From Burkholderiales bacterium (GTDB taxonomy: Bacteria; Pseudomonadota; Gammaproteobacteria; Burkholderiales; Burkholderiaceae_C), in contig JACPYV010000010.1 in the NCBI GenBank assembly GCA_016195825.1, forward strand, positions 1-64,000: a DNA stretch of 64,000 nucleotides, read 5' to 3'. Each line of letters begins with the position of its first letter. Position 1 is the first letter of the stretch. Below, piece by piece: positions 1 to 64,000 of the stretch. The notes below the pieces were generated by a model, which was given only the letters and a program-made list of their open reading frames with translations, did no database searches and was not told the DNA's origin. The position numbers were made by a program, and so were the translations under genes.

Positions 1-344
1 ACGGGCTTGGTCAGGTAGTCAAGCGCGTCCAGCTCGAAGGCGCGCAGCGCGTGCATCGCATGGGCCGTGACGAAGATGATCAGCGGCGTAGGCAGGCCCG
101 GTTGGTCAACCTGCCGCTGGGCCAGCGCGTCGGCGAACTGCAGGCCGTCGGCGCCCGGCATTTGCACATCCAGCAGCAGGATGTCACAGCCATGCTCGCG
201 CAGCCAGCTGGTGGCCTGGGACGCGGTGGCAGCCTCGGCCACCACCTCGCAGCGCGGCTCCTGGATGGCGTCGACCAGGCCGCGCAGGCGCAGCCGGGCC
301 AGGGGTTCGTCGTCGATAAGAAGAATGCGCAGGGCAACAGTCAT
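1..344 (-). CDS. LytTR-type response regulator, receiver domain (partial, runs off left edge)
   Basis: Cytoplasmic response regulator; only the N-terminal 114 residues lie in the window. The frame is not in the ORF track because it has no stop inside the window. I read MTVALRILLIDDEPLARLRL, then the phosphoacceptor segment DILLLDVQMPG, the conserved Thr in FVTAHA and the Lys in YLTKPV, which are the acidic pair, Asp, Thr and Lys of a CheY-like receiver. It starts at an ATG overlapping the stop of the sensor kinase (ATGA), so the two are translationally coupled. Pairing with a LytS/AlgZ-type kinase suggests an AlgR-like protein with a LytTR DNA-binding domain beyond the edge. That domain is inferred, not seen. 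Confidence 0.9.
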   Translation of the reverse strand, partial: MTVALRILLIDDEPLARLRLRGLVDAIQEPRCEVVAEAATASQATSWLREHGCDILLLDVQMPGADGLQFADALAQRQVDQPGLPTPLIIFVTAHAMHALRAFELDALDYLTKP

Positions 345-1450
345 AACGGCACCAGAATACGCAAGGAGAACCGTCGTTCGGTGGACTCCAGTTCGAAACG
401 AGCGGCCACGTCGTGCATCAGCTTCAGGCGCTGGCGCACGTTGCGCAGCGCCAGGCCATGGCCGGCGATACGGCTCGGCGCGCCGACCGTGTTGACGATA
501 CGGATCTCCACCTCGGCGCCGCGGCGCATCGTCGTGACCTCCAGCTCGCCGCCTTCGTCGTTGGGCTCCACGCCGTGGCGCACGGCGTTCTCCACGAGGG
601 GCTGCAGCAGCAGCGGCGGCACGCGTGCGGCATTGACCTCGGGGTCCAGATGCCAGACGACCCGCAGCCGCTTGCCGAAGCGGATCTGCTCGATAGCAAG
701 GTAGCGGCGCGCCAGCTCCACCTCCTCGCCCAGCGTGACGGAGGCACTGGCGTCAGCCAGCGCAACGCGGAAGAGTTCGGCCAGGTCCTCCAGCACGCTC
801 TCTGCACGCGCCGGGTCCACCTGCACCAGCGCGATGGCGCTGTTCAGCGTGTTGAACAAGAAGTGCGGCCGGATGCGCGACTGCAGCTCCACGAGCTGGG
901 CCAGCGCATCAGCGGGGCGCTGCGTGTGCTCGCGCTGCTTCAACCAGGCCAGCAGCAGCGCCGCGCCGCTGGCGCCGGCCGCGGCGATGCTGGCGATGCG
1001 CCACAGGCCTGTGGGGTCCTCGCTGGCCAGGCTCAGCAGTCCGAAGCCCAGCAGCGCACCGACGGCACCCAGCGTCATCAGCGCCAGCCATTGCGCCGGC
1101 TCGGGCAGCCGCGGCCACAGCCGCTTGGCAGCACAGACGATGAGCAGCCAGGACAGCACGGCGAACATGGTCACCACCGTGCCGTTGGCTGTGAGCGTCA
1201 GCCACTGCGCGGCATCGCGCGCGACGATGGCAGCGCCCAGCGCCAGCAGCAGCTGCACCCCCAGCACGGCACGTAGCACCAGGCCCACATGGCAGACGTC
1301 GAAGGCGCGGGTCGGGTCCAGCAACGGCGCCGAGTTCAGCTCGGGCAGCTCCGGCAGCTCGGTGGGTGCGAAACCCAGCCACTGGCTCAGCTGCATGGAC
1401 TCGTGCCAGACGCTGTGGCGGGGCTGGGCGCGGCGCTTGAAGAAGAGCAT
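341..1450 (-). CDS. LytS/AlgZ-family sensor histidine kinase
   Basis: Membrane sensor kinase of about 369 aa, partner of the downstream response regulator. The N-terminal half has about four hydrophobic segments (for example VLRAVLGVQLLLALGAAIVA and LALMTLGAVGALLGFGLLSL). The His_kinase core follows with the phosphoacceptor in RIRPHFLFNTLNS, then an HATPase domain with the N-box LVENAVRHGVEP and a degenerate glycine box near GHGLALRNV. The ORF track extends to 1615, which would run into argH. I take the ATG at 1450 (MLFFKRRAQ), leaving an 88-nt divergent spacer to argH. The signal is unknown. AlgZ-type kinases commonly control exopolysaccharide or motility, but nothing here fixes the target. 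Confidence 0.87.
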   Translation of the reverse strand: MLFFKRRAQPRHSVWHESMQLSQWLGFAPTELPELPELNSAPLLDPTRAFDVCHVGLVLRAVLGVQLLLALGAAIVARDAAQWLTLTANGTVVTMFAVLSWLLIVCAAKRLWPRLPEPAQWLALMTLGAVGALLGFGLLSLASEDPTGLWRIASIAAAGASGAALLLAWLKQREHTQRPADALAQLVELQSRIRPHFLFNTLNSAIALVQVDPARAESVLEDLAELFRVALADASASVTLGEEVELARRYLAIEQIRFGKRLRVVWHLDPEVNAARVPPLLLQPLVENAVRHGVEPNDEGGELEVTTMRRGAEVEIRIVNTVGAPSRIAGHGLALRNVRQRLKLMHDVAARFELESTERRFSLRILVPL

Positions 1451-1487
1451 GTGCGTGGCTTGAGAAGCGGCAGGAATCTCGCCGTTC

Positions 1488-1493
1488 GATAAT
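1488..1493 (+). promoter_or_regulatory. Possible -10 element for argH
   Basis: GATAAT lies 45 nt upstream of the argH ATG in the short divergent spacer. I see no good -35 at 16-18 nt, so this is weak support for a promoter. Confidence 0.25.
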
Positions 1494-1538
1494 CCTGGGT
1501 TGCGGCGCATTTTGCGCGCTGAAATCCCACGCCCGCCC

Positions 1539-2936
1539 ATGTCAGACAACCAACTCGCCAACAAATCCCAAGCCTGGTCCGCGCTGTTTTCCGAGCCCAT
1601 GAGCGACTTGGTCAAGCGCTACACCGCCAGCGTGGACTTCGACCAGCGCCTGTGGCGGGCCGACATCAGCGGCAGCCTGGCCCACGCCGAGATGTTGGCG
1701 GCGCAGAGCATCCTGTCCGCTGAAGACCATGCCGCCATCCAGCGCGGCCTGAACGAGATCGCCGCCGAGATCGAGGCCGGCCAGTTCGAGTGGAAACTGG
1801 ACCTGGAGGACGTGCACCTGAACATCGAGGCGCGGCTGACCGAGCGCGTGGGCATCGCCGGCAAGCGCCTGCACACGGGCCGCAGCCGCAACGACCAGGT
1901 CGCAACTGACGTGCGGCTGTGGCTGCGCGGCGAGATCGACGAGATTTCTGGCCTGCTGAACGGCCTGCAGCGCGTCATGGTCGAGAAAGCCGGCGAGCAT
2001 GCCGACGTCATCCTGCCGGGCTTCACCCACCTGCAGGTGGCACAGCCGGTGAGCTTTGGCCACCACCTGCTGGCTTACGTCGAGATGTTTGCCCGCGATG
2101 CCGAGCGCATGGCGGACACCCGCAGACGCGTGAACCGCCTGCCGCTGGGCGCCGCAGCGCTGGCCGGCACCAGCTACCCACTGGACCGCGAGCGCGTGGC
2201 ACGCACGCTGGGCATGGAGGGGGTCTGCCAAAACAGCCTGGACGCGGTCAGTGACCGTGATTTCGCCATTGAGTTCACGTCGGCGGCCACGCTGGTGATG
2301 CTGCACATCTCGCGGCTGTCCGAGGAGCTGATCTTGTGGATGAGCCAGAACTTCGGCTTCATCGCGCTGCCTGATGCCTTCTGCACCGGCTCTTCGATCA
2401 TGCCGCAGAAGAAAAACCCGGATGTGCCCGAGCTGGCGCGCGGCAAGACCGGCCGCGTGGTGGGCCACCTCGTCGGCCTCGTCACGCTGATGAAGGGCCA
2501 GCCGCTGGCTTACAACAAGGACAACCAGGAGGACAAGGAGCCCTTGTTCGACACGGTCGACACCTTGAAGGACACGCTGCGCATCTTTGCCGACATGCTG
2601 GCCGGCCTGACCGTCAAGCCCGAAGCCATGCGGGCCGCCGCGCTGAAGGGCCACGCGACTGCGACCGATCTGGCCGACTATCTTGTCAAGAAGGGCGTGG
2701 CCTTCCGCGACGCGCACGAGGTCGTGGCCCACGCGGTAAAGACGGCGACGGCCAAGGGCGTGGACCTGGCCGCGCTGTCGCTGGACGAACTGAAGGCGTT
2801 CGACGAGCGCATCGAGGCCGACGTGTTCGACGTGCTGTCGCTGGAAGGCTCGCTGAACGCCCGCAACGTGCTGGGCGGCACGGCGCCGGCGCAGGTGCGC
2901 GCCCAGATCGAGCGGCACCGCGCGCGGCTAGGCTGA
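1539..2936 (+). CDS. argH: Argininosuccinate lyase
   Basis: Cytoplasmic enzyme cleaving argininosuccinate to arginine and fumarate, the last step of arginine synthesis. The 465-aa length is typical of the family. The fumarase/aspartase superfamily signature [12 protein letters not shown] sits near residue 284-295. The substrate-binding [12 protein letters not shown] segment is near residue 112 and the [13 protein letters not shown] stretch, containing a catalytic-region His, is near residue 165. The track start at 1500 adds 13 residues; I prefer the ATG at 1539 ([11 protein letters not shown]), which matches family N-termini. It stands alone, divergent from the kinase and convergent with the TonB receptor. 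Confidence 0.97.
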
Positions 2937-2954
2937 CGCCCAGCCCGGTGTGGA

Positions 2955-5777
2955 CTACAGGAACTTGTATTCCACCGCCAACCGCAGCACACGGCCCATG
3001 ACGTCCTCGCGGTTGTCCGGGATGATGCCGCCCTGGCCGAAGTTGCGGTAGTCGATCGGCGGGCGACGACCCAGCACGTTGCGCAGGTTGGCGCCCACCG
3101 TCAGCGCCTTGGTAGGACGCCAGGACAGGTTGTAATCCAGCCGGTTGTAGTTGCGCACCTTGCACTGGTTGGCATCCAGGCCCTTGTTCTTCTCGCAGTC
3201 CTCGGGTGACCAGGTGGTGTCGAAGTAGTCGCCCGTCAACGTGGTGCTGGATGTCCAGAAGTAGGTCAGCGTGTGCGTCCAGTTGCCCCAGTCCTGGGCC
3301 GCACGCAGCTTGAAGTTGAAGCGCGGATAGGTCCAGCGGCCGGCCAGGTTGTCGCCGTAGCGGTTGTCGGACGTGCTGAACTGCTTGAAGGTGAGCAGGT
3401 AGGTGGAGTCGAAGTTCAGCGACACGTTGCCCAGCGCGTCGCTGAACTGGGCGTTCATGGTCCAGTCGATGCCGCTGGTCTTGGTCTTGGCCAGGTTCTC
3501 GAACTGGCCGCTGACCAGGTTCAACCGCCCGGCGGCCGGCGCGTACTTGGCAACCTCGGCTGGCGTGATGAACGTTGGGTCATTGTTGAAGTTCGGCGAA
3601 CGCACGATGGTGCCTGGCGGTTGCTGGGCCTCGGCACTGAGCAGGTCCTGCACGCCCTTGAGGCCGATCTCGTTCTTGCGCGTGATGGCGTAGTAGTCCA
3701 GCGTGGTGCTGAAAGCCTTGGCCGGCTGGAAGGCCATGCCCAGCGTCACGATGCGCGAGGTTTCTGGCTTCAGGCCCGGGTTGTTGCGTGCGACGTTGGC
3801 GACGCCGCGGTCGCATTCGCTGATGCTGTCAGCGCGGGCTTGTAGCAGCGTCTTGTTGGGATCGCTGTCAGGCAGCGCGTCAGCCTGGGCCAGCAGGTCC
3901 TTGATCAGTGCGCTGGCCGCGTCGCAGCGCTTGGGGTCGCTGACGCCCGGCTGGAAGGCCGACTTGCTGGACGTAGCGCTCTCCGTCAGGTTCGGTGCCC
4001 GGAACCCGCCTTCGATCGAGCCACGCAGCATGAACTGAGGCATCAGCTGCGCGCGCAGCGCCGCCTTGGGCGAGAAATGGGCCCCGAAGCCGGGGAACTT
4101 GTCCAGCCGGCCGGCCAGCTGGGCGTCCAGCATCTTTGCCAGCGGCAGGTCTGCCTCGGCGAACACCGCGCCGAAGGTGCGGCTGGCATCGGCACGCACA
4201 GTGCCCAGGCCCACGATGTCACCGGCCGCAGACAGTGCATCGGGCGCGATCTTCAGGCTCTCGTGGCGCAGCTCGAAGCCGGTGGCCAGACTGATCGGGC
4301 CACCGGGCAGGCTGCCGAGTTCGGTAGACACCTTACCGTCGATGAAGGTCTGGCTGGTCTTGGCGTCGTAGCCAACGGCCGGGAACAGTTTGCTCAACAC
4401 GGCCTCGCTGTTGGGCTGGCCGATCTTGTAACCGCTTGCCTTGTTGAAGAAGTCGGCGTCCAGCGTGTCCTTGTTGTAGTCTCCGATGACCTCCTTGAAG
4501 CCGCTGTCGCTGAACAGACCTCGCTGGCGCTGGGTGGTCTTGCCACCCATCACGCCGACGGCGGTCTCCCAGTCCCAGCCCTGCCAGTCACCTTTCAGGC
4601 CGGCCAGGACGCGGTACTGGTCGGTGGAGACCTTGTTGTAGCCGCCGTCGTCCAGGAAGCGGTAGCGGAACTCGGCCTCCTCGCCAGTCTGGTTCAGCGG
4701 GTGCTCGGCGGGCAGGCCGCGGTAGAAGAAAGTGCGCGCCGCATTGGTGTTGGGGTCGCCCCAGACGGTGCTGCCCAGACCCGCGCCATAAGTGGCGTGC
4801 GCGCTCTGGTAGGTGTTCTTGGTGTTGGAGTACAGCACCTCGGCGAAGCCCTGCATGTGATCCGAGATCTTCAGCTTGGCGGACACGATGCCGCTGAGCC
4901 GGTCGGCCGTGGGCTGCACGGAGAAGCGCTCGTAGCGGTCGTACATGCACAGCGTCTTGGACGCATTGAAGGTCGTGCAGCCCGTCACCGGGCCCTGGCC
5001 GATCACGTTGCCGGGGTAGCTGTAGCTGGAGAACGTGTTGAAGCCGGCGGAGAACTGCTTGTAGGCGGGGTTGCTGTACTGAAGCACGTCACGCCAGAAG
5101 AAGTCACCACGGCGGTAGTAGTCCAGGTTGGCGAGGACGTTGAAGCCGTCCGTCGCCAAGTTGCCCATGCCACCGGTGATGGCGAAAGCCTTGTCCTTGA
5201 ACTGCTTGGACTTCAGCGACTCCTGCGTGTTCGCGCTGACCGTCAGGCCCTGGAAACTGTTGCGCGTGACGATGTTGATGACACCGGCCACGGCATCGGA
5301 GCCGTACAGCGCAGAGCCGCCGCTCTTGAGCACCTCGATGCGCTCGATGGCATCCACGGGCAGCGAGTCGAGGTTGGAGAACACCTCGTTGTAGTCGGCC
5401 AGCGGATAGGCCGAGATGCGACGCGAGTTCAGCAGCACCAGGGTGGACTGTTTTCCCAGGTTGCGCAGGCTCGCACCCGTGCCGCCATTGCCGAATGAAT
5501 TGCTGCCGTTGATGTCCGAAAGCGTGTTGCCGTTGAAGCCCGGCAGCCGCTCCAGCAGGTCGCGCGTGGTGGACACGCCGGACCGCTGAATCTCTTCACG
5601 CGACACGATGGTGATGGGGTTGGCCGTCTCATCCTCGATGTTGATGCGCTTGATGCGGCTGCCGATGACTTCCACGCGATCCAGTTGGGTCGGTGTGGCC
5701 TGTGCATGCGCGGTGTGCGGCATCAAACCCGCCACGACCAGGGCCGCCGCAAGCGGTTTCAACGTGTTGCGTTTCAT
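2955..5777 (-). CDS. TonB-dependent outer-membrane receptor
   Basis: Outer-membrane active transporter of 940 aa. An N-terminal signal peptide (MKRNTLKPLAAALVVAGLMPHTAHAQ) precedes a TonB-box-like region (LDRVEVIGSRIKR). The plug domain carries DLLERLPGFNG, the typical GSALYGSDAVAGVINIVTR motif and a Leu-rich LVLLNSRRI segment. A long beta-barrel follows, ending RLAVEYKFL, slightly off the usual terminal aromatic. A clear Shine-Dalgarno (GGAGG) lies about 10 nt before the ATG. The substrate cannot be read from sequence: no siderophore or sugar genes are adjacent. The plug style (GSRI..., VEVIGSRIKR) is common in receptors for plant polymers or peptides. Confidence 0.92.
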   Translation of the reverse strand: MKRNTLKPLAAALVVAGLMPHTAHAQATPTQLDRVEVIGSRIKRINIEDETANPITIVSREEIQRSGVSTTRDLLERLPGFNGNTLSDINGSNSFGNGGTGASLRNLGKQSTLVLLNSRRISAYPLADYNEVFSNLDSLPVDAIERIEVLKSGGSALYGSDAVAGVINIVTRNSFQGLTVSANTQESLKSKQFKDKAFAITGGMGNLATDGFNVLANLDYYRRGDFFWRDVLQYSNPAYKQFSAGFNTFSSYSYPGNVIGQGPVTGCTTFNASKTLCMYDRYERFSVQPTADRLSGIVSAKLKISDHMQGFAEVLYSNTKNTYQSAHATYGAGLGSTVWGDPNTNAARTFFYRGLPAEHPLNQTGEEAEFRYRFLDDGGYNKVSTDQYRVLAGLKGDWQGWDWETAVGVMGGKTTQRQRGLFSDSGFKEVIGDYNKDTLDADFFNKASGYKIGQPNSEAVLSKLFPAVGYDAKTSQTFIDGKVSTELGSLPGGPISLATGFELRHESLKIAPDALSAAGDIVGLGTVRADASRTFGAVFAEADLPLAKMLDAQLAGRLDKFPGFGAHFSPKAALRAQLMPQFMLRGSIEGGFRAPNLTESATSSKSAFQPGVSDPKRCDAASALIKDLLAQADALPDSDPNKTLLQARADSISECDRGVANVARNNPGLKPETSRIVTLGMAFQPAKAFSTTLDYYAITRKNEIGLKGVQDLLSAEAQQPPGTIVRSPNFNNDPTFITPAEVAKYAPAAGRLNLVSGQFENLAKTKTSGIDWTMNAQFSDALGNVSLNFDSTYLLTFKQFSTSDNRYGDNLAGRWTYPRFNFKLRAAQDWGNWTHTLTYFWTSSTTLTGDYFDTTWSPEDCEKNKGLDANQCKVRNYNRLDYNLSWRPTKALTVGANLRNVLGRRPPIDYRNFGQGGIIPDNREDVMGRVLRLAVEYKFL

Positions 5778-6003
5778 GATTGATCCTCCGTGTTGAAGAG
5801 AACGCCCGCGAACGCCAAATCACCTTCGCGGTTGGACGCGCCAATCTAGTCAGCAAGGCATCAGCGGGCAGCCGGGTTTGCCATCAAAACGTGCGTTCGC
5901 ACAACAACCGATTTCTGAGGGATTGCTTCGGCGCCTGGCCCACAGGCCGTCGACGCGCTCCCGGCGCCAGCACGCGGCAAGCGCCCGTCAGCGCCGGGCT
6001 GGC

Positions 6004-6017
6004 TTGAGTCACATCAA
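6004..6017 (+). promoter_or_regulatory. FNR/ANR-like box upstream of hemerythrin
   Basis: TTGAGTCACATCAA matches the FNR-family consensus TTGAT-N4-ATCAA at 9 of 10 specified positions. Its centre is 41.5 nt upstream of position 6052, immediately before the hemerythrin ATG. That is the spacing of a class II FNR-activated promoter if transcription starts at or next to the ATG. Confidence 0.6.
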
Positions 6018-6040
6018 GGCCGGCGCCGCGGCACATGAAC

Positions 6041-6046
6041 TAGCAT
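6041..6046 (+). promoter_or_regulatory. Candidate -10 element for a near-leaderless hemerythrin transcript
   Basis: TAGCAT (4/6 to TATAAT) lies 6 nt upstream of the ATG at 6053. With the FNR-like box at about -41.5 it predicts a start at the ATG itself. No Shine-Dalgarno sequence is visible between this element and the ATG, which agrees with a leaderless message. Confidence 0.4.
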
Positions 6047-6052
6047 TCCCAC

Positions 6053-6529
6053 ATGACCACGCTTGCCTGGACCGAGAAACTCGTCCTGAACCAGCCGACG
6101 CTGGACACCACCCACCAGGAATTCGTCGACCTGCTGAACGCCTTTGGCACTGCGCTCGACGATGGCGGCGACGCACTGCCTGCTTACCAGGCTTTGCTGG
6201 ACCACACCGAAGCCCACTTCGCAATGGAAGAGCACTGGATGGCGCACTGCGGCTTCGAGCCGCAGAACTGCCACAGCAGCCAGCACGCGATGGTGCTGAA
6301 CGTGATGCGGGAGGCGCTGCGCTACGCCAACGAACTCAACGACCGTGAGCCGCTGAACATTCTGCGCACCGAGCTGGCGGGCTGGTTTCCGCAGCACGCC
6401 GAGATGATGGACGCGGCCCTGGTGTGGACGATGGAGCAGCGCGGCTTCGACCCTGTCACGGGCGAATGCCGTGAGCCCGTGGCCGAGGCCGCCGCACACA
6501 GCTGCGGCTCGGGCAGCTGCGCCGGCTGA
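6053..6529 (+). CDS. Bacteriohemerythrin
   Basis: Cytoplasmic non-heme diiron O2-binding protein of 158 aa, expected to bind, store or sense oxygen. Ligand positions typical of the fold are visible: His21 (DTTHQEF), His55 and Glu59 (HTEAHFAMEEHW), His74/78 (CHSSQHAM), and His115 with Asp120 (WFPQHAEMMD). The roughly 135-residue four-helix domain is followed by an unusual short tail ending HSCGSGSCAG with two cysteines. The upstream FNR-like box suggests induction under low oxygen. It is convergent with the M3 peptidase (12 nt apart) and divergent from the TonB receptor. Confidence 0.93.
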   Translation: MTTLAWTEKLVLNQPTLDTTHQEFVDLLNAFGTALDDGGDALPAYQALLDHTEAHFAMEEHWMAHCGFEPQNCHSSQHAMVLNVMREALRYANELNDREPLNILRTELAGWFPQHAEMMDAALVWTMEQRGFDPVTGECREPVAEAAAHSCGSGSCAG

Positions 6530-6540
6530 GCCTCAATGAC

Positions 6541-8523
6541 TCACTTCTTCAGGTAGTCGAAGAAGGCTTGCGAGTTCGACTCGCGGCCCAGGAAGTCCTT
6601 GACCAGCTCCGGCTCGGGCTTCTGCGCGCCCTGCCCCAACACCTGTTCGCGGTAGCGCTTGCCGACATCCGCGCTCAGCTTGTCGGCCGCGAAGGCGGTG
6701 CGCAGGTCCATCGCGACGACCAGGCTCCACAGGTAGCCGTAATAGCCCGCGCCATAGCCGCCGGCGATGTGGGCAAAGCCCGCCGGGAACATCGTGCCAG
6801 GCACGTAGCCCAGCGGCGTCGCGCCTTCCATCCGGGCCCACAGCGGCATCGGCTCGGGCTTGGCCTGCTGGTGCAGCGTGATGTCGTAGCTGGCGTACAG
6901 GTGCTGGCGACCGAACTGACCGCCCTTGCCGTAATGCTTGGCGGCCTTGGCCTGTTCGACCATCGCGTCCGGCACGGGCTTGCAGGTCGGGCAGACCTCC
7001 TGCATGAGCTTGAGCACCTGCTTGTCGTAGACCCAGTCCTCCAGCATCTGCGACGGTGCCTCGACGAAGTCGTGCATGACGCTGGTGCCTGCCGTGGCCG
7101 CATAGCGAGTCTTCGACAAGTCCACATGCACGGCATGGCCCAGCTCGTGCAGCAGCGTCTCCACCTCGTCCAGCGTCAGACCGTTGCGGTCGAAGTTGAC
7201 GACGAGCGCCGCGACCGGCGTGCGGCCCACACGCGTCGCGCTGCCGCGCAGCGGCCAGACCGCCGCGTGGTTGTACTTGCCGTCGCGCGGGTAAAGGTCC
7301 ACGTAGAGCTGCGCAATGGGCTGGCCCGAGGTGGTGTCGCTAACGACATAGGTCTGTGCCTCGTCGTGCCACAGCTTGTTGGCGATGCGCTCGTACTTCA
7401 CGCCCATCATCTTCTCGATGACGTGCAGCGCGAACTCTAGGCTGGCCTGCGGCGGGAAGTAGGGGCGGAAAGCGTTCTGGTCGACGCTGAACTTCTGAAG
7501 TTTGACGCGCTCGCTGTAGAAGGTCGCGTCCCAGCGCTCGACCTTGGTCTGCTCCAGCGGCGCGCCCAGGTGCCTGGCCTTGTCGGCGCGCAGCTCCTGC
7601 AGCTCGGTGTTCTCGCGCGCGTTGACGGCACCGGTCACGGAGTCGAGGAAGCGCGTGGCCGTCGCGCCGTCCTTGGCCATCTGGCGGCGCAGGTTGAAGT
7701 CGACGTAGTTATCGAAGCCGAACAGCTTGGCGTACTCGCCGCGCAGCGTGACGATCCGGGCCAGCAGGTCGAGGTTGGGCTGGCCGCCCTCGTTGGTCTT
7801 GGCGCGCCACATGCGCTCGCGCGCCTCGCTGCTCTCGGCGCTGCGCATAACCGGCACGTAGCTCGGATAGTCCACGCCGAGCAGGATGCGGCCCTGGTCG
7901 TCGCGCTTGGCCTTGTCCCACACGCTGGCGGGCACGCCCTTGAGCTCGGCCTCGGTGAACGCCACGCGGGTGCCGGCGTCGCGGATGTTCTTGTTGAATT
8001 GCTGGTCCAGCTCGGTCAGTTGGTCCAGGATCTGCTTGGCCCGCTCGCGCTTGGCTTTGGGCAGCGCCACGCCGCTATCCTCAAACTGACCCGAGGCGAG
8101 GCGCACGAGCTCAGCGTCGATGCCGTCGGTCTTCGGCGCCTTCTGCAGCGCGCGGTACACCTTCTCGTTCTGGCCGAGGCTGGAGCCGAAGTCGGCCCAG
8201 CGCAGCGAGCAGGCCTGGGCTGCGTCGCGCACGGCCTTGTCCGGGTGGACGTTGAGGACGAAGTCCGTCGGGCCCTGGTTGTCTTCGAGAAAGATGGTCA
8301 GGTCGTCATAGGCGGCCAGCCAGCCGGCGTCGACCTTGCGCTTCTCGAGCTGGCCGACGCGCTGCCTGGCGCCTTTGAGGCCGGCGTCACAGCGGGCCTT
8401 CACCTCGGCGGCGTTGGTGAAGGTGGGGAAGTTGGGCGCCGGCAGCTTGGGTTGAGCGTGCGCGGCGGTGGCGGCAAGCGCCCATATGGCCAGGGCGGCC
8501 AGCTTGGTCAGGACGGGTTTCAT
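6541..8523 (-). CDS. M3-family metallopeptidase (thimet oligopeptidase-like), exported
   Basis: Zinc endopeptidase of 660 aa of the M3A (thimet oligopeptidase/neurolysin/OpdA) type, which degrades short peptides. The active-site motif HELGH is near residue 456 within VETLLHELGHAVHVDLS. The third ligand region follows in TSVMHDFVEAPSQMLEDWV. An N-terminal signal peptide (MKPVLTKLAALAIWALAATAAHAQ) predicts a periplasmic location, unlike cytosolic OpdA. It stands alone between hemerythrin and prpE. A second, M3B-type peptidase, also with a signal peptide, occurs at 37.6 kb. Confidence 0.93.
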   Translation of the reverse strand: MKPVLTKLAALAIWALAATAAHAQPKLPAPNFPTFTNAAEVKARCDAGLKGARQRVGQLEKRKVDAGWLAAYDDLTIFLEDNQGPTDFVLNVHPDKAVRDAAQACSLRWADFGSSLGQNEKVYRALQKAPKTDGIDAELVRLASGQFEDSGVALPKAKRERAKQILDQLTELDQQFNKNIRDAGTRVAFTEAELKGVPASVWDKAKRDDQGRILLGVDYPSYVPVMRSAESSEARERMWRAKTNEGGQPNLDLLARIVTLRGEYAKLFGFDNYVDFNLRRQMAKDGATATRFLDSVTGAVNARENTELQELRADKARHLGAPLEQTKVERWDATFYSERVKLQKFSVDQNAFRPYFPPQASLEFALHVIEKMMGVKYERIANKLWHDEAQTYVVSDTTSGQPIAQLYVDLYPRDGKYNHAAVWPLRGSATRVGRTPVAALVVNFDRNGLTLDEVETLLHELGHAVHVDLSKTRYAATAGTSVMHDFVEAPSQMLEDWVYDKQVLKLMQEVCPTCKPVPDAMVEQAKAAKHYGKGGQFGRQHLYASYDITLHQQAKPEPMPLWARMEGATPLGYVPGTMFPAGFAHIAGGYGAGYYGYLWSLVVAMDLRTAFAADKLSADVGKRYREQVLGQGAQKPEPELVKDFLGRESNSQAFFDYLKK

Positions 8524-8588
8524 CGCGTCTCCTTGTGGGAAGGCCGCGATTCTCTTGGCCGGCTTGGCGCCAGCCGTTCGGCACGCCC

Positions 8589-10490
8589 CTATTTATGCAG
8601 CAGGGTTTTCACCTGCAAGAGAGCGCCGGGGTCGTCCAGCGTGGTCAGGTCGCCCGGGTCGCGGCCCTCGGCGACGGCCTGCAGGGCGCGGCGCAGCAGC
8701 TTGCCGGAACGGGTCTTGGGCAAGATGCCAACGAAGAGCACACGCGACGGCCGCGCGACGGCGCCGAGCTGCTCGTCGACGCGCTTCATGATCTGCCCCT
8801 CCAGCGCCAACGCCGCCTCCGGCGAGGCCGGCGTCTCGCGCGGCACGGCGAAGGCCAACGCGACCTGGCCCTTGAGCTGGTCAGCCACGCCCACAACGGC
8901 CACCTCGGCCACGGCCGGGTGGCCCGAGATGCACTCCTCAATCTCGCGCGTACCCAGCCGGTGGCCGGCCACGTTGATGACGTCGTCCGTGCGACCCAGG
9001 ATGAAGGTGTAGCCCTGGGCGTCGCGCAGGCCCCAGTCGAAGGTCGAGTAAACGTTGCGGCCCGGCACGCTCTTCCAGTAGGTGTTGACGAAGCGCGCGT
9101 CGTCGCCCCACACCGTCTGCAGCGCGCCCGGCGGCAGCGGGTGCTCGATGACGAGCACGCCCTTCTGGTTGGGCTCGCTCAGCTCGACACCGGAGGTCTC
9201 GTCGAGCAGCTTGACGTCGTAGCCGTACATCGGCACGCCGGGTGAACCGAACCGGGTCGGCACCGCCTCGACACCCGCAATGTGGTGCGCCACCGTGAGC
9301 AGCGGCCAGCCGGTCTCGGTCTGCCAGTAGTTGTCGATGATGGGCACGCCTAAGCCCTCGGCGATCCAGCGCCCCGTGGGCTCATCCAGCGGCTCGCCTG
9401 CCAGGAAGAGCGCGCGCAAGGACGACAAGTCATGACGCTTGAGCAGCGCGGCGTCGTGCTTCTTCAGCACGCGCACGGCCGTCGGTGCGCTGAACATGAC
9501 GGTCACGCGGTACTTCTCGACCAGACTCCACAGCACGGCCGCATCGGGCTGCACCGGCGTGCCCTCGAACATCAGCGTCGCCATGCCGGCGATCAGCGGG
9601 CCGTACACGATGTAGCTGTGGCCCACCACCCAGCCGATGTCGCTGGTGGAGAAATAGGTCTCGCCGGCCTTGCCGCCGAAGATCCAGTCCATGCTGGTGG
9701 CCAGGGCCACCGCGTAGCCGCCCACGTCGCGCTGCACGCCCTTGGGTGTGCCCGTCGTGCCGCTGGTGTACAGCGTGTAGCTGGGCGTGTTGGACTCCAG
9801 CCAGGCGCAGGGCACGCGGGCGCTGTCGTGCTGGCGGCGCAGCGTGGCGTAGTCCAGGTCACGGCCGACGACGCGCTCGAAGGGCACGAGGCCGCGGTCC
9901 ACCATCAGCACGCCGGTGGGCTTGTGCGCCGACAACGCGATGGCCTCGTCCAGCAGCGGCTTGTAGGCGATGCGCTTGCCCGCGCGGCTGCCCGCGTCGG
10001 TGCTGACGATGAGCTTGGGCGCCGCGTCATCGATGCGGCTGGCCAGGCTGACGGAAGCAAAGCCGCCGAACACGACCGAGTGGATGGCACCGATGCGCGC
10101 GCAGGCCAGCATCGCGAACGCAGCCTCGGGGACCATGGGCATGTAGATCAGCACGCGGTCGCCCTGCCCCACGCCTTGCGCCAGCAGGATGGCGGCCATC
10201 GCCTCCACCTCCGCCTGCAACTGCGCAAAGCTGTAGATCTTCTCCTGCCCTACCTCGGTGGACACCCAGATCAGCGCCTGATCCTCGGGCCGCGTGGCGG
10301 CGTGGCGGTCCACCGCGTTGTGGCACAGGTTGGTCGTGCCGCCGACGAACCAGCGCGCGAACGGCGGCCGGCTGGCGTCGCAGACCTGCTGAGGCGGGGT
10401 CTGCCAATCGATGCGCTTGGCCTGCTCGGCCCAGAAGCTGTCACGCTCGGTCAGCGAGCGTCGGTGGAAGTCGGCGTAGGTCTGAGTCAT
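8589..10490 (-). CDS. prpE: Propionate-CoA ligase
   Basis: Acyl-adenylate-forming enzyme of about 633 aa that activates propionate (and related short acids) to propionyl-CoA. The P-loop-like adenylation motif YTSGTTGTPKGVQRD is clear, as is the PrpE-style sequence DVGGYAVALATSMDWIFG. The A8 hinge region (TFDWGLRDAQGYTFILGRTDDVINVAGHRLGT) and the C-terminal catalytic Lys region (LPKTRSGKLLRR) are both present. I choose the ATG at 10490 (MTQTYADFHRR); the ORF track start at 10580 adds 30 residues unlike the family. No prpB/prpC lies nearby, so the gene is an isolated unit, as often seen in Burkholderiales. Confidence 0.93.
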   Translation of the reverse strand: MTQTYADFHRRSLTERDSFWAEQAKRIDWQTPPQQVCDASRPPFARWFVGGTTNLCHNAVDRHAATRPEDQALIWVSTEVGQEKIYSFAQLQAEVEAMAAILLAQGVGQGDRVLIYMPMVPEAAFAMLACARIGAIHSVVFGGFASVSLASRIDDAAPKLIVSTDAGSRAGKRIAYKPLLDEAIALSAHKPTGVLMVDRGLVPFERVVGRDLDYATLRRQHDSARVPCAWLESNTPSYTLYTSGTTGTPKGVQRDVGGYAVALATSMDWIFGGKAGETYFSTSDIGWVVGHSYIVYGPLIAGMATLMFEGTPVQPDAAVLWSLVEKYRVTVMFSAPTAVRVLKKHDAALLKRHDLSSLRALFLAGEPLDEPTGRWIAEGLGVPIIDNYWQTETGWPLLTVAHHIAGVEAVPTRFGSPGVPMYGYDVKLLDETSGVELSEPNQKGVLVIEHPLPPGALQTVWGDDARFVNTYWKSVPGRNVYSTFDWGLRDAQGYTFILGRTDDVINVAGHRLGTREIEECISGHPAVAEVAVVGVADQLKGQVALAFAVPRETPASPEAALALEGQIMKRVDEQLGAVARPSRVLFVGILPKTRSGKLLRRALQAVAEGRDPGDLTTLDDPGALLQVKTLLHK

Positions 10491-10624
10491 GCGCCCAGTG
10501 TGGGCTGCAGGCACTGACGGCAGTCTGACCCGTGTTGCGTGACAGAATTCAGGGTTTTCACTGGGTTCGCTGTCGACCAAGGCGGGGTTTGCCCTGAAAA
10601 TAGCCTGCTTTATGTCCGCTTTGA

Positions 10625-10653
10625 TTGACGGTGCCGGGTGGCTTGCCTACCCT
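10625..10653 (+). promoter_or_regulatory. Candidate sigma-70 promoter for the C40 peptidase
   Basis: TTGACG at 10625-10630 and TACCCT at 10648-10653 are separated by 17 nt, placing a start near 10660 and giving a leader of about 58 nt before the ATG at 10718. The -35 is good and the -10 is poor. Confidence 0.35.
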
Positions 10654-10717
10654 CCGCGCCGCTGTCCCGTCTCTGCTATCGCGACCGCCCCGCGGCCCGC
10701 CCCGGTTTCCGTCCTGA

Positions 10718-11449
10718 ATGTTCCTGGTTTCCATTGCCCCGCTGACCCGCATCGCTGCCGCCTGCCTTCTGGCCGCCGGCTGCTGCGCTGCGTACGCGCA
10801 AGGCGTGGCCCAGGCCGCGACGACACCGCCCCCGGGCACGATGACGGGTGCCTATGGGCAGAGCCTGCACCAGCAGCAAGCCGCGGCGGACAAGGCCGCC
10901 GCCCAACCCAACACCAAGCCCGCACAGGCGACCGTCTCGCCGGCCCAAGATGCCGTCAGCCGGTTCCTCAGCGAGCGCGGCCTGCTGAACGGCGCCGAGC
11001 AGAGCGCGCCCTCGCGGCTGCTGAGCAGCGTGCGCGACACGGCCTCCGACCTGGTGCTGTCGGCCATGAACTTCCTGGGCGTGCGCTACACGCGCGGCGG
11101 CAACTCGGTGGAGAACGGCTTCGACTGCAGCGGCTTCACGCGCCACATCTTCGAGATGAGCGTGGGTCTGGTGCTGCCGCGCCGTGCCGACGAGCAAGCC
11201 AAGGACAGCAGTCTGCTGTCCATCCGCCAGGATGAACTCAAGCCCGGCGACCTCGTGTTCTTCAACACGATGAAGCGCACGTTCAGCCACGTGGGTATCT
11301 ACGTCGGCGAAGGCAAGTTCATCCACGCCCCCCGCACCGGCAGCGCAGTGCGCGTCGAGGACATGCGTGACTCCTACTGGGCCAAGCGCTTCACTGGCGC
11401 GCGCCGTGCCGACCTGAAGGCAGCCGCCGAGGGTCCGGTCACGCGCTGA
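10718..11449 (+). CDS. NlpC/P60 (C40) peptidoglycan endopeptidase
   Basis: Exported cell-wall hydrolase of 243 aa, likely cleaving peptide stems of peptidoglycan. After a signal peptide (MFLVSIAPLTRIAAACLLAAGCCAAYAQ) and a low-complexity linker, the C-terminal domain shows the C40 triad. The catalytic Cys is in NGFDCSGFTRHIF, the His is in RTFSHVGIYVGEGKFIHAPR, and the third polar residue follows it. The Cys pair inside the signal region (LLAAGCC) could be a lipobox-like cleavage site, but AYAQ looks like an ordinary signal peptidase I site. It overlaps convergently with the next gene by 11 nt. Confidence 0.9.
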   Translation: MFLVSIAPLTRIAAACLLAAGCCAAYAQGVAQAATTPPPGTMTGAYGQSLHQQQAAADKAAAQPNTKPAQATVSPAQDAVSRFLSERGLLNGAEQSAPSRLLSSVRDTASDLVLSAMNFLGVRYTRGGNSVENGFDCSGFTRHIFEMSVGLVLPRRADEQAKDSSLLSIRQDELKPGDLVFFNTMKRTFSHVGIYVGEGKFIHAPRTGSAVRVEDMRDSYWAKRFTGARRADLKAAAEGPVTR

Positions 11450-11765
11450 CGCCTCCCAGCTCGCGCCACGCCTGGCCGAGCAGTTCCCTGACCCACGCAG
11501 ACCTGGCCCGAGCCAGCGGCAGCTTCACGCCGCAGCGTCTGGCACCCCAGAACAGCGGCTCGACAACGCCCAACTCACGCACGATCCACGCGTCGCGTGC
11601 GTCATCGTCCTGGATGAACACGCGCAACTCGGCGCCGTCGGGCGTCATGGTCGCGAAGATGCGGCCTTTGGCCCCCGGCAGACGGAACGACGTCAGCTCG
11701 TGATGCGGCTTCTCGACTGCGCCGGGCAAGCCCAGGGCGAGTGCTCGGGCCTGTTCCGCATTCAT
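11439..11765 (-). CDS. MmcQ/YjbR-family small protein
   Basis: A 108-aa protein of the MmcQ/YjbR family (cytoplasmic, CyaY/double-wing-like DNA-binding fold; cellular role unclear). Recognisable features are the opening ALALGLPGAVEKPHHELTSFRLPGAKGRIFATM and the closing LLGQAWRELGG. It starts 4 nt after the paaZ stop on the same strand, so it may be the last cistron of the paa transcript, though nothing links its family to phenylacetate. Confidence 0.82.
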   Translation of the reverse strand: MNAEQARALALGLPGAVEKPHHELTSFRLPGAKGRIFATMTPDGAELRVFIQDDDARDAWIVRELGVVEPLFWGARRCGVKLPLARARSAWVRELLGQAWRELGGVSA

Positions 11766-11769
11766 CGCT

Positions 11770-13786
11770 TCAACCTGCGATGCGCTTGGCCACCAGTGTC
11801 AGGATCTCATAGCTCGCGCACAGCTCGCCACGCTGGTTGGTCACGGCCACATCCCAGCCGATGACGCCTTGCGCCGGCTGGTCGTCACGCGGCGGCCGGT
11901 CGATCTTGCGCTTGGCAGTCAGCCGCGCCTGGATGGTGTCGCCGATGGCCACGGGCGTGACGAAGCGCAGGTTCTCCAGCCCATAGTTGGCCAGCACAGG
12001 GCCGGGCGCCGGGCTGACGAACAGGCCCGCAGCGGCCGACAGCACGAAGTAGCCGTGGGCGATACGCCGGCCGAACGGCGATTCCTTGGCTGCGACTTCA
12101 TCGAAGTGCATGTAGAAGTAGTCGCCCGACAGGCCACCGAAGGCGACGATGTCGGCCTCGCCCACCGTGCGGCGGTGGGTCAGCAAACTCATACCAACCT
12201 CGACGTCCTCGAAGTAACGGCGGAAGGGGTGGATGTCACTTTCCGTGACGACGCCACCGCGCTGGTACTCACCGGTGACGGCGCTCATCATCGTGGGCGA
12301 GCCCTGCACGGCGCAGCGCTGCAGGTAGTGCTTGACGGCGCGCAGGCCGCCCAGCTCCTCGCCCCCGCCCGCGCGGCCGGGGCCGCCGTGCTTGAGCTTG
12401 GGCAGCGGCGAGCCGTGGCCGGTGTTCTCCAGCGCGGCCTCGCGATCCAGCACCAGCATGCGGCCATGCCAGGCGGCGAAGGTGGGCACGGCTTGCGCGG
12501 CCAGGGCCGGCGTCTTGGTGCAGACGGTGCCAACAAGGCTGCCGCGGCCCATCGTGGCCAGGTGCAAAGCCTCCTCGAAGTCGCCGTAGGGCAACAACGT
12601 CGTCACCGGGCCGAAGGCTTCCAGGTGATGCGCGTCACTGGCCGCCGCGTCGCGCGCCAGCAGCAACGTAGGCGCAAAGAAGGCACCGTCGCCGACGCCC
12701 TCGCCCTTGGGCGCAAAGCCATCGCGCTCGGACAGAAGCAGCTCGCAGTTCTTCGCGAGCTGCGCCACGCGCTCTGCCACGTCGGCCTGCTGGGCCTTGC
12801 TGGCCAGCGCGCCCATGCGCACGCCTTCGACGGCGGGGTCGCCCACCACCGTCTTGGACAGCCGCGCCTTGAGCGCCGTGGCAACCGCATCGACGAGATT
12901 GGCGGGCACGATGGTGCGGCGGATGGCCGTGCACTTCTGGCCGGCCTTGGCCGTCATCTCTCGCGCCACTTCCTTGACGAAGAGGTCGAACTCCGGGTCG
13001 TCAGGCGTCACGTCGGGCGCGAGAATGGCGCAGTTCAGGCTGTCGGCCTCGGCGTTGAAGGGGATGCTCTTCTTCAGTAGGTTGGGGTGGGCCTTCAGCA
13101 TCAGCGCGGTGTCGGCGCTGCCCGTGAAGGTGACCACGTCGGCCTCGTCCATACGCTCGAACAGGTCGCCCGTGCCGCCGATGATGAGTTGCAGCGCGCC
13201 CGCGGGCACCAGGCCCGAGTCGACGACCATGCGCACGCAAGCCTCGGCGACATAACTCGTGGCCGTCGCCGGCTTGACCAGGCAGGGCATGCCCGCCAGG
13301 AAGCTAGGGGCGAACTTCTCCAGCATCCCCCACATCGGGAAATTGAAGGCGTTGATGTGCAGGGCCACGCCACGCTTGGGCACCATCACATGGCTGCCGA
13401 TGAAGTGGTTGTTGGCGCCCAGTCGCATCGGTGGGCCTTCATGCAGCACGTTGCTGCTGGGCAGGTCCTTGCATGCCGCCTTCAATGTCAATCCACGAGT
13501 CACTGCGCGTCGCCCCCGTGTGGGCGCTGATCGCGTACAGCTCTTCCTTGCGCTCCATCAGGTAGCCGGCCAGCGCCTTCAACACGCGGGCCCGGTCCTG
13601 GAAGTGGGTGCGCAGCAGGCCGGGCAAGGCTGTGCCGCGCGCAAAGGCCATCGCCTCGGCGAAGTCCAGGCCCTCTTCGTGGGTGTGCGCCACGACGCGG
13701 CCGTTGATCGCACTGGTCAGCGGCTTGGCTGCGGCTGCACCGATCCAGCGGCCGGCGATGTAACTCTGGAGCGTGGGAACTGCCAT
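11770..13786 (-). pseudogene. paaZ: paaZ, ring-opening bifunctional protein, frameshifted by an internal deletion
   Basis: PaaZ normally hydrolyses the oxepin-CoA ring (C-terminal MaoC-like hydratase) and oxidises the aldehyde (N-terminal aldehyde dehydrogenase). The N-terminal piece (13439-13786 frame) reads SYIAGRWIGAAAAKPL to SDSWIDIEGGM. The rest (11770-13503 frame) resumes at DLPSSNVLHEGPP and continues through GVALHINAFNFPMWGMLEKF, the ALDH Cys in AGQKCTAIRR, and the hydratase (VGEADIVAFGGLSGDYFYMHFD, FGRRIAHGYFVLSAA). The segment expected between IEGG and RRELP (about a dozen residues, normally GTLFAYASxGRR-like) is missing and the frame shifts near 13465-13476. The lesion is a non-multiple-of-three deletion. 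Either the gene is dead or the sequence has an error; a restarted C-terminal hydratase could still be made. Confidence 0.85.
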
Positions 13787-13872
13787 CTCTCAATCCTTTG
13801 GGCCGCGCGGTGAGCCGGCCGATCGACAGGCAGCCCCGATAGGGGCGGCCACATGGGCGTGCATCGCCGCGT

Positions 13873-15018
13873 TTACTTGATCAGCTTCCAGGCACCGTTC
13901 TCGATGGTCACCATCACGCGGGCACGCTGGTCCAGGCCCAGATGGTCGCCGGCCGACATGTTGAACACGCCATGCGCACCGGCCACGTTTTTCACGTTCT
14001 CCAGCGCGTCACGAAGGGCCGCGCGGAAGGCGGGCGTGCCGGGCTGTGCCTTCTTCAGTGCCTCGGGTGCGGCAGCGGCCAGCAGCAGGCCGGCGTCCCA
14101 GGCATGGCCGCCGAAGGTGGACACGCTGCCCTTGCCGTGCGCGGCCTCGTACTTGGCAATGTAGTCCTGCGCGCTCTTCTTGACCGGGTGGTCTGCCGGC
14201 AGTTGGGCCGCGACCAGCACCGGGCCGGCGGGCAGCAGCGTGCCTTCGACGTCCTTGCCGCCCACGCGCAGGAAGTCGTTGTTCGCGATGCCGTGCGTCT
14301 GGTAGATCTTGCCGGCGTAGCCGCGCTCCTTCAGCGCCTTCTGCGGCAGCGCGGCGGGTGTGCCGGAGCCTGCAATCAGGATGGCGTCGGGCCTGGCTGC
14401 CACGAGCTTGAGCACCTGGCCGGTGACGGACGTGTCCGTGCGGTTGTAGCGCTCGGTCGCCACGATGTTGAGCTTCTTGGTCGCAGCGATCTTGTTGAAC
14501 TCGCCCCACCAGCCCTCGCCGTAGGCGTCGGCAAAGCCGATGAAGGCGGCCGTCTTCACACCGTTGTCGACCATGTGGGTCACGATGGCCAGGGCCATCA
14601 TGATGTCGTTCTGCGGCGTCTTGAAGACCCACTTCTTCTTCGCGTCGATGGGCTCAACGATGCGGGCGGAGGCTGCCATCGAGATCATCGGCGTGCCCGA
14701 CTCGGACACCGCATCGATCATCGCCAGCGAGTTGGGCGTGACGGTGGAGCCGATGACGATGTCGACCTTGTTCTCGGTGATGAACTTGCGCGTGTTGGCC
14801 ACCGCAGTCGTCGTGTCGGAAGCGTCGTCCAGCACGATGTAGTTGACCTTCTGGCCACCCAGGGTCGTGGGCATCAGCGCAACGGTGTTCTTCTCGGGGA
14901 TGCCGAGCGAGGCGGCCGGGCCGGTGGCGGACAGCGTGACACCGACATTGATGTCGGCGTGGGCCGCCAGACTCAGCGTGGCGGCCAGGGCCAGGGCGAG
15001 TTGCTTGAATGGCTTCAT
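13873..15018 (-). CDS. Branched-chain amino acid-type ABC transporter substrate-binding protein
   Basis: Periplasmic binding protein of 381 aa (Peripla_BP_6/LivK class). The signal peptide MKPFKQLALALAATLSLAAHA is followed by DINVGVTLSATGPAASLGIPEKN, the typical start of this fold. It continues with DIVIGSTVTPNSLAMIDAVSESGTPMISMAAS and TAAFIGFADAYGEGWW. I use the ATG at 15018, which has a good Shine-Dalgarno (GGAG about 8 nt upstream); the track start at 15249 is inside the regulator. Lying between the paa regulator and paaZ, it probably helps capture phenylacetate or a precursor, as in other Burkholderiales paa clusters. No permease or ATPase genes are adjacent. Confidence 0.9.
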   Translation of the reverse strand: MKPFKQLALALAATLSLAAHADINVGVTLSATGPAASLGIPEKNTVALMPTTLGGQKVNYIVLDDASDTTTAVANTRKFITENKVDIVIGSTVTPNSLAMIDAVSESGTPMISMAASARIVEPIDAKKKWVFKTPQNDIMMALAIVTHMVDNGVKTAAFIGFADAYGEGWWGEFNKIAATKKLNIVATERYNRTDTSVTGQVLKLVAARPDAILIAGSGTPAALPQKALKERGYAGKIYQTHGIANNDFLRVGGKDVEGTLLPAGPVLVAAQLPADHPVKKSAQDYIAKYEAAHGKGSVSTFGGHAWDAGLLLAAAAPEALKKAQPGTPAFRAALRDALENVKNVAGAHGVFNMSAGDHLGLDQRARVMVTIENGAWKLIK

Positions 15019-15047
15019 GAGTGCGTCTCCTCGGGGTGTCATCGGGG

Positions 15048-15665
15048 TTATTGGATGAGGGCGGGCTGGCGCAGCTGGACCGCGCCGAGTCCGCCGAAGA
15101 ACAGATCGCTGACCAGGGCCGCGAGCGCGTCGTGAGACAGCTCGCCATCCGGGCGCAGCCAGGTGAACGTCCAGTTGATCATGCCAAAGAGCAGCATGGT
15201 CAAGGGCTTGTGCAGCTTGGCGTCGCGCAGCTCGGGCCGCACACGACACAGCGCCATGGCGAATTCGCTGACGACACGACGCTCCACATCCAGCAGCCGC
15301 TCGCGCTCGGCGTCAGCCAGGAACTTGATGTCGCTGGTCAGCACGCGGTGCTGGTCCTGGGCGTCGGCATAGGCGCGGGTGAAACGCTCGATGAGGGCGC
15401 GCAGCTGGGCGTCGGGCTCCAGTTGGCGGCTCTTGACCTCGTCCACCAACGCCAGCAGTGCGTGCACATGGCTATCGCAGATCTGCGCGAGCAGCTCCTG
15501 CTTGTCCTGAAAGTAGTGGTACAGCGTCGGCTTGGCCACGCCGCAAGCCTCGGCGACCTGATTCATGGATGTGGCGCTGAAGCCCTGGCTCGCGAACAGC
15601 CGTGCGGCAGCAGCAAGGATGTCCTCGCGTTGGGCTTCGAAGCCGGGAGCTCTTTTTCTTGCCAT
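15048..15665 (-). CDS. TetR-family regulator, probable PaaR-type repressor
   Basis: A 205-aa TetR-family DNA-binding regulator. The N-terminal helix-turn-helix reads FASQGFSATSMNQVAEACGVAKPTLYHYFQDKQELLAQI. The C-terminal ligand domain is variable, as usual. The start is the ATG at 15665, overlapping the paaE stop as TGATG; the track begins one codon earlier at TTG. Being inside the paa operon, and with a perfect TetR-like palindrome over the predicted paaG promoter, it is the likely phenylacetyl-CoA-responsive repressor of the operon. That assignment is inference from context. Confidence 0.88.
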   Translation of the reverse strand: MARKRAPGFEAQREDILAAAARLFASQGFSATSMNQVAEACGVAKPTLYHYFQDKQELLAQICDSHVHALLALVDEVKSRQLEPDAQLRALIERFTRAYADAQDQHRVLTSDIKFLADAERERLLDVERRVVSEFAMALCRVRPELRDAKLHKPLTMLLFGMINWTFTWLRPDGELSHDALAALVSDLFFGGLGAVQLRQPALIQ

Positions 15666-16726
15666 CAACGTTCGTCGAAGGAGATGACGACCCGCTCGGT
15701 GAGCGGATGCGCCTGGCAGCTGAGGATGAAGCCCGCGGCGACCTCGGCCTTGTCCAGCGCAAAGTTCTTGTCCATGCGCACCTGACCCTCGATGAGCTTA
15801 CAGCGGCATGTGGAGCAGACGCCGCTCTTGCAAGAGAACGGCACATCCATGCCTTCACGGGCGGCAGCGTCCAGCAGGCTAGGGTCGGTGGACAGGAAGT
15901 TGATCTCGCGCGACAGGCCGTCACGGATCACCGTGACGCGCGCCTCGGGCGCGTCACCCGGCTTGACTTCGTGCGGCGCCGGCTTGCCGGCCAGCGTCTC
16001 AGGCGTGCCGAAACGCTCGATATGGATGCGCTCGGCCGGCACGCCATGGCCCAGCAGCGCGGCCTCGGCGGCATCGTTCATCTCGAAGGGACCGCAGACG
16101 AACACCTCGTCCATGCTCGTCGCCGGCACCGGGCCGGCCAGGAAGGCGCTGAGCTTGCCGGCGTCCAGCCGGCCGCCGTAAAGCGGCGCATCGACCACCT
16201 CACGGCTGAAGATCATGTGCAGCGACAGCCGCGTCATGAAGCGGTTCTTCAGGTCTTCGAGTTCTTCCTTGAACATCGTCGACGCGGTGCGGCGGTTCGA
16301 ATAGATCAGCGTCGCGCGGGCGCCAGGCTCGCGCTCCAGCAGCGCGGTCATGATGGCGATGATGGGCGTGATGCCCGAACCGCCGGCGATGAACAGCACA
16401 TGGCGGCCGTCGCCTCGCGCTGCCGGCATGACGAAGCGGCCCTGCGGCGGGTAGGACTCGATGACGTCGCCCGGCTTCAGCTGTTCATGCACCCAGCTGG
16501 AGAACGCGCCGCCGTCGACGCGGCGGATGCCGACGCGCAGCTGGCTGTCGGAGCAGATGGAGTAGCTGCGGCGAAGCTCCTGGCCACCGATGTTCGCGCG
16601 CAGCGTCAGGTACTGACCAGGCTCGAAGCCGAAGCTATCGGGCGGCGCCTCGAAGCCGACGACCATCGCGTCGTCGGTGTCGCGCTCGACCGAGGTCACG
16701 CGCAGGGGGTGGAAGTGGAGTGCCAT
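15665..16726 (-). CDS. paaE: Phenylacetyl-CoA epoxidase reductase subunit
   Basis: NAD(P)H:flavin/iron-sulfur reductase of 353 aa that feeds electrons to the PaaABCD oxygenase. An FAD-binding domain comes first (GFEPGQYLTLRANIGGQELRRSYSICS), then an NAD-binding domain (HVLFIAGGSGITPIIAIM). A C-terminal plant-type [2Fe-2S] domain follows, with CKSGVCSTCRCKLIEG and the fourth Cys in FILSCQAHP. I use the ATG at 16726 (MALHFHPLRV); the track version starts upstream within paaD. It lies 8 nt downstream of paaD and its stop overlaps the regulator start. Confidence 0.95.
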   Translation of the reverse strand: MALHFHPLRVTSVERDTDDAMVVGFEAPPDSFGFEPGQYLTLRANIGGQELRRSYSICSDSQLRVGIRRVDGGAFSSWVHEQLKPGDVIESYPPQGRFVMPAARGDGRHVLFIAGGSGITPIIAIMTALLEREPGARATLIYSNRRTASTMFKEELEDLKNRFMTRLSLHMIFSREVVDAPLYGGRLDAGKLSAFLAGPVPATSMDEVFVCGPFEMNDAAEAALLGHGVPAERIHIERFGTPETLAGKPAPHEVKPGDAPEARVTVIRDGLSREINFLSTDPSLLDAAAREGMDVPFSCKSGVCSTCRCKLIEGQVRMDKNFALDKAEVAAGFILSCQAHPLTERVVISFDER

Positions 16727-16734
16727 CGTCTCGA

Positions 16735-17202
16735 TCAGATCGGCTTGAAGTATTCGAAGGGTTCCAGGCACTCGATGCAGCGCCACGTGGACTTGCATGC
16801 GGTGGAACCGAAGCGGGAGAGCTGCTGCGTGCTGGTACTGTCGCAGCGCGGGCAGCGCAGCCGCGGCACCACGCGTATCGCCTGCTCGCCGCTGCACTGC
16901 GGCGGCACGATGCCGTACTGCTGCAGCTTTTCGCGGCCCTCGGGCGTGATCCAGTCCGTGCTCCAGGCGGGCGCTCGCTGCATCGTGACCGTCACGTCAC
17001 CGAACTCCGCCAGCGCCGCACGCACGTCGTCGGCGATCAGTTCGGTGGCGGGACAGCCGCTGTAGGTCGGCGTCAGCACCACCTCGACGCCCGACGCCGT
17101 CTCGCGCAGGTCGCGCACGATGCCGAGCTCCACCAGGCTGACCGCCGGAATCTCGGGGTCAGGCACGGCGGCGAGCTTGGCCCGGGCGATTGCGAGATTC
17201 AC
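16735..17202 (-). CDS. paaD: Phenylacetyl-CoA epoxidase assembly protein
   Basis: Small protein of about 155 aa with an N-terminal MIP18/DUF59 domain (VPDPEIPAVSLVELGIVRDL, TPTYSGCPATELI) and a C-terminal zinc-ribbon-like pair of CxxC motifs (CPRCDS, CIEC). The family helps mature the metal centre of the PaaABC epoxidase. The best start is a GTG overlapping the paaC stop (GTGA) at 17202; no ATG fits. The ORF track extends it into paaC. Confidence 0.92.
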   Translation of the reverse strand: MNLAIARAKLAAVPDPEIPAVSLVELGIVRDLRETASGVEVVLTPTYSGCPATELIADDVRAALAEFGDVTVTMQRAPAWSTDWITPEGREKLQQYGIVPPQCSGEQAIRVVPRLRCPRCDSTSTQQLSRFGSTACKSTWRCIECLEPFEYFKPI

Positions 17203-17963
17203 CACACGCCTCCGGGGTAGCTGCGCTGCAGGTACTGCATCGTCGCCAGGAGGTGGCCCATGTGCTCGCTGTGGATGCCGTCCATGCCGCGCGGCTGCAT
17301 CGCGCTGTCGCGCGGCAGCTTGAGCGTAGCTTCCTGCATCAACGTGGCCCAGCGGGCGCGCCATTCAGGCTCCAGCTCGCTCCACGCAGGGCCGACGCCA
17401 TCAACGCCGTCGACCGCAAACAGTTCGTTGAAGTAGGGCCACAGCACGTTCAGCGCGGATTGCATGCGTGCCTGCGATTCCGGAGTGCCATCGCCCAGGC
17501 GAGCGACCCAGTCGTTGCTGTGCTGGCGGTGGTAGCGCACTTCCTTCAGGGACTTGGCAGCGATGCCGGCCAGCTCGGTGTCCAGACTGGACTGCAGGCG
17601 CTCGTACAGCAGCTCCAGCCACAGGGCCACCGCTGCATTGCGCAAAATGGTCAGGGCGAAGTCCCGCCCGCCGCCGCCATCGCTGGGGCTGGCCGCCGCG
17701 TTGGGCAACTCGACCAGAATGATGTTGCGGTAGTCGCGCTCCTCGCGCAGGAAGGCGAGCTGGTCTTCATCGCGGCCGGCGCCTTCGAGCTGGCCGGCAT
17801 GGGTCAGCAGCGCACGCGCCTGGCCGAGCAGGTCCAGCGCGATGTTGGACAGCGCCAGGTCCTCCTCCAGCACCGGCGCGTGGCCGGCCCATTCGGACAG
17901 CCGCTGGCTGTGGATGAGACAGGTGTCCGCCAGGCGCAGGACATAGGTGGTCTTGGCGTCCAT
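17199..17963 (-). CDS. paaC: Phenylacetyl-CoA epoxidase structural subunit
   Basis: A 254-aa ferritin-like subunit that pairs with PaaA in the 1,2-phenylacetyl-CoA epoxidase. It shows the family pattern LADTCLIHSQRLSEWAGHAPVLEEDLALSNIALDLLGQAR, then DQLAFLREERDYRNIILVELPN and EVRYHRQHSNDWVARLGDGT. The start is the ATG at 17963, sharing its A with the paaB TGA (TGATG); the track starts one GTG codon upstream. The tight overlaps on both sides fit stoichiometric co-translation. Confidence 0.95.
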   Translation of the reverse strand: MDAKTTYVLRLADTCLIHSQRLSEWAGHAPVLEEDLALSNIALDLLGQARALLTHAGQLEGAGRDEDQLAFLREERDYRNIILVELPNAAASPSDGGGGRDFALTILRNAAVALWLELLYERLQSSLDTELAGIAAKSLKEVRYHRQHSNDWVARLGDGTPESQARMQSALNVLWPYFNELFAVDGVDGVGPAWSELEPEWRARWATLMQEATLKLPRDSAMQPRGMDGIHSEHMGHLLATMQYLQRSYPGGVW

Positions 17964-18256
17964 CACATGTGGTTCAGTTCGTCCGGCAGTTCATAGAACG
18001 TCGGATGGCGGTAGACCTTGTCGTCGGCCGGGTCGAACAGGCTGCCCTTCTCGCTCGGGTCGCTGGCGACGATCTGCTCCGAGCGCACGACCCAGATGCT
18101 GGTGCCCTCCTGCCGGCGCGTGTAGACGTCACGCGCCATCTGGATGGCCATGGGCGCATCGGCCGCGTGCAGGCTGCCGCAGTGCTTGTGATCCAGCCCG
18201 GCCTTGCTGCGTACGAACACTTCCCACAGCGGCCATTCATTCTTCGGATTGCTCAT
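17963..18256 (-). CDS. paaB: Phenylacetyl-CoA epoxidase subunit B
   Basis: A 97-aa subunit of the PaaABCDE multicomponent oxygenase, thought to bridge heterodimers. The sequence EWPLWEVFVRSKAGLDHKHCGSLHAADA and the close KVYRHPTFYELPDELNHM are characteristic. I use the ATG at 18256 (MSNPKNEW); the five extra residues in the track are not needed. It begins 11 nt after the paaA stop. Confidence 0.95.
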   Translation of the reverse strand: MSNPKNEWPLWEVFVRSKAGLDHKHCGSLHAADAPMAIQMARDVYTRRQEGTSIWVVRSEQIVASDPSEKGSLFDPADDKVYRHPTFYELPDELNHM

Positions 18257-18267
18257 CTCTTCTTTCC

Positions 18268-19272
18268 TCAAGCGGCTTGCGCCTTCGTTGCCTGCTTGCG
18301 GGCGTGAGCCAGGGCCGCGTCGCGCACCCAGGCGCCGTCGTCCCAGGCCTTGTTGCGGGCTGCCAGGCGCTCGCGGTTGCAGGGGCCTTCGCCGCCCACC
18401 ACGCGCCAGAACTCGCTCCAGTCAATCTCACCGAAGTCGTAACTGTCGCGCTCGGCATTCCACTTCAGCGCCGGATCGGGCACCGTCACGCCCAGGATGT
18501 CGGCCTGCGGAATCGTCGCGTCGACGAACTTCTGTCGCAGCTGGTCGTTGGTCACGCGCTTGATGCCCCAGCGCATGCTCTGCTCGGAGTTGGGCGAGTC
18601 CTTGTCGGCCGGGCCGAACATCATCAGCGACGGCCACCACCAGCGGTTGACCGCGTCCTGCACCATGGCCTTCTGCGCGGCGCTGCCGTGGGTCATCATC
18701 GTCAGCAGGCTCTCGTAGCCCTGGCGCTGGTGGAAGCTCTCCTCGCGGCACACGCGGATCATGGCCCGCGCGTAGGGCGCGTAGGAGCAGCGGCACAGCG
18801 GCACCTGGTTCATGATGGCAGCACCGTCCACCAGCCAACCGATGACGCCAATGTCGGCCCAGGTCAGCGTGGGGTAGTTGAAGATGGAGCTGTACTTGGC
18901 CTTGCCCGACAGCAGCGCCTCGGTCATCTCGTCGCGGCTGGTGCCCAGCGTCTCGGCGGCGGCGTAAAGGTAGAGGCCGTGGCCGCCCTCGTCCTGCACC
19001 TTGGCCAGCAGGATGGCCTTGCGCTTGAGCGTTGGGGCGCGCGTGATCCAGTTGCCCTCGGGCAGCATGCCGACAATTTCGCTGTGCGCATGCTGGCTGA
19101 TCTGCCGCACCAGCGTTTTGCGGTAGTGCTCGGGCATCCAGTCCTTGGCTTCGATGAAGTCGCCGGCATCGATGCGGGCCTCGAAGGCTTCTTCTCGTTG
19201 CAGGTCTTCCGCCGATTTAACGACCTTGGGCTTGGCCTCTCGGGCCATCAGGTCCATCGCTTGCGTATACAT
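18268..19272 (-). CDS. paaA: Phenylacetyl-CoA epoxidase catalytic subunit
   Basis: Diiron oxygenase subunit of 334 aa that inserts one oxygen atom into the aromatic ring of phenylacetyl-CoA. Diiron-ligand helices are visible in [17 protein letters not shown] and [19 protein letters not shown]. Other family hallmarks are [21 protein letters not shown] and [13 protein letters not shown]. The ATG at 19272 has a GGAG ribosome site that overlaps the end of paaK, whose stop is only 10 nt away. It is therefore cotranscribed with paaG-I-K. Confidence 0.97.
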
Positions 19273-19282
19273 CGCTCGCTCC

Positions 19283-20581
19283 TTACTTCTTGCGTTGGTC
19301 CACCACGCGCCGGGCCTTGCCGACCAGCGTGCGCTCGATGGAGTTGTTTGGCTCGACGCTGATGGTCGCCGTCACGCCGATCAGGTTCTTGATGCGCTCG
19401 GACAGGCGGCGACCGATGCCGTCATCGAACGCACCCAGCGCCAGCTCGCAGCGGATCAGCAACTCGTCCAGATGACCGTTGCGGCTGACCACCAGCTGGT
19501 ATTGCCCGCCCAAGCCCTTCTCCTGCAGCACCAGCTCCTCCACCTGCGTGGGGAAGAGGTTGACGCCCCGGATGATGAGCATGTCATCGCTGCGGCCCAC
19601 GATCTTGCCCATGCGGCGCATGCTGCGCGAGGTGGGCGGCAGCAGCCGCGTCAGGTCGCGGGTGCGGTAACGGATGACGGGCATCGCCTCCTTGGACAGC
19701 GATGTGAAGACCAGCTCGCCTTCGGATCCGTCGGGCAGCACCTCGCCCGTGTCGGGGTCGATGATCTCGGGATAGAAGTGGTCTTCCCAGATCACAGGGC
19801 CGTCCTTACTTTCGATGCACTCGCTGGCCACGCCCGGGCCCATCACTTCGGACAGCCCGTAGATGTCCACCGCATCGATGCCGGCGCTGGCCTCGATGTC
19901 ACGGCGCATGGCCTCGGTCCAGGGTTCGGCACCAAAGATACCGACCTTCAGCGACGACTCGCGCGCATCCAGCCCCTGGCGGCTGAACTCTTCCACCAGC
20001 ACCTGCATGTAGCTGGGCGTCACCATGATGATGTCGGGCTTGAAGTCCGTGATCAGCTGCACCTGCTTCTCGGTCTGGCCACCGCTCATCGGGATGACAG
20101 TGCAGCCCAGCCGCTCGGCGCCATAGTGCGCGCCCAGGCCGCCGGTGAACAGGCCGTAGCCATAGGCGACGTGCACCAGGTCACCCGCGCGGCCACCCGC
20201 GGCTCGGATGGAGCGCGCGACGAGGTTGGCCCAGTTGTCGATGTCCTTCATCGTGTAGCCGACGACCGTGGGCTTGCCCGTGGTACCCGACGACGCATGG
20301 ATGCGCGCCAGTTGCTGGCGCGGCATCGCGAACATGCCGAACGGGTAGTTGGCGCGCAGGTCGTGCTTGGTCGTGAACGGGAACCTGGCGAGATCCGCCA
20401 GCGTCTTCAGGTCCGACGGATGCACGCCCTTCTCGTCGAACTTGGCCTTGTAGTGCGGCACGTTGTCGTAGGCATGCTGCAGGCTCCAGCGCAGACGCTC
20501 CAGCTGCAGCGCCTGCAGTTCATCGCGGCTGGCGGTTTCGATCGCTTCGAGGTCGCCGGGTTGGGGAGTCTTGACGGTCAT
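19283..20581 (-). CDS. paaK: Phenylacetate-CoA ligase
   Basis: AMP-forming ligase of 432 aa that commits phenylacetate to the pathway as its CoA thioester. Motifs include the P-loop [17 protein letters not shown], the [15 protein letters not shown] segment, the hinge [21 protein letters not shown] and the C-terminal catalytic Lys in [11 protein letters not shown] start at the ATG at 20581 ([10 protein letters not shown]), overlapping the paaI stop as ATGA. The ORF track fuses it with upstream out-of-frame sequence. Confidence 0.96.
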
Positions 20582-21006
20582 GCTTCGAAAACCTTGCGTT
20601 CGCCGAGGCGGTAGGAGCGCCCACGGAATACGGCGATCAGGTCGCCGTTCTGGTTCTTGACGGTGATGTCGTAAAGCCCGGTGCGGCCCGCCAGCGAGAC
20701 CTCTTCGGCCGTCGCCGTCAGCGTCTCGCCCAGCTTGGCGCTCTTCAGGATGTCGATGCCGAATCCCGAGGCCACTGTCAGTGCATTGCGGGCGTTGCAG
20801 GCGAACGCAAAGGCCGAGTCGGCCAACGTCGCGATCAGGCCGCCGTGGCAGATGGCGAAGCCGTTCAGCATGTCCACCCGCACGGTCATCGTGGCGACCG
20901 CGCGGCCGGGCGCGACCTCGGCAATCTGGATGCCCAGCATCCGGCTCGCGGCATCGTCCGCAAGCATGACATCGCGCACCTTCTCGGCAATGGCTTGCGC
21001 ATCCAT
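20578..21006 (-). CDS. paaI: Hydroxyphenylacetyl-CoA thioesterase
   Basis: Hot-dog-fold thioesterase of 142 aa that hydrolyses mis-formed or dead-end CoA esters of the phenylacetate pathway and so recycles CoA. The typical VRVDMLNGFAICHGGLIATLADSAFAFACNA segment holds the catalytic Asp/His-Gly region of PaaI. It overlaps paaG upstream (TGATG) and paaK downstream (ATGA). Confidence 0.94.
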   Translation of the reverse strand: MDAQAIAEKVRDVMLADDAASRMLGIQIAEVAPGRAVATMTVRVDMLNGFAICHGGLIATLADSAFAFACNARNALTVASGFGIDILKSAKLGETLTATAEEVSLAGRTGLYDITVKNQNGDLIAVFRGRSYRLGERKVFEA

Positions 21007-21809
21007 CAGCGGTCCCTGAACTCGGGCTTGCGCTTGTCCATGAAGGCGGCCACGCCTTCCAGGTAGTCGTACGCAAAACCCAGCTGGCTCTGCAGCGCAG
21101 CCTCGCGCTTCAGCGCGGACTCGTAGTCCAGCTTCAGCGCCTCGTCCATCGCCCAGCGGGTTTCGACCAGCGCACGCGTGGGCATGCCGGCCAGCTTCTG
21201 CGCCAGCGCCATCGCGGCATCGGCCAGCTCAGCATCCGGCAGCACGCGGGAGATCAGGCCCAGCCGCTCCGCGTCCACCGCCTTGACCTTGTCGCCCAGC
21301 AGCGCGAGCTCCAGCGCCTTGGCCCGCCCGACCAGCCGCGGCAGCAGCCAGGTGCCGCCGCAGTCAGGCAGCAAGCCGATCTTGGAAAAGGCCTGGATGA
21401 AGCTCGCACTCTCGGCCGCCAGCACCAGGTCGCAGCCCAGCGCCATGTTGGCCCCGGCGCCGGCCGCCACGCCGTTGACGGCGGCCACCACAGGTACCGG
21501 CATGCTGCGCAGGCGCAGCGCCAGCGGGATGTAGTAGTGGTCCAGCATGTGGCCAATGTCCTTTGGCGCCACGCCGGGGTCGTTGCTGGGCGCCACATGC
21601 GGGTCCGACAGATCCTGGCCTGCACTGAAGGCCCGGCCCGCACCGGTGATCAGCACGCAGCGCGTCTCGCCATCACCGGCCGCCGACTCCAGCGCATGCC
21701 GCAACTGGCCCAGCATGGCGGCCGTCAACGCGTTCAGCGCCTCGGGGCGGTTCAGGCGCAGCAGGCGCACGGCGCCGTGCTGTTCGATCTGGATCAGTTG
21801 TTCGGGCAT
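21006..21809 (-). CDS. paaG: 1,2-epoxyphenylacetyl-CoA isomerase (oxepin-CoA forming)
   Basis: Crotonase-fold isomerase of 267 aa that turns the ring epoxide into oxepin-CoA and can later shift a double bond. Oxyanion-hole segments are AFSAGQDLSD and AVNGVAAGAGANMALGCDLVLA; IGLLPDCGGTWLLPRLVG carries the acidic catalytic region. It is the first gene of the operon: a strong promoter and a palindromic operator lie just upstream. The other beta-oxidation genes (paaF, paaH, paaJ) are not in this window. Confidence 0.94.
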   Translation of the reverse strand: MPEQLIQIEQHGAVRLLRLNRPEALNALTAAMLGQLRHALESAAGDGETRCVLITGAGRAFSAGQDLSDPHVAPSNDPGVAPKDIGHMLDHYYIPLALRLRSMPVPVVAAVNGVAAGAGANMALGCDLVLAAESASFIQAFSKIGLLPDCGGTWLLPRLVGRAKALELALLGDKVKAVDAERLGLISRVLPDAELADAAMALAQKLAGMPTRALVETRWAMDEALKLDYESALKREAALQSQLGFAYDYLEGVAAFMDKRKPEFRDR

Positions 21810-21820
21810 GGAATTTCTCT

Positions 21821-21834
21821 ACCGACCGGTCGGT
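21821..21834 (-). promoter_or_regulatory. Palindromic operator over the paa promoter
   Basis: ACCGACCGGTCGGT is a perfect 14-bp palindrome 11 nt upstream of the paaG ATG and 2 nt downstream of the predicted -10, so it covers the expected transcription start. This is the position and form expected for a TetR-family repressor, and a TetR gene lies in the same operon. It resembles the ACCG...CGGT cores described for PaaR sites, from memory and unchecked. Confidence 0.7.
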
Positions 21835-21836
21835 TA

Positions 21837-21865
21837 ATCGTAAGACCCCCCGCCTGCAGGATCAA
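21837..21865 (-). promoter_or_regulatory. Sigma-70-type promoter of the paa operon
   Basis: On the minus strand TTGATC (21865-21860) and TACGAT (21842-21837) are separated by exactly 17 nt. Both are good matches to -35 and -10. The start would fall inside the adjacent palindrome. The -35 sits immediately downstream of the pfkB stop codon. Confidence 0.65.
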
Positions 21866-21866
21866 G

Positions 21867-22817
21867 TCATGGGCGGGTAAACCCCTGCACTTCGACGGCT
21901 TCCGCCAAGGCCGACACCAGGCCGGGCCGGGGTGGCGCGAAGCCCGGCGCCGTGCAGGCCGCCGCACCTGCCGCCAGCGCCCAGCGCAGGTGCTGCTCGG
22001 CAGGCGCACCGGCGTTGCGCATCAGACTGTCCAGCAGGCCCGCCAGCGCAGCGTCGCCGGCGCCCACCGTGTCGACTACATCGATCCGCGGCGGCAGCGC
22101 GGTGCATTCCTCCACGCCGTGATACAGCGTCGCGCCGGCCTCGCCACGCGTCAACAGCAGCCAGGCGCCGGGGTTCCAGGCGGCGATCTGGGCCAGACCG
22201 GAACGGTGGTCGGGCAGACGGAACAGGCCGCGAAGGTCTTCGTCAGACACCTTGATGACGTCGGCCAGCCGGCACATCTGCTCCAGCGTGTCGTCGTAGC
22301 GTGAATCCATGGGCGGCGCGCGGAAGTTGGGGTCGTAGCTGATCAGCCGCCCTTCGGCCTTCAACGCCTCGGCCAGCGCCAGCAAGCGCCCGGCCAGCGG
22401 CTCGCGCACCAGGCCCAGGCTGCCGAAATGGGCCCAGCGCAGCGCCCGCGTCCAGCCCATGGGCAGGCCCTCGGGGCGGAAATGCAGGTCTGCGCTGTCC
22501 TGGCCGATGAACAGGTAGCGCGGCGGGTCAGTCTCGTGGACGACGGCCAGCAGCGGGGGTTTGGGCAACTGCTGGATGAAGCGCATGTCCAGGTGGGCAT
22601 CCTGGCTGGCCTGCCAGATGGCCTGACCGAACACGTCCTGGCTGACCGCGCCGGCAAAGGCGCTCAACTGACCCAGCGTGGACATGGCGACAGCCACATT
22701 CCACGGCGAGCCGCCGCTGCTGCTGCGCCACGTATCGGCGCCGGTTCGCACGAGATCGGTCAGCGCCTCGCCAAAGGACACGAAGCGCGGCAGGTCGGCA
22801 TGCATCACAGCACTCAT
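21867..22817 (-). CDS. PfkB-family carbohydrate kinase (fructokinase-like)
   Basis: Ribokinase-fold sugar kinase of about 316 aa. The N-terminal motif [13 protein letters not shown] and the [16 protein letters not shown] substrate region are typical of fructokinases. The catalytic signature is [18 protein letters not shown] prefer the ATG at 22817; the track start at 22829 is a TTG. The exact sugar is not certain and no sugar transporter or regulator is adjacent. It ends just upstream of the paa promoter. Confidence 0.87.
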
Positions 22818-22987
22818 GTGCCGATTCAACCGGTAGCGCTCCGCGCTGGCAAGCCCCAGGGCCGCAAGCCGTCCGGCCGGTTGACGACGCCCGGGCCACT
22901 TCGATCCTCGAAGGCACCCAGCGGCCAGAATCCGCCCGCAAGCCCCCGCCCCCGCGCGGAAGGTCGGCGAGCAGCCAGAATCCGGGC

Positions 22988-24094
22988 ATGAGCGTGCGTG
23001 AAGCCCCCCTCCTCTTCCGGCCCCCGCCGACCCGGCCGGCGGCCCCGGCCAGGCAGCCCGGGCCCATGGCGGACACGCTAGGCCGTCCGCTGCACGACCT
23101 GCGCATCTCGGTGACCGACCGCTGCAACTTCCGCTGCGGCTACTGCATGCCCAAGGAGGTGTTCGACAAGCAGCACGCCTTCCTGCCGCATGCTGAGCTG
23201 CTGAGCTTCGAGGAAATCACGCGGCTGGCCAGCGTCTTCGTCGCCTGCGGCGTCGAGAAACTGCGCATCACCGGCGGCGAACCCACGCTGCGGCGCGGGC
23301 TGGAGACGCTGATCGCGATGCTGGCAGCGCTGCGCACCCCCGACGGCCGCGAGATGGACCTGACGCTGACGACCAACGGCTCCACGCTCGTCAAGAAAGC
23401 CGCGGCCCTGAAGGCAGCCGGCCTCAGGCGACTGACCGTCAGCCTGGACGGCCTGGACGACGCGGTGTTTCAGCGCATGAACGACGTGGGCTTCCCGGTG
23501 GCGGACGTTCTCGCGGGCATCCAGGCCGCGCAGGCAGCGGGACTGGCGCCGATCAAGGTCAACATGGTGGTGCAGCGCGGCGTCAACGACGACCAGATCC
23601 TGCCCATGGCGCGCCACTTCCGTGGCTCGGGTGTCGTGCTGCGCTTCATCGAGTACATGGACGTCGGCGCCACCAACGGCTGGCGCATGGACCAGGTGCT
23701 GCCGTCGGCCGAGGTACTGCGCCGCCTGCAGGCCGAGTTCCCGCTGACGCCGCTGTCGCAGAGTGCGCCGGGCGAGACAGCCGAGCGCTGGGCCTACTCG
23801 GATGGCGGCGGCGAGGTCGGCTTCATCTCCTCAGTCACGCAAGCCTTCTGCGGCGACTGCAACCGCGCGAGGCTGTCCACCGAGGGGCGGCTCTACACCT
23901 GCCTGTTCGCCACACGCGGGCACGACCTGCGTGCGCTGCTGCGTGGGGCCGCGCCGGCCAGCGACGCGGAACTGGCCGGCGCCATTGCCGGCGTCTGGCA
24001 GGGGCGCAGCGATCGCTACTCGCAGCTGCGCGGCAGCGGCCAGGCCACGCCGGCCGGCGAGCGCCGGGTCGAAATGCATTACATCGGCGGATGA
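22988..24094 (+). CDS. moaA: GTP 3',8-cyclase (molybdopterin biosynthesis)
   Basis: Radical-SAM enzyme of 368 aa that converts GTP to the precursor of molybdopterin. The SAM cluster is CNFRCGYC (Cys46, 50, 53). The second cluster is formed by [18 protein letters not shown], and the conserved C-terminal Gly-Gly ends the protein (HYIGG). The first 26 residues are a Pro-rich extension; a start at 23066 ([15 protein letters not shown]) is also possible. It overlaps mobA as ATGA. Its product would serve the molybdenum cofactor of the formate dehydrogenase at 55-58 kb. Confidence 0.96.
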
Positions 24095-24666
24095 GCCAGG
24101 TCCACGCCCTCGTGCTGGCCGGCGGCCGCGGCAGCCGCATGGGCGGCGTAGACAAGGGCCTGCAGCTGCTGGGTGGCCGCCCGCTCGCGGCCCACGTCAT
24201 CGAACGCATGGCGCCCCAGGCGACGCGCGTGTTGATCAGCGCCAACCGTCACCTCGACGCCTACGCGGCCATGGGCCACACCGTGCTGACCGACCCGCCC
24301 GGCCTCGAATTCGCCGGCCCCCTGGCCGGCATGCTGGCGGGGCTGCAGGCGTTGCCCGACGACGCATGGCTGCTGACCGCGCCCTGCGACTGCCCGCACC
24401 TCCCGCTCGACCTGGCCCAGCGCCTGCTGGCCGCCGCCCAGCCCCACGGCCTCGCCTTCGCGCAGGCCGAGCGCGAACACCCCACGCACGCACTGCTGCA
24501 TGCCCGCCTGCGCGGGCCACTCGCCGCCCATCTGCAGGCGGGTGGGCGCCCCGTGCTGCGCTGGATGGACGCCCTGCCGCACGGCGTGGCCCGCTTCGAC
24601 GACGAAGCCGCGTTTGCCAACCTGAACACGCTCGCCGAGCTGGACCACCCCGGGAGCCCCGCGTGA
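24091..24666 (+). CDS. mobA: Molybdenum cofactor guanylyltransferase
   Basis: Cytoplasmic nucleotidyltransferase of 191 aa that adds GMP to Mo-molybdopterin to form the guanine-dinucleotide cofactor used by DMSO-reductase-family enzymes such as formate dehydrogenase. Motifs are [45 protein letters not shown] and [10 protein letters not shown]. It is coupled to moaA upstream and to the GNAT gene downstream by 4-nt overlaps. Confidence 0.94.
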
Positions 24667-25187
24667 TCGACACCCTCAGCATCCGCCCCATGCTGGAACC
24701 CGACCTGCTGGGCTACAAGGCCTTGCGTGACGCGATGCTGACCGGCCACCCCGAGGCCTTCACGTCCGACGCCGAGACCGAGAGCCAGCGCGATCTCACC
24801 AGCTACCGCAGCCGGCTGGCCGGCGGCTCGGGTGGTGCCACGCTGTTTACCCTGCTGGCGCTGGATGGCCCACGCATCGCCGGCGCGCTGACCTGCGAGC
24901 GCGAACCGCGCCGCAAGGTCCAGCACCTCGCCCATCTGGTGGGCATGATGGTGGCTGACACTCACCGCGGTCGCGGCATCGGCCGGGCGCTGCTGGGCGC
25001 TGCGGTCGACCGCCTGCGGGCCACGCCCGGCCTTGCTCAGGTCACGCTCAGCGTCACGTCCAGCAACCGCGCCGCCGTGGGCTTGTACGAAAGCGTGGGC
25101 TTTGAGCGCTATGGCCGCCTGCCGGACGCAATACGCCTGCCCGACGGCCGGCGGCTAGACAAGGACCTGATGCTGCTGCGGCTCTAA
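24663..25187 (+). CDS. GNAT-family N-acetyltransferase
   Basis: Acetyl-CoA-dependent acetyltransferase of 174 aa with unknown substrate. The acetyl-CoA-binding motif A is HLVGMMVADTHRGRGIGRALLGAAVD, and the C-terminal motif B is SNRAAVGLYESVGFERYG. It begins at a GTG overlapping the mobA stop (GTGA). The long ORF track entry (23763-25187) merges it with out-of-frame sequence. Third gene of the moaA-mobA unit. Confidence 0.88.
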   Translation: MIDTLSIRPMLEPDLLGYKALRDAMLTGHPEAFTSDAETESQRDLTSYRSRLAGGSGGATLFTLLALDGPRIAGALTCEREPRRKVQHLAHLVGMMVADTHRGRGIGRALLGAAVDRLRATPGLAQVTLSVTSSNRAAVGLYESVGFERYGRLPDAIRLPDGRRLDKDLMLLRL

Positions 25188-25792
25188 GGCCGCAGCAGCT
25201 CGAACTGCACCACCAGCGCGTCCTGCACCGCCAGCAGCCCGCCCAGCACCGTGAAAGGCTGGATGCCGAAATCGCTCTGCCGCAACACCACCCGGCCGTG
25301 CGCGCGCCGGCCGTCCACGTCGACCACGAACCACTGCCGGCGAGTCACGCCGTGCAGCGTGACCTCAGCCTCGACCGCGCGCTGCCCACCCTCGCCCACC
25401 TGCTGCAGCGTGCGCACGACAACCTCAGGGTGGGCCGCCGCGTCCAGCGCCTTCAGCAGGTTGGTGCGCGTGCCGGCGCGGGCGTCGTCGTCGACCGCGC
25501 TGGCAAAGGCGGAACCCAGCCGCTCACGCAGCGCCTGTGGGTCGATAGCCAGCCCGTCCAACCGGAAGCTCAGCACCGGGCCAGCAGCTGGCCAGTCCAC
25601 ACGCAGGTCGCTCGCGCGCAACACGTGGTTGTGGCCCAGGCGCGCCGCGCTGCCGCCGCGAAAGACGAGAACGCGCAGTTCGTTGCCGGTCTCGGCCTGC
25701 GGTGCGGCCGCCGGCGGCGCGCTGGCGCAGCCGGCCAAACCAGCAAGAGCGACCGTTGCGGCCAGGGTCAACAGCAGGCGGCGGGTTGTCAT
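25184..25792 (-). CDS. YceI-like lipoprotein
   Basis: Putative lipoprotein of about 202 aa. The N-terminus MTTRRLLLTLAATVALAGLAGC gives a lipobox (LAGC). The mature part has YceI-like features: LGHNHVLRASDLRVDW, VEAEVTLHGVTRRQ and VVLRQSDFGIQPFTVLGGLLAVQDALVVQFEL. YceI proteins are lipocalin-like barrels that bind isoprenoid-type lipids; the ligand here is unknown. I chose the ATG at 25792, four codons inside the track start. It overlaps the GNAT gene convergently by 4 nt. Confidence 0.82.
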   Translation of the reverse strand: MTTRRLLLTLAATVALAGLAGCASAPPAAAPQAETGNELRVLVFRGGSAARLGHNHVLRASDLRVDWPAAGPVLSFRLDGLAIDPQALRERLGSAFASAVDDDARAGTRTNLLKALDAAAHPEVVVRTLQQVGEGGQRAVEAEVTLHGVTRRQWFVVDVDGRRAHGRVVLRQSDFGIQPFTVLGGLLAVQDALVVQFELLRP

Positions 25793-25898
25793 GGGCGGGC
25801 TCAAGTGGGGATTCCGTGGGGGTTTTATGGCCCAAAGCGCGACGTTCCCGCCGCAGGCTGAACTAGCATAGCCACCATCTCCTCAACGGAGCCCCCAC

Positions 25899-26438
25899 AT
25901 GGCCAGCCTGTTTCGCCCCGCTCTTGACCTGATGGCGCAGTACGCCGCCTACCACCGCGACCGCCGCAACATCGCGACCCACTTCATCGGCATCCCGATG
26001 ATCGTGTTCGCCATGAGCACGCTGCTCGCCCGCGCCGAGTTTTCCGTCGGCGCTGCGCCGATGAACGCCGCCATCGTCGCCTGGGCGCTGTCCGCGCTCT
26101 GGTACCTGACGCGCGGCAATCTGGCGCTGGGCGTGGCCACCACCGTCGTCAACGGCTTGCTGACTGCGCTGGCCATGACCGCAGCCCAGGGCTCCATGAC
26201 CAGCTGGCTGGTCATCGGCGTCGGCAGCTTCGTGGTCGGCTAGGTGTTCCAGTTCATCGGCCACTACTACGAGGGCAAGAAGCCCGCCTTCGTGGACGAC
26301 CTCGTGGGCCTGCTCGTGGGCCCGATGTTCGTCGTTGGTGAGGCCATGTTCATGGCCGGCTGGGGCCGCCCGCTGCTGGCCGAGATCGAGCGCCGCGTCG
26401 GACCGACGCACCTGCGCGACCTGGCCCACCCTGTTTAA
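25899..26438 (+). pseudogene. DUF962/Mpo1-like membrane protein interrupted by an in-frame amber codon
   Basis: The frame is open from the ATG at 25899 (good Shine-Dalgarno) to 26438 except for one TAG at 26241-26243. The first part has the family motif QYAAYHRDRRNIATHFIGIPMIVF. The part after the stop, VFQFIGHYYEGKKPAFVDDLVGLLVGPMFVVGE, is equally well conserved. Family members normally read GWVFQFIGH here, so a Trp codon (TGG) has become TAG by one G-to-A change. Yeast Mpo1 is an iron-dependent dioxygenase of 2-hydroxy fatty acids; the conserved His motifs lie on both sides of the stop, so a truncated product should be inactive. Confidence 0.85.
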
Positions 26439-26450
26439 GTCCACCCTCCG

Positions 26451-27464
26451 ATGACCGGCGTTCTAGTCATGGGCGCCGGCTCCGTCGGCTGCTTTGTCGG
26501 CGGCCTGACCCAGCTTGCCGGCGTACCCGTCCATTTCGTCGGCCGCCCGCGCGTGCTGGCCGCGCTGCGCAAGCACGGCCTGCGCCTGACCGACCAGGAC
26601 GGCCTGGACCGCCACATCCCCCCGCTGGAGCTGCGCCTGCACGCCGACCCGCCGGCCGGCCTCAAGCCCGACCTGGTGCTGCTGTGCGTGAAGTCCGGCG
26701 CCACCGCTGAGGCCGCCACGGCGCTGGGCCTGACGCTGCCGCTGGGCACGCCGGTGGTCAGCCTGCAAAACGGCATCGCAAACGCCGAACTGGCCCGCGC
26801 CACCGTGCCACAGTTGCACTGGCATGCGGGCATGGTGCCCTTCAACATCGCCGAACTCGCACCCGGCCACTACCACCGCGGCACGGGGGGTGCGCTGGCA
26901 GCCGAGGCCTCGGCCGAGGACACCGCCCTGGCGGCCTGGCAGACCGCGCTGGCCCGCGTCGGCATGAAACTCAACCTACACGCCGACCTGGCGCCGGTGC
27001 AATGGGGCAAGCTGCTGCTGAACCTGAACAACCCGGTCAACGCGCTGTCCGGCCGGCCGCTGCGCGAGGAGTTGCTGCAGCGCGGCTACCGGCGCGCGCT
27101 GGCCGCGCTGCAGCAGGAGGCGCTGGACCTGCTGGACGCTGCGCACCGCCCGGTCGCCCAACTCACGCCGCTGCCACCGCGCCGGCTGCTGATGCTGCTG
27201 CGTATGCCTACCTTCATTTTCCGCCTGGCCGCGGCCCGCATGCTGCGCATCGATGCCCAGGCACGCTCTAGCATGGCCGACGACCTGGCCCATGGCCGCA
27301 TGACCGAGATCGACGCGCTGTGCGGCGAAGTGGTGCGCCTGGCCAAGGGCCTGGGCCGGACGGCGCCGTTGAACGCGCGCATGCACGCCCTGGTCGAAGC
27401 CTGGCCCAAGCGCCGCCGCCCCTACCCCCCAGCGGAACTGCTGCAGGCGCTCGGCTTGTCCTGA
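26451..27464 (+). CDS. 2-dehydropantoate 2-reductase-family protein (PanE/ApbA)
   Basis: NADPH-dependent ketopantoate-reductase-fold protein of 337 aa. The Rossmann motif is VLVMGAGSVGCFVGGLTQ, followed by LVLLCVKSGAT and SLQNGIANAE. The catalytic Lys region is VQWGKLLLNLNNPVNALSG, which includes the conserved Asn. It could be the pantoate enzyme of CoA biosynthesis or one of several paralogues, so I give no symbol. It begins 12 nt after the DUF962 gene and may be cotranscribed with it. Confidence 0.88.
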   Translation: MTGVLVMGAGSVGCFVGGLTQLAGVPVHFVGRPRVLAALRKHGLRLTDQDGLDRHIPPLELRLHADPPAGLKPDLVLLCVKSGATAEAATALGLTLPLGTPVVSLQNGIANAELARATVPQLHWHAGMVPFNIAELAPGHYHRGTGGALAAEASAEDTALAAWQTALARVGMKLNLHADLAPVQWGKLLLNLNNPVNALSGRPLREELLQRGYRRALAALQQEALDLLDAAHRPVAQLTPLPPRRLLMLLRMPTFIFRLAAARMLRIDAQARSSMADDLAHGRMTEIDALCGEVVRLAKGLGRTAPLNARMHALVEAWPKRRRPYPPAELLQALGLS

Positions 27465-27551
27465 TTTGATCGATCTCCGTCCGATGGTGCGTGGCACCCG
27501 GCGAGCGGCGGCGGAACACTGGAGGCCTCAACACCCCCACCGAGGCTCCTC

Positions 27552-28130
27552 ATGACCACCGCCCTCCTCGTCATCGACGTCCAGCACTCTTTCACCCAGC
27601 GCCCCAGTTTCGAGACCGATGGCCTCGCCGCCTACCTGGACGCTCAGAACCGCCTCATCGCTGGCTTCGAGGCCGCCGGTCTGCCCGTCGTGCGAGTCTT
27701 CCATGTACAGCCCGACGCGAGCGGCGCCGACCCATTCAGCCTGGAAAGCGGCCATGTGCGCCCGCTCGACGGTCTGCGCGCCTTCGACGCCGCGCTGACC
27801 GTGCACAAGACCCGCCACAGCGCGCTGGTCGGCAGCGGCCTGGACGTCTGGCTGACGCAGCATGGCATCCGGACGCTCGTCATCAGCGGTATCCGCACCG
27901 AGCAGTGCTGCGAGACGACCACCCGCCACGCGTCCGATCTGGGCTGGGACGTCATCTACGTGCCCGAGGCGACACTCACGTTCACGATGCAACAACCCGA
28001 CGGTTCACCGCTGACTCCCGCGCAGCTTCGCGCTCGCACCGCTACCGTGCTGGACGGCCGTTTTGCGCGCGTGCTCGATGCCGAAGCCGCGCTGCAGGCC
28101 GTCACCGACAAGGAAGCAGAGCTTGCTTGA
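27552..28130 (+). CDS. Isochorismatase-like cysteine hydrolase
   Basis: Cytoplasmic hydrolase of 192 aa of the isochorismatase/nicotinamidase fold. The catalytic triad is visible as Asp in LLVIDVQHSF, Lys in LTVHKTRHSAL and Cys in SGIRTEQCCETTTR. The substrate is unknown. Its stop codon lies just inside the 5' end of the GlxA-like regulator gene, a pairing often seen for enzymes controlled by such regulators. Confidence 0.88.
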   Translation: MTTALLVIDVQHSFTQRPSFETDGLAAYLDAQNRLIAGFEAAGLPVVRVFHVQPDASGADPFSLESGHVRPLDGLRAFDAALTVHKTRHSALVGSGLDVWLTQHGIRTLVISGIRTEQCCETTTRHASDLGWDVIYVPEATLTFTMQQPDGSPLTPAQLRARTATVLDGRFARVLDAEAALQAVTDKEAELA

Positions 28131-29112
28131 CGCGCTACAAGTCGTCTTCGTGCTGCAGGACGACAGCCTCGTCCTGGACTGGGCCGGACCGGCCGAGGCC
28201 TTGCGCCTGGCCACCCTGGAGATCGCTGCGCTGCGCCTGCATGCAGCCCCCTTCGAGCTGCGCTTCGTCGCCGCACAGGCCGAAGCCACCGGCTCCGTCG
28301 GCGTGCAGTTGCAGGCGCTGGGGCCCCTGCCGCCGCAGTTGCCCGCAGGTAGCTGGGTCGTCCTCGTGGGCCGCACCTCGGCTGCCGAGTCCGGTGGCCA
28401 GCACGCACAACAAGCGCTCATCGCCTGGCTGGCACAGCTCGCGCCCGGCCGGGCGGACCTGCGCCTTGTGACCGTCTGCTCCGGCGCACTGCTGGCCGCC
28501 CGCGCCGGCCTGCTGGACGGCCGGCGCGCGACCACCCACCACCAGCACCTGGACGACCTGGCCCGGCTGGCGCCGCGCTGCACCGTGTTGCAGGACCGCG
28601 TCTTCGTGCAGGACGGCGAGGTGTTCACGAGCGCGGGAGTGACCGCGGGCATCGACCTTGCGCTGCACCTGATCGCTGCGCATGCCGGCGAGCTGGTGGC
28701 GGCTCGTGTGGCTGAGCAGATGGCCGTGGCGCTGCGCCGCGGGCCGGCCGACCCGGAGCTATCTCCGCTGCTGGCACACCGCCAGCACCTGAACGCGCGC
28801 CTGCACCGGCTGCAGAACGCCATCAGCCAGGCACCGCAGCAGGACTGGCCACTGGAACGCATGGCCGAGCTGGCGACCACCACGCCGCGCACGCTCAGCC
28901 GCCTGTTCGCCCAGCATGCCGGCACCAGCCCGCAGGCCTGGCTGCGCGGCGTGCGCCTGGCCATGGCACGGCGCGCGCTGGAGGCCGGCGCCAGCGTGGC
29001 TGCGGCCAGCGAGGCAGCCGGCTTTAGCGCCGAGTTGCAGTTGCGCCGCGCCTGGGCCGCCGCGGGCTGGCCCGGCTCGCCGTCCGGCGCGCGCCGGCGT
29101 CGTGCGGGCTGA
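28123..29112 (+). CDS. GlxA-family transcriptional regulator (DJ-1/PfpI plus AraC helix-turn-helix)
   Basis: Regulator of about 329 aa. The N-terminal DJ-1/PfpI-like domain has LRLVTVCSGALLAARAGLLDGRRATTHH, and the C-terminal AraC domain has LERMAELATTTPRTLSRLFAQHAGTSPQAWLRGVRL. No ATG fits the homologous start; the frame opens cleanly at a TTG (28123) overlapping the end of the isochorismatase gene, which I adopt with low certainty. The track start at 28063 would put 20 extra residues inside the upstream gene. Probably regulates the adjacent hydrolase. Confidence 0.83.
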   Translation: MLDALQVVFVLQDDSLVLDWAGPAEALRLATLEIAALRLHAAPFELRFVAAQAEATGSVGVQLQALGPLPPQLPAGSWVVLVGRTSAAESGGQHAQQALIAWLAQLAPGRADLRLVTVCSGALLAARAGLLDGRRATTHHQHLDDLARLAPRCTVLQDRVFVQDGEVFTSAGVTAGIDLALHLIAAHAGELVAARVAEQMAVALRRGPADPELSPLLAHRQHLNARLHRLQNAISQAPQQDWPLERMAELATTTPRTLSRLFAQHAGTSPQAWLRGVRLAMARRALEAGASVAAASEAAGFSAELQLRRAWAAAGWPGSPSGARRRRAG

Positions 29113-29209
29113 GCGCCGCATACCCCACGCAAAACCGAAGCGACCCTCAGCCTGTGGCTGCAGGCTCGCTTGCGAGAATCCGCAGCTTCACCGAAGCCCC
29201 TCCACCACC

Positions 29210-29974
29210 ATGCTCGAACTGCTCTCCAACCCGCAGACCTGGATCGCCCTCGCCACGCTGACGGCGCTGGAGCTGGTACTGGGCATCGACAACATCATCT
29301 TCATCAGCATTCTGGTGGACAAGCTGCCGAAGGCGCGGCAGGAGATGGCACGGCGCCTGGGCCTGTTCATGGCCATGTTCATGCGCATCGGCCTGCTGAT
29401 GATGTTGGCCTGGATCGTCGGCATGGTGGAGCCGCTGTTCACGCTGCCGGTGCTCGACAAGGCCATCTCGGGCCGAGACCTTATCCTCATCGGCGGTGGC
29501 CTGTTCTTGATCTGGAAGAGCACGGGCGAAATCCACGGCTCGCTGGAAGGCGAGGACGAGAGCCACGGTGCCGGCAGCAAGGCCAAAGCGGCGTTCGCCT
29601 CGGTCATCCTGCAGATCATGGTCATCGACCTGGTCTTCTCGCTCGACTCCATCATCACGGCCGTCGGCATGGTGGACGACGTGCGCATCATGATCGCCGC
29701 CGTCGTTTTCTCGGTCGGCCTGATGATGCTGTTCGCCGCCCCCATCGGCCGCTTCGTGTCCGACCACCCGACCATCAAGATGCTGGCGCTGAGCTTCCTC
29801 GTCGTCGTGGGCGTCGTGCTGGTGGCCGAGGGCTTCGGTCACCATGTGCCCAAGGGCTACATTTACTTCGCGATGGCCTTCTCGCTGGGCGTGGAGATGA
29901 TGAACATCAAGATGCGCAAGAAGGCCGACACCAAGGTCAGGCTTCGCCAGCAGATCCCCGGCGGCGACGACTAG
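29210..29974 (+). CDS. TerC-family integral membrane protein
   Basis: Polytopic inner-membrane protein of 254 aa with about seven hydrophobic segments. TerC hallmarks are the acidic membrane motifs LELVLGIDNIIFISI and IDLVFSLDSIITAVGMVDD, and the middle RRLGLFMAMFMRIGLL. The family is linked to metal (notably manganese) efflux or metalation of exported proteins and to tellurium resistance. The ATG at 29210 fits the family N-terminus (MLELLSNPQTW). It stands alone. Confidence 0.93.
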   Translation: MLELLSNPQTWIALATLTALELVLGIDNIIFISILVDKLPKARQEMARRLGLFMAMFMRIGLLMMLAWIVGMVEPLFTLPVLDKAISGRDLILIGGGLFLIWKSTGEIHGSLEGEDESHGAGSKAKAAFASVILQIMVIDLVFSLDSIITAVGMVDDVRIMIAAVVFSVGLMMLFAAPIGRFVSDHPTIKMLALSFLVVVGVVLVAEGFGHHVPKGYIYFAMAFSLGVEMMNIKMRKKADTKVRLRQQIPGGDD

Positions 29975-30001
29975 GGTCTGTTCAAACGACGGCAGCAGGC
30001 C

Positions 30002-30688
30002 CTAACGCGCCATCCAGAAGAACACCGCCGTCATGCGCCGCTCGGCAGACGCCTCGCCGAAATAGGCGCTGGCGCTGTGGATCATGTCGGCGCGGTACAG
30101 CAGCAGGCGGTTGAAGCGCGCGTCCACCGTCACGTCCTGCACGAACAGGCCCGGCGGCACGAAGCGAGTGCCGAAGGCCTCCACCAGGTTGGCAAAGCGC
30201 GACGGCACGCAGTTGCCGCCCGGCCGCCCGTCCGGGTGGACCACGCGGAAGAAGGACGTGCCGGCGTGGACCGGGGTGTCCGGCGACAGGTAGAGCACCG
30301 CGGCGTAGGTGCACAGCGCGCGCGAGTCGGTGTGCGGCTTGACCCGGCCCTCGCCCAGCCCCACCAGTTGCACGCAATTGTGGTTGATGCGGTCGGCCGC
30401 ACCCACCTGCGGCGCGTAGACCTTCCTGCAGCCCGTCTGCTTCAGCATCCAGCGCTCCAGCGGCGCAAGTTCCTCGGCCAGCAGCCCGGGTTGCAGACGC
30501 ATGCCCGGCCAGCTCTCGGGCCGGTGCGGGGCACCCAGCACCCAGTCCTGCGCGGCCAGCGCGCGCTCGCGCACGGCCATGGGGTCGGGCAAGGCATCGT
30601 CCAGCACCCAGTAGTCACGGCCCAGTCGGGGCTCGCGGTAGACCAGGCGGTTCAGCTGCGGGGCTGGGGCAGGAGGAGGCAGGCTCAT
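30002..30688 (-). CDS. 2-oxoglutarate/Fe(II)-oxygenase-like protein (DUF6445 type)
   Basis: A 228-aa protein with features of the prolyl-4-hydroxylase-like double-stranded beta helix. An HxD motif lies in GRVKPHTDSRALCTYAAVLYL. A distal His and Arg lie in YRADMIHSASAYFGEASAERRMTAVFFW. These would be the Fe(II) ligands and the 2-oxoglutarate Arg. Substrate unknown. The start is the ATG at 30688 (MSLPPPAPAPQ), since the track ORF runs back into the next, divergent gene. Confidence 0.72.
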   Translation of the reverse strand: MSLPPPAPAPQLNRLVYREPRLGRDYWVLDDALPDPMAVRERALAAQDWVLGAPHRPESWPGMRLQPGLLAEELAPLERWMLKQTGCRKVYAPQVGAADRINHNCVQLVGLGEGRVKPHTDSRALCTYAAVLYLSPDTPVHAGTSFFRVVHPDGRPGGNCVPSRFANLVEAFGTRFVPPGLFVQDVTVDARFNRLLLYRADMIHSASAYFGEASAERRMTAVFFWMAR

Positions 30689-30736
30689 GGTGGGGCGGGA
30701 GTCTAGTCCGGCCCCGGCGCGACACAATCGACGGCC

Positions 30737-31147
30737 ATGGACGGGCTCTTCCACTTCTCCACGGCGGTGCACCGCGACGCGGCCGTCGAGGCCTGGATGG
30801 CCGCGCGGCCCGGCCCGCTGGGCAACCTCGCCCGGCAATGGTTCGACGTCATGCGAGCCTGCGGCGACGACGTGCACGAACTGCTTCACGACGGCCACCC
30901 CACCGCCTGCGCGGGTGACGCCGCCTTTGGCTACGTCAACGTCTTCACATCGCACGTCAACGTCGGCTTCTTCAAGGGGGCCGAGCTGAACGACCCGGCC
31001 GGGCTGCTCGAGGGCGGCGGCCGACTCATGCGCCATGTGAAGCTCCGGCCCGGCCGACAGGTCGACGAGCCGGCGCTGAAGGCACTGATCGAGGCGGCCC
31101 ACGCCGACATGCGCGGGCGCGTCCGAAAAGCTGCGGCCGGGGATTGA
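30737..31147 (+). CDS. DUF1801-domain protein
   Basis: A 136-aa cytoplasmic protein with the DUF1801 (YdhG-like) signature FGYVNVFTSHVNVGFFKGAELNDPAGLLEGGGRLMRHVKL. Molecular function is unknown; structures of the family show a small alpha/beta fold. It is transcribed toward, and ends 6 nt from, the ureD stop. Confidence 0.8.
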   Translation: MDGLFHFSTAVHRDAAVEAWMAARPGPLGNLARQWFDVMRACGDDVHELLHDGHPTACAGDAAFGYVNVFTSHVNVGFFKGAELNDPAGLLEGGGRLMRHVKLRPGRQVDEPALKALIEAAHADMRGRVRKAAAGD

Positions 31148-31153
31148 GGCCGA

Positions 31154-31985
31154 TCAGGTCGACCAGATGCGCGGATCACCGCCCGGCAGTGCCCACAGCC
31201 GCTCGCGCCACAGCGCTCTCACGCGCCGCAGCGCCAGCGTGACGTCCTCGACCTCGTCGCCCAGCACTCGGGCCAGCAACACGGCGCCATGCGGGCCGGC
31301 CAGGTGGGTGATGCCGCTGCGCGGCACGTCGGCCAGCAGCGCACGTCCATCTGTCAGCAGCGCTTCGGCGTCAGCCAACGAGCCGGTCTGCGCATAGGCC
31401 AGCGTGCCCAGCACGCGGTGACCCGCCAGGCCGCAGGGACCGTCGAGCAAGGCCTTGTCCCCTGCGTCCAGCCGGCCGCGGTCCAGCCACTGGCCGGTGA
31501 TCTCCAGGTGCTGCAACAGCCGGCCCGATTCGAAAGGCTGCCCGGCTGCCGGCAGTCCCAGGCCCAGCACTTCGGTCGCGAACAGGCTGGCCCCGGCCGC
31601 CAGGCTCAGCTTCACCTCATTGCGGGCAATGCAATCCGGATAGGCCAGCGTCTCCTGCGGCAACCATTCCAGCCGCCCGCCCTGGGCCACGGCGGCCTGC
31701 ACGACCTGCGCGGCCTCGCCGGCGTTGGAGCGGTAGAAGCGCGTCGCGGCCGGCGTCGTCACCAGCAGGTGGGCACCGGCCTGCACGTCGAGCTGGATGT
31801 CGAGCCGGTCGCCGCCGACCAGGCCGCCGGGCGGATGCACCAGCACGGCGTGGGCGATGCCGGCACCTTCCGGGTACAGCGTCTTGAGCAGCCGCAGCGG
31901 GCCGTCGTGGCGAGCGTGCACCCGCGTGGCGTTTGCTCCGTCGCGCGCGGCGGTCAGCACCAGCCGCGCGGGCCAGCGCACGGGA

Positions 31986-31993
<8 letters not shown>
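31154..31993 (-). CDS. ureD: Urease accessory protein UreD
   Basis: Scaffold protein of 279 aa that binds apo-urease and helps deliver nickel with UreF and UreG. Family motifs: [54 protein letters not shown] and [12 protein letters not shown]. The start appears to be a TTG at 31993 inside the end of ureG (8-nt overlap); no ATG or GTG gives the conserved N-terminus. In most Burkholderiales ureD precedes ureA, but here it is the last gene of the accessory block. Confidence 0.92.
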
Positions 31994-32632
<639 letters not shown>

Positions 32633-32636
<4 letters not shown>

Positions 32637-33316
32637 GAGCGGAAGAGTCGGGAGTACTGGGTTTCGTGGCGGGCGCCGTGGATGCCGAGCAGAGGCGCGA
32701 ACGCCATGGGCTCCGGCGCGGCCAACGCGGTCGCCACGGCTGGCGGTATGGCTTGCACGAGGCGTGCCAAGAGGCGCTGGCCGGCCGTCTGGCCCAGGGG
32801 CACGCTGCGCACGGCGGCCTGCATCAGGTTCTCGGCCCAGCCGAAGGCTATGGCCTGCAGCGCAGGCTCCAGTGCCGCTCCCCGGGAAGCGGCCACGGCC
32901 CCCATGACGACCGGCCAGGTCGGCGCAGGCTTGAGCTTCTGCAGCAACGGCAGCACCGGCGCGTCGGGCACCAGGCCTTGCATCCAAACGAGCAGGCTGC
33001 GACCCATCTGCTGGGCCTGTTGCAGGCTCTCGCTGGTCTCGCGGGTCTGCAGCACCCAGGCGTTGAGTTCGGCCAGCCGCACGCCGTCCAGCGCCAGCGT
33101 GGCGGCGTGGGCCGCAGCGGCCACGGGCAGCTCGGCGCGGGCCTGCACGAGTTCGAGCTGATTCAGCAGCCAGTCACCCGCGCTGGTCTCGTCGTGCACG
33201 ACGCCGGCGTCCACCGCGGCCTCCAAGCCCTCGGAATAGCTGAAGCCCCCCACCGGCAGCGCAGGCGAGGCGAGCCAGAGCAGGTGCAACAGCGCGGCGT
33301 CAGTGCTCGTGGTCAT
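32633..33316 (-). CDS. ureF: Urease accessory protein UreF
   Basis: All-helical accessory protein of 227 aa that works with UreD and UreG in urease activation. The family pattern [27 protein letters not shown] is at the start, then [18 protein letters not shown] and [11 protein letters not shown]. The ATG at 33316 lies inside the codons for the histidine tail of UreE, giving a 17-nt overlap. The track start at 33364 would lie deeper in that tail. Confidence 0.93.
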
Positions 33317-33938
33317 GGCCGTGGTCGTGACCGCAACCGGGGCCATGCACATGACCGCCGTCATGCGCCTTCACGGGGATGGCCAGCGGCTTGCGCACGG
33401 GCGCGGGTGCCGCGGCATGCTCGTGATGGTCATGCGCGTGGTCATGCGCGTGGTCATGGCCGTGGTGGTGGCCGTGCCCAGCACCTTCGCCATAGGCCCC
33501 ACCCTCGGGCTCGAAGGCCGCCTGGGCCTCGGTCACGATGAGGTGCTGGCGGCGCAGCATGTCGGCCAGCACGGGGTCGGGCTCGAACTGCAGCAGGTCA
33601 GCCTGCAGTTCCAGCGGCACATGGCGGTTGCCCAGGTGGTAGGCGGCGCGCAGCAGGTCGAACGGCGAGCCGTGCTCGGTGCAGTGGCGCACCTGCAGCA
33701 CCGGCTGGGCGGCGGCGATGACGCGCACCAGCGTGCCGTCCTCGGCCACCAGTACGTCGCCACCGCGCAGCGTGGTGCCACGCGGCAGCACGACGCCGAT
33801 CTCGCGGCCGGTGGAATCCGTGGCAGAAAAGCGGCTCTTGCTGCGCGCGTCCCAGTCGAGTTCGAGCGTAGCGGCGCGCTTCACGAGCACGGCGGCGAGG
33901 CCGGCGCCGCCGGCAATGCGTTTGGAGGCGTGGATCAT
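33300..33938 (-). CDS. ureE: Urease nickel metallochaperone UreE with long His-rich tail
   Basis: Nickel chaperone of 212 aa. The N-terminal and central domains carry [25 protein letters not shown], and the metal-binding region has [13 protein letters not shown]. The C-terminal third is exceptionally His-rich ([21 protein letters not shown] and, after a linker, [21 protein letters not shown]). That is two separate histidine blocks, likely for storage of many nickel ions. It is first in the accessory block ureE-F-G-D, and roughly 9 kb separates it from ureC. Confidence 0.95.
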
Positions 33939-34030
33939 GGGCTCAAGTATCGGCGCTGGCCCGCGGGCTACAGCGTCCAGGGGTGTTTGGCGGGCATCAT
34001 GCGCGCTTCAACTCCGCCGCGGACCGCGCC

Positions 34031-34840
34031 ATGCAACTCGAAACCCTCACCCTCTCCGTCCAGGACCACATCGCCACCGTGCGCCTGAACCGCCCCGACA
34101 AGGCCAACGCGATGAACGCGGCGATGTGGCAGGACATCCGCCGCGCCTTCGACTGGATCGACACCCAGGCCGAAGCCCGCGTCGCGGTGCTGGAGGGCGA
34201 AGGCCGCCACTTCACCGCCGGCATCGACCTGCAGATGATGATGGGCCTAGCCCCGCAGATCCAGGACCCCTGCGACGGCCGCACCCGCGAGAGCCTGCGC
34301 CGCGTCATCCTGGACATGCAGGACACGCTGACCAGCCTGGAACGCTGCCGCAAGCCCGTGCTCGCAGCCATCCACGGCGCCTGCGTGGGCGGCGGCATCG
34401 ATCTGATCTGCGCTGCCGACATGCGCTACGCCAGCGCGGACGCCTACTTCTCCATCAAGGAGATCGACATCGGCATGGTGGCCGACGTGGGCACGCTGCA
34501 GCGCCTGCCCAAGCTGCTGGGCTCGCAGGGCCTGGTGCGCGAACTGGCCTACACCGGCCGGCGCGTGGAGGCGCCCGAGGCGCGCGAGATCGGCCTCGTC
34601 AACCACGTGTTCGACAGCCGCGAGGCGCTGCAGGCCGGCGTGCGCGAGATCGCCGCGACGATCGCAGCCAAGTCGCCGCTGTCCATCCGCGGCACCAAGG
34701 AGCAGCTGAACTACGCCCGCGACCACTCGGTGGCCGACGGCCTGAACTACATCGCCACCTGGAACGCGGCCATGCTTATGAGTGAGGACTTGACCCAGGC
34801 CATGATGGCCGGCAAGGGCACGCCGACCTTCCGCGACTGA
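34031..34840 (+). CDS. Delta3,5-delta2,4-dienoyl-CoA isomerase-like crotonase
   Basis: Crotonase-fold enzyme of 269 aa, probably acting in unsaturated fatty acid oxidation. Oxyanion-hole regions are FTAGIDLQMMMG and HGACVGGGIDLICAADMRYAS. The stretch FSIKEIDIGMVADVGTLQRLPKLLG closely follows the ECH1-type dienoyl-CoA isomerase signature, with its acidic catalytic residues. I use the ATG at 34031 (MQLETLTLSVQ). Not far from the oleate hydratase gene, which also handles unsaturated fatty acids. Confidence 0.88.
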   Translation: MQLETLTLSVQDHIATVRLNRPDKANAMNAAMWQDIRRAFDWIDTQAEARVAVLEGEGRHFTAGIDLQMMMGLAPQIQDPCDGRTRESLRRVILDMQDTLTSLERCRKPVLAAIHGACVGGGIDLICAADMRYASADAYFSIKEIDIGMVADVGTLQRLPKLLGSQGLVRELAYTGRRVEAPEAREIGLVNHVFDSREALQAGVREIAATIAAKSPLSIRGTKEQLNYARDHSVADGLNYIATWNAAMLMSEDLTQAMMAGKGTPTFRD

Positions 34841-34877
34841 GCGGTCTGAAGGCCCCGGCGGCCCGACCGCGCCCGGG

Positions 34878-35552
34878 TCAGCGCAACAGCGCCTTGGCCG
34901 CTTCGATCCGCAAGCCCAAGGCCAGCGTCTCGTCGTTCAGCACGTCCTGCAGGAAGCGCCGCGGGTCGAGGTCGGCGCCACGGGGTGACGGCGCGGGCGG
35001 GGGAGCCGTGGGCAGGGCGGGCGCCGTGGCTGCCGTGGCTGCTGCGTCTGTCGATGACCTCGCCGTGGCGGCGAGTAGCTGTAACGCCGCCTGGCGTGCT
35101 GCGTCCTTGATCGGCGCCAGCCGCTGCAGCAAGTCGGCCTGCCCCTCGTGGCCGGGCGGGGTGTCCAACCAGGGCTCGTCGGCGAACAGCGGGGCGAGAT
35201 CGGGCGCGATGAACGCAGACCACCGATCGGCTTGCACCTGCCGGGGCGGCAGCGCCTCGGCGGCGGCCGTCATGCCGATGCGCGCGGGCGCAATGCCGTC
35301 AAGGTAGCGGGCCCGCAAGGCCTCGAGGAACGCGAGGGCCTGCTCGGGCGGCCCGCCCTCGGCGAACGAGAACCAGAGCTGGAACCCACCCTCGCCGTCG
35401 ATGGCGATGGCGGGCGCCGGCAGGCCCAGGTCGGCCTGAACGCCGCGCCACAGGGGCGACAGTGCCTGCCAGTCGGCCGGGCGCGCGAGCGACAGCACGG
35501 CGGCGTGGGCGGTGCCGTAGAGGCGATGCAATTCGGACTGCAATCTGTTCAT
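34878..35552 (-). CDS. Conserved hypothetical protein
   Basis: I do not recognise a named family. The 224-aa product (ATG at 35552, MNRLQSELHRLYG) has a globular N-terminal part with FQLWFSFAEGGPPEQALAFLEALRARYLDGI. It also has a Pro/Ala-rich linker (residues ~165-190) and a short helical C-terminus (PRRFLQDVLNDETLALGLRIEAAKALL). No signal peptide or membrane segment is seen. Coding looks real because the codon pattern is typical and shadows on the other strand are poor. Confidence 0.7.
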   Translation of the reverse strand: MNRLQSELHRLYGTAHAAVLSLARPADWQALSPLWRGVQADLGLPAPAIAIDGEGGFQLWFSFAEGGPPEQALAFLEALRARYLDGIAPARIGMTAAAEALPPRQVQADRWSAFIAPDLAPLFADEPWLDTPPGHEGQADLLQRLAPIKDAARQAALQLLAATARSSTDAAATAATAPALPTAPPPAPSPRGADLDPRRFLQDVLNDETLALGLRIEAAKALLR

Positions 35553-35750
35553 GGACGTGTGCGGCAGCTGGGATGGTGGAGCGGATTTAAAACGCAGGAC
35601 GCGCGACACGCACCCGCAGAGGTCACGAGCCTGCCATACCCGGCTCGCCGTGCCCAGCCAACGACTTGGCCAGTGACCTCGCGTGCGCGAGCGGCGACAC
35701 CCACACCACGCGCCGGAAGTCGCGGACGAAGCGCGCCGCCCCGACCGGGC

Positions 35751-35882
35751 GTGCAGGTCGTGCCCGACTCGGCCACAAGCGAGCTCACCGGCCTGAACGA
35801 CACGCTGAACATCGACATCCGCGACGGCCAGCATCCCTACAACGTCACCTACGCCTGCCCGCGCGCTGACGCCGCAGCTTGA
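35751..35882 (+). pseudogene. Possible 3' relic of a DUF3224-family gene
   Basis: The 412-nt gap between 35552 and 35965 holds a short open stretch ending in TGA. Its translation VQVVPDSATSELTGLNDT continues to IDIRDGQHPYNVTY. This resembles the C-terminus of DUF3224 proteins (VVPGSGTGELAGLRG, DGKHxYxFxY in memory). Nothing upstream in any frame supplies the rest of such a protein, so I read it as a remnant. The rest of the gap shows no gene or clear promoter. Confidence 0.4.
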
Positions 35883-35964
35883 CGGAAGTCAGAGCGCCCG
35901 CAGTTTCCGCCACCTAGAGTGAAGCAGACCTCACTCCGGGCGGCCCGCGCCGCCCCTGCACCCC

Positions 35965-37554
35965 ATGCTCGACTCCAAGAATGCCGACGTCTGGCTCGTC
36001 GGCGGCGGCATCGCCTCGATGGCCGCGGCCAGCTTCCTCATCCGCGACGCCGGCATGCCCGGCGCTCGCATCCACATCCTCGAAGAGCTGGGCATTGCCG
36101 GCGGCTGCCTGGACGGCAGCGCCTCGCCCACGCAGCCCGGCTACGTGACCCGCGGCGGGCGCATGCTGTGCGAGGAGGTCTACCAGTGCCTGTGGAACCT
36201 GCTGGACAGCATCCCCTCGCTCGAGAAGCCGGGCCTGTCGGTGCGGCAGGAGATCGATGCCTTCAACGCGCAAGTGCCCACCGAGGCGCATGCCCGCCTC
36301 ATCGCCCAGGGCCCGCGCATCCTCGACGCGAAGCACTACGGCCTGGACGGCCGTGACCGCGCCGAACTCACCCGGCTGCTGGCCACGCCCGAGGGCCTGC
36401 TGGGCGCTAGGCGCATCGACGAGCTCTTCTCGGCGCACTTCTTCAAGAGCAACTTCTGGCAGATGTGGCGCACCACCTTCGCCTTCCAGAACTGGCACAG
36501 CGCCATCGAGCTGCGGCGCTATTTCCTGCGCTTCCTGCAGGAGTTCCCGCGCATGCACACGCTGGCCGGCGTGCGCCGCACGCCCTACAACCAGTACGAC
36601 TCCATCGCCGTGCCGCTGCAGCGCTGGCTGATGGCCCAGGGCGTGGACGTGCGCTTCGGCCACCGCGTGACGGACATCGACTTCGACCAGCACGACCCCA
36701 GCCAGCGCCGCGCCACCAAGCTGCATGTGCAGACGGCTCAGGGCACGCAGACCATCGCGCTGGCCGCCGGCGACGCCTGCCTGGTGACACTGGGCTCCAT
36801 CACGGCCGACGCCACCTACGGCAGCAACACCGACGCACCGCCGCTGATCCGCGACCGCCGCGACGGTGCCTGGTCGCTGTGGGAGACGCTGGCGCTCAAG
36901 GCCGACGACTTCGGCCGGCCGCACACCTTCTTCAACGTCGACGACAACAAGTGGGTGTCCTTCACGCTGACCATGCACGGCCGCGTGCTGCTGGACCGCA
37001 TTGCCCAGTTCAGCGGCAACGCAGCAGGCACCGGTGCGTTGATGACGCTGGTGGACTCCAACTGGCTGATGTCCCTCGTCGTGCCGCACCAGCCGCACTT
37101 CCCCGGCATGCCGGCGGACACGTTCACCGCCTGGGGTTACGGGCTCTTCGTCGACGCGCCGGGCAACCATGTGGCCAAGCCCATGGCCCAGTGCAATGGG
37201 CATGAGATCCTGGACGAACTGCTGCACCACCTAGGCTTCGACGACATCCGCTCGGTGGCGCTGGCCAGCACCGACGTCACGCCGGTCATGCTGCCCTATG
37301 GCTCAGCGATGTTCGCGCCGCGCAAGCCCGCCGACCGCCCGCAGGTGTTGCCCACGGGCGCGGCGAACTTCGCCTTCCTGGGCCAGCATGTGGAGCTGCC
37401 GGACGACACGGTTTACACCGTCGAGTACTCGGTGCACTGCGCCATGCATGCCGTCTACCGCCTCTTCGGCGTGGACAAGCCCATCCCGGCCATCTACCAG
37501 GGGCTGCACGACCCTCACGTCGGGCTGGAGGCCCTGGCTGCCGCTTTCAGCTGA
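35965..37554 (+). CDS. ohyA: Oleate hydratase
   Basis: FAD-dependent fatty acid hydratase of 529 aa that adds water to the cis-9 double bond of oleate or linoleate. The FAD motif is VWLVGGGIASMAAASFLIRDAG, followed by HILEELGIAGGCLDGS and GYVTRGGRMLCEEVYQCLWNLL, which contains the catalytic Glu region. Also typical are NYQ-like RRTPYNQYDSIAVPLQRWL and LLPYG-like VMLPYGSAMFAPR. In bacteria these enzymes detoxify unsaturated fatty acids. It is convergent with the peptidase gene downstream. Confidence 0.95.
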   Translation: MLDSKNADVWLVGGGIASMAAASFLIRDAGMPGARIHILEELGIAGGCLDGSASPTQPGYVTRGGRMLCEEVYQCLWNLLDSIPSLEKPGLSVRQEIDAFNAQVPTEAHARLIAQGPRILDAKHYGLDGRDRAELTRLLATPEGLLGARRIDELFSAHFFKSNFWQMWRTTFAFQNWHSAIELRRYFLRFLQEFPRMHTLAGVRRTPYNQYDSIAVPLQRWLMAQGVDVRFGHRVTDIDFDQHDPSQRRATKLHVQTAQGTQTIALAAGDACLVTLGSITADATYGSNTDAPPLIRDRRDGAWSLWETLALKADDFGRPHTFFNVDDNKWVSFTLTMHGRVLLDRIAQFSGNAAGTGALMTLVDSNWLMSLVVPHQPHFPGMPADTFTAWGYGLFVDAPGNHVAKPMAQCNGHEILDELLHHLGFDDIRSVALASTDVTPVMLPYGSAMFAPRKPADRPQVLPTGAANFAFLGQHVELPDDTVYTVEYSVHCAMHAVYRLFGVDKPIPAIYQGLHDPHVGLEALAAAFS

Positions 37555-37571
37555 AGGCGGCGCCGGAGCCT

Positions 37572-37597
37572 CCCGGCCCGCCTGCAGGCAAGCCGGG
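37572..37597. terminator. GC-rich hairpin between convergent genes
   Basis: CCCGGC at 37572-37577 pairs with GCCGGG at 37592-37597, and the loop contains the self-complementary GCCTGCAGGC. It lies between the oleate hydratase stop and the peptidase stop, where a two-way terminator is expected, but there is no T-run on either strand. Confidence 0.35.
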
Positions 37598-37605
37598 CCG
37601 CGGCC

Positions 37606-39459
37606 TCAGCGGGCGGCCAGCAGCGCCTCCATCTCGTCCATGATGCTGTCCATGCGCTTGATGACGGCCTGGTAGGGCGCCGGGCTGGCCATGTCCAGGC
37701 CGGCGTTCTTCAGCGCCTGGTAGGGCGCCACGGCGCCGCCACCGGCCAGCAGCTTCAGGTAGTTCTCGCGGGCGCCGGGCTTGGCCGCCAGGATGTCCTC
37801 GGCGAAATGCAGCGCCGCAGTGACCGAGGTGGCGTACTGGTATACGTAGAACGGTCGGTAGAAGTGCGGGATGAACGCCCACTCCTGGCAGTACAGCGGG
37901 TCGATCTTCATGACCCCGGCGGCGTCGCCGTGGTAGTCCTTCAGCAGTTGGCAGTAGATCTCCGTCATGCGCTTGCCGTTGAGCGCCTCGCCCTTGGCCG
38001 CGGCGTCATGCGTGTTGAGCTCGAACTCACCGAACATGGCCTGGCGGAAGAAGGTGCCGCGCAGCCGCTCCAGCGCATAGCCGAGCTGGTAGAGCTTGTC
38101 TTCCTTGCTGACGGCCTGGCCGCGCATGTAGTTGCTGAGCAGCACCTCGTTGGCGGTGGACGCAATCTCGGCGATGAACAGCGAGTAGCTGGCTGTCTCG
38201 TAGGGCTGGGCGCGGTTGGCCATGGCCGTGTGCATGGCGTGGCCCCATTCGTGCGCGAAGGTGCTGACCGACTCGAAATCGCCCTGGTGGTTCAGGAACA
38301 CGAAGGGCGGCGCGCCGTAGACGCCGTCCTGGTAGGCGCCGCCGCTCTTGCCCGGGCTGGGGAGCGCGTGCATGGTGTTGGCCTTGAACGTGGTCTTCAG
38401 CAACGTCTGGTAGTCCTCACCCAGCGGCTGGGTGGCCGCCAGCGTCAGCGTGGCAGCATCGTCCAGGCTGTAGACCTTCGTCTGCGTCACCAGCGCCGGG
38501 TAGATGTCGTAGTAACGCAGGTCCGTCAGGCCCAGCATCTTCTGGCGCAGCTTGAAGTAGCGGTGCAGCGTGGGAAGGCCCTTGTGCACCTCGGCCACCA
38601 GCGTGCGGTACACGGCCTCGGGGATCTCCTCGGCACCCAGGCTCATGGCCACGGCGCTGGGGTAGTGGCGTAGCTTGGCCATGGTGGTGTCGTCCTGCAC
38701 CACATTGCCCAGCGTCACGCCGTAGGTGTTTTCGTACTGGCCGATGGCGCCGAAGAAGGCGTCGAACACCTGCTTGCGCACCGCGCGATCGGGGTTCTGG
38801 CGCAACAGGCCATACCTGGTGTCGTCCAACCGCTCGGTCTTGCCGTCCACCGTCAGCTCGGGCCACTTGGTATCGGCATTGAACAGCAGCGTGCGCGCGT
38901 CGCCCGTGGCGCTGCGCACCGGGCCCAGCGCGGCGATCACAGCCTCGCTCTCGGCGCTCAGCGTGTGCCGCGCCTGGCGCAGGCTGTTGCGCAGGTGCTC
39001 GGCATGCTTCTTGAGCCCCGGCTCGGCCTTCTCAAAGGCCGCCACCTTGGCCTCGCCCAGCGACTGGATCTCGGGCTCCACCCACGCAAGGGCGCTGCCG
39101 AACTCGCCACCCAGTTGCGCGGCCAGATTGCTGCGCTCCTGATTCTTGGCATCGCGGTTGTCGGTGGACAGCTTCATGCTGGCGTAGACACGTAGCCGAT
39201 CGAAGCGCAGGTTGGCCGCGCTGAGGGTGTCCAGGCCGGCGCGCAGGCTCTGGGCGTTCTTGCCCAGCGTGCCCTTCAGCGTGGCGAGCTTGGGCAGGTC
39301 AGCCAGCAAGGCCTTGCGGGCGGTTTCCCAGTCGGTGTCGCTGGCGTAGAGGGGGCTCAGGTTCCACGCAGTGGGGAGCGGGTCGGCTTGCAGAGCTTGG
39401 CTGCCGAGGGCGATGCCGAGGCTGAGCACCAAGGCAAGGGGAAGGGGCAAACGGTTCAT
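37606..39459 (-). CDS. pepF: Oligoendopeptidase F (M3B), exported
   Basis: Zinc oligopeptidase of 617 aa. The active site is HEWGH in VSTFAHEWGHAMHTAMANRAQPYETASYSLFIAEIASTANE, where the downstream Glu is the third ligand. The N-terminal helical domain includes WETARKALLADLPKLATLKGTLGKNAQ. A signal peptide (MNRLPLPLALVLSLGIALGSQALQA) predicts export, whereas classical PepF is cytoplasmic. The ATG at 39459 is preferred over the track start at 39684. Confidence 0.92.
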   Translation of the reverse strand: MNRLPLPLALVLSLGIALGSQALQADPLPTAWNLSPLYASDTDWETARKALLADLPKLATLKGTLGKNAQSLRAGLDTLSAANLRFDRLRVYASMKLSTDNRDAKNQERSNLAAQLGGEFGSALAWVEPEIQSLGEAKVAAFEKAEPGLKKHAEHLRNSLRQARHTLSAESEAVIAALGPVRSATGDARTLLFNADTKWPELTVDGKTERLDDTRYGLLRQNPDRAVRKQVFDAFFGAIGQYENTYGVTLGNVVQDDTTMAKLRHYPSAVAMSLGAEEIPEAVYRTLVAEVHKGLPTLHRYFKLRQKMLGLTDLRYYDIYPALVTQTKVYSLDDAATLTLAATQPLGEDYQTLLKTTFKANTMHALPSPGKSGGAYQDGVYGAPPFVFLNHQGDFESVSTFAHEWGHAMHTAMANRAQPYETASYSLFIAEIASTANEVLLSNYMRGQAVSKEDKLYQLGYALERLRGTFFRQAMFGEFELNTHDAAAKGEALNGKRMTEIYCQLLKDYHGDAAGVMKIDPLYCQEWAFIPHFYRPFYVYQYATSVTAALHFAEDILAAKPGARENYLKLLAGGGAVAPYQALKNAGLDMASPAPYQAVIKRMDSIMDEMEALLAAR

Positions 39460-39841
39460 GGCGGGAAGCAATGGAAATGAAGTGCCGGACCTTGTAGTGT
39501 TGACTGACAAGGTCGGGGCTGTCCGAAGTGACGTCGGGTAAGCCCTTGGTTGATCGAACGGCCAAGAAGCTTGCGAGCGGTAGTGTGGCTGAGCGCACCG
39601 AACTACAACGCTCGGCTCAAACCTGACGAGTTGCGCGGAGGCCTGACGTTTCAACTGACGAGCGCGTTCGACATTCCGGGGCACGTTGCATAAAGCAGCC
39701 GGGGCAAGACGTTGCGACTACCCTGCGGACAGTTCAGCGGGCCACTCCATACTGATTGCAACCTGAATTTGTCAAGCCGATCCAGTGCTTTTGGGGTTAC
39801 GGAGTCCCCTGTCTTCTCCGTGTTTTCACAGGAGCAGGCTG
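39460..39841. other. Intergenic region (382 nt), no gene seen
   Basis: This divergent spacer precedes the low-GC PEP-CTERM gene and is itself less GC-rich than the surroundings toward its right end. It should contain promoters for both flanking genes, but I find no convincing -10/-35 pair, sigma-54 site or RNA element. Short ORFs here in the track have no recognisable content. Confidence 0.5.
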
Positions 39842-40663
39842 ATGAATCATCATTTCGAACGCTTCAACACAAGGGAGACGGCTATTCAGTCCCAGCCTAG
39901 AAATGGAGCATTTGCGCCACCAATAACCGAGCTAGTCGGCCGCAACACCACGATCGTCTTGGCTTTGATTTTCTTGCTCAGTCCCTTTGCGGCCGCTCAT
40001 GCAGCGCCGACCACATTAAAGGGAAGTCTTGACAGGCTTGGCGTCACCACCGTCGGCAGCGGAGTCGCCGACGCCACCAAATACACCGGGGACGACTTAA
40101 AGGCCAATACAAAACAGGCAGATGATTATGCAAAGAAGTACAGCAAAGACTATACCCTGTTCACCAAGTACGAGATTGTTTACGAAGACGCCAAGCTGGA
40201 CACGACAGCAAGCACGATCATATTTTCCATGCCGACCTTCAGGACGCTGCCAATTCCTTTGACGAAGGTAACGGGAGACTTCGATAAGAATACATTCACT
40301 CGCTTCGAGTTTGAAGCCGACAAGTGGTATCCGGATCTCGAGAAGAACTACGCCATCAAGAATGTTTCCTTCAAGGGCTTCATCGACATTTCTGACCCGG
40401 CGAAGCCGATCGTGGACATCACCTCTGTTTACGAATGGCAAGAAGTATTCAAGGAAGGCACCCTCATACAACCGCTGGCGACGCTTACCTACAAGACGAC
40501 TGCCAAGGCAAATCCCGGTCTGGGCGAGTGGAACCCGTATCCGCCTGGCCCCGCCGCCCTTGTTCCCGAGCCATTGAGTTCAACGATGCTGCTTGCTGGC
40601 ATCGCACTTCTGGCATCGCGAGCTGGACGCGCTGGACCGAATAGGGCAGGCCGCGATCAATGA
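39842..40663 (+). CDS. PEP-CTERM sorting-domain protein, low GC
   Basis: Exported protein of 273 aa. The N-terminal hydrophobic segment TTIVLALIFLLSPFAAAHA is preceded by an unusually long (about 35-residue) polar stretch. The C-terminus has the PEP-CTERM tripartite signal: the motif VPEP, the membrane segment LSSTMLLAGIALLASRAG and basic residues. Such proteins are processed by exosortase and released with exopolysaccharide. The mature part is unrecognised. GC is far below its neighbours (25 G/C of 60 at 40081-40140), suggesting transfer. The ATG at 39842 follows AGGAG; the track start at 39785 is less likely. Confidence 0.85.
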   Translation: MNHHFERFNTRETAIQSQPRNGAFAPPITELVGRNTTIVLALIFLLSPFAAAHAAPTTLKGSLDRLGVTTVGSGVADATKYTGDDLKANTKQADDYAKKYSKDYTLFTKYEIVYEDAKLDTTASTIIFSMPTFRTLPIPLTKVTGDFDKNTFTRFEFEADKWYPDLEKNYAIKNVSFKGFIDISDPAKPIVDITSVYEWQEVFKEGTLIQPLATLTYKTTAKANPGLGEWNPYPPGPAALVPEPLSSTMLLAGIALLASRAGRAGPNRAGRDQ

Positions 40664-40740
40664 GTTGTTGAACAGCGGCTGGCATCAAGTCATGTCTTCG
40701 CTGGCGGGCCTTAGTCGACGAAATAACTGCGGGCCTGGGG

Positions 40741-40768
40741 CGGGGTCGGAATCTGAGACCGGACCCCG
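40741..40768. repeat. Inverted repeat between convergent genes (terminator or REP-like)
   Basis: CGGGGTC at 40741-40747 and GACCCCG at 40762-40768 form a 7-bp stem around a 14-nt loop. It lies between the ends of the PEP-CTERM and OmpA genes. Sequences of the GGGGTCxGAATCTGA...GACCCC type are familiar as dispersed palindromes in betaproteobacteria; I see only one clear copy in this window. Confidence 0.4.
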
Positions 40769-40816
40769 AACCCGCGGTGGTTGGTGCCGGAGAGAGCCGA
40801 GTGGCTCCCCACCGGC

Positions 40817-41428
40817 TCAGCGCATCACGATCAGCTGAACCCGCCGGTTCGTGCTGCGGCCCTCGCGGGTGTTGTTGTCGGCCAGGGGCGCCGATTCGCC
40901 GTAGCTGATCGTTGCCATGCGTGCCAGCGGCATGCCTGCGTGGGACAGGTGCAGGCGCACGGCTTCGGCCCGCTGGAGGCCCAGTTGCTGGTTCATCGTG
41001 TTGCTGCCAGTCGCGTCGGTGTGGCCCTGGATCTCGATGAACACGGGCTGGTTGTCGGCCTTGAGCTTGGCAACGAGCTGATCAAGTTCCTGGCCGGCCT
41101 GCTCGGTGAGCTGGGCGCGGCCCGAGCTGAACTTGATCTTGTCATCGGTCAGCACGGTGCTCATCAACAAGCCGGGCGGCTTAGGCAGGTTGTTGGCGGC
41201 TTGGGCTCGCGCCGCTGCCTCCTGCTGCAAGGCCGCGATGCGCGCCTCGCTGCCCTGCAGCCGACCATCCAGTGCCTTGAGGCCTTCGTCATGCGCCTGC
41301 ACGCGGGTGCCGAGGCCGTCCACACCGGTCTGCACCGGAGCGACGGTCTCCTTGACGAAATCCCTGGTGGCGCAAGCGCTCAGCAACAGGACGCTGCTGG
41401 CAACGATAAGGGGCGAAAGTCTCAACAT
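40817..41428 (-). CDS. OmpA-family lipoprotein
   Basis: Outer-membrane-anchored, peptidoglycan-binding protein of 203 aa. The signal peptide ends in the lipobox LLSAC. A coiled-coil-like segment follows (GLGTRVQAHDEGLKALDGRLQGSEARIAALQQEAAARAQ). The C-terminal OmpA domain has IEIQGHTDATGSNTMNQQLGLQRAEAVRLHL and NNTREGRSTNRRVQLIV. I use the ATG at 41428 (MLRLSPLIVA). It probably tethers the outer membrane to the cell wall. Confidence 0.92.
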   Translation of the reverse strand: MLRLSPLIVASSVLLLSACATRDFVKETVAPVQTGVDGLGTRVQAHDEGLKALDGRLQGSEARIAALQQEAAARAQAANNLPKPPGLLMSTVLTDDKIKFSSGRAQLTEQAGQELDQLVAKLKADNQPVFIEIQGHTDATGSNTMNQQLGLQRAEAVRLHLSHAGMPLARMATISYGESAPLADNNTREGRSTNRRVQLIVMR

Positions 41429-41662
41429 CGGTGGCACTCGTAAGGAAGAAAGAGGCGCGACTCTAGGCATTCCTTCACGGACAAACGTACCGAGCTGTGA
41501 GCAATCGCTGCGGCGTTAACCGGGGCGAACAAAGCCTTACCGTTCTGACCTGCTGCGCGCGACCCGCACTCATGGCACCCTGCGGACAGGTGCTGCAACG
41601 CTTGCCGGTCGCGCCTCACGGCTGCAGTGCCTTGAGGCGGCACTCGTGTAGCCTCCACTCCC

Positions 41663-42223
41663 ATGCCCCGCCGCCTCGCCCTGTTCATCGCCGCGCTCAT
41701 CGCCAGCGTGGCCCTCGCCACGTGCGCCGTCGTCAGCGGCCTGCACAACGGCCACCTCGACATCGAGCAGGCCGAGTTGCAAGCGCGCATCGCGCCGCGC
41801 TTCCCCACCCACCATTGCAAGCTGCTCATCGCCTGCCTGGATCTGTCCAACCCCGTCGTGGTGCTGACCGAGGGCGACGACCGCATCGGCCTGACGGCCG
41901 ACGCGAAGGTGACACTGGGCACACGCGAGCGCATCGGCCGAGTCGGCCTGTCGGCCCGGCCGCGCTACGTGCCGGCCGAGGGCCAGCTCTTCTTGGAAGA
42001 CCTGCAGGTCACGACGCTGGAACTCAGCGGCCTGCCAGCCGAGTACGCCGAGGTGGTGAAGCTCTACGCCCCGCAACTCGCCAAGGACGCCCTGCAGCGC
42101 CACGCCGTCTACACGCTGGACACCAGCACGGCGAAGGGCATGCTGGCCCGGCTGACAGTGCAGGACGTGAAGGTGGTGGGCGGCAAGCTGCGGGTCAGCT
42201 TTGCCGAGACTCCCAGCCGCTGA
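41663..42223 (+). CDS. DUF1439 (YceB-like) exported protein
   Basis: A 186-aa protein with an N-terminal hydrophobic segment (MPRRLALFIAALIASVALATCAVVSG) and a domain resembling DUF1439/YceB. Features are IEQAELQARIAPRFPTH, RIGLTADAKVTLG, PRYVPAEGQLFLEDLQVTTLEL and VQDVKVVGGKLRVSF. The family is thought to bind lipid in the periplasm; role unknown. The Cys at the end of the hydrophobic part has a poor lipobox (LATC). Confidence 0.75.
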   Translation: MPRRLALFIAALIASVALATCAVVSGLHNGHLDIEQAELQARIAPRFPTHHCKLLIACLDLSNPVVVLTEGDDRIGLTADAKVTLGTRERIGRVGLSARPRYVPAEGQLFLEDLQVTTLELSGLPAEYAEVVKLYAPQLAKDALQRHAVYTLDTSTAKGMLARLTVQDVKVVGGKLRVSFAETPSR

Positions 42224-42376
42224 GCCGCCTGCCACTGTGAGAGCCGGTCGGCTTGGTGCAAATCGGTTGTTTGGGTAAGCGCGTAGCCCCCAAAGAACTC
42301 TGCCGACCTCGTTGTTAGGGTTCGCAAGCTCACCCCAACCTACCGAACTGACCCCGATCCCGTTTGCAGCAGCGAC

Positions 42377-42556
42377 CTACCGGCAATGCACGATCGGCAA
42401 CTCCATCGCCGGCTCGCACGTCAGCAGCACGCCGTCCGCCCTCACCTTGAAGGTCTGCGCGTCGATCTCCATCGTCGGCAGGTAGCCGTTGGGCAGCATG
42501 CCGGTCATATTGACCGTGCGGCAGCACTTCACATGCGCCGGCGTCTTGGTCAGTCC
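42377..42556 (-). pseudogene. Relic of a ureC 3' end (partial duplication)
   Basis: Reading leftward from 42556 the frame gives GLTKTPAHVKCCRTVN, then [16 protein letters not shown], then [16 protein letters not shown], ending with TAG at 42377. It aligns residue for residue with the last ~60 residues of the intact UreC at 43134 ([45 protein letters not shown]). The last few residues differ and no N-terminal urease sequence lies upstream. The frame is intact over this stretch but diverged, so it is an old fragment. It is absent from the ORF track because it has no start codon. Confidence 0.82.
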
Positions 42557-42560
42557 CGGT

Positions 42561-42590
42561 TCCTCCCGGTTCCTCCCGGTTCCTCCCGGT
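42561..42590. repeat. Three tandem copies of a 10-bp unit
   Basis: TCCTCCCGGT is repeated three times perfectly, preceded by a truncated copy (GTCCCGGT). It directly abuts the broken end of the ureC relic, suggesting slippage or a recombination scar. Confidence 0.9.
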
Positions 42591-42644
42591 TGATGCCTCG
42601 TGGATACCGCGGAGTGAATTCGGCCTTCGCAACGCCGCGCACGG

Positions 42645-42842
42645 TCAAGCCGCCACGCGATGCTGGATCTGCAGCGGCCACACCCCGATGCGAGCCGCCT
42701 CTAGGATGACCGTCTCCACCACGCTGCCGTCAACGGCGTAGCTGACGTGGGTGTGCCAGTCCTGCGATACCTCACGCACGATGGGCTTGTCGGACAGGCG
42801 AATGACGAGGGTGTCGTCATCGTCGTAGTAGGTGGTCTCCAC
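42645..42842 (-). CDS. DUF2283-family small protein
   Basis: A 65-aa protein with the DUF2283 pattern ETTYYDDDDTLVIRLSDKPI then VSYAVDGSVVETVILEAAR. The best start is a GTG at 42842; the track start at 42944 lies in the preceding gene. The family is small, of unknown function, and often sits next to DUF4258 genes, as here. Such pairs have been suggested to be toxin-antitoxin-like, but that is not established. Confidence 0.65.
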   Translation of the reverse strand: METTYYDDDDTLVIRLSDKPIVREVSQDWHTHVSYAVDGSVVETVILEAARIGVWPLQIQHRVAA

Positions 42843-42844
42843 GG

Positions 42845-43098
42845 CATCAGCTCCCAGTGGTGCATGACAGTCTTGGCGATCAGGGCGTCGAGCACGACGG
42901 CAGCGCACAGCGGGCCGTCGGCGCGCTCCGGCACTTCCAGCCAAGCGCAGAGGTGAGCTTCGTCCGGATATCGCAACCCGCCCTCGTCAAGCACGCGCAG
43001 CAAAGAGCGTCATCGACATCACGCCAGGCCATGCGCCGTGCCGCGTGCGTCGTCACGACGACCGTGCGCTGCAAACGCGTGCTGAATACCAGCGGCAC
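42845..43098 (-). pseudogene. DUF4258-like gene with a single-base frameshift
   Basis: From a GTG at 43098 the frame reads PLVFSTRLQRTVVVTTHAARRMAWRDVDDAL. It then continues only in another frame, at LLRVLDEGGLRYPDEAHLCAWLEV and AAVVLDALIAKTVMHHWEL. The junction is near 43003-43006, where one base appears missing (GCT CT TTG CTG). The combined product resembles DUF4258 proteins with the HAxxRM motif. It starts about 36 nt downstream of the ureC stop. The 3' end is uncertain. Confidence 0.55.
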
Positions 43099-43133
43099 GT
43101 TACGCCGCGTCAGCGGCTCGGCATCGCCAAGGC

Positions 43134-44852
43134 TCAGAACAAGAAATACCTCTGCGCCATCGGCAACTCCTTTGCCGGCTCGCAGGTCAGCAGCACGCCG
43201 TCTGCCCTCACCTCGTAGGTCTGCGCATCGATCTCCATCGTCGGCAGGTAGTTGTTGAGCAGCATGTCAGCCTTCTTGACCGCACGGCAGCCTCTCACCG
43301 GCACCAACGTCTTGGCCAGCCCCAGCTTCTCGACGCTGCCCTGCCCTGACTGGCTGACGAAGGTCAGCGAGCCCTGCTGCAACGCCGCGCCAAACGAACC
43401 GAACATGGGCCGGTAGTGCACCGGCTGCGGCGTCGGGATGGAGGCGTTGGCATCGCCCATCGCGGCGGCAGCGATGAAGCCGCCTTTCAGGATCAGCGAC
43501 GGCTTCACGCCGAAGAAGGCGGGCTTCCACAGTACGAGGTCCGCCCACTTGCCGACTTCAATCGAACCGACTTCATGGCTGATGCCGTGGGCCAGCGCGG
43601 GGTTGATGGCGAGCTTGGCGAGGTATCGCTTCACGCGGGCGTTGTCGTTGCCGGCACCGTCTCCCGGCAGTGCTCCGCGTTGCACCTTCATCTTGTGCGC
43701 GGTCTGCCAGCAGCGCAGCGACACCTCACCGACGCGGCCCATGGCCTGCGAGTCGGACGAGAACATGCTGATGGCGCCCAGGTCGTGCAGGATGTCTTCG
43801 GCTGCAATGGTCTCGCGGCGGATGCGGCTTTCGGCAAAGGCCAGGTCTTCGGCAATGCCTGCGTCCAGGTGATGGCAGACCATCAGCATGTCGAGGTGCT
43901 CGTCCAGCGTGTTGACGGTGAATGGCCGTGTCGGGTTGGTAGAGCTGGGCAGCACGTTGGCCTCGCCCACCACCTTCATGATGTCCGGCGCATGGCCGCC
44001 GCCCGCGCCTTCGGTGTGGAAGCTGTGGATGGTGCGGCCCTTGAAGGCGGCGATGGTGTCCTCGACGAAGCCCGACTCGTTGAGCGTGTCGGTGTGGATG
44101 GCGACCTGCGTGTCGGTCAACTCGGCCACGTCCAGGCAGTTGTCGATGGCGGCGGGCGTGGTTCCCCAGTCCTCGTGCAGCTTCAAGCCGATGGCGCCGG
44201 CGTCGATCTGCTGCATCAAGCCTTCCGGGCGGCTGGCGTTGCCTTTGCCCATGAAGCCGAGGTTCATCGGGAAGGCTTCGGCGGCCTTCAGCATCGTCGC
44301 GATGTGGTGCGGCCCTGGCGTGCAGGTGGTGGCCAGCGTGCCGGTGGCAGGGCCGGTGCCGCCGCCGATCATGGTAGTCACGCCGCTCATCAACGCCTCT
44401 TCGATCTGCTGCGGGCAGATGAAGTGGATGTGGGTGTCTATGGCGCCGGGCGTCACGATGAAGCCCTCACCCGCGATGATCTCGGTGCCGGGGCCGATCA
44501 CGATGTCCACGCCGGGCTGCACGTCGGGGTTGCCGGCCTTTCCGATGGCCGCGATGCGGCAACCGCGCAGGCCGATGTCGGCCTTCACAATGCCCCAGTG
44601 GTCGAGGATGACCACGTTGGTGATGACGGTATCGACCGCGTCACCGGGGCCAGGGCCATTGATGCGCTGGGACTGGCCCATGCCATCGCGCACGGTCTTG
44701 CCGCCGCCGAATTTCACTTCCTCCCCGTAGCCGCCGGCGGCCAAGGTGTAGTCCTTCTCGATCTCGATGACGAGGGCGGTGTCGGCCAGGCGCAGCTTGT
44801 CGCCGACAGTGGGGCCGAGCATCTCGGCGTAAGCCCGACGCGAAATTTTCAT
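43134..44852 (-). CDS. ureC: Urease alpha subunit
   Basis: Catalytic subunit of 572 aa of the nickel urease that splits urea to ammonia and carbamate. All active-site elements are visible. The metal His pair is in [11 protein letters not shown], the carbamylated Lys in [11 protein letters not shown], and bridging and substrate His residues in [12 protein letters not shown] and [15 protein letters not shown]. The mobile-flap Cys-His-His is in [14 protein letters not shown] and the metal Asp in [11 protein letters not shown]. The length is normal. The start overlaps the ureB stop (ATGA). Normally ureE follows; here DUF4258/DUF2283 and a ureC relic do. Confidence 0.98.
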
Positions 44853-45154
44853 AGCTTGCCTTGCACGAGACCGCGGAAGCCGTAGACGGTGCGGTCACCG
44901 CCCAGGTCGACCAGCTCGACGGTGCGGGTCTGACCCGGCTCGAAGCGCACGGCCGTGCCACTGCAGATATTGAGCCGCATGCCGCGCGCGGCCGCTCGGT
45001 CGAAGCCGAGGGCTGCGTTGGTCTCGGCAAAGTGGTAGTGGGAGCCGACCTGGATGGGCCGGGTGCCGGTGTTGGCGACCTTCAGCGTCAGCGTGCGGCG
45101 GCCGGGGTTGAGTTCGTGGTCGCCGTCGGCGGTGATCAGTTCGCCGGGCACCAT
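44849..45154 (-). CDS. ureB: Urease beta subunit
   Basis: Structural subunit of 101 aa. Family features: [46 protein letters not shown] and [29 protein letters not shown]. The start is the ATG at 45154, sharing its A with the stop of the upstream small ORF (TGATG). The track start at 45178 is too early. Confidence 0.97.
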
Positions 45155-45315
45155 CACTTGCGGCCTTTCACAAGCCACCAGAGCGCCAAACCGGCCGCAG
45201 CGGCTAACGCCGACATGCCGGCGCCATCCCAGCCGTGGATGTGCAGGCCGGCGACACCGTGGCCATCGTGGCCGAGCGCAGGGGCGGCAATGATCAGCAG
45301 GGCAAAGGCGCGCAT
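45154..45315 (-). CDS. Small His-rich membrane/exported protein inside the urease operon
   Basis: A 53-aa ORF between ureA and ureB, with an ATG at 45315 and translational coupling to ureB (TGATG). The sequence has a signal-like N-terminus ([15 protein letters not shown]), a His-rich middle ([16 protein letters not shown], five His in sixteen residues) and a C-terminal membrane segment ([18 protein letters not shown]) ending RK. It occupies the place where larger HupE/UreJ nickel permeases sit in other operons. A role in nickel or periplasmic metal binding is inference. The track starts it at 45384, inside ureA. Confidence 0.7.
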
Positions 45316-45325
45316 GGTTGGGCTC

Positions 45326-45628
45326 TCAGGCGATGGGTTGGTGGACGGTGACGAGCTTAGTGCCGTCGGGGAAAGTGGCTTCAACCTGGATCTCCGGGAT
45401 CATCTCGGCGATGCCGTCCATGACATCGGCGCGGGTCAGGATCTCGCGGCCCTCGCTCATCAGCTGGGCAACGGTCTTGCCGTCGCGTGCGCCCTCGAGG
45501 ATGGCAGCGCTGATGAAGGCCACGGCCTCCGGGTAGTTGAGCTTCAAGCCACGGGCGCGACGGCGTTCGGCCAGCAGTGCGGCGGTAAAGAGCAGCAGCT
45601 TGTCTTTTTCTCGGGGAGTGAGTTCCAT
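45326..45628 (-). CDS. ureA: Urease gamma subunit
   Basis: Structural subunit of exactly 100 aa: [51 protein letters not shown] and [29 protein letters not shown]. The ATG at 45628 is the family start. It is the first gene of the urease block; no ureD lies upstream as would be usual. Confidence 0.98.
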
Positions 45629-45963
45629 GTCGCTTCGCTCGATATTTCGGTGTCTGCCATTCAACCCGAGCGGCCGTAAAGGCTGGCTCAGCGTTTTGGA
45701 CAACGACAGGTTAGCGCGAACCGTGCCAGCCGCTGCGCTGCGGCACACCCGCGCAAGTTGTGGATTCGAAGGGCTTTGCTCATGCGCGATTTCTGATTTT
45801 TCAAGTTCAAACGTGGGTGTCGCCGAGGCTTACATCGAGCGCTTCAGCGCCCACACCCAGGACAAGAAAATTCATCAAATTCAAATACTTGCGGCAAGTG
45901 GACCAGATATTGCACCGACCGAATCGCTCGGATCATTTATGCAAAGCAAACGAGGAGACCACC
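45629..45963. other. Divergent intergenic region (335 nt) between ureA and a PEP-CTERM gene
   Basis: Contains the presumed urease promoter, for which I see only weak elements, and a candidate sigma-54 site for the rightward gene. The right half is clearly AT-richer than the flanks. Open frames here in the track have no recognisable content. Confidence 0.5.
45899..45914 (+). promoter_or_regulatory. Candidate sigma-54 (-24/-12) promoter of the PEP-CTERM gene
   Basis: TGGACCAGATATTGCA keeps the invariant GG and GC at the required 10-nt separation and matches TGG...TTGCA of the RpoN consensus. It predicts a start near 45925, about 39 nt before the ATG. PEP-CTERM genes in related bacteria are known to be driven by RpoN with the PrsK/PrsR system. 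Confidence 0.5.
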
Positions 45964-47064
45964 ATGACAAGTCGCTTTGAATTCCGCCCCGCGGCCCTGG
46001 CCGCCGCCGGCCTCGCGGGCCTCACGCTGTTGCTGGCCAGCAGCACGGCCGGTGCGGCGGTGACTTTCTCGAGCTTCATCCAGTCTGCCGACATCACCGC
46101 CGCGCTGGGCCAGACCAACACCATCGCCATCACCTACGCGGGCGACAAGTTCGTGGGCACCGTCTATTTCGGCCCGAACAACCTGCAGCTCTACCAGAGC
46201 GACCTGAGCGGCGGCAGCGTGCAGAAGTTCGGCACGCCGCTGCCTACGGGGGGCGGGGAACCCGTCGTCGCGGCCGGGCTGGGCCAGGCGGGCTTTGCCG
46301 CCGGCGCAATCTATGCGTCGGGGTCGGACACCAACATCTACCGCTACGCCCCGAGCGGCGGCGCGCCGGTACTTTTCGGCAGCACGGACGATGGCTCGGG
46401 TGTGCGCCAGATCTTCTTCGACCCCGGCTCCACCTTTGGCGGCAAGATGATCGTCACGACAACCTCGGGCCACGTGCTGACCTTCGACGGCAGTGGCACC
46501 CGCGCGCTGGTCGCCAATGTGCACGAGGACACCGAGGGGATGGACATCGCCTCGACCAACTATGGCCAGTACGCCGGCCAGTTGTTGGTGGCATCCGAAG
46601 GCTCGGGCAAGATCCGGGCGATCAAGTCCGATGGCACGGTGACCGACCTGCAGCTGCGCAATACCAGCGGCGCCGCAGTGACGATCGCCCTGGCCGAGAC
46701 CGTTAGCACGGTGCCGCTGGACCTGGGCCTGTCGGGCAATCCGCTGGAGGGCTTCTACGTCGCCAATTATGCGAGCGACGTGCAGAAGGCCGACGCCAGC
46801 CAGTTCGCGGGCCTGCTGGGCGACACCATCGTCACCAGCGAGTTCAGCTCGAACTCAGCGCTGTGGGACCTGCACTACAACGGTGATGTGTTGAACACCT
46901 TCACGGTCACCCAGGTGGGCACGCTGCCGCTGCAGTCCGAGGACGGCATCTTCGTCACAGCCCAACGCATCAACGACGTCCACCCGCTGCCGGAGCCCAG
47001 CCTGCTAGTGGCAGCAGCGTTGCTGGCACTGGGCGGCGCGCGCCGCTACCGCCGCAGGGACTGA
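45964..47064 (+). CDS. PEP-CTERM sorting-domain protein with propeller-like repeats
   Basis: Exported protein of 366 aa. The signal peptide is AALAAAGLAGLTLLLASSTAGAA. The mature part contains repeated beta-strand segments with Gly/Asp turns (QLYQSDLSGGSVQKFG, NIYRYAPSGGAPVLFG, HVLTFDGSGTRALVA, KIRAIKSDGTVTDLQ), suggesting a beta-propeller. The C-terminal signal is LPEPSLLVAAALLALGGARRYRRRD: PEP motif, membrane helix, Arg cluster. It is probably cut by an exosortase (EpsH/XrtA type, not in the window). GAGGAG precedes the ATG at 45964; the track start at 45760 is upstream of the promoter. Confidence 0.88.
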   Translation: MTSRFEFRPAALAAAGLAGLTLLLASSTAGAAVTFSSFIQSADITAALGQTNTIAITYAGDKFVGTVYFGPNNLQLYQSDLSGGSVQKFGTPLPTGGGEPVVAAGLGQAGFAAGAIYASGSDTNIYRYAPSGGAPVLFGSTDDGSGVRQIFFDPGSTFGGKMIVTTTSGHVLTFDGSGTRALVANVHEDTEGMDIASTNYGQYAGQLLVASEGSGKIRAIKSDGTVTDLQLRNTSGAAVTIALAETVSTVPLDLGLSGNPLEGFYVANYASDVQKADASQFAGLLGDTIVTSEFSSNSALWDLHYNGDVLNTFTVTQVGTLPLQSEDGIFVTAQRINDVHPLPEPSLLVAAALLALGGARRYRRRD

Positions 47065-47066
47065 GT

Positions 47067-47642
47067 TCAGGCCCCGGGCCATTCGACCAGCACGGCCGTC
47101 GCCGCGGGCTTGCGCGCCGGCCCTGCTGGGCGGCGCATTGGCGTACCCAGCGCAATCCAGCCCAGCAGCGTCTCGCCGGGTTCGCAGAACGCGGCGGCGA
47201 TGGTCGGGTTGCGCACCTTGGCGCCGCTGAGCATCTTGCCGCCGAAGCCCAGCAGATGGGCAGCCATCAGGAAGTTGCTGATGGCGCCGCCAACGGCCGC
47301 CCATTGCTCGTGCGCCGGCACCTGCGGGTGGCCCAGATCGATGCGGGCGACAACGGCCACCGTCATCGGTGGCTTGAGCGCACGTTCGGCGTCCAGTGCC
47401 GCGCCCTCATCGCCCTTGCCTGCCGCGCGCGCCGCGTCGGCAAACAGGGCAGCCATGCCCTCTTTCGCGGCGCCGCGCACCAGCTTGAACCGGTAGGGCA
47501 CCAGTTCGGCGTGGTCGGGTGCGCGCAGCGCGGCCTGGGCCATCCACGCAAGCTGCTCGTCGCTGGGCCCGGGCTCGACCAGATGCTTGGGGCCGACCGA
47601 AAAGCGGCTCAGCACCGCATCGAGCGCGGGAGGCTGGATCAC
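47067..47642 (-). CDS. Nitroreductase-family protein
   Basis: FMN-dependent oxidoreductase-like protein of 191 aa, closest in style to small single-domain YdjA-type nitroreductases. RFSVGPKHLVEPGPSDEQLAWMAQAALRAPDHAELVPYRFKLV is the FMN-binding start. GGAISNFLMAAHLLGFGGKMLSG and LLGWIALGTPMRRP are also typical. It starts at a GTG overlapping the stop of the binding-protein gene (GTGA), so it is the last cistron of the long selenium/formate unit. Substrate unknown. Confidence 0.87.
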   Translation of the reverse strand: MIQPPALDAVLSRFSVGPKHLVEPGPSDEQLAWMAQAALRAPDHAELVPYRFKLVRGAAKEGMAALFADAARAAGKGDEGAALDAERALKPPMTVAVVARIDLGHPQVPAHEQWAAVGGAISNFLMAAHLLGFGGKMLSGAKVRNPTIAAAFCEPGETLLGWIALGTPMRRPAGPARKPAATAVLVEWPGA

Positions 47643-48508
47643 TTCAGCAGGCCGGCGTTCTCGGCAGCCGCCTTAATGCCGTTGTAGTTCTCGGGCTTGC
47701 TGGGGATGAACCGGGTCGCGCGCTGCAGGCCCAGGATCTCCTTGCCCTGGGGTGTGTTGGGGTCCAGCGCCAGGAAGGCGGCCTTGATCTTCTCGCGCAG
47801 CGCCTCGGGCATGTCGGCATGCACCGACCAGTTGTAGTCGAAGTAAGGCGGCGTTGTGTAGAAGACCTTGACCGCGGCCGGGTCCACCTTCTTCTCGGTG
47901 ACGAACTTGTCCCAGACCGAAATGTTCAATGCACCAGCGTCCACCTTGCCGCTGGCCACAGCGGCGATCGTTGCATCGTGAGCGCCGCTGAAGGCCACGC
48001 GCTTGAGGTCCACGTCGGGATTGATCTTGGCCGCGAGCAGGAAGCTGCGCGGCATCAGGTGGCCCGAGGTGCTGCTGGCCGAGCCGAAGGACAGCGTCTT
48101 GCCCTTCAGGTCCTCCAGCTTGTTGATGCCGCTCTTGGCGTCGGTGATGAAGACGGAGCGGAACTTCTCGTCCTCCTCGCGCTGGACCAGCGGCAGGATC
48201 TTGCCGCCCGAGCGCACGTTGGCCTGCACGAAGGTGAAGCCGCCGAACCAGGCCAGATCGATCTTCTTATTGACCACCGTCTCAACGGCCGCGGCGTAGT
48301 CGGTCACCGGCGTCCACTCGACCTTCATGCCCAGCTTGCTCTCCAGGTAGGCCCCCAGCGGCGCGAACTTGCGCGCCAGCTCGGTGGGCGACTCGTCGGG
48401 GATGGCCGTGACGCGCAGCACCTGCTGGGCCTGGGCCGCTGCGCCGGCCAGGGCCAGCGACATCACCACACCGCGCGCCAGACCGGCGACGACACGAGAA
48501 AGAGCCAT
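47639..48508 (-). CDS. PhnD-like ABC substrate-binding protein, putative selenate type
   Basis: Periplasmic binding protein of 289 aa. The signal peptide is followed by QVLRVTAIPDESPTELARKFAPLGAYLESKLGMKVEWTPVTDYAAAVE, then DLAWFGGFTFVQANVRSGG and GKTLSFGSASSTSGHLMPRSFL. This matches the phosphonate/phosphite-type fold annotated in several genomes as putative selenate transporter components next to selenium genes. Position downstream of selA-selB and tRNA-Sec supports that. No cognate permease or ATPase gene is present; a nitroreductase follows instead. GGAG precedes the ATG. Confidence 0.85.
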   Translation of the reverse strand: MALSRVVAGLARGVVMSLALAGAAAQAQQVLRVTAIPDESPTELARKFAPLGAYLESKLGMKVEWTPVTDYAAAVETVVNKKIDLAWFGGFTFVQANVRSGGKILPLVQREEDEKFRSVFITDAKSGINKLEDLKGKTLSFGSASSTSGHLMPRSFLLAAKINPDVDLKRVAFSGAHDATIAAVASGKVDAGALNISVWDKFVTEKKVDPAAVKVFYTTPPYFDYNWSVHADMPEALREKIKAAFLALDPNTPQGKEILGLQRATRFIPSKPENYNGIKAAAENAGLLK

Positions 48509-48541
48509 GAAAGTTCTCCTGAGGAATTTGGATTGAGAGGA

Positions 48542-48922
48542 TCAGAACACCAGCGTGGCCCACGCCGAATGCGCGGCGCGGGATGCGTATTGAACCGCAC
48601 CGCCGTGGCGGCGGCCGGCCGGGATCAGGTCATCGTGCGTCAGCCCCTGGGCCGCGAGCGCATCGGAGCAGGCGAAGAAGCGTGCGCCATGGTCCAGCGC
48701 ATCCTGCATCCATTCGGCGATGGACTTGTCGAAGCGGTCAGACGCCCTCAGCGCCTCGGCCACGCCGGGCCTGAGCAGCAGCACGGCGCGGGCCGAAAAA
48801 TAGATCTCGACCTGCAACTCCAGCGCCGCTGCCGCGGCCGCATGGGCGAAGGGCGTGGCCAGCCGAACGGGATCGTCCGGGTCGGTTGCCCAGAGCAGGA
48901 TGGCCAGTCCGGTGCGCTTCAC
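48542..48922 (-). CDS. DsrE/DsrF-like protein
   Basis: A 126-aa protein whose start ([49 protein letters not shown]) and close (FFACSDALAAQGLTHDDLIP) resemble the DsrE/YchN fold used in sulfur-transfer proteins. The Cys in FFACSDAL is at the position where some DsrE proteins carry a reactive Cys. It starts at a GTG overlapping the GcvH-like stop (GTGA). The track lists it only within a longer upstream extension. In this locus a role in selenium or sulfur handling is inferred from neighbours. Confidence 0.75.
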   Translation of the reverse strand: MKRTGLAILLWATDPDDPVRLATPFAHAAAAAALELQVEIYFSARAVLLLRPGVAEALRASDRFDKSIAEWMQDALDHGARFFACSDALAAQGLTHDDLIPAGRRHGGAVQYASRAAHSAWATLVF

Positions 48923-49356
48923 GAGATGGCGTCCAGCTTGTTGAGCCAGGCCCAGCGCGCCATCGCCTCGCCGACGGCCACCTCGCCGATGACCAGTCCG
49001 GCCTTCTCGGCCTCCAGCCGCGATGGTGCCAGCTCGACGAGCCAGCCCTGGCCGTAGGGCGAGCGATGAACCAGCTCGGGCTGCGCCTCCAGCGCCTCGT
49101 TGACGCGCGTGACGACACCGGACAGCGGCGACTTCACCGACACGATGGACTTGGCCAGCTCGACGACACCGATGGAGCGGCCCTGCTCGACCTCGCTGCC
49201 CACCGGCTTGGGGCGGCACATGTAGATCTCGCCCGAGGCCCGGATGCCCAGCGCCGTGATGCCGACGCGGACCTGGCCGTTGGGGAGCGGCTCGGCCCAG
49301 GTCTGGTCCTGCGGCCACAGCCAGAAGCCATCGGGGACGCTCGCGCGTGCGCTCAT
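48919..49356 (-). CDS. GcvH-like lipoyl-carrier protein
   Basis: A 145-aa protein of the glycine-cleavage H-protein fold. The barrel reads RVGITALGIRASGEIYMCRPKPVGSEVEQGRSIGVVELAKSIVSVKSPLSGVV, then NEALEAQPELVHRSPYGQGWLVEL. The lipoyl-lysine position of GcvH (ES-VKA) corresponds to Lys69 in ELAKSIV, so it could be lipoylated. No gcvT or gcvP is nearby, and it is coupled to a DsrE-like gene, so a role other than glycine cleavage is likely. I chose the ATG at 49356; a GTG at 49362 is possible. Confidence 0.82.
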   Translation of the reverse strand: MSARASVPDGFWLWPQDQTWAEPLPNGQVRVGITALGIRASGEIYMCRPKPVGSEVEQGRSIGVVELAKSIVSVKSPLSGVVTRVNEALEAQPELVHRSPYGQGWLVELAPSRLEAEKAGLVIGEVAVGEAMARWAWLNKLDAIS

Positions 49357-49420
49357 CAGCACAGCCCCGATAGCATGACATCGCCGTCGCGAGAGCCCTC
49401 AGGTCGGTTCGAGCACCGCA

Positions 49421-49438
49421 GCCGTACTTTCGTACGGC
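49421..49438 (-). ncRNA. Perfect stem-loop with GAAA tetraloop between tRNA-Sec and gcvH-like gene
   Basis: On the minus strand GCCGTAC-GAAA-GTACGGC forms a 7-bp perfect stem closed by a GNRA tetraloop. There is no T-run, so a simple terminator is unlikely. It lies within the 132-nt spacer downstream of tRNA-Sec and may belong to a larger structured leader or a processing element. Function unknown. Confidence 0.5.
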
Positions 49439-49488
49439 GAGGAGCGCAGGGCCGAGATGTACCCGCGCAGCAGGCGAGCGCATGCTCG

Positions 49489-49584
49489 TGGCGGAGGGGC
49501 GAGGGAGTCGAACCCTCCCAGCAGCGCGTGGCGCCACCCACCGGGTTTGAAGCCCAGCCGACACACCGGTGTCGTTGCCCCTCC
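49489..49584 (-). tRNA. selC: tRNA-Sec (anticodon TCA)
   Basis: The minus strand reads GGAGGGGCAACGACACC at the 5' end and GGTTCGACTCCCTCGCCCC through to TCCGCCA at the 3' end. The anticodon loop is CTTCAAA with anticodon TCA. The long acceptor/T arrangement, the G discriminator, the long variable arm (GGTGGCGCCACGCGCTGC region), the D-stem GGTGTGTCGGCT and a total of 96 nt including encoded CCA are diagnostic of selenocysteine tRNA. It lies 4 nt downstream of selB, inside the same operon as the selenoprotein gene. Confidence 0.96.
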
Positions 49585-49588
49585 AGTT

Positions 49589-51466
49589 TCATGTCGGCTG
49601 CTCCGCGAACAGCGCGCTGTCGGCCCGCAACCGATGCTCGTCGACCACACGACGCAGCAGGCCAACGCGGTCGAAATGTTCCAGGTGCTGGATGGCCCGC
49701 TTGCGGCCCATGCCCGTGGCATCACGGAAGGCAGCGGCCGTCACCTTGCCTTGCTCGGCCCCCAGCCGGCGGGCGGTGGCGGCGAGTGTCGTCATCGTGG
49801 CGGTGTCGCAGTACAGGTCTTTCACCACCTGGTGCAGGTCCCCCTGCCGGGCCAGCCGCGCAAGCGTGGCACGCACTAGCGGCTCCGGCTCAGCGCAGTC
49901 CTTGGCCAGGTCGCGCGCCCACGCGCCTTCGACACCAGCCAGCGCGAGGCGCGGCGCGACCTTCTGCGCGATACGTTGCTCCACGGCTGACAGCTGCACG
50001 CCGTGCTCGGGCAGGTGCACGAACGCGCCGCGCTGCGCAAGGCGGCCACCGGCGAGAAGCTGTTCGAGCAACTGGCGCCAGAGCGGCTCGGCCATGCGCG
50101 GGGCGACGAGGCGGCGCAACCGGGCGGCGTCGGGCCCGAGTTCGTCGGGGAACTGGGCGTGAAAGGCCGCCACCCTGACCAGCAACTGGCCCGTCAGCGC
50201 CACGCAGGCGCTGTCGCCCAGCGCCCAGCCCTGCCCGGGTTCGGCCAGGCCCTCGGCCTGGGCGCAGCGAGCCAGGTCCAGGCCCAGCGGCGCCAGCTCC
50301 AGCAGGCGAGCGCGCCGCCTCGCGGCCGTGGGCAGCTCACGGGCCGACAGCTCGGCCAGGCGCTCGGGCGTGCGGCGGTAGCGGGTGGGGGCGAAGGGGT
50401 CCAGCACGAGGCCGCCAGCCAGCGCGCGGCTGGCGCCGGCGTCGCGCAGCACGAAGCGGTCCCCATGCCAGGCGCCAACGGGCGCATGGACCAGCAGTTG
50501 CACGAGGGCCGAGCCGCCGGGTGCGATGGCATCGCCGTCCAGCACAGCAACGCTGGCCATGACGGCCTGGGCACCAAGGTGCATGTGCACACGCGCGCCG
50601 GAGCGCAGCGGCTTGGCTTCACCGGGCCAGAGCGTCAGGCGAGCATCGATGCGGTCCGTGGTGAGCGCCACGGCCGGCGCGGTGAGCCACTGGCCGCGCG
50701 CGGCCTGCTCCCTGGCCAGGCCGGCGAGGGCCACCGCGCAGCGCTGGCCGGCGCGCGCGCGCTCCACGGCGCGGTTCTGTGCATGCAGGCTCTTCACGCG
50801 GGCCATCGCCAGGCCATGAGGCCCCTGGATGACCAGTTCGTCGCCGACAGCGATCTCGCCCGTGTGCAGCGTGCCAGTGACGACGGTGCCCACGCCGTCC
50901 AGGCTGAAAGCGCGGTCCACCGCGAGCCGCGCGGCCAAGCCCTGGCTGCTGCGGGGCGGCAACGCACGGGAAGCCGTGAAGAGCAGCTCGCGCAGCGCGT
51001 CCAGCCCCCGGCCGGTGGTGGCGGACACGGTGAGCACGGGGGCGGTCGCGAGGCCGGTACCAGCGAGCAGCACCCTCGCCTCCTCCGCCAGCGCGGCCAG
51101 ACGTTCGGGCTCGGCGCGGTCCGCCTTGGTGATGACGACGGCGCCCCGGCTCAGACCCAACAGGCTGAGCACGGCCAAGTGCTCACGGGTCTGCGGCATG
51201 ACGCCGTCGTCAGCGGCGATGAGCAGCAGCGCGAAGTCGATGCCGCTGGCGCCGGCCAGCATGGTGTGCACGAGCTTCTCATGGCCGGGCACGTCGATGA
51301 AGCCCAGGCGTTCGTCGTGGTCGGGAACGTTCAGGTAGGCATAGCCCAGCTCGATGCTGATGCCGCGCGCCTTCTCCTCGGGCAGGCGGTCGGTGTCCAC
51401 GCCGGTCAGCGCGCGCACGAGCGTGGTCTTGCCGTGGTCGATGTGGCCGGCGGTGCCGACGATCAC
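49589..51466 (-). CDS. selB: Selenocysteine-specific elongation factor
   Basis: Translation GTPase of 625 aa that carries Sec-tRNA to UGA codons marked by a SECIS hairpin. G motifs are [30 protein letters not shown] and the NKxD equivalent [13 protein letters not shown]. Domains 2 and 3 follow ([19 protein letters not shown]). The C-terminal winged helices for SECIS binding end the protein ([30 protein letters not shown]). The true start is a GTG overlapping the selA stop (GTGA); the track version at 52018 runs into selA out of frame. Confidence 0.97.
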
Positions 51467-52887
51467 GCCAGGGCCTCCTTCAGCAGGCCGAGTTGCGCGG
51501 TCAGCAGCGCCGGCTCCTCCAGGCAGCGCATATCCAGCAGCAGGCGGTCGTCCTGGATACGACCGATGACCGGCCGGGACAGGCCGCGGAGCGCGGTCGC
51601 CAGCGCCTCCAGCGTACGGCCCCGGCCATCGACGGCCGTGATCGCCAGGCCTGCGGAAGGAAGGCGCTCCACGGGCAGCGATCCGGAGCCGATCTGGCTC
51701 TGCAGAGCGACGGCTTCGACCGTGAAGCGCGGCGCAACGGCAGCAGCGACGTCCGGCAACAGGTGCCGGGCCAGCGCGGCGATGTCCGCCTGGCCGCGTG
51801 TCAGAAGCCTCAGGGTCGGCAGGTCTTGCGCCAGTCGCTCCGGTCGCAGGTACAGCCGCAAGGTGGCCTCCAGCGCGGCCAAGGGCAGCTTGGACAAGCG
51901 CAGCGCGCGCTTCATCGGGTACTTGCGAATGCGGCTCACGGCGGCGCGGCTGCCGACGATGAGGCCGGCCTGTGGGCCACCCAGCAGCTTGTCGCCGCTG
52001 AAGGTGACGACGTCGCAACCGGCCTTGAGCATCTGCTGCGGCATGGGCTCAGCCGGCAGGCCGTAAGCGCTCATGTCGACCAATGCACCGCTGCCGAGGT
52101 CGGTCATCAGTGGCAGGCTGGCAGCGTGAGCGATGGGCGCCAGCTCGGCCTCGGATACGGCCGATGTGAAGCCCTGCACCTGGTAGTTGCTGGTGTGCAC
52201 CTTGACGATCAGACCCGTGCGCGGCGTGATGGCCTGCTCGTAGTCGCGCGGGTGGGTGCGGTTGGTGGTGCCCACCTCCACCAGCGTGGCGCCGGCCGCG
52301 GTCATCACATCGGGCATGCGGAAGGCACCGCCGATCTCGACCAGCTCGCCGCGTGACACGATGGCCTCTCGCCCGCCGGCCAGCGCGGCAATGCCCAGCA
52401 GCACGGCGGCGGCGTTGTTGTTGACGACGGTGGCAGCCTCGGCACCGGTCAGCTCGCACAGCAGGGCTTCGATCAGCGTGTCACGGTCGCCACGCCCGCC
52501 GGCGTCGAGGTCGAACTCCAGGTTGTTGGGTGCGGTCATCAGCGCCAGCAACTGCGCGAGCGCCGCGTCGGCCAGCAGCGCGCGGCCCAGGTTGGTGTGG
52601 ATGACGGTTCCGGTCAGGTTCAGCACCACGCGCATGACCGGCCGCAGCCGCGCCTGCACGCGGGCGGCGAGCGACTGCGGCAGCGCATCGAGCTCCAGCC
52701 GCATCAACTGGCCCGCTACGGCGCGCGCGCGCAGGCCGTCCAGCAGCCCCCTCGCCTCGTTGGCGACGAGGGTGTGGCCGTGCTCGGCCACCAGCAGCGC
52801 GCAATCGCGCAGCAGCTTGTCCAGCGACGGCAGGTCTTTGGGGACCGCCTTGGAACCGTGGACCACGGATTCGTCGGGCGCGCTCAT
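51463..52887 (-). CDS. selA: L-seryl-tRNA(Sec) selenium transferase
   Basis: PLP enzyme of 474 aa that converts Ser-tRNA(Sec) to Sec-tRNA(Sec) using selenophosphate. Motifs are [53 protein letters not shown] and the PLP Lys in [18 protein letters not shown] (about residue 299). The ATG at 52887 shares its A with the fdhE stop. The selenophosphate synthetase gene selD, also required, is not in the window. Confidence 0.97.
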
Positions 52888-53885
52888 CAGTGCTCTCTTC
52901 CGGGCGGCGGCGGCTCGTCGGGCTCGCCGAACAGCAGCAGCAGGCTGCCGCCGTGGCGCTGCAGGCCGGCGTCATTGACCAGCAGGTCCAGCGTCAGCGT
53001 GGCCAGGTCGTCGGCGACGGGCTCCAGGCCGTTGTCGCGCGCCGGATGCATCAGCTTCAAGTAGTGACCGCATTCGCTGCAGCACTCGGCCTGCACGGCG
53101 GGCTGGGTCTCAGCCGGGCTGCCGTCGGCAGCCACCAGACTTTGCAGCGAGATGCCCTTGGTGCTCTGGCAATTCGTGCACTTGACGCGCACGTAGTGCC
53201 ATTGCGTGGCGCACAGGCCGCAGGCCAGATAGCGCGCGCCGTCGGCACCCAGGCGCTCAACGGCGGCCACCGGGCGCGAGGCGCAGCAGGGGCAAACCGT
53301 GGGATCGTCGGTGCGACCGAAGGGCGCCACGGCGCCACTGACATGTGCAGCGGCCGTCTGCCGCGCCAAGCGCACCCAGTGCAGTTGCAGGCCGGCGGCG
53401 ATGAGCGGTGCGCTGGCGAAGTCCAGCCCCAGCATGACGCCCGACAGCAGACGGCCCGCCTGGGTCTCCAGGTGCTCGTCGCTGGCGGCCGCGAGCTGCA
53501 ATGTCACGGTCTTGGCCGGGCCGTCTGCCAGGTGACGGGCCAGGTCGGCGAGCAGCGCGCGCAGCGACTCGCGCCAGACCGGCGCGCGCGGCCAGGTCAG
53601 GGCGGGCAGCAGCGGCTGGCCGGCACGGGCGGCTGCGCCGATGTCGTCCGCCGTCGGCAGCGACACGGGGGTGCCGGCCGACAGCGCACGGTGCTGGGCG
53701 TCGGCCAGTTCGGCGACAAAGAGCAGGAAATCGCGCATCGCATGCCCAGCACTGAGCGCACGCAGACGCAAGGCGCGCTCGGCAAACACGCCGGCCTCCG
53801 GCAGGTGCAGGAACGTCAGCTGCTCGCCGGCGCGAACGGCGATCTCTTCAGGGCTGAGAAGTCTCTGAGTCGTGCTGGCGGTCAC
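52887..53885 (-). CDS. fdhE: Formate dehydrogenase accessory protein FdhE
   Basis: Cytoplasmic maturation protein of 332 aa required for active membrane formate dehydrogenase. It carries the rubredoxin-like Cys pairs of the family: CPCCASRPVA, CGLCATQWHYVRVKCTNC and AECCSECGHYLKLM, ending in the conserved DDLATLTLDLLVNDAGLQR. It starts at a GTG overlapping the fdnI stop (GTGA), and its own stop overlaps selA. Confidence 0.95.
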   Translation of the reverse strand: MTASTTQRLLSPEEIAVRAGEQLTFLHLPEAGVFAERALRLRALSAGHAMRDFLLFVAELADAQHRALSAGTPVSLPTADDIGAAARAGQPLLPALTWPRAPVWRESLRALLADLARHLADGPAKTVTLQLAAASDEHLETQAGRLLSGVMLGLDFASAPLIAAGLQLHWVRLARQTAAAHVSGAVAPFGRTDDPTVCPCCASRPVAAVERLGADGARYLACGLCATQWHYVRVKCTNCQSTKGISLQSLVAADGSPAETQPAVQAECCSECGHYLKLMHPARDNGLEPVADDLATLTLDLLVNDAGLQRHGGSLLLLFGEPDEPPPPGREH

Positions 53886-54505
53886 TGCTTGCCTGTCATT
53901 TCACGGTGCCACAGCGGGTGATTCTGGCGCGCCCAGCCTTCAGTGACCGTGCCGCGCGTCATCGCCCGTATCGTGCCCTTGACCCAGATGGCCGCGTACA
54001 CATGCACGATGACCGAAAGGATGAGCACAGTAGCTGACAGCGCGTGCAGCACGACGGCGATGCGCCGGGCCACGATGGGGAAGCTGTTGGCGAACCAGGG
54101 CTGCCAGAAGACGAAGCCGGTCAACACCAGCACAGCCAGGCTGACGACCATGACCCAGAACACCTGCTTTTGCCCGGCGTTGTAGCGGCCGACCGGCGGC
54201 ATGCGGCTCTTGTCACCGCGCAGCATCTCGCCGCTGTGCTTCATCCATTCCTTGTCCGCCTCGTTCATCACGTTGTGGCGCCACAGCTTAAGCGCCATGA
54301 CGCAGAAGCAGGCCGCCATGGCCAACCCCAGGAAGGGATGCAGGATGCGCGCCCAGGTGCCGCCGCCCACGAGACTCGACAGGAAATAGAGGCTGGGGTG
54401 GAAGAAGGCCAGTCCGGAGAAGGCGGCGCCGAGGAAGAAGAGCACGATCAACCAGTGATTACTGCGCTCGCCCTTGGAGTAGCGCGGGAGGTAGCGGATG
54501 CCCAT
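53882..54505 (-). CDS. fdnI: Formate dehydrogenase gamma subunit (cytochrome b)
   Basis: Inner-membrane cytochrome b556-type subunit of 207 aa that passes electrons from formate oxidation to the quinone pool. There are four hydrophobic helices: RSNHWLIVLFFLGAAFSGLAFF, ILHPFLGLAMAACFCVMAL, VFWVMVVSLAVLVLTGFVFW and IAVVLHALSATVLILSVIVHVYAAIW. The heme-ligand histidines lie within these helices (NHWL, LHPF, LHAL, VHVY). The ATG at 54505 (MGIRYLPRYSKGER) is used instead of the track start at 54544, which overlaps fdnH. Confidence 0.93.
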   Translation of the reverse strand: MGIRYLPRYSKGERSNHWLIVLFFLGAAFSGLAFFHPSLYFLSSLVGGGTWARILHPFLGLAMAACFCVMALKLWRHNVMNEADKEWMKHSGEMLRGDKSRMPPVGRYNAGQKQVFWVMVVSLAVLVLTGFVFWQPWFANSFPIVARRIAVVLHALSATVLILSVIVHVYAAIWVKGTIRAMTRGTVTEGWARQNHPLWHREMTGKQ

Positions 54506-54518
54506 GATGCTGTGCTCC

Positions 54519-55412
54519 TCAGACCTTGGCGGCCGGTTCGTCATCCTCGACCTCGTCTTTCGACTCGATCGGACCCACGCGGGTGTAATGGAAGAAGCCT
54601 GCCACCGCCGCGCCGATCATGGCTGCGACGGCCAGCGGCTTGGCCACGCCCTTCCAAAGCGAGACCAGCGGGCTGATCTTGGGATCTGCGGGCAGGCCAT
54701 GGTAGAGCTCGGGCTTGTCGGCATGCTGCAGCACGTAGACGACGTGGGTGCCACCCACGCCCGGCGGGTCGTAGACGCCCGCGTTGGCGTAGCCTCGCTC
54801 CTTCAGGTCCACGACGCGCTCGGCGCCGTAGTCCAGCATGTCGTCCTTGGTGCCGAAGCGGATGGCGCCCGTGGGGCAGGCCTTGGCACAGGCCGGCTCC
54901 AGACCCACGCCGACGCGGTCAGAGCACAGGCTGCACTTGTAGGCCTTGGCGTCGGCCTGGCTGATGCGCGGCACGTCGAACGGGCAGCCGGTCACGCAGT
55001 TGCCGCAGCCGATGCAGTGCTCCGAGATGAAGTCGACGATGCCGTTGGTGTACTTGACGATGGCACCGGGCGCCGGGCAGCTCTTCAGGCAGCCCGGGTC
55101 CTCGCAGTGCATGCAGCCGTCCTTGCGTATCAGCCACTCGAGCTTGTCCTTCTCGACCTCCACCTCCGAGAAGCGCATCACCGTCCAGCTCTGCGGCGTC
55201 AGGTCGCGCGGGTTGTCGTAGGTGCCGATGTTGTCGCCCACGTCGTCGCGCAGGTCGTTCCACTGCATGCAGGCCACCTGGCAGGCCTTGCAGCCGATGC
55301 AGGAGGACACGTCAATGAGCTTGGCGACCTCGGCCACATGTTTGCGGGCCTGCGTGGACGGCGTCGTGGTGGCCGAACGCTTGGCGATATCGAGGGATTG
55401 CAATGAAGACAT
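54519..55412 (-). CDS. fdnH: Formate dehydrogenase iron-sulfur beta subunit
   Basis: Electron-transfer subunit of 297 aa with four [4Fe-4S] cluster motifs: [35 protein letters not shown] and [21 protein letters not shown] single C-terminal membrane helix ([17 protein letters not shown]) anchors it on the periplasmic face, as in Fdn/Fdo enzymes. It starts 3 nt after the fdnG stop. Confidence 0.96.
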
Positions 55413-55415
55413 TGT

Positions 55416-58400
55416 TCAGGCCCTCTCGATGTTGACCGTGAAGCTCTTGAACTCCGGCGTCTGCGTGTTCGCGTCGCCCACGAAGGGGGTCAGCGTGTTC
55501 ACGAGATAGCCGGGTTTCGCCACCCCGACGAAGCCCCAGTGGTTGGGCAGGCCCACGGTGTGCACGCGTTTGCCGTCCACGTCCAGCGACGCGATGCGCT
55601 TAGTGACGACAGCCACCGCCTTGATAAAGCCGCGGTTGCTGCTGACCTTGACCCAGCCACCGTTCTCTATGCCCTTCTCCTTGGCCAGCTCCTCGCCGAT
55701 CTCGACGAATTGCTGCGGCTGCACGACGGCCGAGGTACGCACGTTCTTGGTCCAGTAATGGAAGTGCTCGGTCAGCCGGTAGCTGGTGGCCACATAAGGG
55801 AAGTCCTTGGGCGTCCCGAAGGCCTCCAAGTCGCCCTTGAACACGCGTGCCGCCGGGTTGGACTTGGCCTTGGCGTTGCCCGGGTGCATAGGGTTGGCCG
55901 CCAGGGGTGTCTCGAAGGGCTCGTAGTGCTCGGGCAGCGGCCCGTCCACCATGCCGCTGGGCGCAAACAGCCGCGCCACGCCCTCGCCCGTCATGATGAA
56001 GGGCCGCACAGCGTCGTCATCGGTCGGGTTGGCATCGGGGCGGATGTCCGGCACGTCGGAGCCGCCCCACTTCTCGCCGTTCCAGGCCACCAGGCGACGC
56101 TTGGCGTTCCAGGGCTTGCCGGTCGGGTCGCAGGAAGCAGCGTTGTAGAGCACGCGCCGGTTGGCCGGCCAGGCCCAGGCCCAGTTCAGCGTCTGGCCGA
56201 TGCCATAGGGGTCGGCGTTGTCGCGCCGCGCCATCTGGTTGCCGGCCTGCGTCCAGGCGCCGGCGTAGATCCAGCAGCCGGACGACGTGCTGCCGTCGTC
56301 GCGCAGCAGGCCGAAGCCGCTGAGCTGCTCGCCGGCCTTGGCCAACACCTTGGTCGGGTCCTTGGGGTCGGTAACGTCGGCCAGCGCCTTGCCGTTGTAC
56401 TCCTTGGCCAGTTCCTCGGCCGAGGGGTTGGTGGGCTGCAGGTAGGGCCAGGTCAGGTTGACGATGGCGTCCGGGAAGGCGCCGCCCTCCTTCACGTAGG
56501 CCGCCTTCATGCGCGTGAACAGCTCGGCAATGATCTCGGGGTCGCCCTTGGCCTCGCCCGGAGGCTCGGCGCCCTTCCAGTGCCATTGCAGCCAGCGGCC
56601 GGAATTGGTGAGGGACCCGTCCTCCTCGGCAAAGCAGGTGCTGGGGAAGCGGAAAACCGTCGTCTGGATCTCCTCGCTCTTCACGTCGTGATGCTCGCCG
56701 TGGTTCTTCCAGAACTCCGCGGTCTCGGTGTTGAGCGGGTCGATGATGACGAGGTACTTCAGCTTGGACAGGCCCGCGACGATCTTCTTCTTGTTGGGGA
56801 AGCTGCCCACCGGGTTGAAGCCCTGACAGATATAGCCGTTGAGTTTGCCCTGGGCCATCAGCTCGAAGGTCTGCAACACGTCATAGGCCTTGTCCCACTT
56901 CGGCAGGTAGTGGAAGGCCCACTGGTTGTCGGCCGTGGCCGCCTTGCCCCACCAGGCCTTTTGCTGGCTGACGAAGAACTTCGGGTAGTTCTGCCAGAAG
57001 CTCATCTGCCCGGGGCGCAGCGGCTTGGTGGCCCGCGGCTTGTAGTAGGTCTCCAGGTCTTGCTCGCTGTCGCGTGCCAGGCTCATGTAGCCCGTCAGCG
57101 AAGTGGACAGCAGGCCCAGGTCGGTCAGGCCCTGGATGTTGGAGTGGCCGCGCAGCGCGTTCATACCGCCGCCTGGCAGGCCGATGTTGCCCAGCAGCAG
57201 CTGCATGATGGCGCCAGTGCGGATCATCTGCGAGCCCTGGCTGTGCTGCGTCCAGCCCAGCGCGTACATGATGGTCATGACCTTGTTGGGCTTGGACGTC
57301 TCCGCGATCATTTCGCAGACCTTCAGGAACTTGTCCTTGGGCGTGCCGGTGATCTTGCTAACCTGCTCGGGCGTGTAGCGCGAGTAATGAGCCTTCATCA
57401 CGTTGAGCACACAGCGCGGGTGCTCCAGGGTCGGGTCGACCTTGGCGAAACCCTTGTCATCCAGCTCGTAGCCCCAACTCTTGTTGTCGTAGCGGCGCTT
57501 GGTCTCGTCGTAGCCGCTGAAGATGCCGGCTTCGAACTTGTAGTCCTCGCCGACGACGAAGCTGGCATTGGTGTAGTGTTTGACGTACTCGGTCTGAATC
57601 TTGTTGTTGCTGAGCAGGTAGTTGATGACGCCGCCAAGGAAGGCGATGTCAGAGCCCGCGCGGATCGGCGCGTAGTAGTCGCTCATCGCGGCCGAGCGCG
57701 TGAAGCGCGGGTCCACGACGATGAGCTTGGCCTTGTTGTGGTGCTTAGCCTCGATGACCCACTTGAAGCCGCAGGGGTGGGCCTCGGCGGCATTGCCGCC
57801 CATGATGAGCACGAGGTCAGCGTTCTTGATGTCCACCCAGTGGTTGGTCATCGCACCGCGCCCAAACGTCGGGGCCAGACTGGCCACCGTCGGGGCGTGT
57901 CAAACGCGCGCCTGGTTGTCGAAGACCAGCATCCCCATCGAGCGCATCGCCTTGTGGGTGATGTAGCCCGATTCGTTGGAGGACGCGGAGGCACACAGCA
58001 TGCCGGTGGTCAGCCAGCGGTTCACCGTCTTGCCGTCGGCGTTCTGGGCGATGAAGTTGGCATCGCGGTCGGCCTTCATCAGCTTGACGAGGCGGGTCAT
58101 CGCGTCATCCCAACTGACGCGCTTCCACTCAGTGCTGCCGGGCTCGCGGACTTGCGGGAACTTCAGCCGGTTGGGGCTGTGCACGAAGTCCAGCAGTCCG
58201 GCGCCCTTGGGGCACAGCGTGCCGCGGTTGACCGGATGGTCGGGGTCGCCTTCGATGTGGATGATGGACGACGTGACGTTCTTCGCCTTATCGCCCAGGC
58301 TGTACATGATGATGCCGCAACCCACCGAGCAGTAGGGGCAGGTGTTGCGGGTCTCGGTCGCCCGGGAGAGTTTGAAGTTGCGCGCTTCGGCGAGAGCCGC

Positions 58401-58487
58401 CGTCGGCGAGAACCCCAAGGCCACGAGGCTGGACGCTGCCAACCCCGCACCGCTCACCCGGAAGAATTGCCTCCGGTTCATGTCCAT
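55416..58487 (-). CDS. fdnG: Formate dehydrogenase-N/O alpha subunit, selenoprotein (in-frame TGA = Sec196)
   Basis: Molybdenum/tungsten bis-MGD enzyme oxidising formate in the periplasm; 1023 aa read through TGA. A Tat signal (NRRQFFRVSG) starts it, followed by a [4Fe-4S] motif (CPYCSVGC, LCPKG). The ORF track splits it at the TGA (57900-57902) into 58490-57900 and 57887-55416. Joined, the sequence is NQARV-U-HAPTVASLAPTFGRG, the exact context of selenocysteine in FdnG/FdoG, and the Sec falls at residue 196 as in E. coli FdnG. A SECIS hairpin follows, and selA, selB and tRNA-Sec lie downstream in the operon. I start at the ATG at 58487; the track start is the GTG before it. Confidence 0.97.
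57862..57902 (-). promoter_or_regulatory. Bacterial SECIS element after the Sec codon
   Basis: Starting at the TGA, the message folds around GGTGGCCAGTCTGGCCCC. The outer G-G pairs with C-C, a U is bulged, GGCCA pairs with UGGCC and the loop is GUC. A bulged U and a short GU-containing apical loop at this distance from the UGA are what SelB recognises in enterobacterial formate dehydrogenase messages. Confidence 0.85.
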
Positions 58488-58502
58488 CACGGCTTGTCTC
58501 CT

Positions 58503-58519
58503 GCGAGCCTCACGCTCGC
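58503..58519 (-). promoter_or_regulatory. Hairpin just upstream of the fdnG ribosome site
   Basis: GCGAGC and GCTCGC form a perfect 6-bp stem with a 5-nt loop in the fdnG leader, 15 nt before the ATG and immediately 5' of the GGAGA ribosome site. It could modulate translation; no known riboswitch is recognised. Confidence 0.4.
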
Positions 58520-58542
58520 TCCTTTGCGAACAGAAAGTGGAC

Positions 58543-58563
58543 CGTCACGCGGCAACCGTGACG
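58543..58563. promoter_or_regulatory. Inverted repeat upstream of fdnG (possible operator)
   Basis: CGTCACG and CGTGACG are perfect inverted 7-mers separated by 7 nt, 55 nt upstream of the fdnG start in the 165-nt gap after mrp. The form suits a dimeric regulator; I cannot assign it. Confidence 0.4.
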
Positions 58564-58652
58564 TGATTTCTTCACAAAGGAGAACCGTTGTCCAGGGAGG
58601 GCATTCCAGGGGGACCGGACCGCTCGGACATTCGCCCGCCGTCAGCGCGGCG

Positions 58653-59747
58653 TCAGGTGGACTTGGAGATGGCGATGCTCGGGAACTTGGCCGAATAGTC
58701 CTTGGACTGTGCCGCGATCTTGGACGCGACCTTGCGCGCCAGCGCCTTGTATAGCGCAGCGACCTCGCCGTCCGGCTCGGCAGCCACCGTGGGCGTGCCC
58801 GAGTCCGCCTGGGCGCGGATGCTCATGGCCAGTGGCAGCGAGGCCAGCAGCTCCGTGCCGTACTGGGCGGCCATCTTCTGGCCGCCCTCGGCGCCGAAGA
58901 TGTGCTCGGCATGGCCGCAGTTGCTGCAGATGTGCACGGCCATGTTTTCGACAATGCCGAGGATGGGGATGCCCACCTTCTCGAACATCTTCAGGCCTTT
59001 CTTGGCGTCGATGAGGGCGATGTCCTGCGGCGTCGTCACGATGACGGAGCCGGTCACCGGCACGCGCTGAGACAGGGTCAGCTGGATATCGCCCGTGCCG
59101 GGCGGCATGTCGACGATGAGGTAGTCCAGGTCCTGCCAGCGAGTCTGGCGCAGCAGTTGCTCCAGCGCCTGGGTGGCCATGGGGCCGCGCCAGATCATGG
59201 CCTGGTCGTCGTCGACCAGGAAGCCGATGGAGTTGACCTGCAGGCCGTGGGCGATGTGCGGCTCCATGTTCTGGCCGTCCAGCGTCTCGGGCCGGCCGCT
59301 GGCTCCCAGCATCAGCGGCTGGCTGGGGCCGTAGACGTCGGCGTCCAGCACGCCCACGCGGGCGCCCTCGGCGGACAGCGCCAGCGCAAGGTTGGCGGCC
59401 GTCGTGCTCTTGCCCACGCCGCCCTTGCCGGAGGCGACGGCGATGATGTTCTTGACGCCCGGCAGCAGCTGCACGCCGCGCTGCACGGCATGAGCGACGA
59501 TCTTGGTCGAGATGGCGACGCTGACATTGCCGACGCCCGGCAACTGCCTGGCCGCCGCGATCAGCGCCGCCCGCAGGCTCGCGTGCTGGCTGGCTGCCGG
59601 GTAGCCCAGCTCCACCTCGAGGACGACGTCGCTGCCGTCGACCTTGACCGACTTGATCGCCTTGGCCTCGCCCAAACTGCGGCTGCTGCCAGGGTCGACA
59701 ACGGCTTGCAGCAGGGGTTGCAGCAGGGCTTCGGAAATCGCGGTCAT
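58653..59747 (-). CDS. apbC: Mrp/ApbC iron-sulfur cluster carrier ATPase
   Basis: P-loop ATPase of 364 aa that carries [4Fe-4S] clusters to target enzymes. An N-terminal DUF59/MIP18 domain (LEVELGYPAASQHASLR) precedes the deviant Walker A VASGKGGVGKSTTAANLALAL, then LDADVYGPSQPLMLG and LDYLIVDMPPGTGDIQLTL. The cluster-binding pair CSNCGH is in NMAVHICSNCGH. The ATG at 59747 is used; the track start at 59969 overlaps the divergent promoter region. It sits upstream of fdnG on the same strand, but a 165-nt gap with its own signals separates them. Confidence 0.94.
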   Translation of the reverse strand: MTAISEALLQPLLQAVVDPGSSRSLGEAKAIKSVKVDGSDVVLEVELGYPAASQHASLRAALIAAARQLPGVGNVSVAISTKIVAHAVQRGVQLLPGVKNIIAVASGKGGVGKSTTAANLALALSAEGARVGVLDADVYGPSQPLMLGASGRPETLDGQNMEPHIAHGLQVNSIGFLVDDDQAMIWRGPMATQALEQLLRQTRWQDLDYLIVDMPPGTGDIQLTLSQRVPVTGSVIVTTPQDIALIDAKKGLKMFEKVGIPILGIVENMAVHICSNCGHAEHIFGAEGGQKMAAQYGTELLASLPLAMSIRAQADSGTPTVAAEPDGEVAALYKALARKVASKIAAQSKDYSAKFPSIAISKST

Positions 59748-59862
59748 GGGCGGCAAGAGTTCACTGAAACGGGTCGCGCAGTCTAGCCCGCGCTCCGTTT
59801 GCATCCAGTTGGCGGGCTTTGTGCGTAGAGTGCAACGGCCTTCCCCAACGCCGGAGATCCCC

Positions 59863-60762
59863 ATGTACCGCCGCCCCGTCCTCCTGCTCACTGCCGCCAT
59901 GCTCGGCGCGCCCGCGATGGCCCAGTCCGGCGGCGGCAAGCTGCTGCTGACCGGCGGCGTTTCCAGCATCGACGGCGCCGCCGGCGGTGGCCTGACGCCC
60001 TGGGCCGTGACCGGCAGCTACGCCACTGCGGGCGAAGTCGGCGCGACGGCCTTTGTCACGCGAGCCAAGACCGGCAACTACGGGCTGTGGACGTATGGCG
60101 CTGCCGTTGGCATCCAGGATCGCGTCGAGATATCGCTGGCGCGGCAGGACCTGGACACCGAGAACAACCTGGCGCCGCTGGGGCTGGGCGGCCTGCACCT
60201 GAAGCAGGACATCCTGGGCGTGAAGCTGCGCGTGGCCGGTGACGCCGTGCTGGACAGCGACACGCTCATGCCGCAAATCGCCATCGGCCTGGAACACAAG
60301 AAGGCCCATGTCGGCAACCTCGGGCCCACCCTCTTCGGCCCGCTGGGCGCCAAGGATTCGGGCACGGATTTCTATGTCAGTGCCACCAAGCTCTTCCTGG
60401 CCGAGGGCGTGCTCGTTAACCTGACGCTGCGCGCCACCAAAGCCAACCAGAACGGTCTGCTGGGCTTTGGCGGTGCGCAAAGCAGCAGCGTCAAGGTCCA
60501 GCCCGAGTTCTCCATCGCCAAGCTGCTGGCCAAGAACATCGCCATCGGCGTGGAGTTCCGCGCCAAGCCGGACAACCTGCACGAGTCGGTGCTCGGTTCC
60601 GGCGCGCTTAAGGAGGACGACTGGAAAGACGTCTTCGTCGCCTGGGCACCCAGCAAGCATGTCTCGCTGACGGCCGCCTGGGTGGATCTGGGCCGCATCG
60701 CGCCTGCGGTGCAGCCCAAGCGCCAGACAGGTGCCTACCTGTCGGCGCAACTCGCCTTCTAG
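59863..60762 (+). CDS. DUF3034-family outer-membrane-type protein
   Basis: Exported protein of 299 aa with a signal peptide (MYRRPVLLLTAAMLGAPAMAQ) and a mature part rich in alternating beta-strands, ending in an aromatic residue (AYLSAQLAF), as outer-membrane barrels do. DUF3034 features include GGVSSIDGAAGGGLTPWAVTGSYATAGEVGATAF and LKQDILGVKLRVAGDAVLDSDTLMPQIAIGLEHKK. Function unknown. It is followed 9 nt later by an exported globin and then by a TonB receptor. Confidence 0.85.
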   Translation: MYRRPVLLLTAAMLGAPAMAQSGGGKLLLTGGVSSIDGAAGGGLTPWAVTGSYATAGEVGATAFVTRAKTGNYGLWTYGAAVGIQDRVEISLARQDLDTENNLAPLGLGGLHLKQDILGVKLRVAGDAVLDSDTLMPQIAIGLEHKKAHVGNLGPTLFGPLGAKDSGTDFYVSATKLFLAEGVLVNLTLRATKANQNGLLGFGGAQSSSVKVQPEFSIAKLLAKNIAIGVEFRAKPDNLHESVLGSGALKEDDWKDVFVAWAPSKHVSLTAAWVDLGRIAPAVQPKRQTGAYLSAQLAF

Positions 60763-60771
60763 GAGATTGCC

Positions 60772-61206
60772 GTGCGCCAACTCGTCGTCACCTGCCTGCT
60801 TGCCGCCAGCGCAGCCACCTTCGCCCAGACCCCACCGGCCAATGACAGCGTCTACCAGGCCTGGGGCGGTAAGGCCGGCATCCGCGCCGTCATGGACGAC
60901 TTCGTGCCGCGGCTGGTCGCCGACCCGCGCACGGCCCCTTTCTTTAGAAACGCCAACCGCGAGAACCTGACGGCCCAACTGACCGACCAGCTCTGCCAGG
61001 AGGCCGGGGGTCCCTGCCGCTACACCGGCGTGCCAATGAATCTGGCGCACCAAGACCTGGAAATCAGCCGGCGCGATTTCAATGCGCTGGTGGAGATCCT
61101 GCAGCAGTCCATGGACGCCAAGGACATCCCGTTCGCCGCGCAGAACGGCATGCTGGCGCGGCTGGCGCCCATGCACCGCGAAGTGATCACCCCAGTGAGC
61201 GAATAG
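60772..61206 (+). CDS. Exported truncated hemoglobin (group 1-like)
   Basis: Heme protein of 144 aa with a signal peptide (MRQLVVTCLLAASAATFAQ), so probably periplasmic. Globin features are YQAWGGKAGIRAVMDDFVPRLVADPRTAPFF (helices A-E), an insertion with Cys residues (QLCQEAGGPCRYTG), and the proximal His in MNLAHQDLEISRRDFNALVE. The start is a GTG with AGGAGA seven nt upstream, 9 nt after the DUF3034 gene. A role in O2 or NO handling is family-based. Confidence 0.9.
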   Translation: MRQLVVTCLLAASAATFAQTPPANDSVYQAWGGKAGIRAVMDDFVPRLVADPRTAPFFRNANRENLTAQLTDQLCQEAGGPCRYTGVPMNLAHQDLEISRRDFNALVEILQQSMDAKDIPFAAQNGMLARLAPMHREVITPVSE

Positions 61207-61283
61207 CAGCAGCGCCTGTAAAGAAGTCTTGCGTTAACGGGCGCGCCACAAGCCGGCGCAGGGGGCATGGCAAGCTCGCGAGC

Positions 61284-63545
61284 ATGCAACTTCACCGTAT
61301 CCCTGCGGCTGCCGCATGGCTGGCCTGCATCGGCGTGCCCGCTGCCGTTGCGCAGAGCAACGCCGCCGCACCTGAGGCCGCTGCATCCGCGCCCGACAGC
61401 CGGCCCGTCAAGGCCGCGCCGAGCCCTGCAAACGCCAAGCCCAACGAGCAGCTCAAGCGTGTCGAAATCAGCGGCACCGCCAGCGACGAGTCCATCCGCA
61501 AGGCCTCCACGGCCAGCAAGATCGTCATCACGCGCGAGGAAATCGAGAAGTTCGGCGACTCGACCGTCGGCGAGGTGCTCAAGCGCCTGCCCGGCGTGAC
61601 GACCGGTGGCAGGCCTGGGCGCGGCGGCGACGTGCGCATGCGCGGCATGGGTGGCGGCTACACGCAGATCCTCGTCAACGGCGAACGCATGCCGCCCGGC
61701 TTCTCGCTGGACCAGCTGCCGCCGGAACAGGTCGAGCGCATCGAGGTGCTGCGCGCGCCCACGGCCGAATACGGCGCCCGCGCCGTGGCCGGCACCATCA
61801 ACGTGGTGCTGCGCGAGGCGCTGAAGAAGAAGCTCAACGAGTTCCGCGCCGGCTTCCAGACCGAGCGCGGCAAGCTCAGCCCCGGCATCAGCTGGAGCCG
61901 CAACGACGGCTTCGGCGACGGCCACGCCTACAACCTCAGCCTCAATGCCTTGCACGGCGAGCGCCTCGACAACGTCATCAGCGACACCTCGACCCGCACG
62001 CTGGCCACCAACACCGAGCTGCTGCAGACCAGCCGCGGCCAGAGCGAGGACAAGCGCGACAGCCTCAACTTCAACGGCCGCGTGCAGCTCAAGCTGAGCG
62101 GCACGGATAGCCTGAGCATCCAGCCCTTCATCGTCGCCAACAAGTCCAGCAATGCCTCTTCCATCCTGCGTACGACGACGCCCGGACCGGCGCTGGACTA
62201 CGACCGCGTCGACAGTCAGGGCGATAGCCGCTTCACGATGGCCCGGTTGAACACCCAGTGGCAGACCCGCCCGGACAGTGAAACCCGCATCGAGCTGCGC
62301 GGCGGCCTGGGCCGCGCCAGCGGCAGCAGCCACAGCCAAAGGCAGGAAAGCCTGGCAGGCGTTGGCACGCGGCTGCAGGACGACAGCACCGACAGCCGCG
62401 ACCGCAACTGGAGCCTGATGGGCAAGTTCTCGCGCAGCCTGGCCGGTGACCACAGCCTCGTCACCGGCGTCGAGGGCGAGGGCAACAGTCGCCACCAGAC
62501 CCGCGTGACCCTGGTCAACGGTGCGCCTCAGGCCGGGCTGGGTGATTTCGGCGACGACCTGGACGCCTCCACGACCCGCTTCGCCGCCTATGCCCAGGAC
62601 GAGTGGAACGTCGGCAAGCAGTGGGACTTCTACGCCGGTCTGCGCTGGGAAGGCATCACCACCGAGAGCAGTGCCGCCAACTATGCGGCCAACAACCGCT
62701 CCAGCGTCTTCACGCCGCTGGCGCATGCCCGCTACAAGATTGACGCGAGCGGCCGCGAGAACATCCGCGCCAGCCTGACGCGCAGCTACCGCAGCCCGCA
62801 GGTGCAGGACCTGATCGCGCGCCCCAGCATCAACAGCCAGTTGCCCCACCAGGCCAACACACCCGACCGTGCCGGCAACCCGGACCTGAAGCCCGAGCTG
62901 GCGACAGGCCTGGAGATCGGCTACGAGAAATACCTCAGCAAGGGCGGCCTGCTGAGTGCCAACCTCTTCACGCGCCGCATCAGCAACCTGATGCGCAACG
63001 TGACCGCCCTGGAGACGGTGACCTGGAGCGCGACGCAGCGCTGGGTCTCCCGGCCGCGCAACATCGGCAAGGCGAGCACCACCGGCGTGGAGCTGGAGGC
63101 CAAGTTCCGCCTCGACGAGTACTTCGACGACGCGCTGCCGGTCAGCATCCGCAGCAACCTGAGCTTCTTCACGTCCAAGGTCGAAGGCATCCCCGGTCCC
63201 AACAACCGGCTGGACGCCCAGCCCAAGGCGACGGCCAATCTGGGCTTCGACTACCGACTGCGCTCGCTGCCGCTGTCCATCGGCGCCACGCTGAACTGGA
63301 CGCCCTCCTCCACCATCCAGCAGACCGTGCTGACCGAGGCCACCACCAGCCGCAAGGCCGTGACCGACGCCTTCGCGCTGTGGAATTTCACGCCGGAGCA
63401 GTCCGTTCGGCTGTCGGCCAGCAACCTGACGCCGCTGGACTACTTCAACGGCAGCGTTATCAACACGGGCGACCAGATCATCACGACCCGCAGCGGCGGG
63501 CCGAGCTACACACAGTGGCAGCTGCGTTGGGAGATGAAGATCTGA
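61284..63545 (+). CDS. TonB-dependent outer-membrane receptor
   Basis: Outer-membrane receptor of 753 aa. A signal peptide (AWLACIGVPAAVAQ) is followed by an Ala/Pro-rich spacer and the TonB-box/plug start LKRVEISGTASDESIRKAST. The plug has GEVLKRLPGVTTGGRPGRGGDVRMRGMGGGYTQILVNGERM and the VERIEVLRAPTAEYGARAVAGTINVVLRE motif. The barrel ends QWQLRWEMKI. It follows the globin by 77 nt, so iron or heme traffic is plausible but not shown. Confidence 0.92.
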   Translation: MQLHRIPAAAAWLACIGVPAAVAQSNAAAPEAAASAPDSRPVKAAPSPANAKPNEQLKRVEISGTASDESIRKASTASKIVITREEIEKFGDSTVGEVLKRLPGVTTGGRPGRGGDVRMRGMGGGYTQILVNGERMPPGFSLDQLPPEQVERIEVLRAPTAEYGARAVAGTINVVLREALKKKLNEFRAGFQTERGKLSPGISWSRNDGFGDGHAYNLSLNALHGERLDNVISDTSTRTLATNTELLQTSRGQSEDKRDSLNFNGRVQLKLSGTDSLSIQPFIVANKSSNASSILRTTTPGPALDYDRVDSQGDSRFTMARLNTQWQTRPDSETRIELRGGLGRASGSSHSQRQESLAGVGTRLQDDSTDSRDRNWSLMGKFSRSLAGDHSLVTGVEGEGNSRHQTRVTLVNGAPQAGLGDFGDDLDASTTRFAAYAQDEWNVGKQWDFYAGLRWEGITTESSAANYAANNRSSVFTPLAHARYKIDASGRENIRASLTRSYRSPQVQDLIARPSINSQLPHQANTPDRAGNPDLKPELATGLEIGYEKYLSKGGLLSANLFTRRISNLMRNVTALETVTWSATQRWVSRPRNIGKASTTGVELEAKFRLDEYFDDALPVSIRSNLSFFTSKVEGIPGPNNRLDAQPKATANLGFDYRLRSLPLSIGATLNWTPSSTIQQTVLTEATTSRKAVTDAFALWNFTPEQSVRLSASNLTPLDYFNGSVINTGDQIITTRSGGPSYTQWQLRWEMKI

Positions 63546-63548
63546 GGC

Positions 63549-64000
63549 TCAGCCGCCCAGGCTCGCCGTTACCCAGGGCCCCGTCAGCCCGTCCAGCTCG
63601 CAGTCCCACAGCGCCTGCGCATCCATCGCGTCGACTACGCCTTCACCGTAGACCTTGAGCGCCAGGCTGCGCAGCATGATGACCATGCCGCGCACGAAGG
63701 CCGCACGGCCCGCCTCGCCGGCCACGCCCAGCAGCACGGAGGCATCCAGCTTCACATAGTCCAGCCCGGCCTGGTAGAGCTTCTCCACCTGCGCGAGGCC
63801 GGCACCGGCATGCTCCAGGCCCAGCTTGACGCCCAGCGGGCGCAGCTGCCTGCCCAGCTCCAGCAGGCGCTCGAAGTGCTCGGTCGCGGCCGCTTCAGCC
63901 AGGTCCAGCAGCAGCGCGCGAGCCGCCTGCGGCGACTGGCCTAGCAGCTCGCGCAGCTGCGGCAGGAAGACCGCATCCGCCAGCGAGGCCGGCGCCACGT
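63549..64000 (-). CDS. Degenerate EAL-domain protein, C-terminal part (runs off right edge)
   Basis: The last ~150 residues of a protein whose start lies beyond the window. The EAL fold is recognisable in LGVKLGLEHAGAGLAQVEKLYQAGLDYVKLDAS, YGEGVVDAMDAQALWDCELDGLTGPW and FVRGMVIMLRSLALKV. Active phosphodiesterases have DDFGTG where this has LEHAGAG, so metal ligands are missing and the domain probably binds rather than cleaves cyclic di-GMP, as in LapD-like receptors. That is inference. It is convergent with the TonB receptor, 3 nt apart. Confidence 0.8.
   Translation of the reverse strand, partial: VAPASLADAVFLPQLRELLGQSPQAARALLLDLAEAAATEHFERLLELGRQLRPLGVKLGLEHAGAGLAQVEKLYQAGLDYVKLDASVLLGVAGEAGRAAFVRGMVIMLRSLALKVYGEGVVDAMDAQALWDCELDGLTGPWVTASLGG

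Follow-up and report, generated by a model that had tools for sequence, protein, structure and literature searches.

A frameshifting 32-bp gap in paaZ of a draft Burkholderiales genome is probably an assembly artefact

The closest described counterpart of the gene analysed here is PaaZ of E. coli (PDB 6JQL), for which the catalytic Glu and Cys of the aldehyde dehydrogenase (ALDH) domain and the catalytic Asp and His of the hydratase domain have been named (PMC6739347 and PMC7497051). In its structure, F108 makes contact with CoA (PMC6739347). PaaZ made ALDH-dead by the E256Q substitution yields a seven-ring CoA ester, and a pacL mutant of Azoarcus evansii, unable to grow on phenylacetate, is found to accumulate tropolone (PMC7497051, PMC8283759). 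An ALDH-dead PaaZ homologue also exists in Phaeobacter inhibens (PMC8283759). A different kind of precedent is provided by the spurious frameshifted 'pseudogenes' of sequenced genomes (PMC11017572).

The paaZ locus examined here lies on the minus strand of a 64-kb window, the whole stretch of DNA that was analysed, and is split into two parts. The 5' part, encoding the N-terminus of the ALDH domain (13439..13786), matches positions 1-101 of the family model TIGR02278 with an E value of 1.5e-28; it runs out of frame past the motif IDIEGG and ends at a premature TGA at 13441-13439. The remainder (11770..13503) encodes the rest of the ALDH domain together with the complete C-terminal MaoC-type oxepin-CoA hydratase, lies in another frame and covers TIGR02278 positions 111-664. 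This larger part alone scores 818.9 bits, well above the model cut-off of 562.8. The sequence-only reading, which described conserved N- and C-terminal portions of PaaZ in different frames, is thus borne out. No single open reading frame joins the two PaaZ domains. Alignment to relatives placed the lesion at the junction 13472..13473, where 32 bp present in all same-genus copies are absent. This one clean gap is the sole structural difference between this paaZ and those of the relatives, the compared segment measuring 401 bases here and 433 in the majority of same-genus genomes. As 32 is not divisible by three, the gap shifts the reading frame and puts the 5' part in a different frame from the ALDH/hydratase remainder. 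The lesion lies inside the span originally proposed for it (13439-13503), but that span is the overlap of the two open reading frames whereas the lesion itself is a point. About 12 residues are lost directly after IDIEGG, in agreement with the 'about a dozen' first estimated.

The comparison set for paaZ comprised the 18 same-genus genomes (Roseateles/Pelomonas, Burkholderiales) in which the gene is present. In each of them paaZ is a single open frame no shorter than 685 amino acids, and the gap occurs only in the present assembly. A search of the genome for a second paaZ found none, the next best ALDH being 32% identical. Aside from its broken frame, the gene resembles E. coli PaaZ closely. 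Its larger part matches 6JQL nearly end to end (E 8e-203), and both parts match the family model. With residues numbered on 6JQL by a 7-residue chain offset, the ALDH catalytic Glu and Cys (equivalent to E256 and C295) are present in the alignment, as are the hydratase catalytic Asp and His (equivalent to D561 and H566), the motif LSGDYFYMHFD aligning to LSGDHFYAHMD. In contrast to the E. coli enzyme, the frame here is interrupted and the missing residues lie around the CoA-contacting position; by our count on the E. coli PaaZ sequence, the lost stretch presumably includes the F108 position itself.

The genomic context is also that of an ordinary phenylacetate locus. Intact genes for a TetR-type regulator, paaE, paaD, paaC, paaB, paaA, paaK and paaI-/paaG-like proteins occupy 15048..21809 on the minus strand, the paaI- and paaG-like genes being assigned by sequence. 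paaA-E and paaK each score above their own family-model cut-off, and paaABCDE and paaK lie within 8 kb of paaZ. A gene for a periplasmic binding protein is carried in the same minus-strand region.

The most probable explanation is that the gap is an assembly artefact, and that the living organism has an intact PaaZ functioning as a bifunctional ring-opening enzyme. We infer both that assembly is the cause and which assembler step produced the gap: a draft, MAG-like assembly would have joined two stretches and dropped a short piece between them, leaving 32 bp missing. The judgement is made because the same draft has its sole citrate synthase gene cut likewise and lacks sequence of rpoB and rpoC. 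The draft consists of 207 contigs and is 93% complete. When about 1.38 Mb of it was compared with 0.88 Mb of one relative, 130 non-overlapping gene matches were obtained, of which 106 were complete. The citrate synthase gene, located at about position 8768 of contig C32 and named from its own sequence, carries a clean 131-bp frameshifting gap that separates codons 158-436 from the first 113 codons; both segments share 96-98% identity with the relative. The gene is intact in 19 of 19 same-genus genomes. The draft gave no match for any other citrate or methylcitrate synthase, so a real lesion on C32 would abolish the enzyme, and an aerobic heterotroph is very unlikely to lose its only citrate synthase. 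rpoB had no match in the draft, and rpoC is represented solely by its C-terminal half, which begins at base 1 of its contig (C193:1-2385); essential sequence is therefore missing from the assembly. Two such frameshifting gaps, in paaZ and citrate synthase, among the roughly 110 comparable genes on which this rate rests point to recurrent small dropouts.

Sequence evolution at paaZ also supports an artefact. The remainder of the gene has no other lesion, and its private changes in the downstream 566 codons number one at the amino-acid level versus 25 that are synonymous. This count gave no sign of relaxed selection over those codons and indicates that strong constraint acted on paaZ until very recently or is still in force. 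The other paa genes that were tested show no damage, and microhomology is absent from the junction. GGCGGCA repeats of 7 bp, found near the site in relatives, were not used; their use would have resulted in a 36-bp in-frame loss. Other observations weigh against an artefact. There is no N run at the join, paaZ alone is damaged in the 64-kb window (as compared with two relatives), and the lost stretch is ordinarily conserved. The idea that the 32 bp were unusually conserved was rejected, as 48% of equally long segments of paaZ are just as conserved. A collapse with shared sequence of co-assembled relatives is therefore not specifically supported. A DNA hairpin at the site was likewise dismissed as a cause, the z-scores in relatives being inconsistent (+0.5, -1.5 and -2.2). 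The coding strand reads ATGCAA at both junctions, in paaZ (13467-13476) and on C32 near 8768, possibly by chance.

In its occurrence in a single assembly, in a constrained gene and alongside other broken core genes, the paaZ break resembles the spurious 'pseudogenes' discussed in PMC11017572; unlike those point lesions, the lesions here are gaps of 32 and 131 bp.

The strongest alternative, though an unlikely one at perhaps a third of the weight we give to an artefact, is a very recent and real 32-bp deletion in the strain, with loss of the ALDH step of PaaZ. The clean frameshifting gap and the lack of a second paaZ would both fit, and a recent deletion would likewise leave constraint unrelaxed. 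The hydratase might then persist by re-initiation, since its catalytic residues are present and an in-frame ATG (13426..13428, minus strand), read from the sequence, lies 10 nt past the premature TGA with a Shine-Dalgarno-like GAAGG 7 nt upstream. Translation from this ATG at 13428 could give a protein that comprises the entire hydratase and the greater part of the ALDH domain. The ring-opened aldehyde would form the seven-ring CoA ester by cyclisation, and the strain would no longer grow on phenylacetate, as the shunt product of ALDH-dead PaaZ and the pacL mutant phenotype suggest (PMC7497051, PMC8283759). By this analogy, the consequence of a real PaaZ lesion is already known chemistry. Against a real deletion stand the similar break in the draft's single citrate synthase gene, the missing rpoB, the lack of microhomology at the junction and the absence of relaxed constraint. 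The stronger version, in which a fresh deletion has reduced PaaZ to a hydratase-only enzyme made by re-initiation, so that reactive aldehyde is released and tropone-type shunt products leak out, is very improbable.

These considerations also bear on the functional claims of the sequence-only reading. Its domain logic, a dead ALDH with a hydratase that may survive, is sound, but the implied loss of PaaZ in the organism is probably wrong in view of the damage to citrate synthase, rpoB and rpoC. The metabolic diversion it proposed, to tropone-type products or arrest on phenylacetate, likewise holds as a conditional statement, backed by ALDH-dead PaaZ and the pacL mutant (PMC7497051, PMC8283759), and is probably incorrect when applied to the organism.

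Even less credible is that selection has favoured an ALDH-dead hydratase which, like PaaZ2 in producers of tropodithietic acid, contributes to a tropone-type product. The complete hydratase domain and the P. inhibens precedent speak for it, and if the lesion were real the product here would also be hydratase only. PaaZ2, however, is a second copy with its catalytic Cys substituted and is located near the tda cluster, whereas the present paaZ is the only copy, lies in an ordinary paa cluster and retains both the catalytic Cys and Glu. With P. inhibens TdaE as the query, no orthologue was found in the genome; the best-scoring match had 26% identity and the maximum was 31%, as for ordinary acyl-CoA dehydrogenases. 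A dedicated tropone pathway in this genome is not indicated. Least plausible of all is programmed ribosomal frameshifting between the two paaZ frames, which do overlap by 65 bases but would still yield a protein without the roughly 12 residues, presumed to include the F108 position, that are conserved in relatives, none of which has such a layout.

With an assembly artefact as the preferred explanation, the biological weight of the lesion is small, paaZ being most likely intact. The lesson is a practical one: this draft contains clean frameshifting gaps in conserved single-copy genes, and claims of gene loss based on it need read support.

Elsewhere in the window, frameshift-like matches at 53.3-55.4 kb proved to be shadow reading frames lying antisense to formate dehydrogenase-type genes that are intact, and we take the other flagged items to be antisense shadow open reading frames or gene ends. 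Two stretches did not align to the two compared relatives. One contains a TonB-dependent receptor-like gene of 940 amino acids (2955-5777, minus strand); the other, of 8 kb (34843-43132), is unaligned to the syntenic region and contains oleate hydratase-like and oligopeptidase F-like open reading frames, as recognised by eye.

Follow-up and report, generated by a model that had tools for sequence, protein, structure and literature searches.

A GcvH-like putative lipoyl carrier and a DsrE-like protein are linked to the selenocysteine genes of Burkholderiales

In the window (the whole stretch of 64,000 nucleotides analysed here, from a Burkholderiales bacterium) the minus strand carries a selenocysteine (Sec) locus in which the genes for the alpha (with an in-frame UGA), beta and gamma subunits of a formate dehydrogenase (FDH) are followed by fdhE, selA, selB, tRNA-Sec, a gcvH-like gene, a dsrE-like gene, the gene of a PhnD-type binding protein and a nitroreductase-like gene. 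The features are as follows.

55416-58490, minus strand: formate dehydrogenase alpha subunit; the in-frame UGA at about 57900-57902 makes it a selenoprotein and a client of the locus
54519-55412, minus strand: formate dehydrogenase iron-sulfur subunit
53882-54544, minus strand: formate dehydrogenase cytochrome b subunit
52887-53885, minus strand: fdhE-like formate dehydrogenase accessory protein
51463-52887, minus strand: selA, selenocysteine synthase (TIGR00474, 567 bits, above the cut-off)
49589-51466, minus strand: selB, Sec-specific elongation factor, in conserved order and recognised by sequence
49489-49584, minus strand: tRNA-Sec, anticodon TCA
49421-49438, minus strand: hairpin GCCGTAC-N4-GTACGGC in the spacer from tRNA-Sec to the gcvH-like gene, kept in relatives
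48919-49356, minus strand: GcvH-like lipoyl carrier ("GcvHse"), ATG start, 145 aa, with the lipoyl-type Lys69 and a single cysteine, Cys47, in a YMCRPK motif
48542-48922, minus strand: DsrE-like protein ("DsrEse"), GTG start, 126 aa, with a single invariant cysteine, Cys85
47639-48508, minus strand: PhnD-type periplasmic binding protein of the "putative selenate" family TIGR04553, with no ATPase or permease after it here
47067-47642, minus strand: nitroreductase-family protein, conserved at the sel locus

The place given to the pair by the first-pass annotation, after tRNA-Sec (49584-49489) and before a selenate-type binding protein (48508-47639), was confirmed. The gcvH-like and dsrE-like reading frames overlap by four bases, the GTG start of dsrE lying on the TGA stop of gcvH as GTGA, and because of this overlap the translational coupling that had been claimed is plausible. 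Neither gcvT nor gcvP is found at the locus, as had also been noted, and the genome has its complete gcvT-gcvH-gcvP set at another place (L046). Upstream of the FDH genes there is an ApbC/Mrp-type iron-sulfur carrier (58653-59969, minus strand). The hairpin occurs once in the window; its stems are kept in relatives while the loops vary, and it is also present in a locus devoid of gcvH and dsrE (L203). A conserved RNA structure over the whole spacer between tRNA-Sec and gcvH was not supported (z -0.59).

GcvHse is a member of the GCV_H superfamily (Pfam PF01597, 88.7 bits against a cut-off of 22.2), with a score below the cut-off of the glycine-cleavage equivalog (NCBIfam TIGR00527, 67.3 against 115.85 bits). 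Its predicted structure (pLDDT 90) matches H proteins at TM 0.8-0.9, and Lys69, within GVVELAKSIV, corresponds to the lipoyl lysine of H proteins with solved structures, so that the earlier assignment of this residue to the lipoylation site (ELAKSIV) holds. The lipoyl lysine and the glutamate three residues before it were invariant among 17 divergent carrier sequences aligned, with identity to the carrier of the window down to about 25%. A mechanism based on Cys47, the only cysteine of the window GcvHse, was considered and dropped, since divergent members lack this residue; it is conserved in one subgroup only and is therefore no general part of the mechanism. DsrEse belongs to the DsrE/DsrF family (Pfam PF02635, 36 bits against a cut-off of 22.7), and its predicted structure (pLDDT 97) matches DsrE/DsrF sulfurtransferases. 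Cys85, the only cysteine of the window protein, was invariant in 21 sequences aligned, and both the carrier lysine and this cysteine stayed invariant down to about 25-30% identity in the sequences aligned. From what is established for this family, DsrEse would be a carrier of a chalcogen (sulfane sulfur or selenium).

Across the 53 distinct genomes examined, from nine GTDB families and with identities down to about 25%, the pair was found in the sel locus every time. Because the same arrangement is seen in 53 distinct genomes it is not a chance one, and the attachment to selenocysteine genes that had been claimed from the window alone is borne out. A close relative of the carrier was present in 13 of 61 related genomes, and each of the 12 neighbourhoods of relatives outside the window had SelB and tRNA-Sec upstream and DsrE downstream, with SelA wherever the contig reaches. 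A context-blind scan of 84,980 species with two carrier peptide patterns gave 35 confirmed loci, in Roseateles, Pelomonas, Paucibacter, Methylibium, Piscinibacter, Hydrogenophaga, Massilia and other genera, and SelB and tRNA-Sec upstream and DsrE downstream were again found at every one of them (35/35). When 80 sel-locus stretches were read from further genomes, mostly of other families of the order, both genes were present in 16 and neither in 64, and a gcvH-like gene without a dsrE-like gene, or the reverse, occurred at none of these 80 loci. The gene order can vary, as in G286, where gcvH stands before selA and dsrE after tRNA-Sec. All-against-all clustering of the reading frames in the neighbourhoods was dominated by antisense frames of the GC-rich DNA. 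In the plasmid collection we found only ordinary GcvH-like matches, of less than 60% identity.

Phylogenetic profiling against selA gave a concordant picture. A profile of divergent members run against 369 genomes of the order returned 14 best matches at 177-206 bits, all of them in selA-positive genomes and linked to sel genes, followed by a score gap from 177 to 164 bits, and the retrieved matches at or below 164 bits carry the motif ESGKW of the sulfur-oxidation carrier LbpA; one further carrier in the order sample (G183) scored 108 bits. The carrier subfamily, for which equal presence in genomes lacking selA had been named as a refuting outcome, is not distributed in this way: all carriers were selA-positive both in the order sample (15/15) and among the relatives (13/13), against selA in 109/399 genomes of the order and in 29/61 of the relatives (Fisher 2e-9 for the 15 carriers, uncorrected for relatedness). 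Genomes with LbpA-like matches, where LbpA-like proteins occur with or without selA, were selA-positive in 25 of 54 cases, as opposed to 15/15 for GcvHse, those ranking below the 30 retrieved loci being classed as LbpA-like by score alone. In the samples tested, which were capped in size, the pair is thus selenium-dedicated, being confined to selenium-using genomes, and its link to the selenocysteine pathway is real and strong.

In a phylum-wide sample, matches at 143-149 bits came from three genomes, all selA-positive, that belong to a single genus outside the order. Two of them have a DsrE-GcvH pair, which may or may not be part of the same system, some 4-5 kb away from tRNA-Sec and on the other strand (L251, 3642-4474; L252), and in the third (L253) it lies on a separate contig stretch without sel genes. 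Another match of that sample (G435, 141 bits) consists of two GcvH-like genes side by side, a couple that looks like an LbpA pair. Several sampled genomes are drafts or metagenome-assembled. In one genome (G217; L153, L154), possibly mis-binned, selA is missing from the contig with selB-tRNA-Sec-gcvH-dsrE and a second contig carries selA-selB, and a contig named Methylotenera with a Roseateles-like sel locus (L056) is probably a binning error.

The module is accessory. Four species of the same genus (G003, G005, G009 and G011) keep an intact sel locus with FDH genes, tRNA-Sec and the nitroreductase-like gene, which is thus kept (47067-47642 in the window) even where gcvH and dsrE are both missing; two of them also retain the binding protein. 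Because these loci lack both genes, the pair appears to have been lost (or gained) as a unit, and most selA-positive genomes are without it. The same four genomes show that Sec synthesis does not strictly require the pair.

The product of 48508-47639 passes the NCBIfam model for the putative selenate ABC transporter substrate-binding protein (397.8 against 250 bits), and in relatives a complete ABC importer lies downstream of dsrE. The binding protein is an orphan in the window; in one relative (L035, 10674-13928) it is followed by an ABC ATPase, two permeases and then the nitroreductase gene. A sulfide-dehydrogenase-like (FCSD) flavoprotein is encoded between selA and selB at several loci (L063, L147, L150, L042, L057, L071, L076, L078, L146), some of which add a TlpA/ResA thioredoxin and a transglutaminase-like protein in the same interval. 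Matches to the flavoprotein were found at 10 of 54 loci with the pair, compared with 2 of 84 without it.

Regarding the origin of the carrier, 16 canonical GcvHs lie on one side of a fully supported branch (100) with GcvHse outside, so that clustering with ordinary glycine-cleavage H proteins, the other outcome that would have told against the proposal, was not seen. The 36 LbpAs in turn lie on one side of another branch (support 98), and the Se-type carriers fall outside both groups. A quick tree splits the Se-type carriers and its root is not fixed, and a tree constrained to their monophyly was not worse (p-AU 0.71). By profile score the nearest outside relatives are LbpA2 proteins (105-127 bits with the close-relative profile), which are closer than GcvH, and the nearest of them also adjoin a DsrE gene, within an sHdr sulfur-oxidation cluster, in keeping with the kinship to sulfur-oxidation lipoyl carriers that had been proposed. 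GcvHse would constitute one more lineage among the lipoyl carriers of GcvH fold, next to the glycine cleavage H protein and LbpA. Identification as the glycine cleavage H protein was rejected on score, tree and the separate gcvTHP of the host, and identification as an sHdr LbpA on the absent cysteines, the undetected ligase and the different tree group.

As to the equipment of the host, SelD is encoded on another contig and LipB is present, while LplA was undetected in the host genome. A search for the LbpA-type lipoate ligase (sLpl(AB)) gave no match in the host and five other carrier genomes and did match the positive control (G046); a search for sHdr, with one subunit as query and without a positive control, gave no match in the host genome. 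Since LplA and an LbpA-type ligase were undetected, LipB would have to accept GcvHse, and from established knowledge of the pathway we expect GcvHse to be lipoylated by LipB/LipA. LipB reportedly serves every known lipoate pathway apart from sHdr (PMC10332631).

Genomic linkage indicates a shared pathway, not a reaction. For the reaction we turn to sHdr, in which the lipoyl arm of LbpA is believed to present sulfur in protein-bound form and DsrE-type proteins to deliver sulfane sulfur (PMC6067878); since the same two protein types stand here in a Sec-only context, the same chemistry on selenium is suggested. We put it at an even chance that the pair is a DsrE-lipoyl relay that, like sHdr-LbpA, holds and reduces selenium for SelD. 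Selenium would be imported as an oxyanion in the lineages with the adjacent ABC transporter, and would be bound to Cys85 of DsrEse in perselenide or selenotrisulfide form. With the dihydrolipoyl arm on its Lys69, GcvHse could then take over the selenium from DsrEse, reduce it and hand it at the selenide level to SelD without release of free selenide, and lipoamide dehydrogenase would re-reduce the lipoyl arm. The hand-over and its direction are modelled by analogy on sHdr-LbpA. The importer found after dsrE in relatives and the flavoprotein seen at some loci speak for the relay, whereas the absence of the pair from most selA-positive genomes (16 of 80 sel loci have it) and the place of SelD on another contig speak against it.

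Other explanations can be considered for the same observations. The pair may serve selectivity or detoxification, keeping sulfur out of the Sec pathway or excess reactive selenium away, with perselenides or selenite scavenged on the DsrE cysteine and the lipoyl dithiol, and not feed SelD at all. That the pair can be lost while selAB stays is to be expected if its task is protective and not biosynthetic, the sulfide-dehydrogenase-like flavoprotein is added at some loci, and in sulfur oxidation persulfides are handled by lipoyl carriers together with DsrE proteins (PMC6067878). However, detoxification need not be limited to selA-positive genomes, whereas every carrier in both samples was found in one, and the adjacent importer family points to uptake; we regard this explanation as unlikely, though it is the one to which we give most weight beside the relay. 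It is less probable still that the pair matures the neighbouring Sec-FDH, providing its Mo/W-bis-MGD cofactor or one of its clusters with sulfur (or selenium). FDH genes and fdhE do stand in the same cluster at most loci, but many Sec-FDH loci lack the pair, and the pair usually follows tRNA-Sec, beyond selB, and is not placed among the fdh genes. Moreover, one genome (G119) has selA, a transglutaminase-like gene, selB, tRNA-Sec, gcvH and dsrE with no FDH within about 7 kb, which makes the maturation of FDH less likely and ties the pair to Sec rather than to FDH.

The relay also presupposes that Lys69 is lipoylated, and GcvHse could instead act beside DsrE at the sel locus in a structural or regulatory role, with a lysine that is conserved yet unlipoylated. 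We think this improbable: the invariance of the lysine and of the glutamate preceding it, as well as the match of the predicted fold to H proteins, argue against it, as does the LipB of the host, which serves GcvH-type acceptors in general. Speaking in its favour are the lack of detectable LplA and LbpA-type ligase in the host genome and the behaviour of the closest relatives, the LbpAs, which are reported to be unmodified by canonical, LipB-type machineries (PMC6067878, PMC10332631). Finally, sel clusters move between lineages (PMC5322559) and could have carried along two unrelated genes. Such hitch-hiking is hard to reconcile with two genes that, over nine families and at low identity, stay together in a varying gene order and keep their catalytic-type residues invariant, and we consider it very improbable.

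The relay that we favour would bear on a known gap, since SelD has a selenide Km that falls within toxic concentrations, the physiological selenium donor is described as unresolved, and the candidate carriers rhodanese and thioredoxin have no established physiological roles (PMC8538045). The selenium candidates proposed from genome context are YedE, YedF, DUF3343 and LysR_Se, with no lipoyl carrier among them (PMC5322559), and we found no description of this lipoyl carrier/DsrE pair in the literature searched. We tentatively suggest, with slightly less than even confidence, that the lipoyl carrier and DsrE form a relay which reduces selenium and brings it to selenophosphate synthetase; this would be the first step of selenoprotein synthesis to depend on lipoate, and a candidate for the bacterial selenium donor system. 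If true, this would give lipoate a new role beyond 2-oxoacid dehydrogenases, glycine cleavage and sHdr sulfur oxidation. The shortlist for selenium delivery consists of two proteins and two residues (Lys69 and Cys85), and the species of the same genus with the pair (R. saccharophilus, for example) and without it provide a natural experiment.

Compared with known systems, GcvHse is like the glycine cleavage H protein (TIGR00527) in its fold and lipoyl lysine, but scores below threshold, lies outside the canonical clade and has no gcvT or gcvP at its locus, in a host with its own gcvTHP. GcvH-L of Streptococcus (PDB 5a35) is likewise a stand-alone GcvH-like protein, from which GcvHse is distant (21% identity; 35 against a cut-off of 150 with the GcvH-L family model NF045810). 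DsrEse shares the fold (TM 0.7-0.8) and the DsrE-family cysteine of the DsrE/DsrF-like sulfurtransferases (PDB 2qs7, 3mc3, 3pnx and DsrEFH 2hy5), with only 16-17% identity and in a context of Sec synthesis. YedF/FdhU (TIGR03527; PMC5322559) also has a DsrE-like domain linked to selenium genes; however, YedF combines it with a SirA domain and carries a CGxC motif, whereas DsrEse is a lone DsrE domain of 126 aa with one cysteine, which gave no TIGR03527 match in the NCBIfam search and falls outside the YedF/FdhU definition. The closest parallel is LbpA2 (with LbpA1 and DsrE) of sHdr (PMC6067878, PMC10332631), which has in common with GcvHse the GcvH fold, the lipoyl-type lysine and an adjoining DsrE gene. 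LbpA has two strictly conserved cysteines near its N- and C-terminus (PMC6067878), both absent from the GcvHse of the window, and whereas LbpA carries ESGKW, the Se-type carriers mostly have E-x-x-K followed by S, T or V. GcvHse lies outside the LbpA group of the tree and, with no sHdr genes at its locus, sits with selA, selB and tRNA-Sec.
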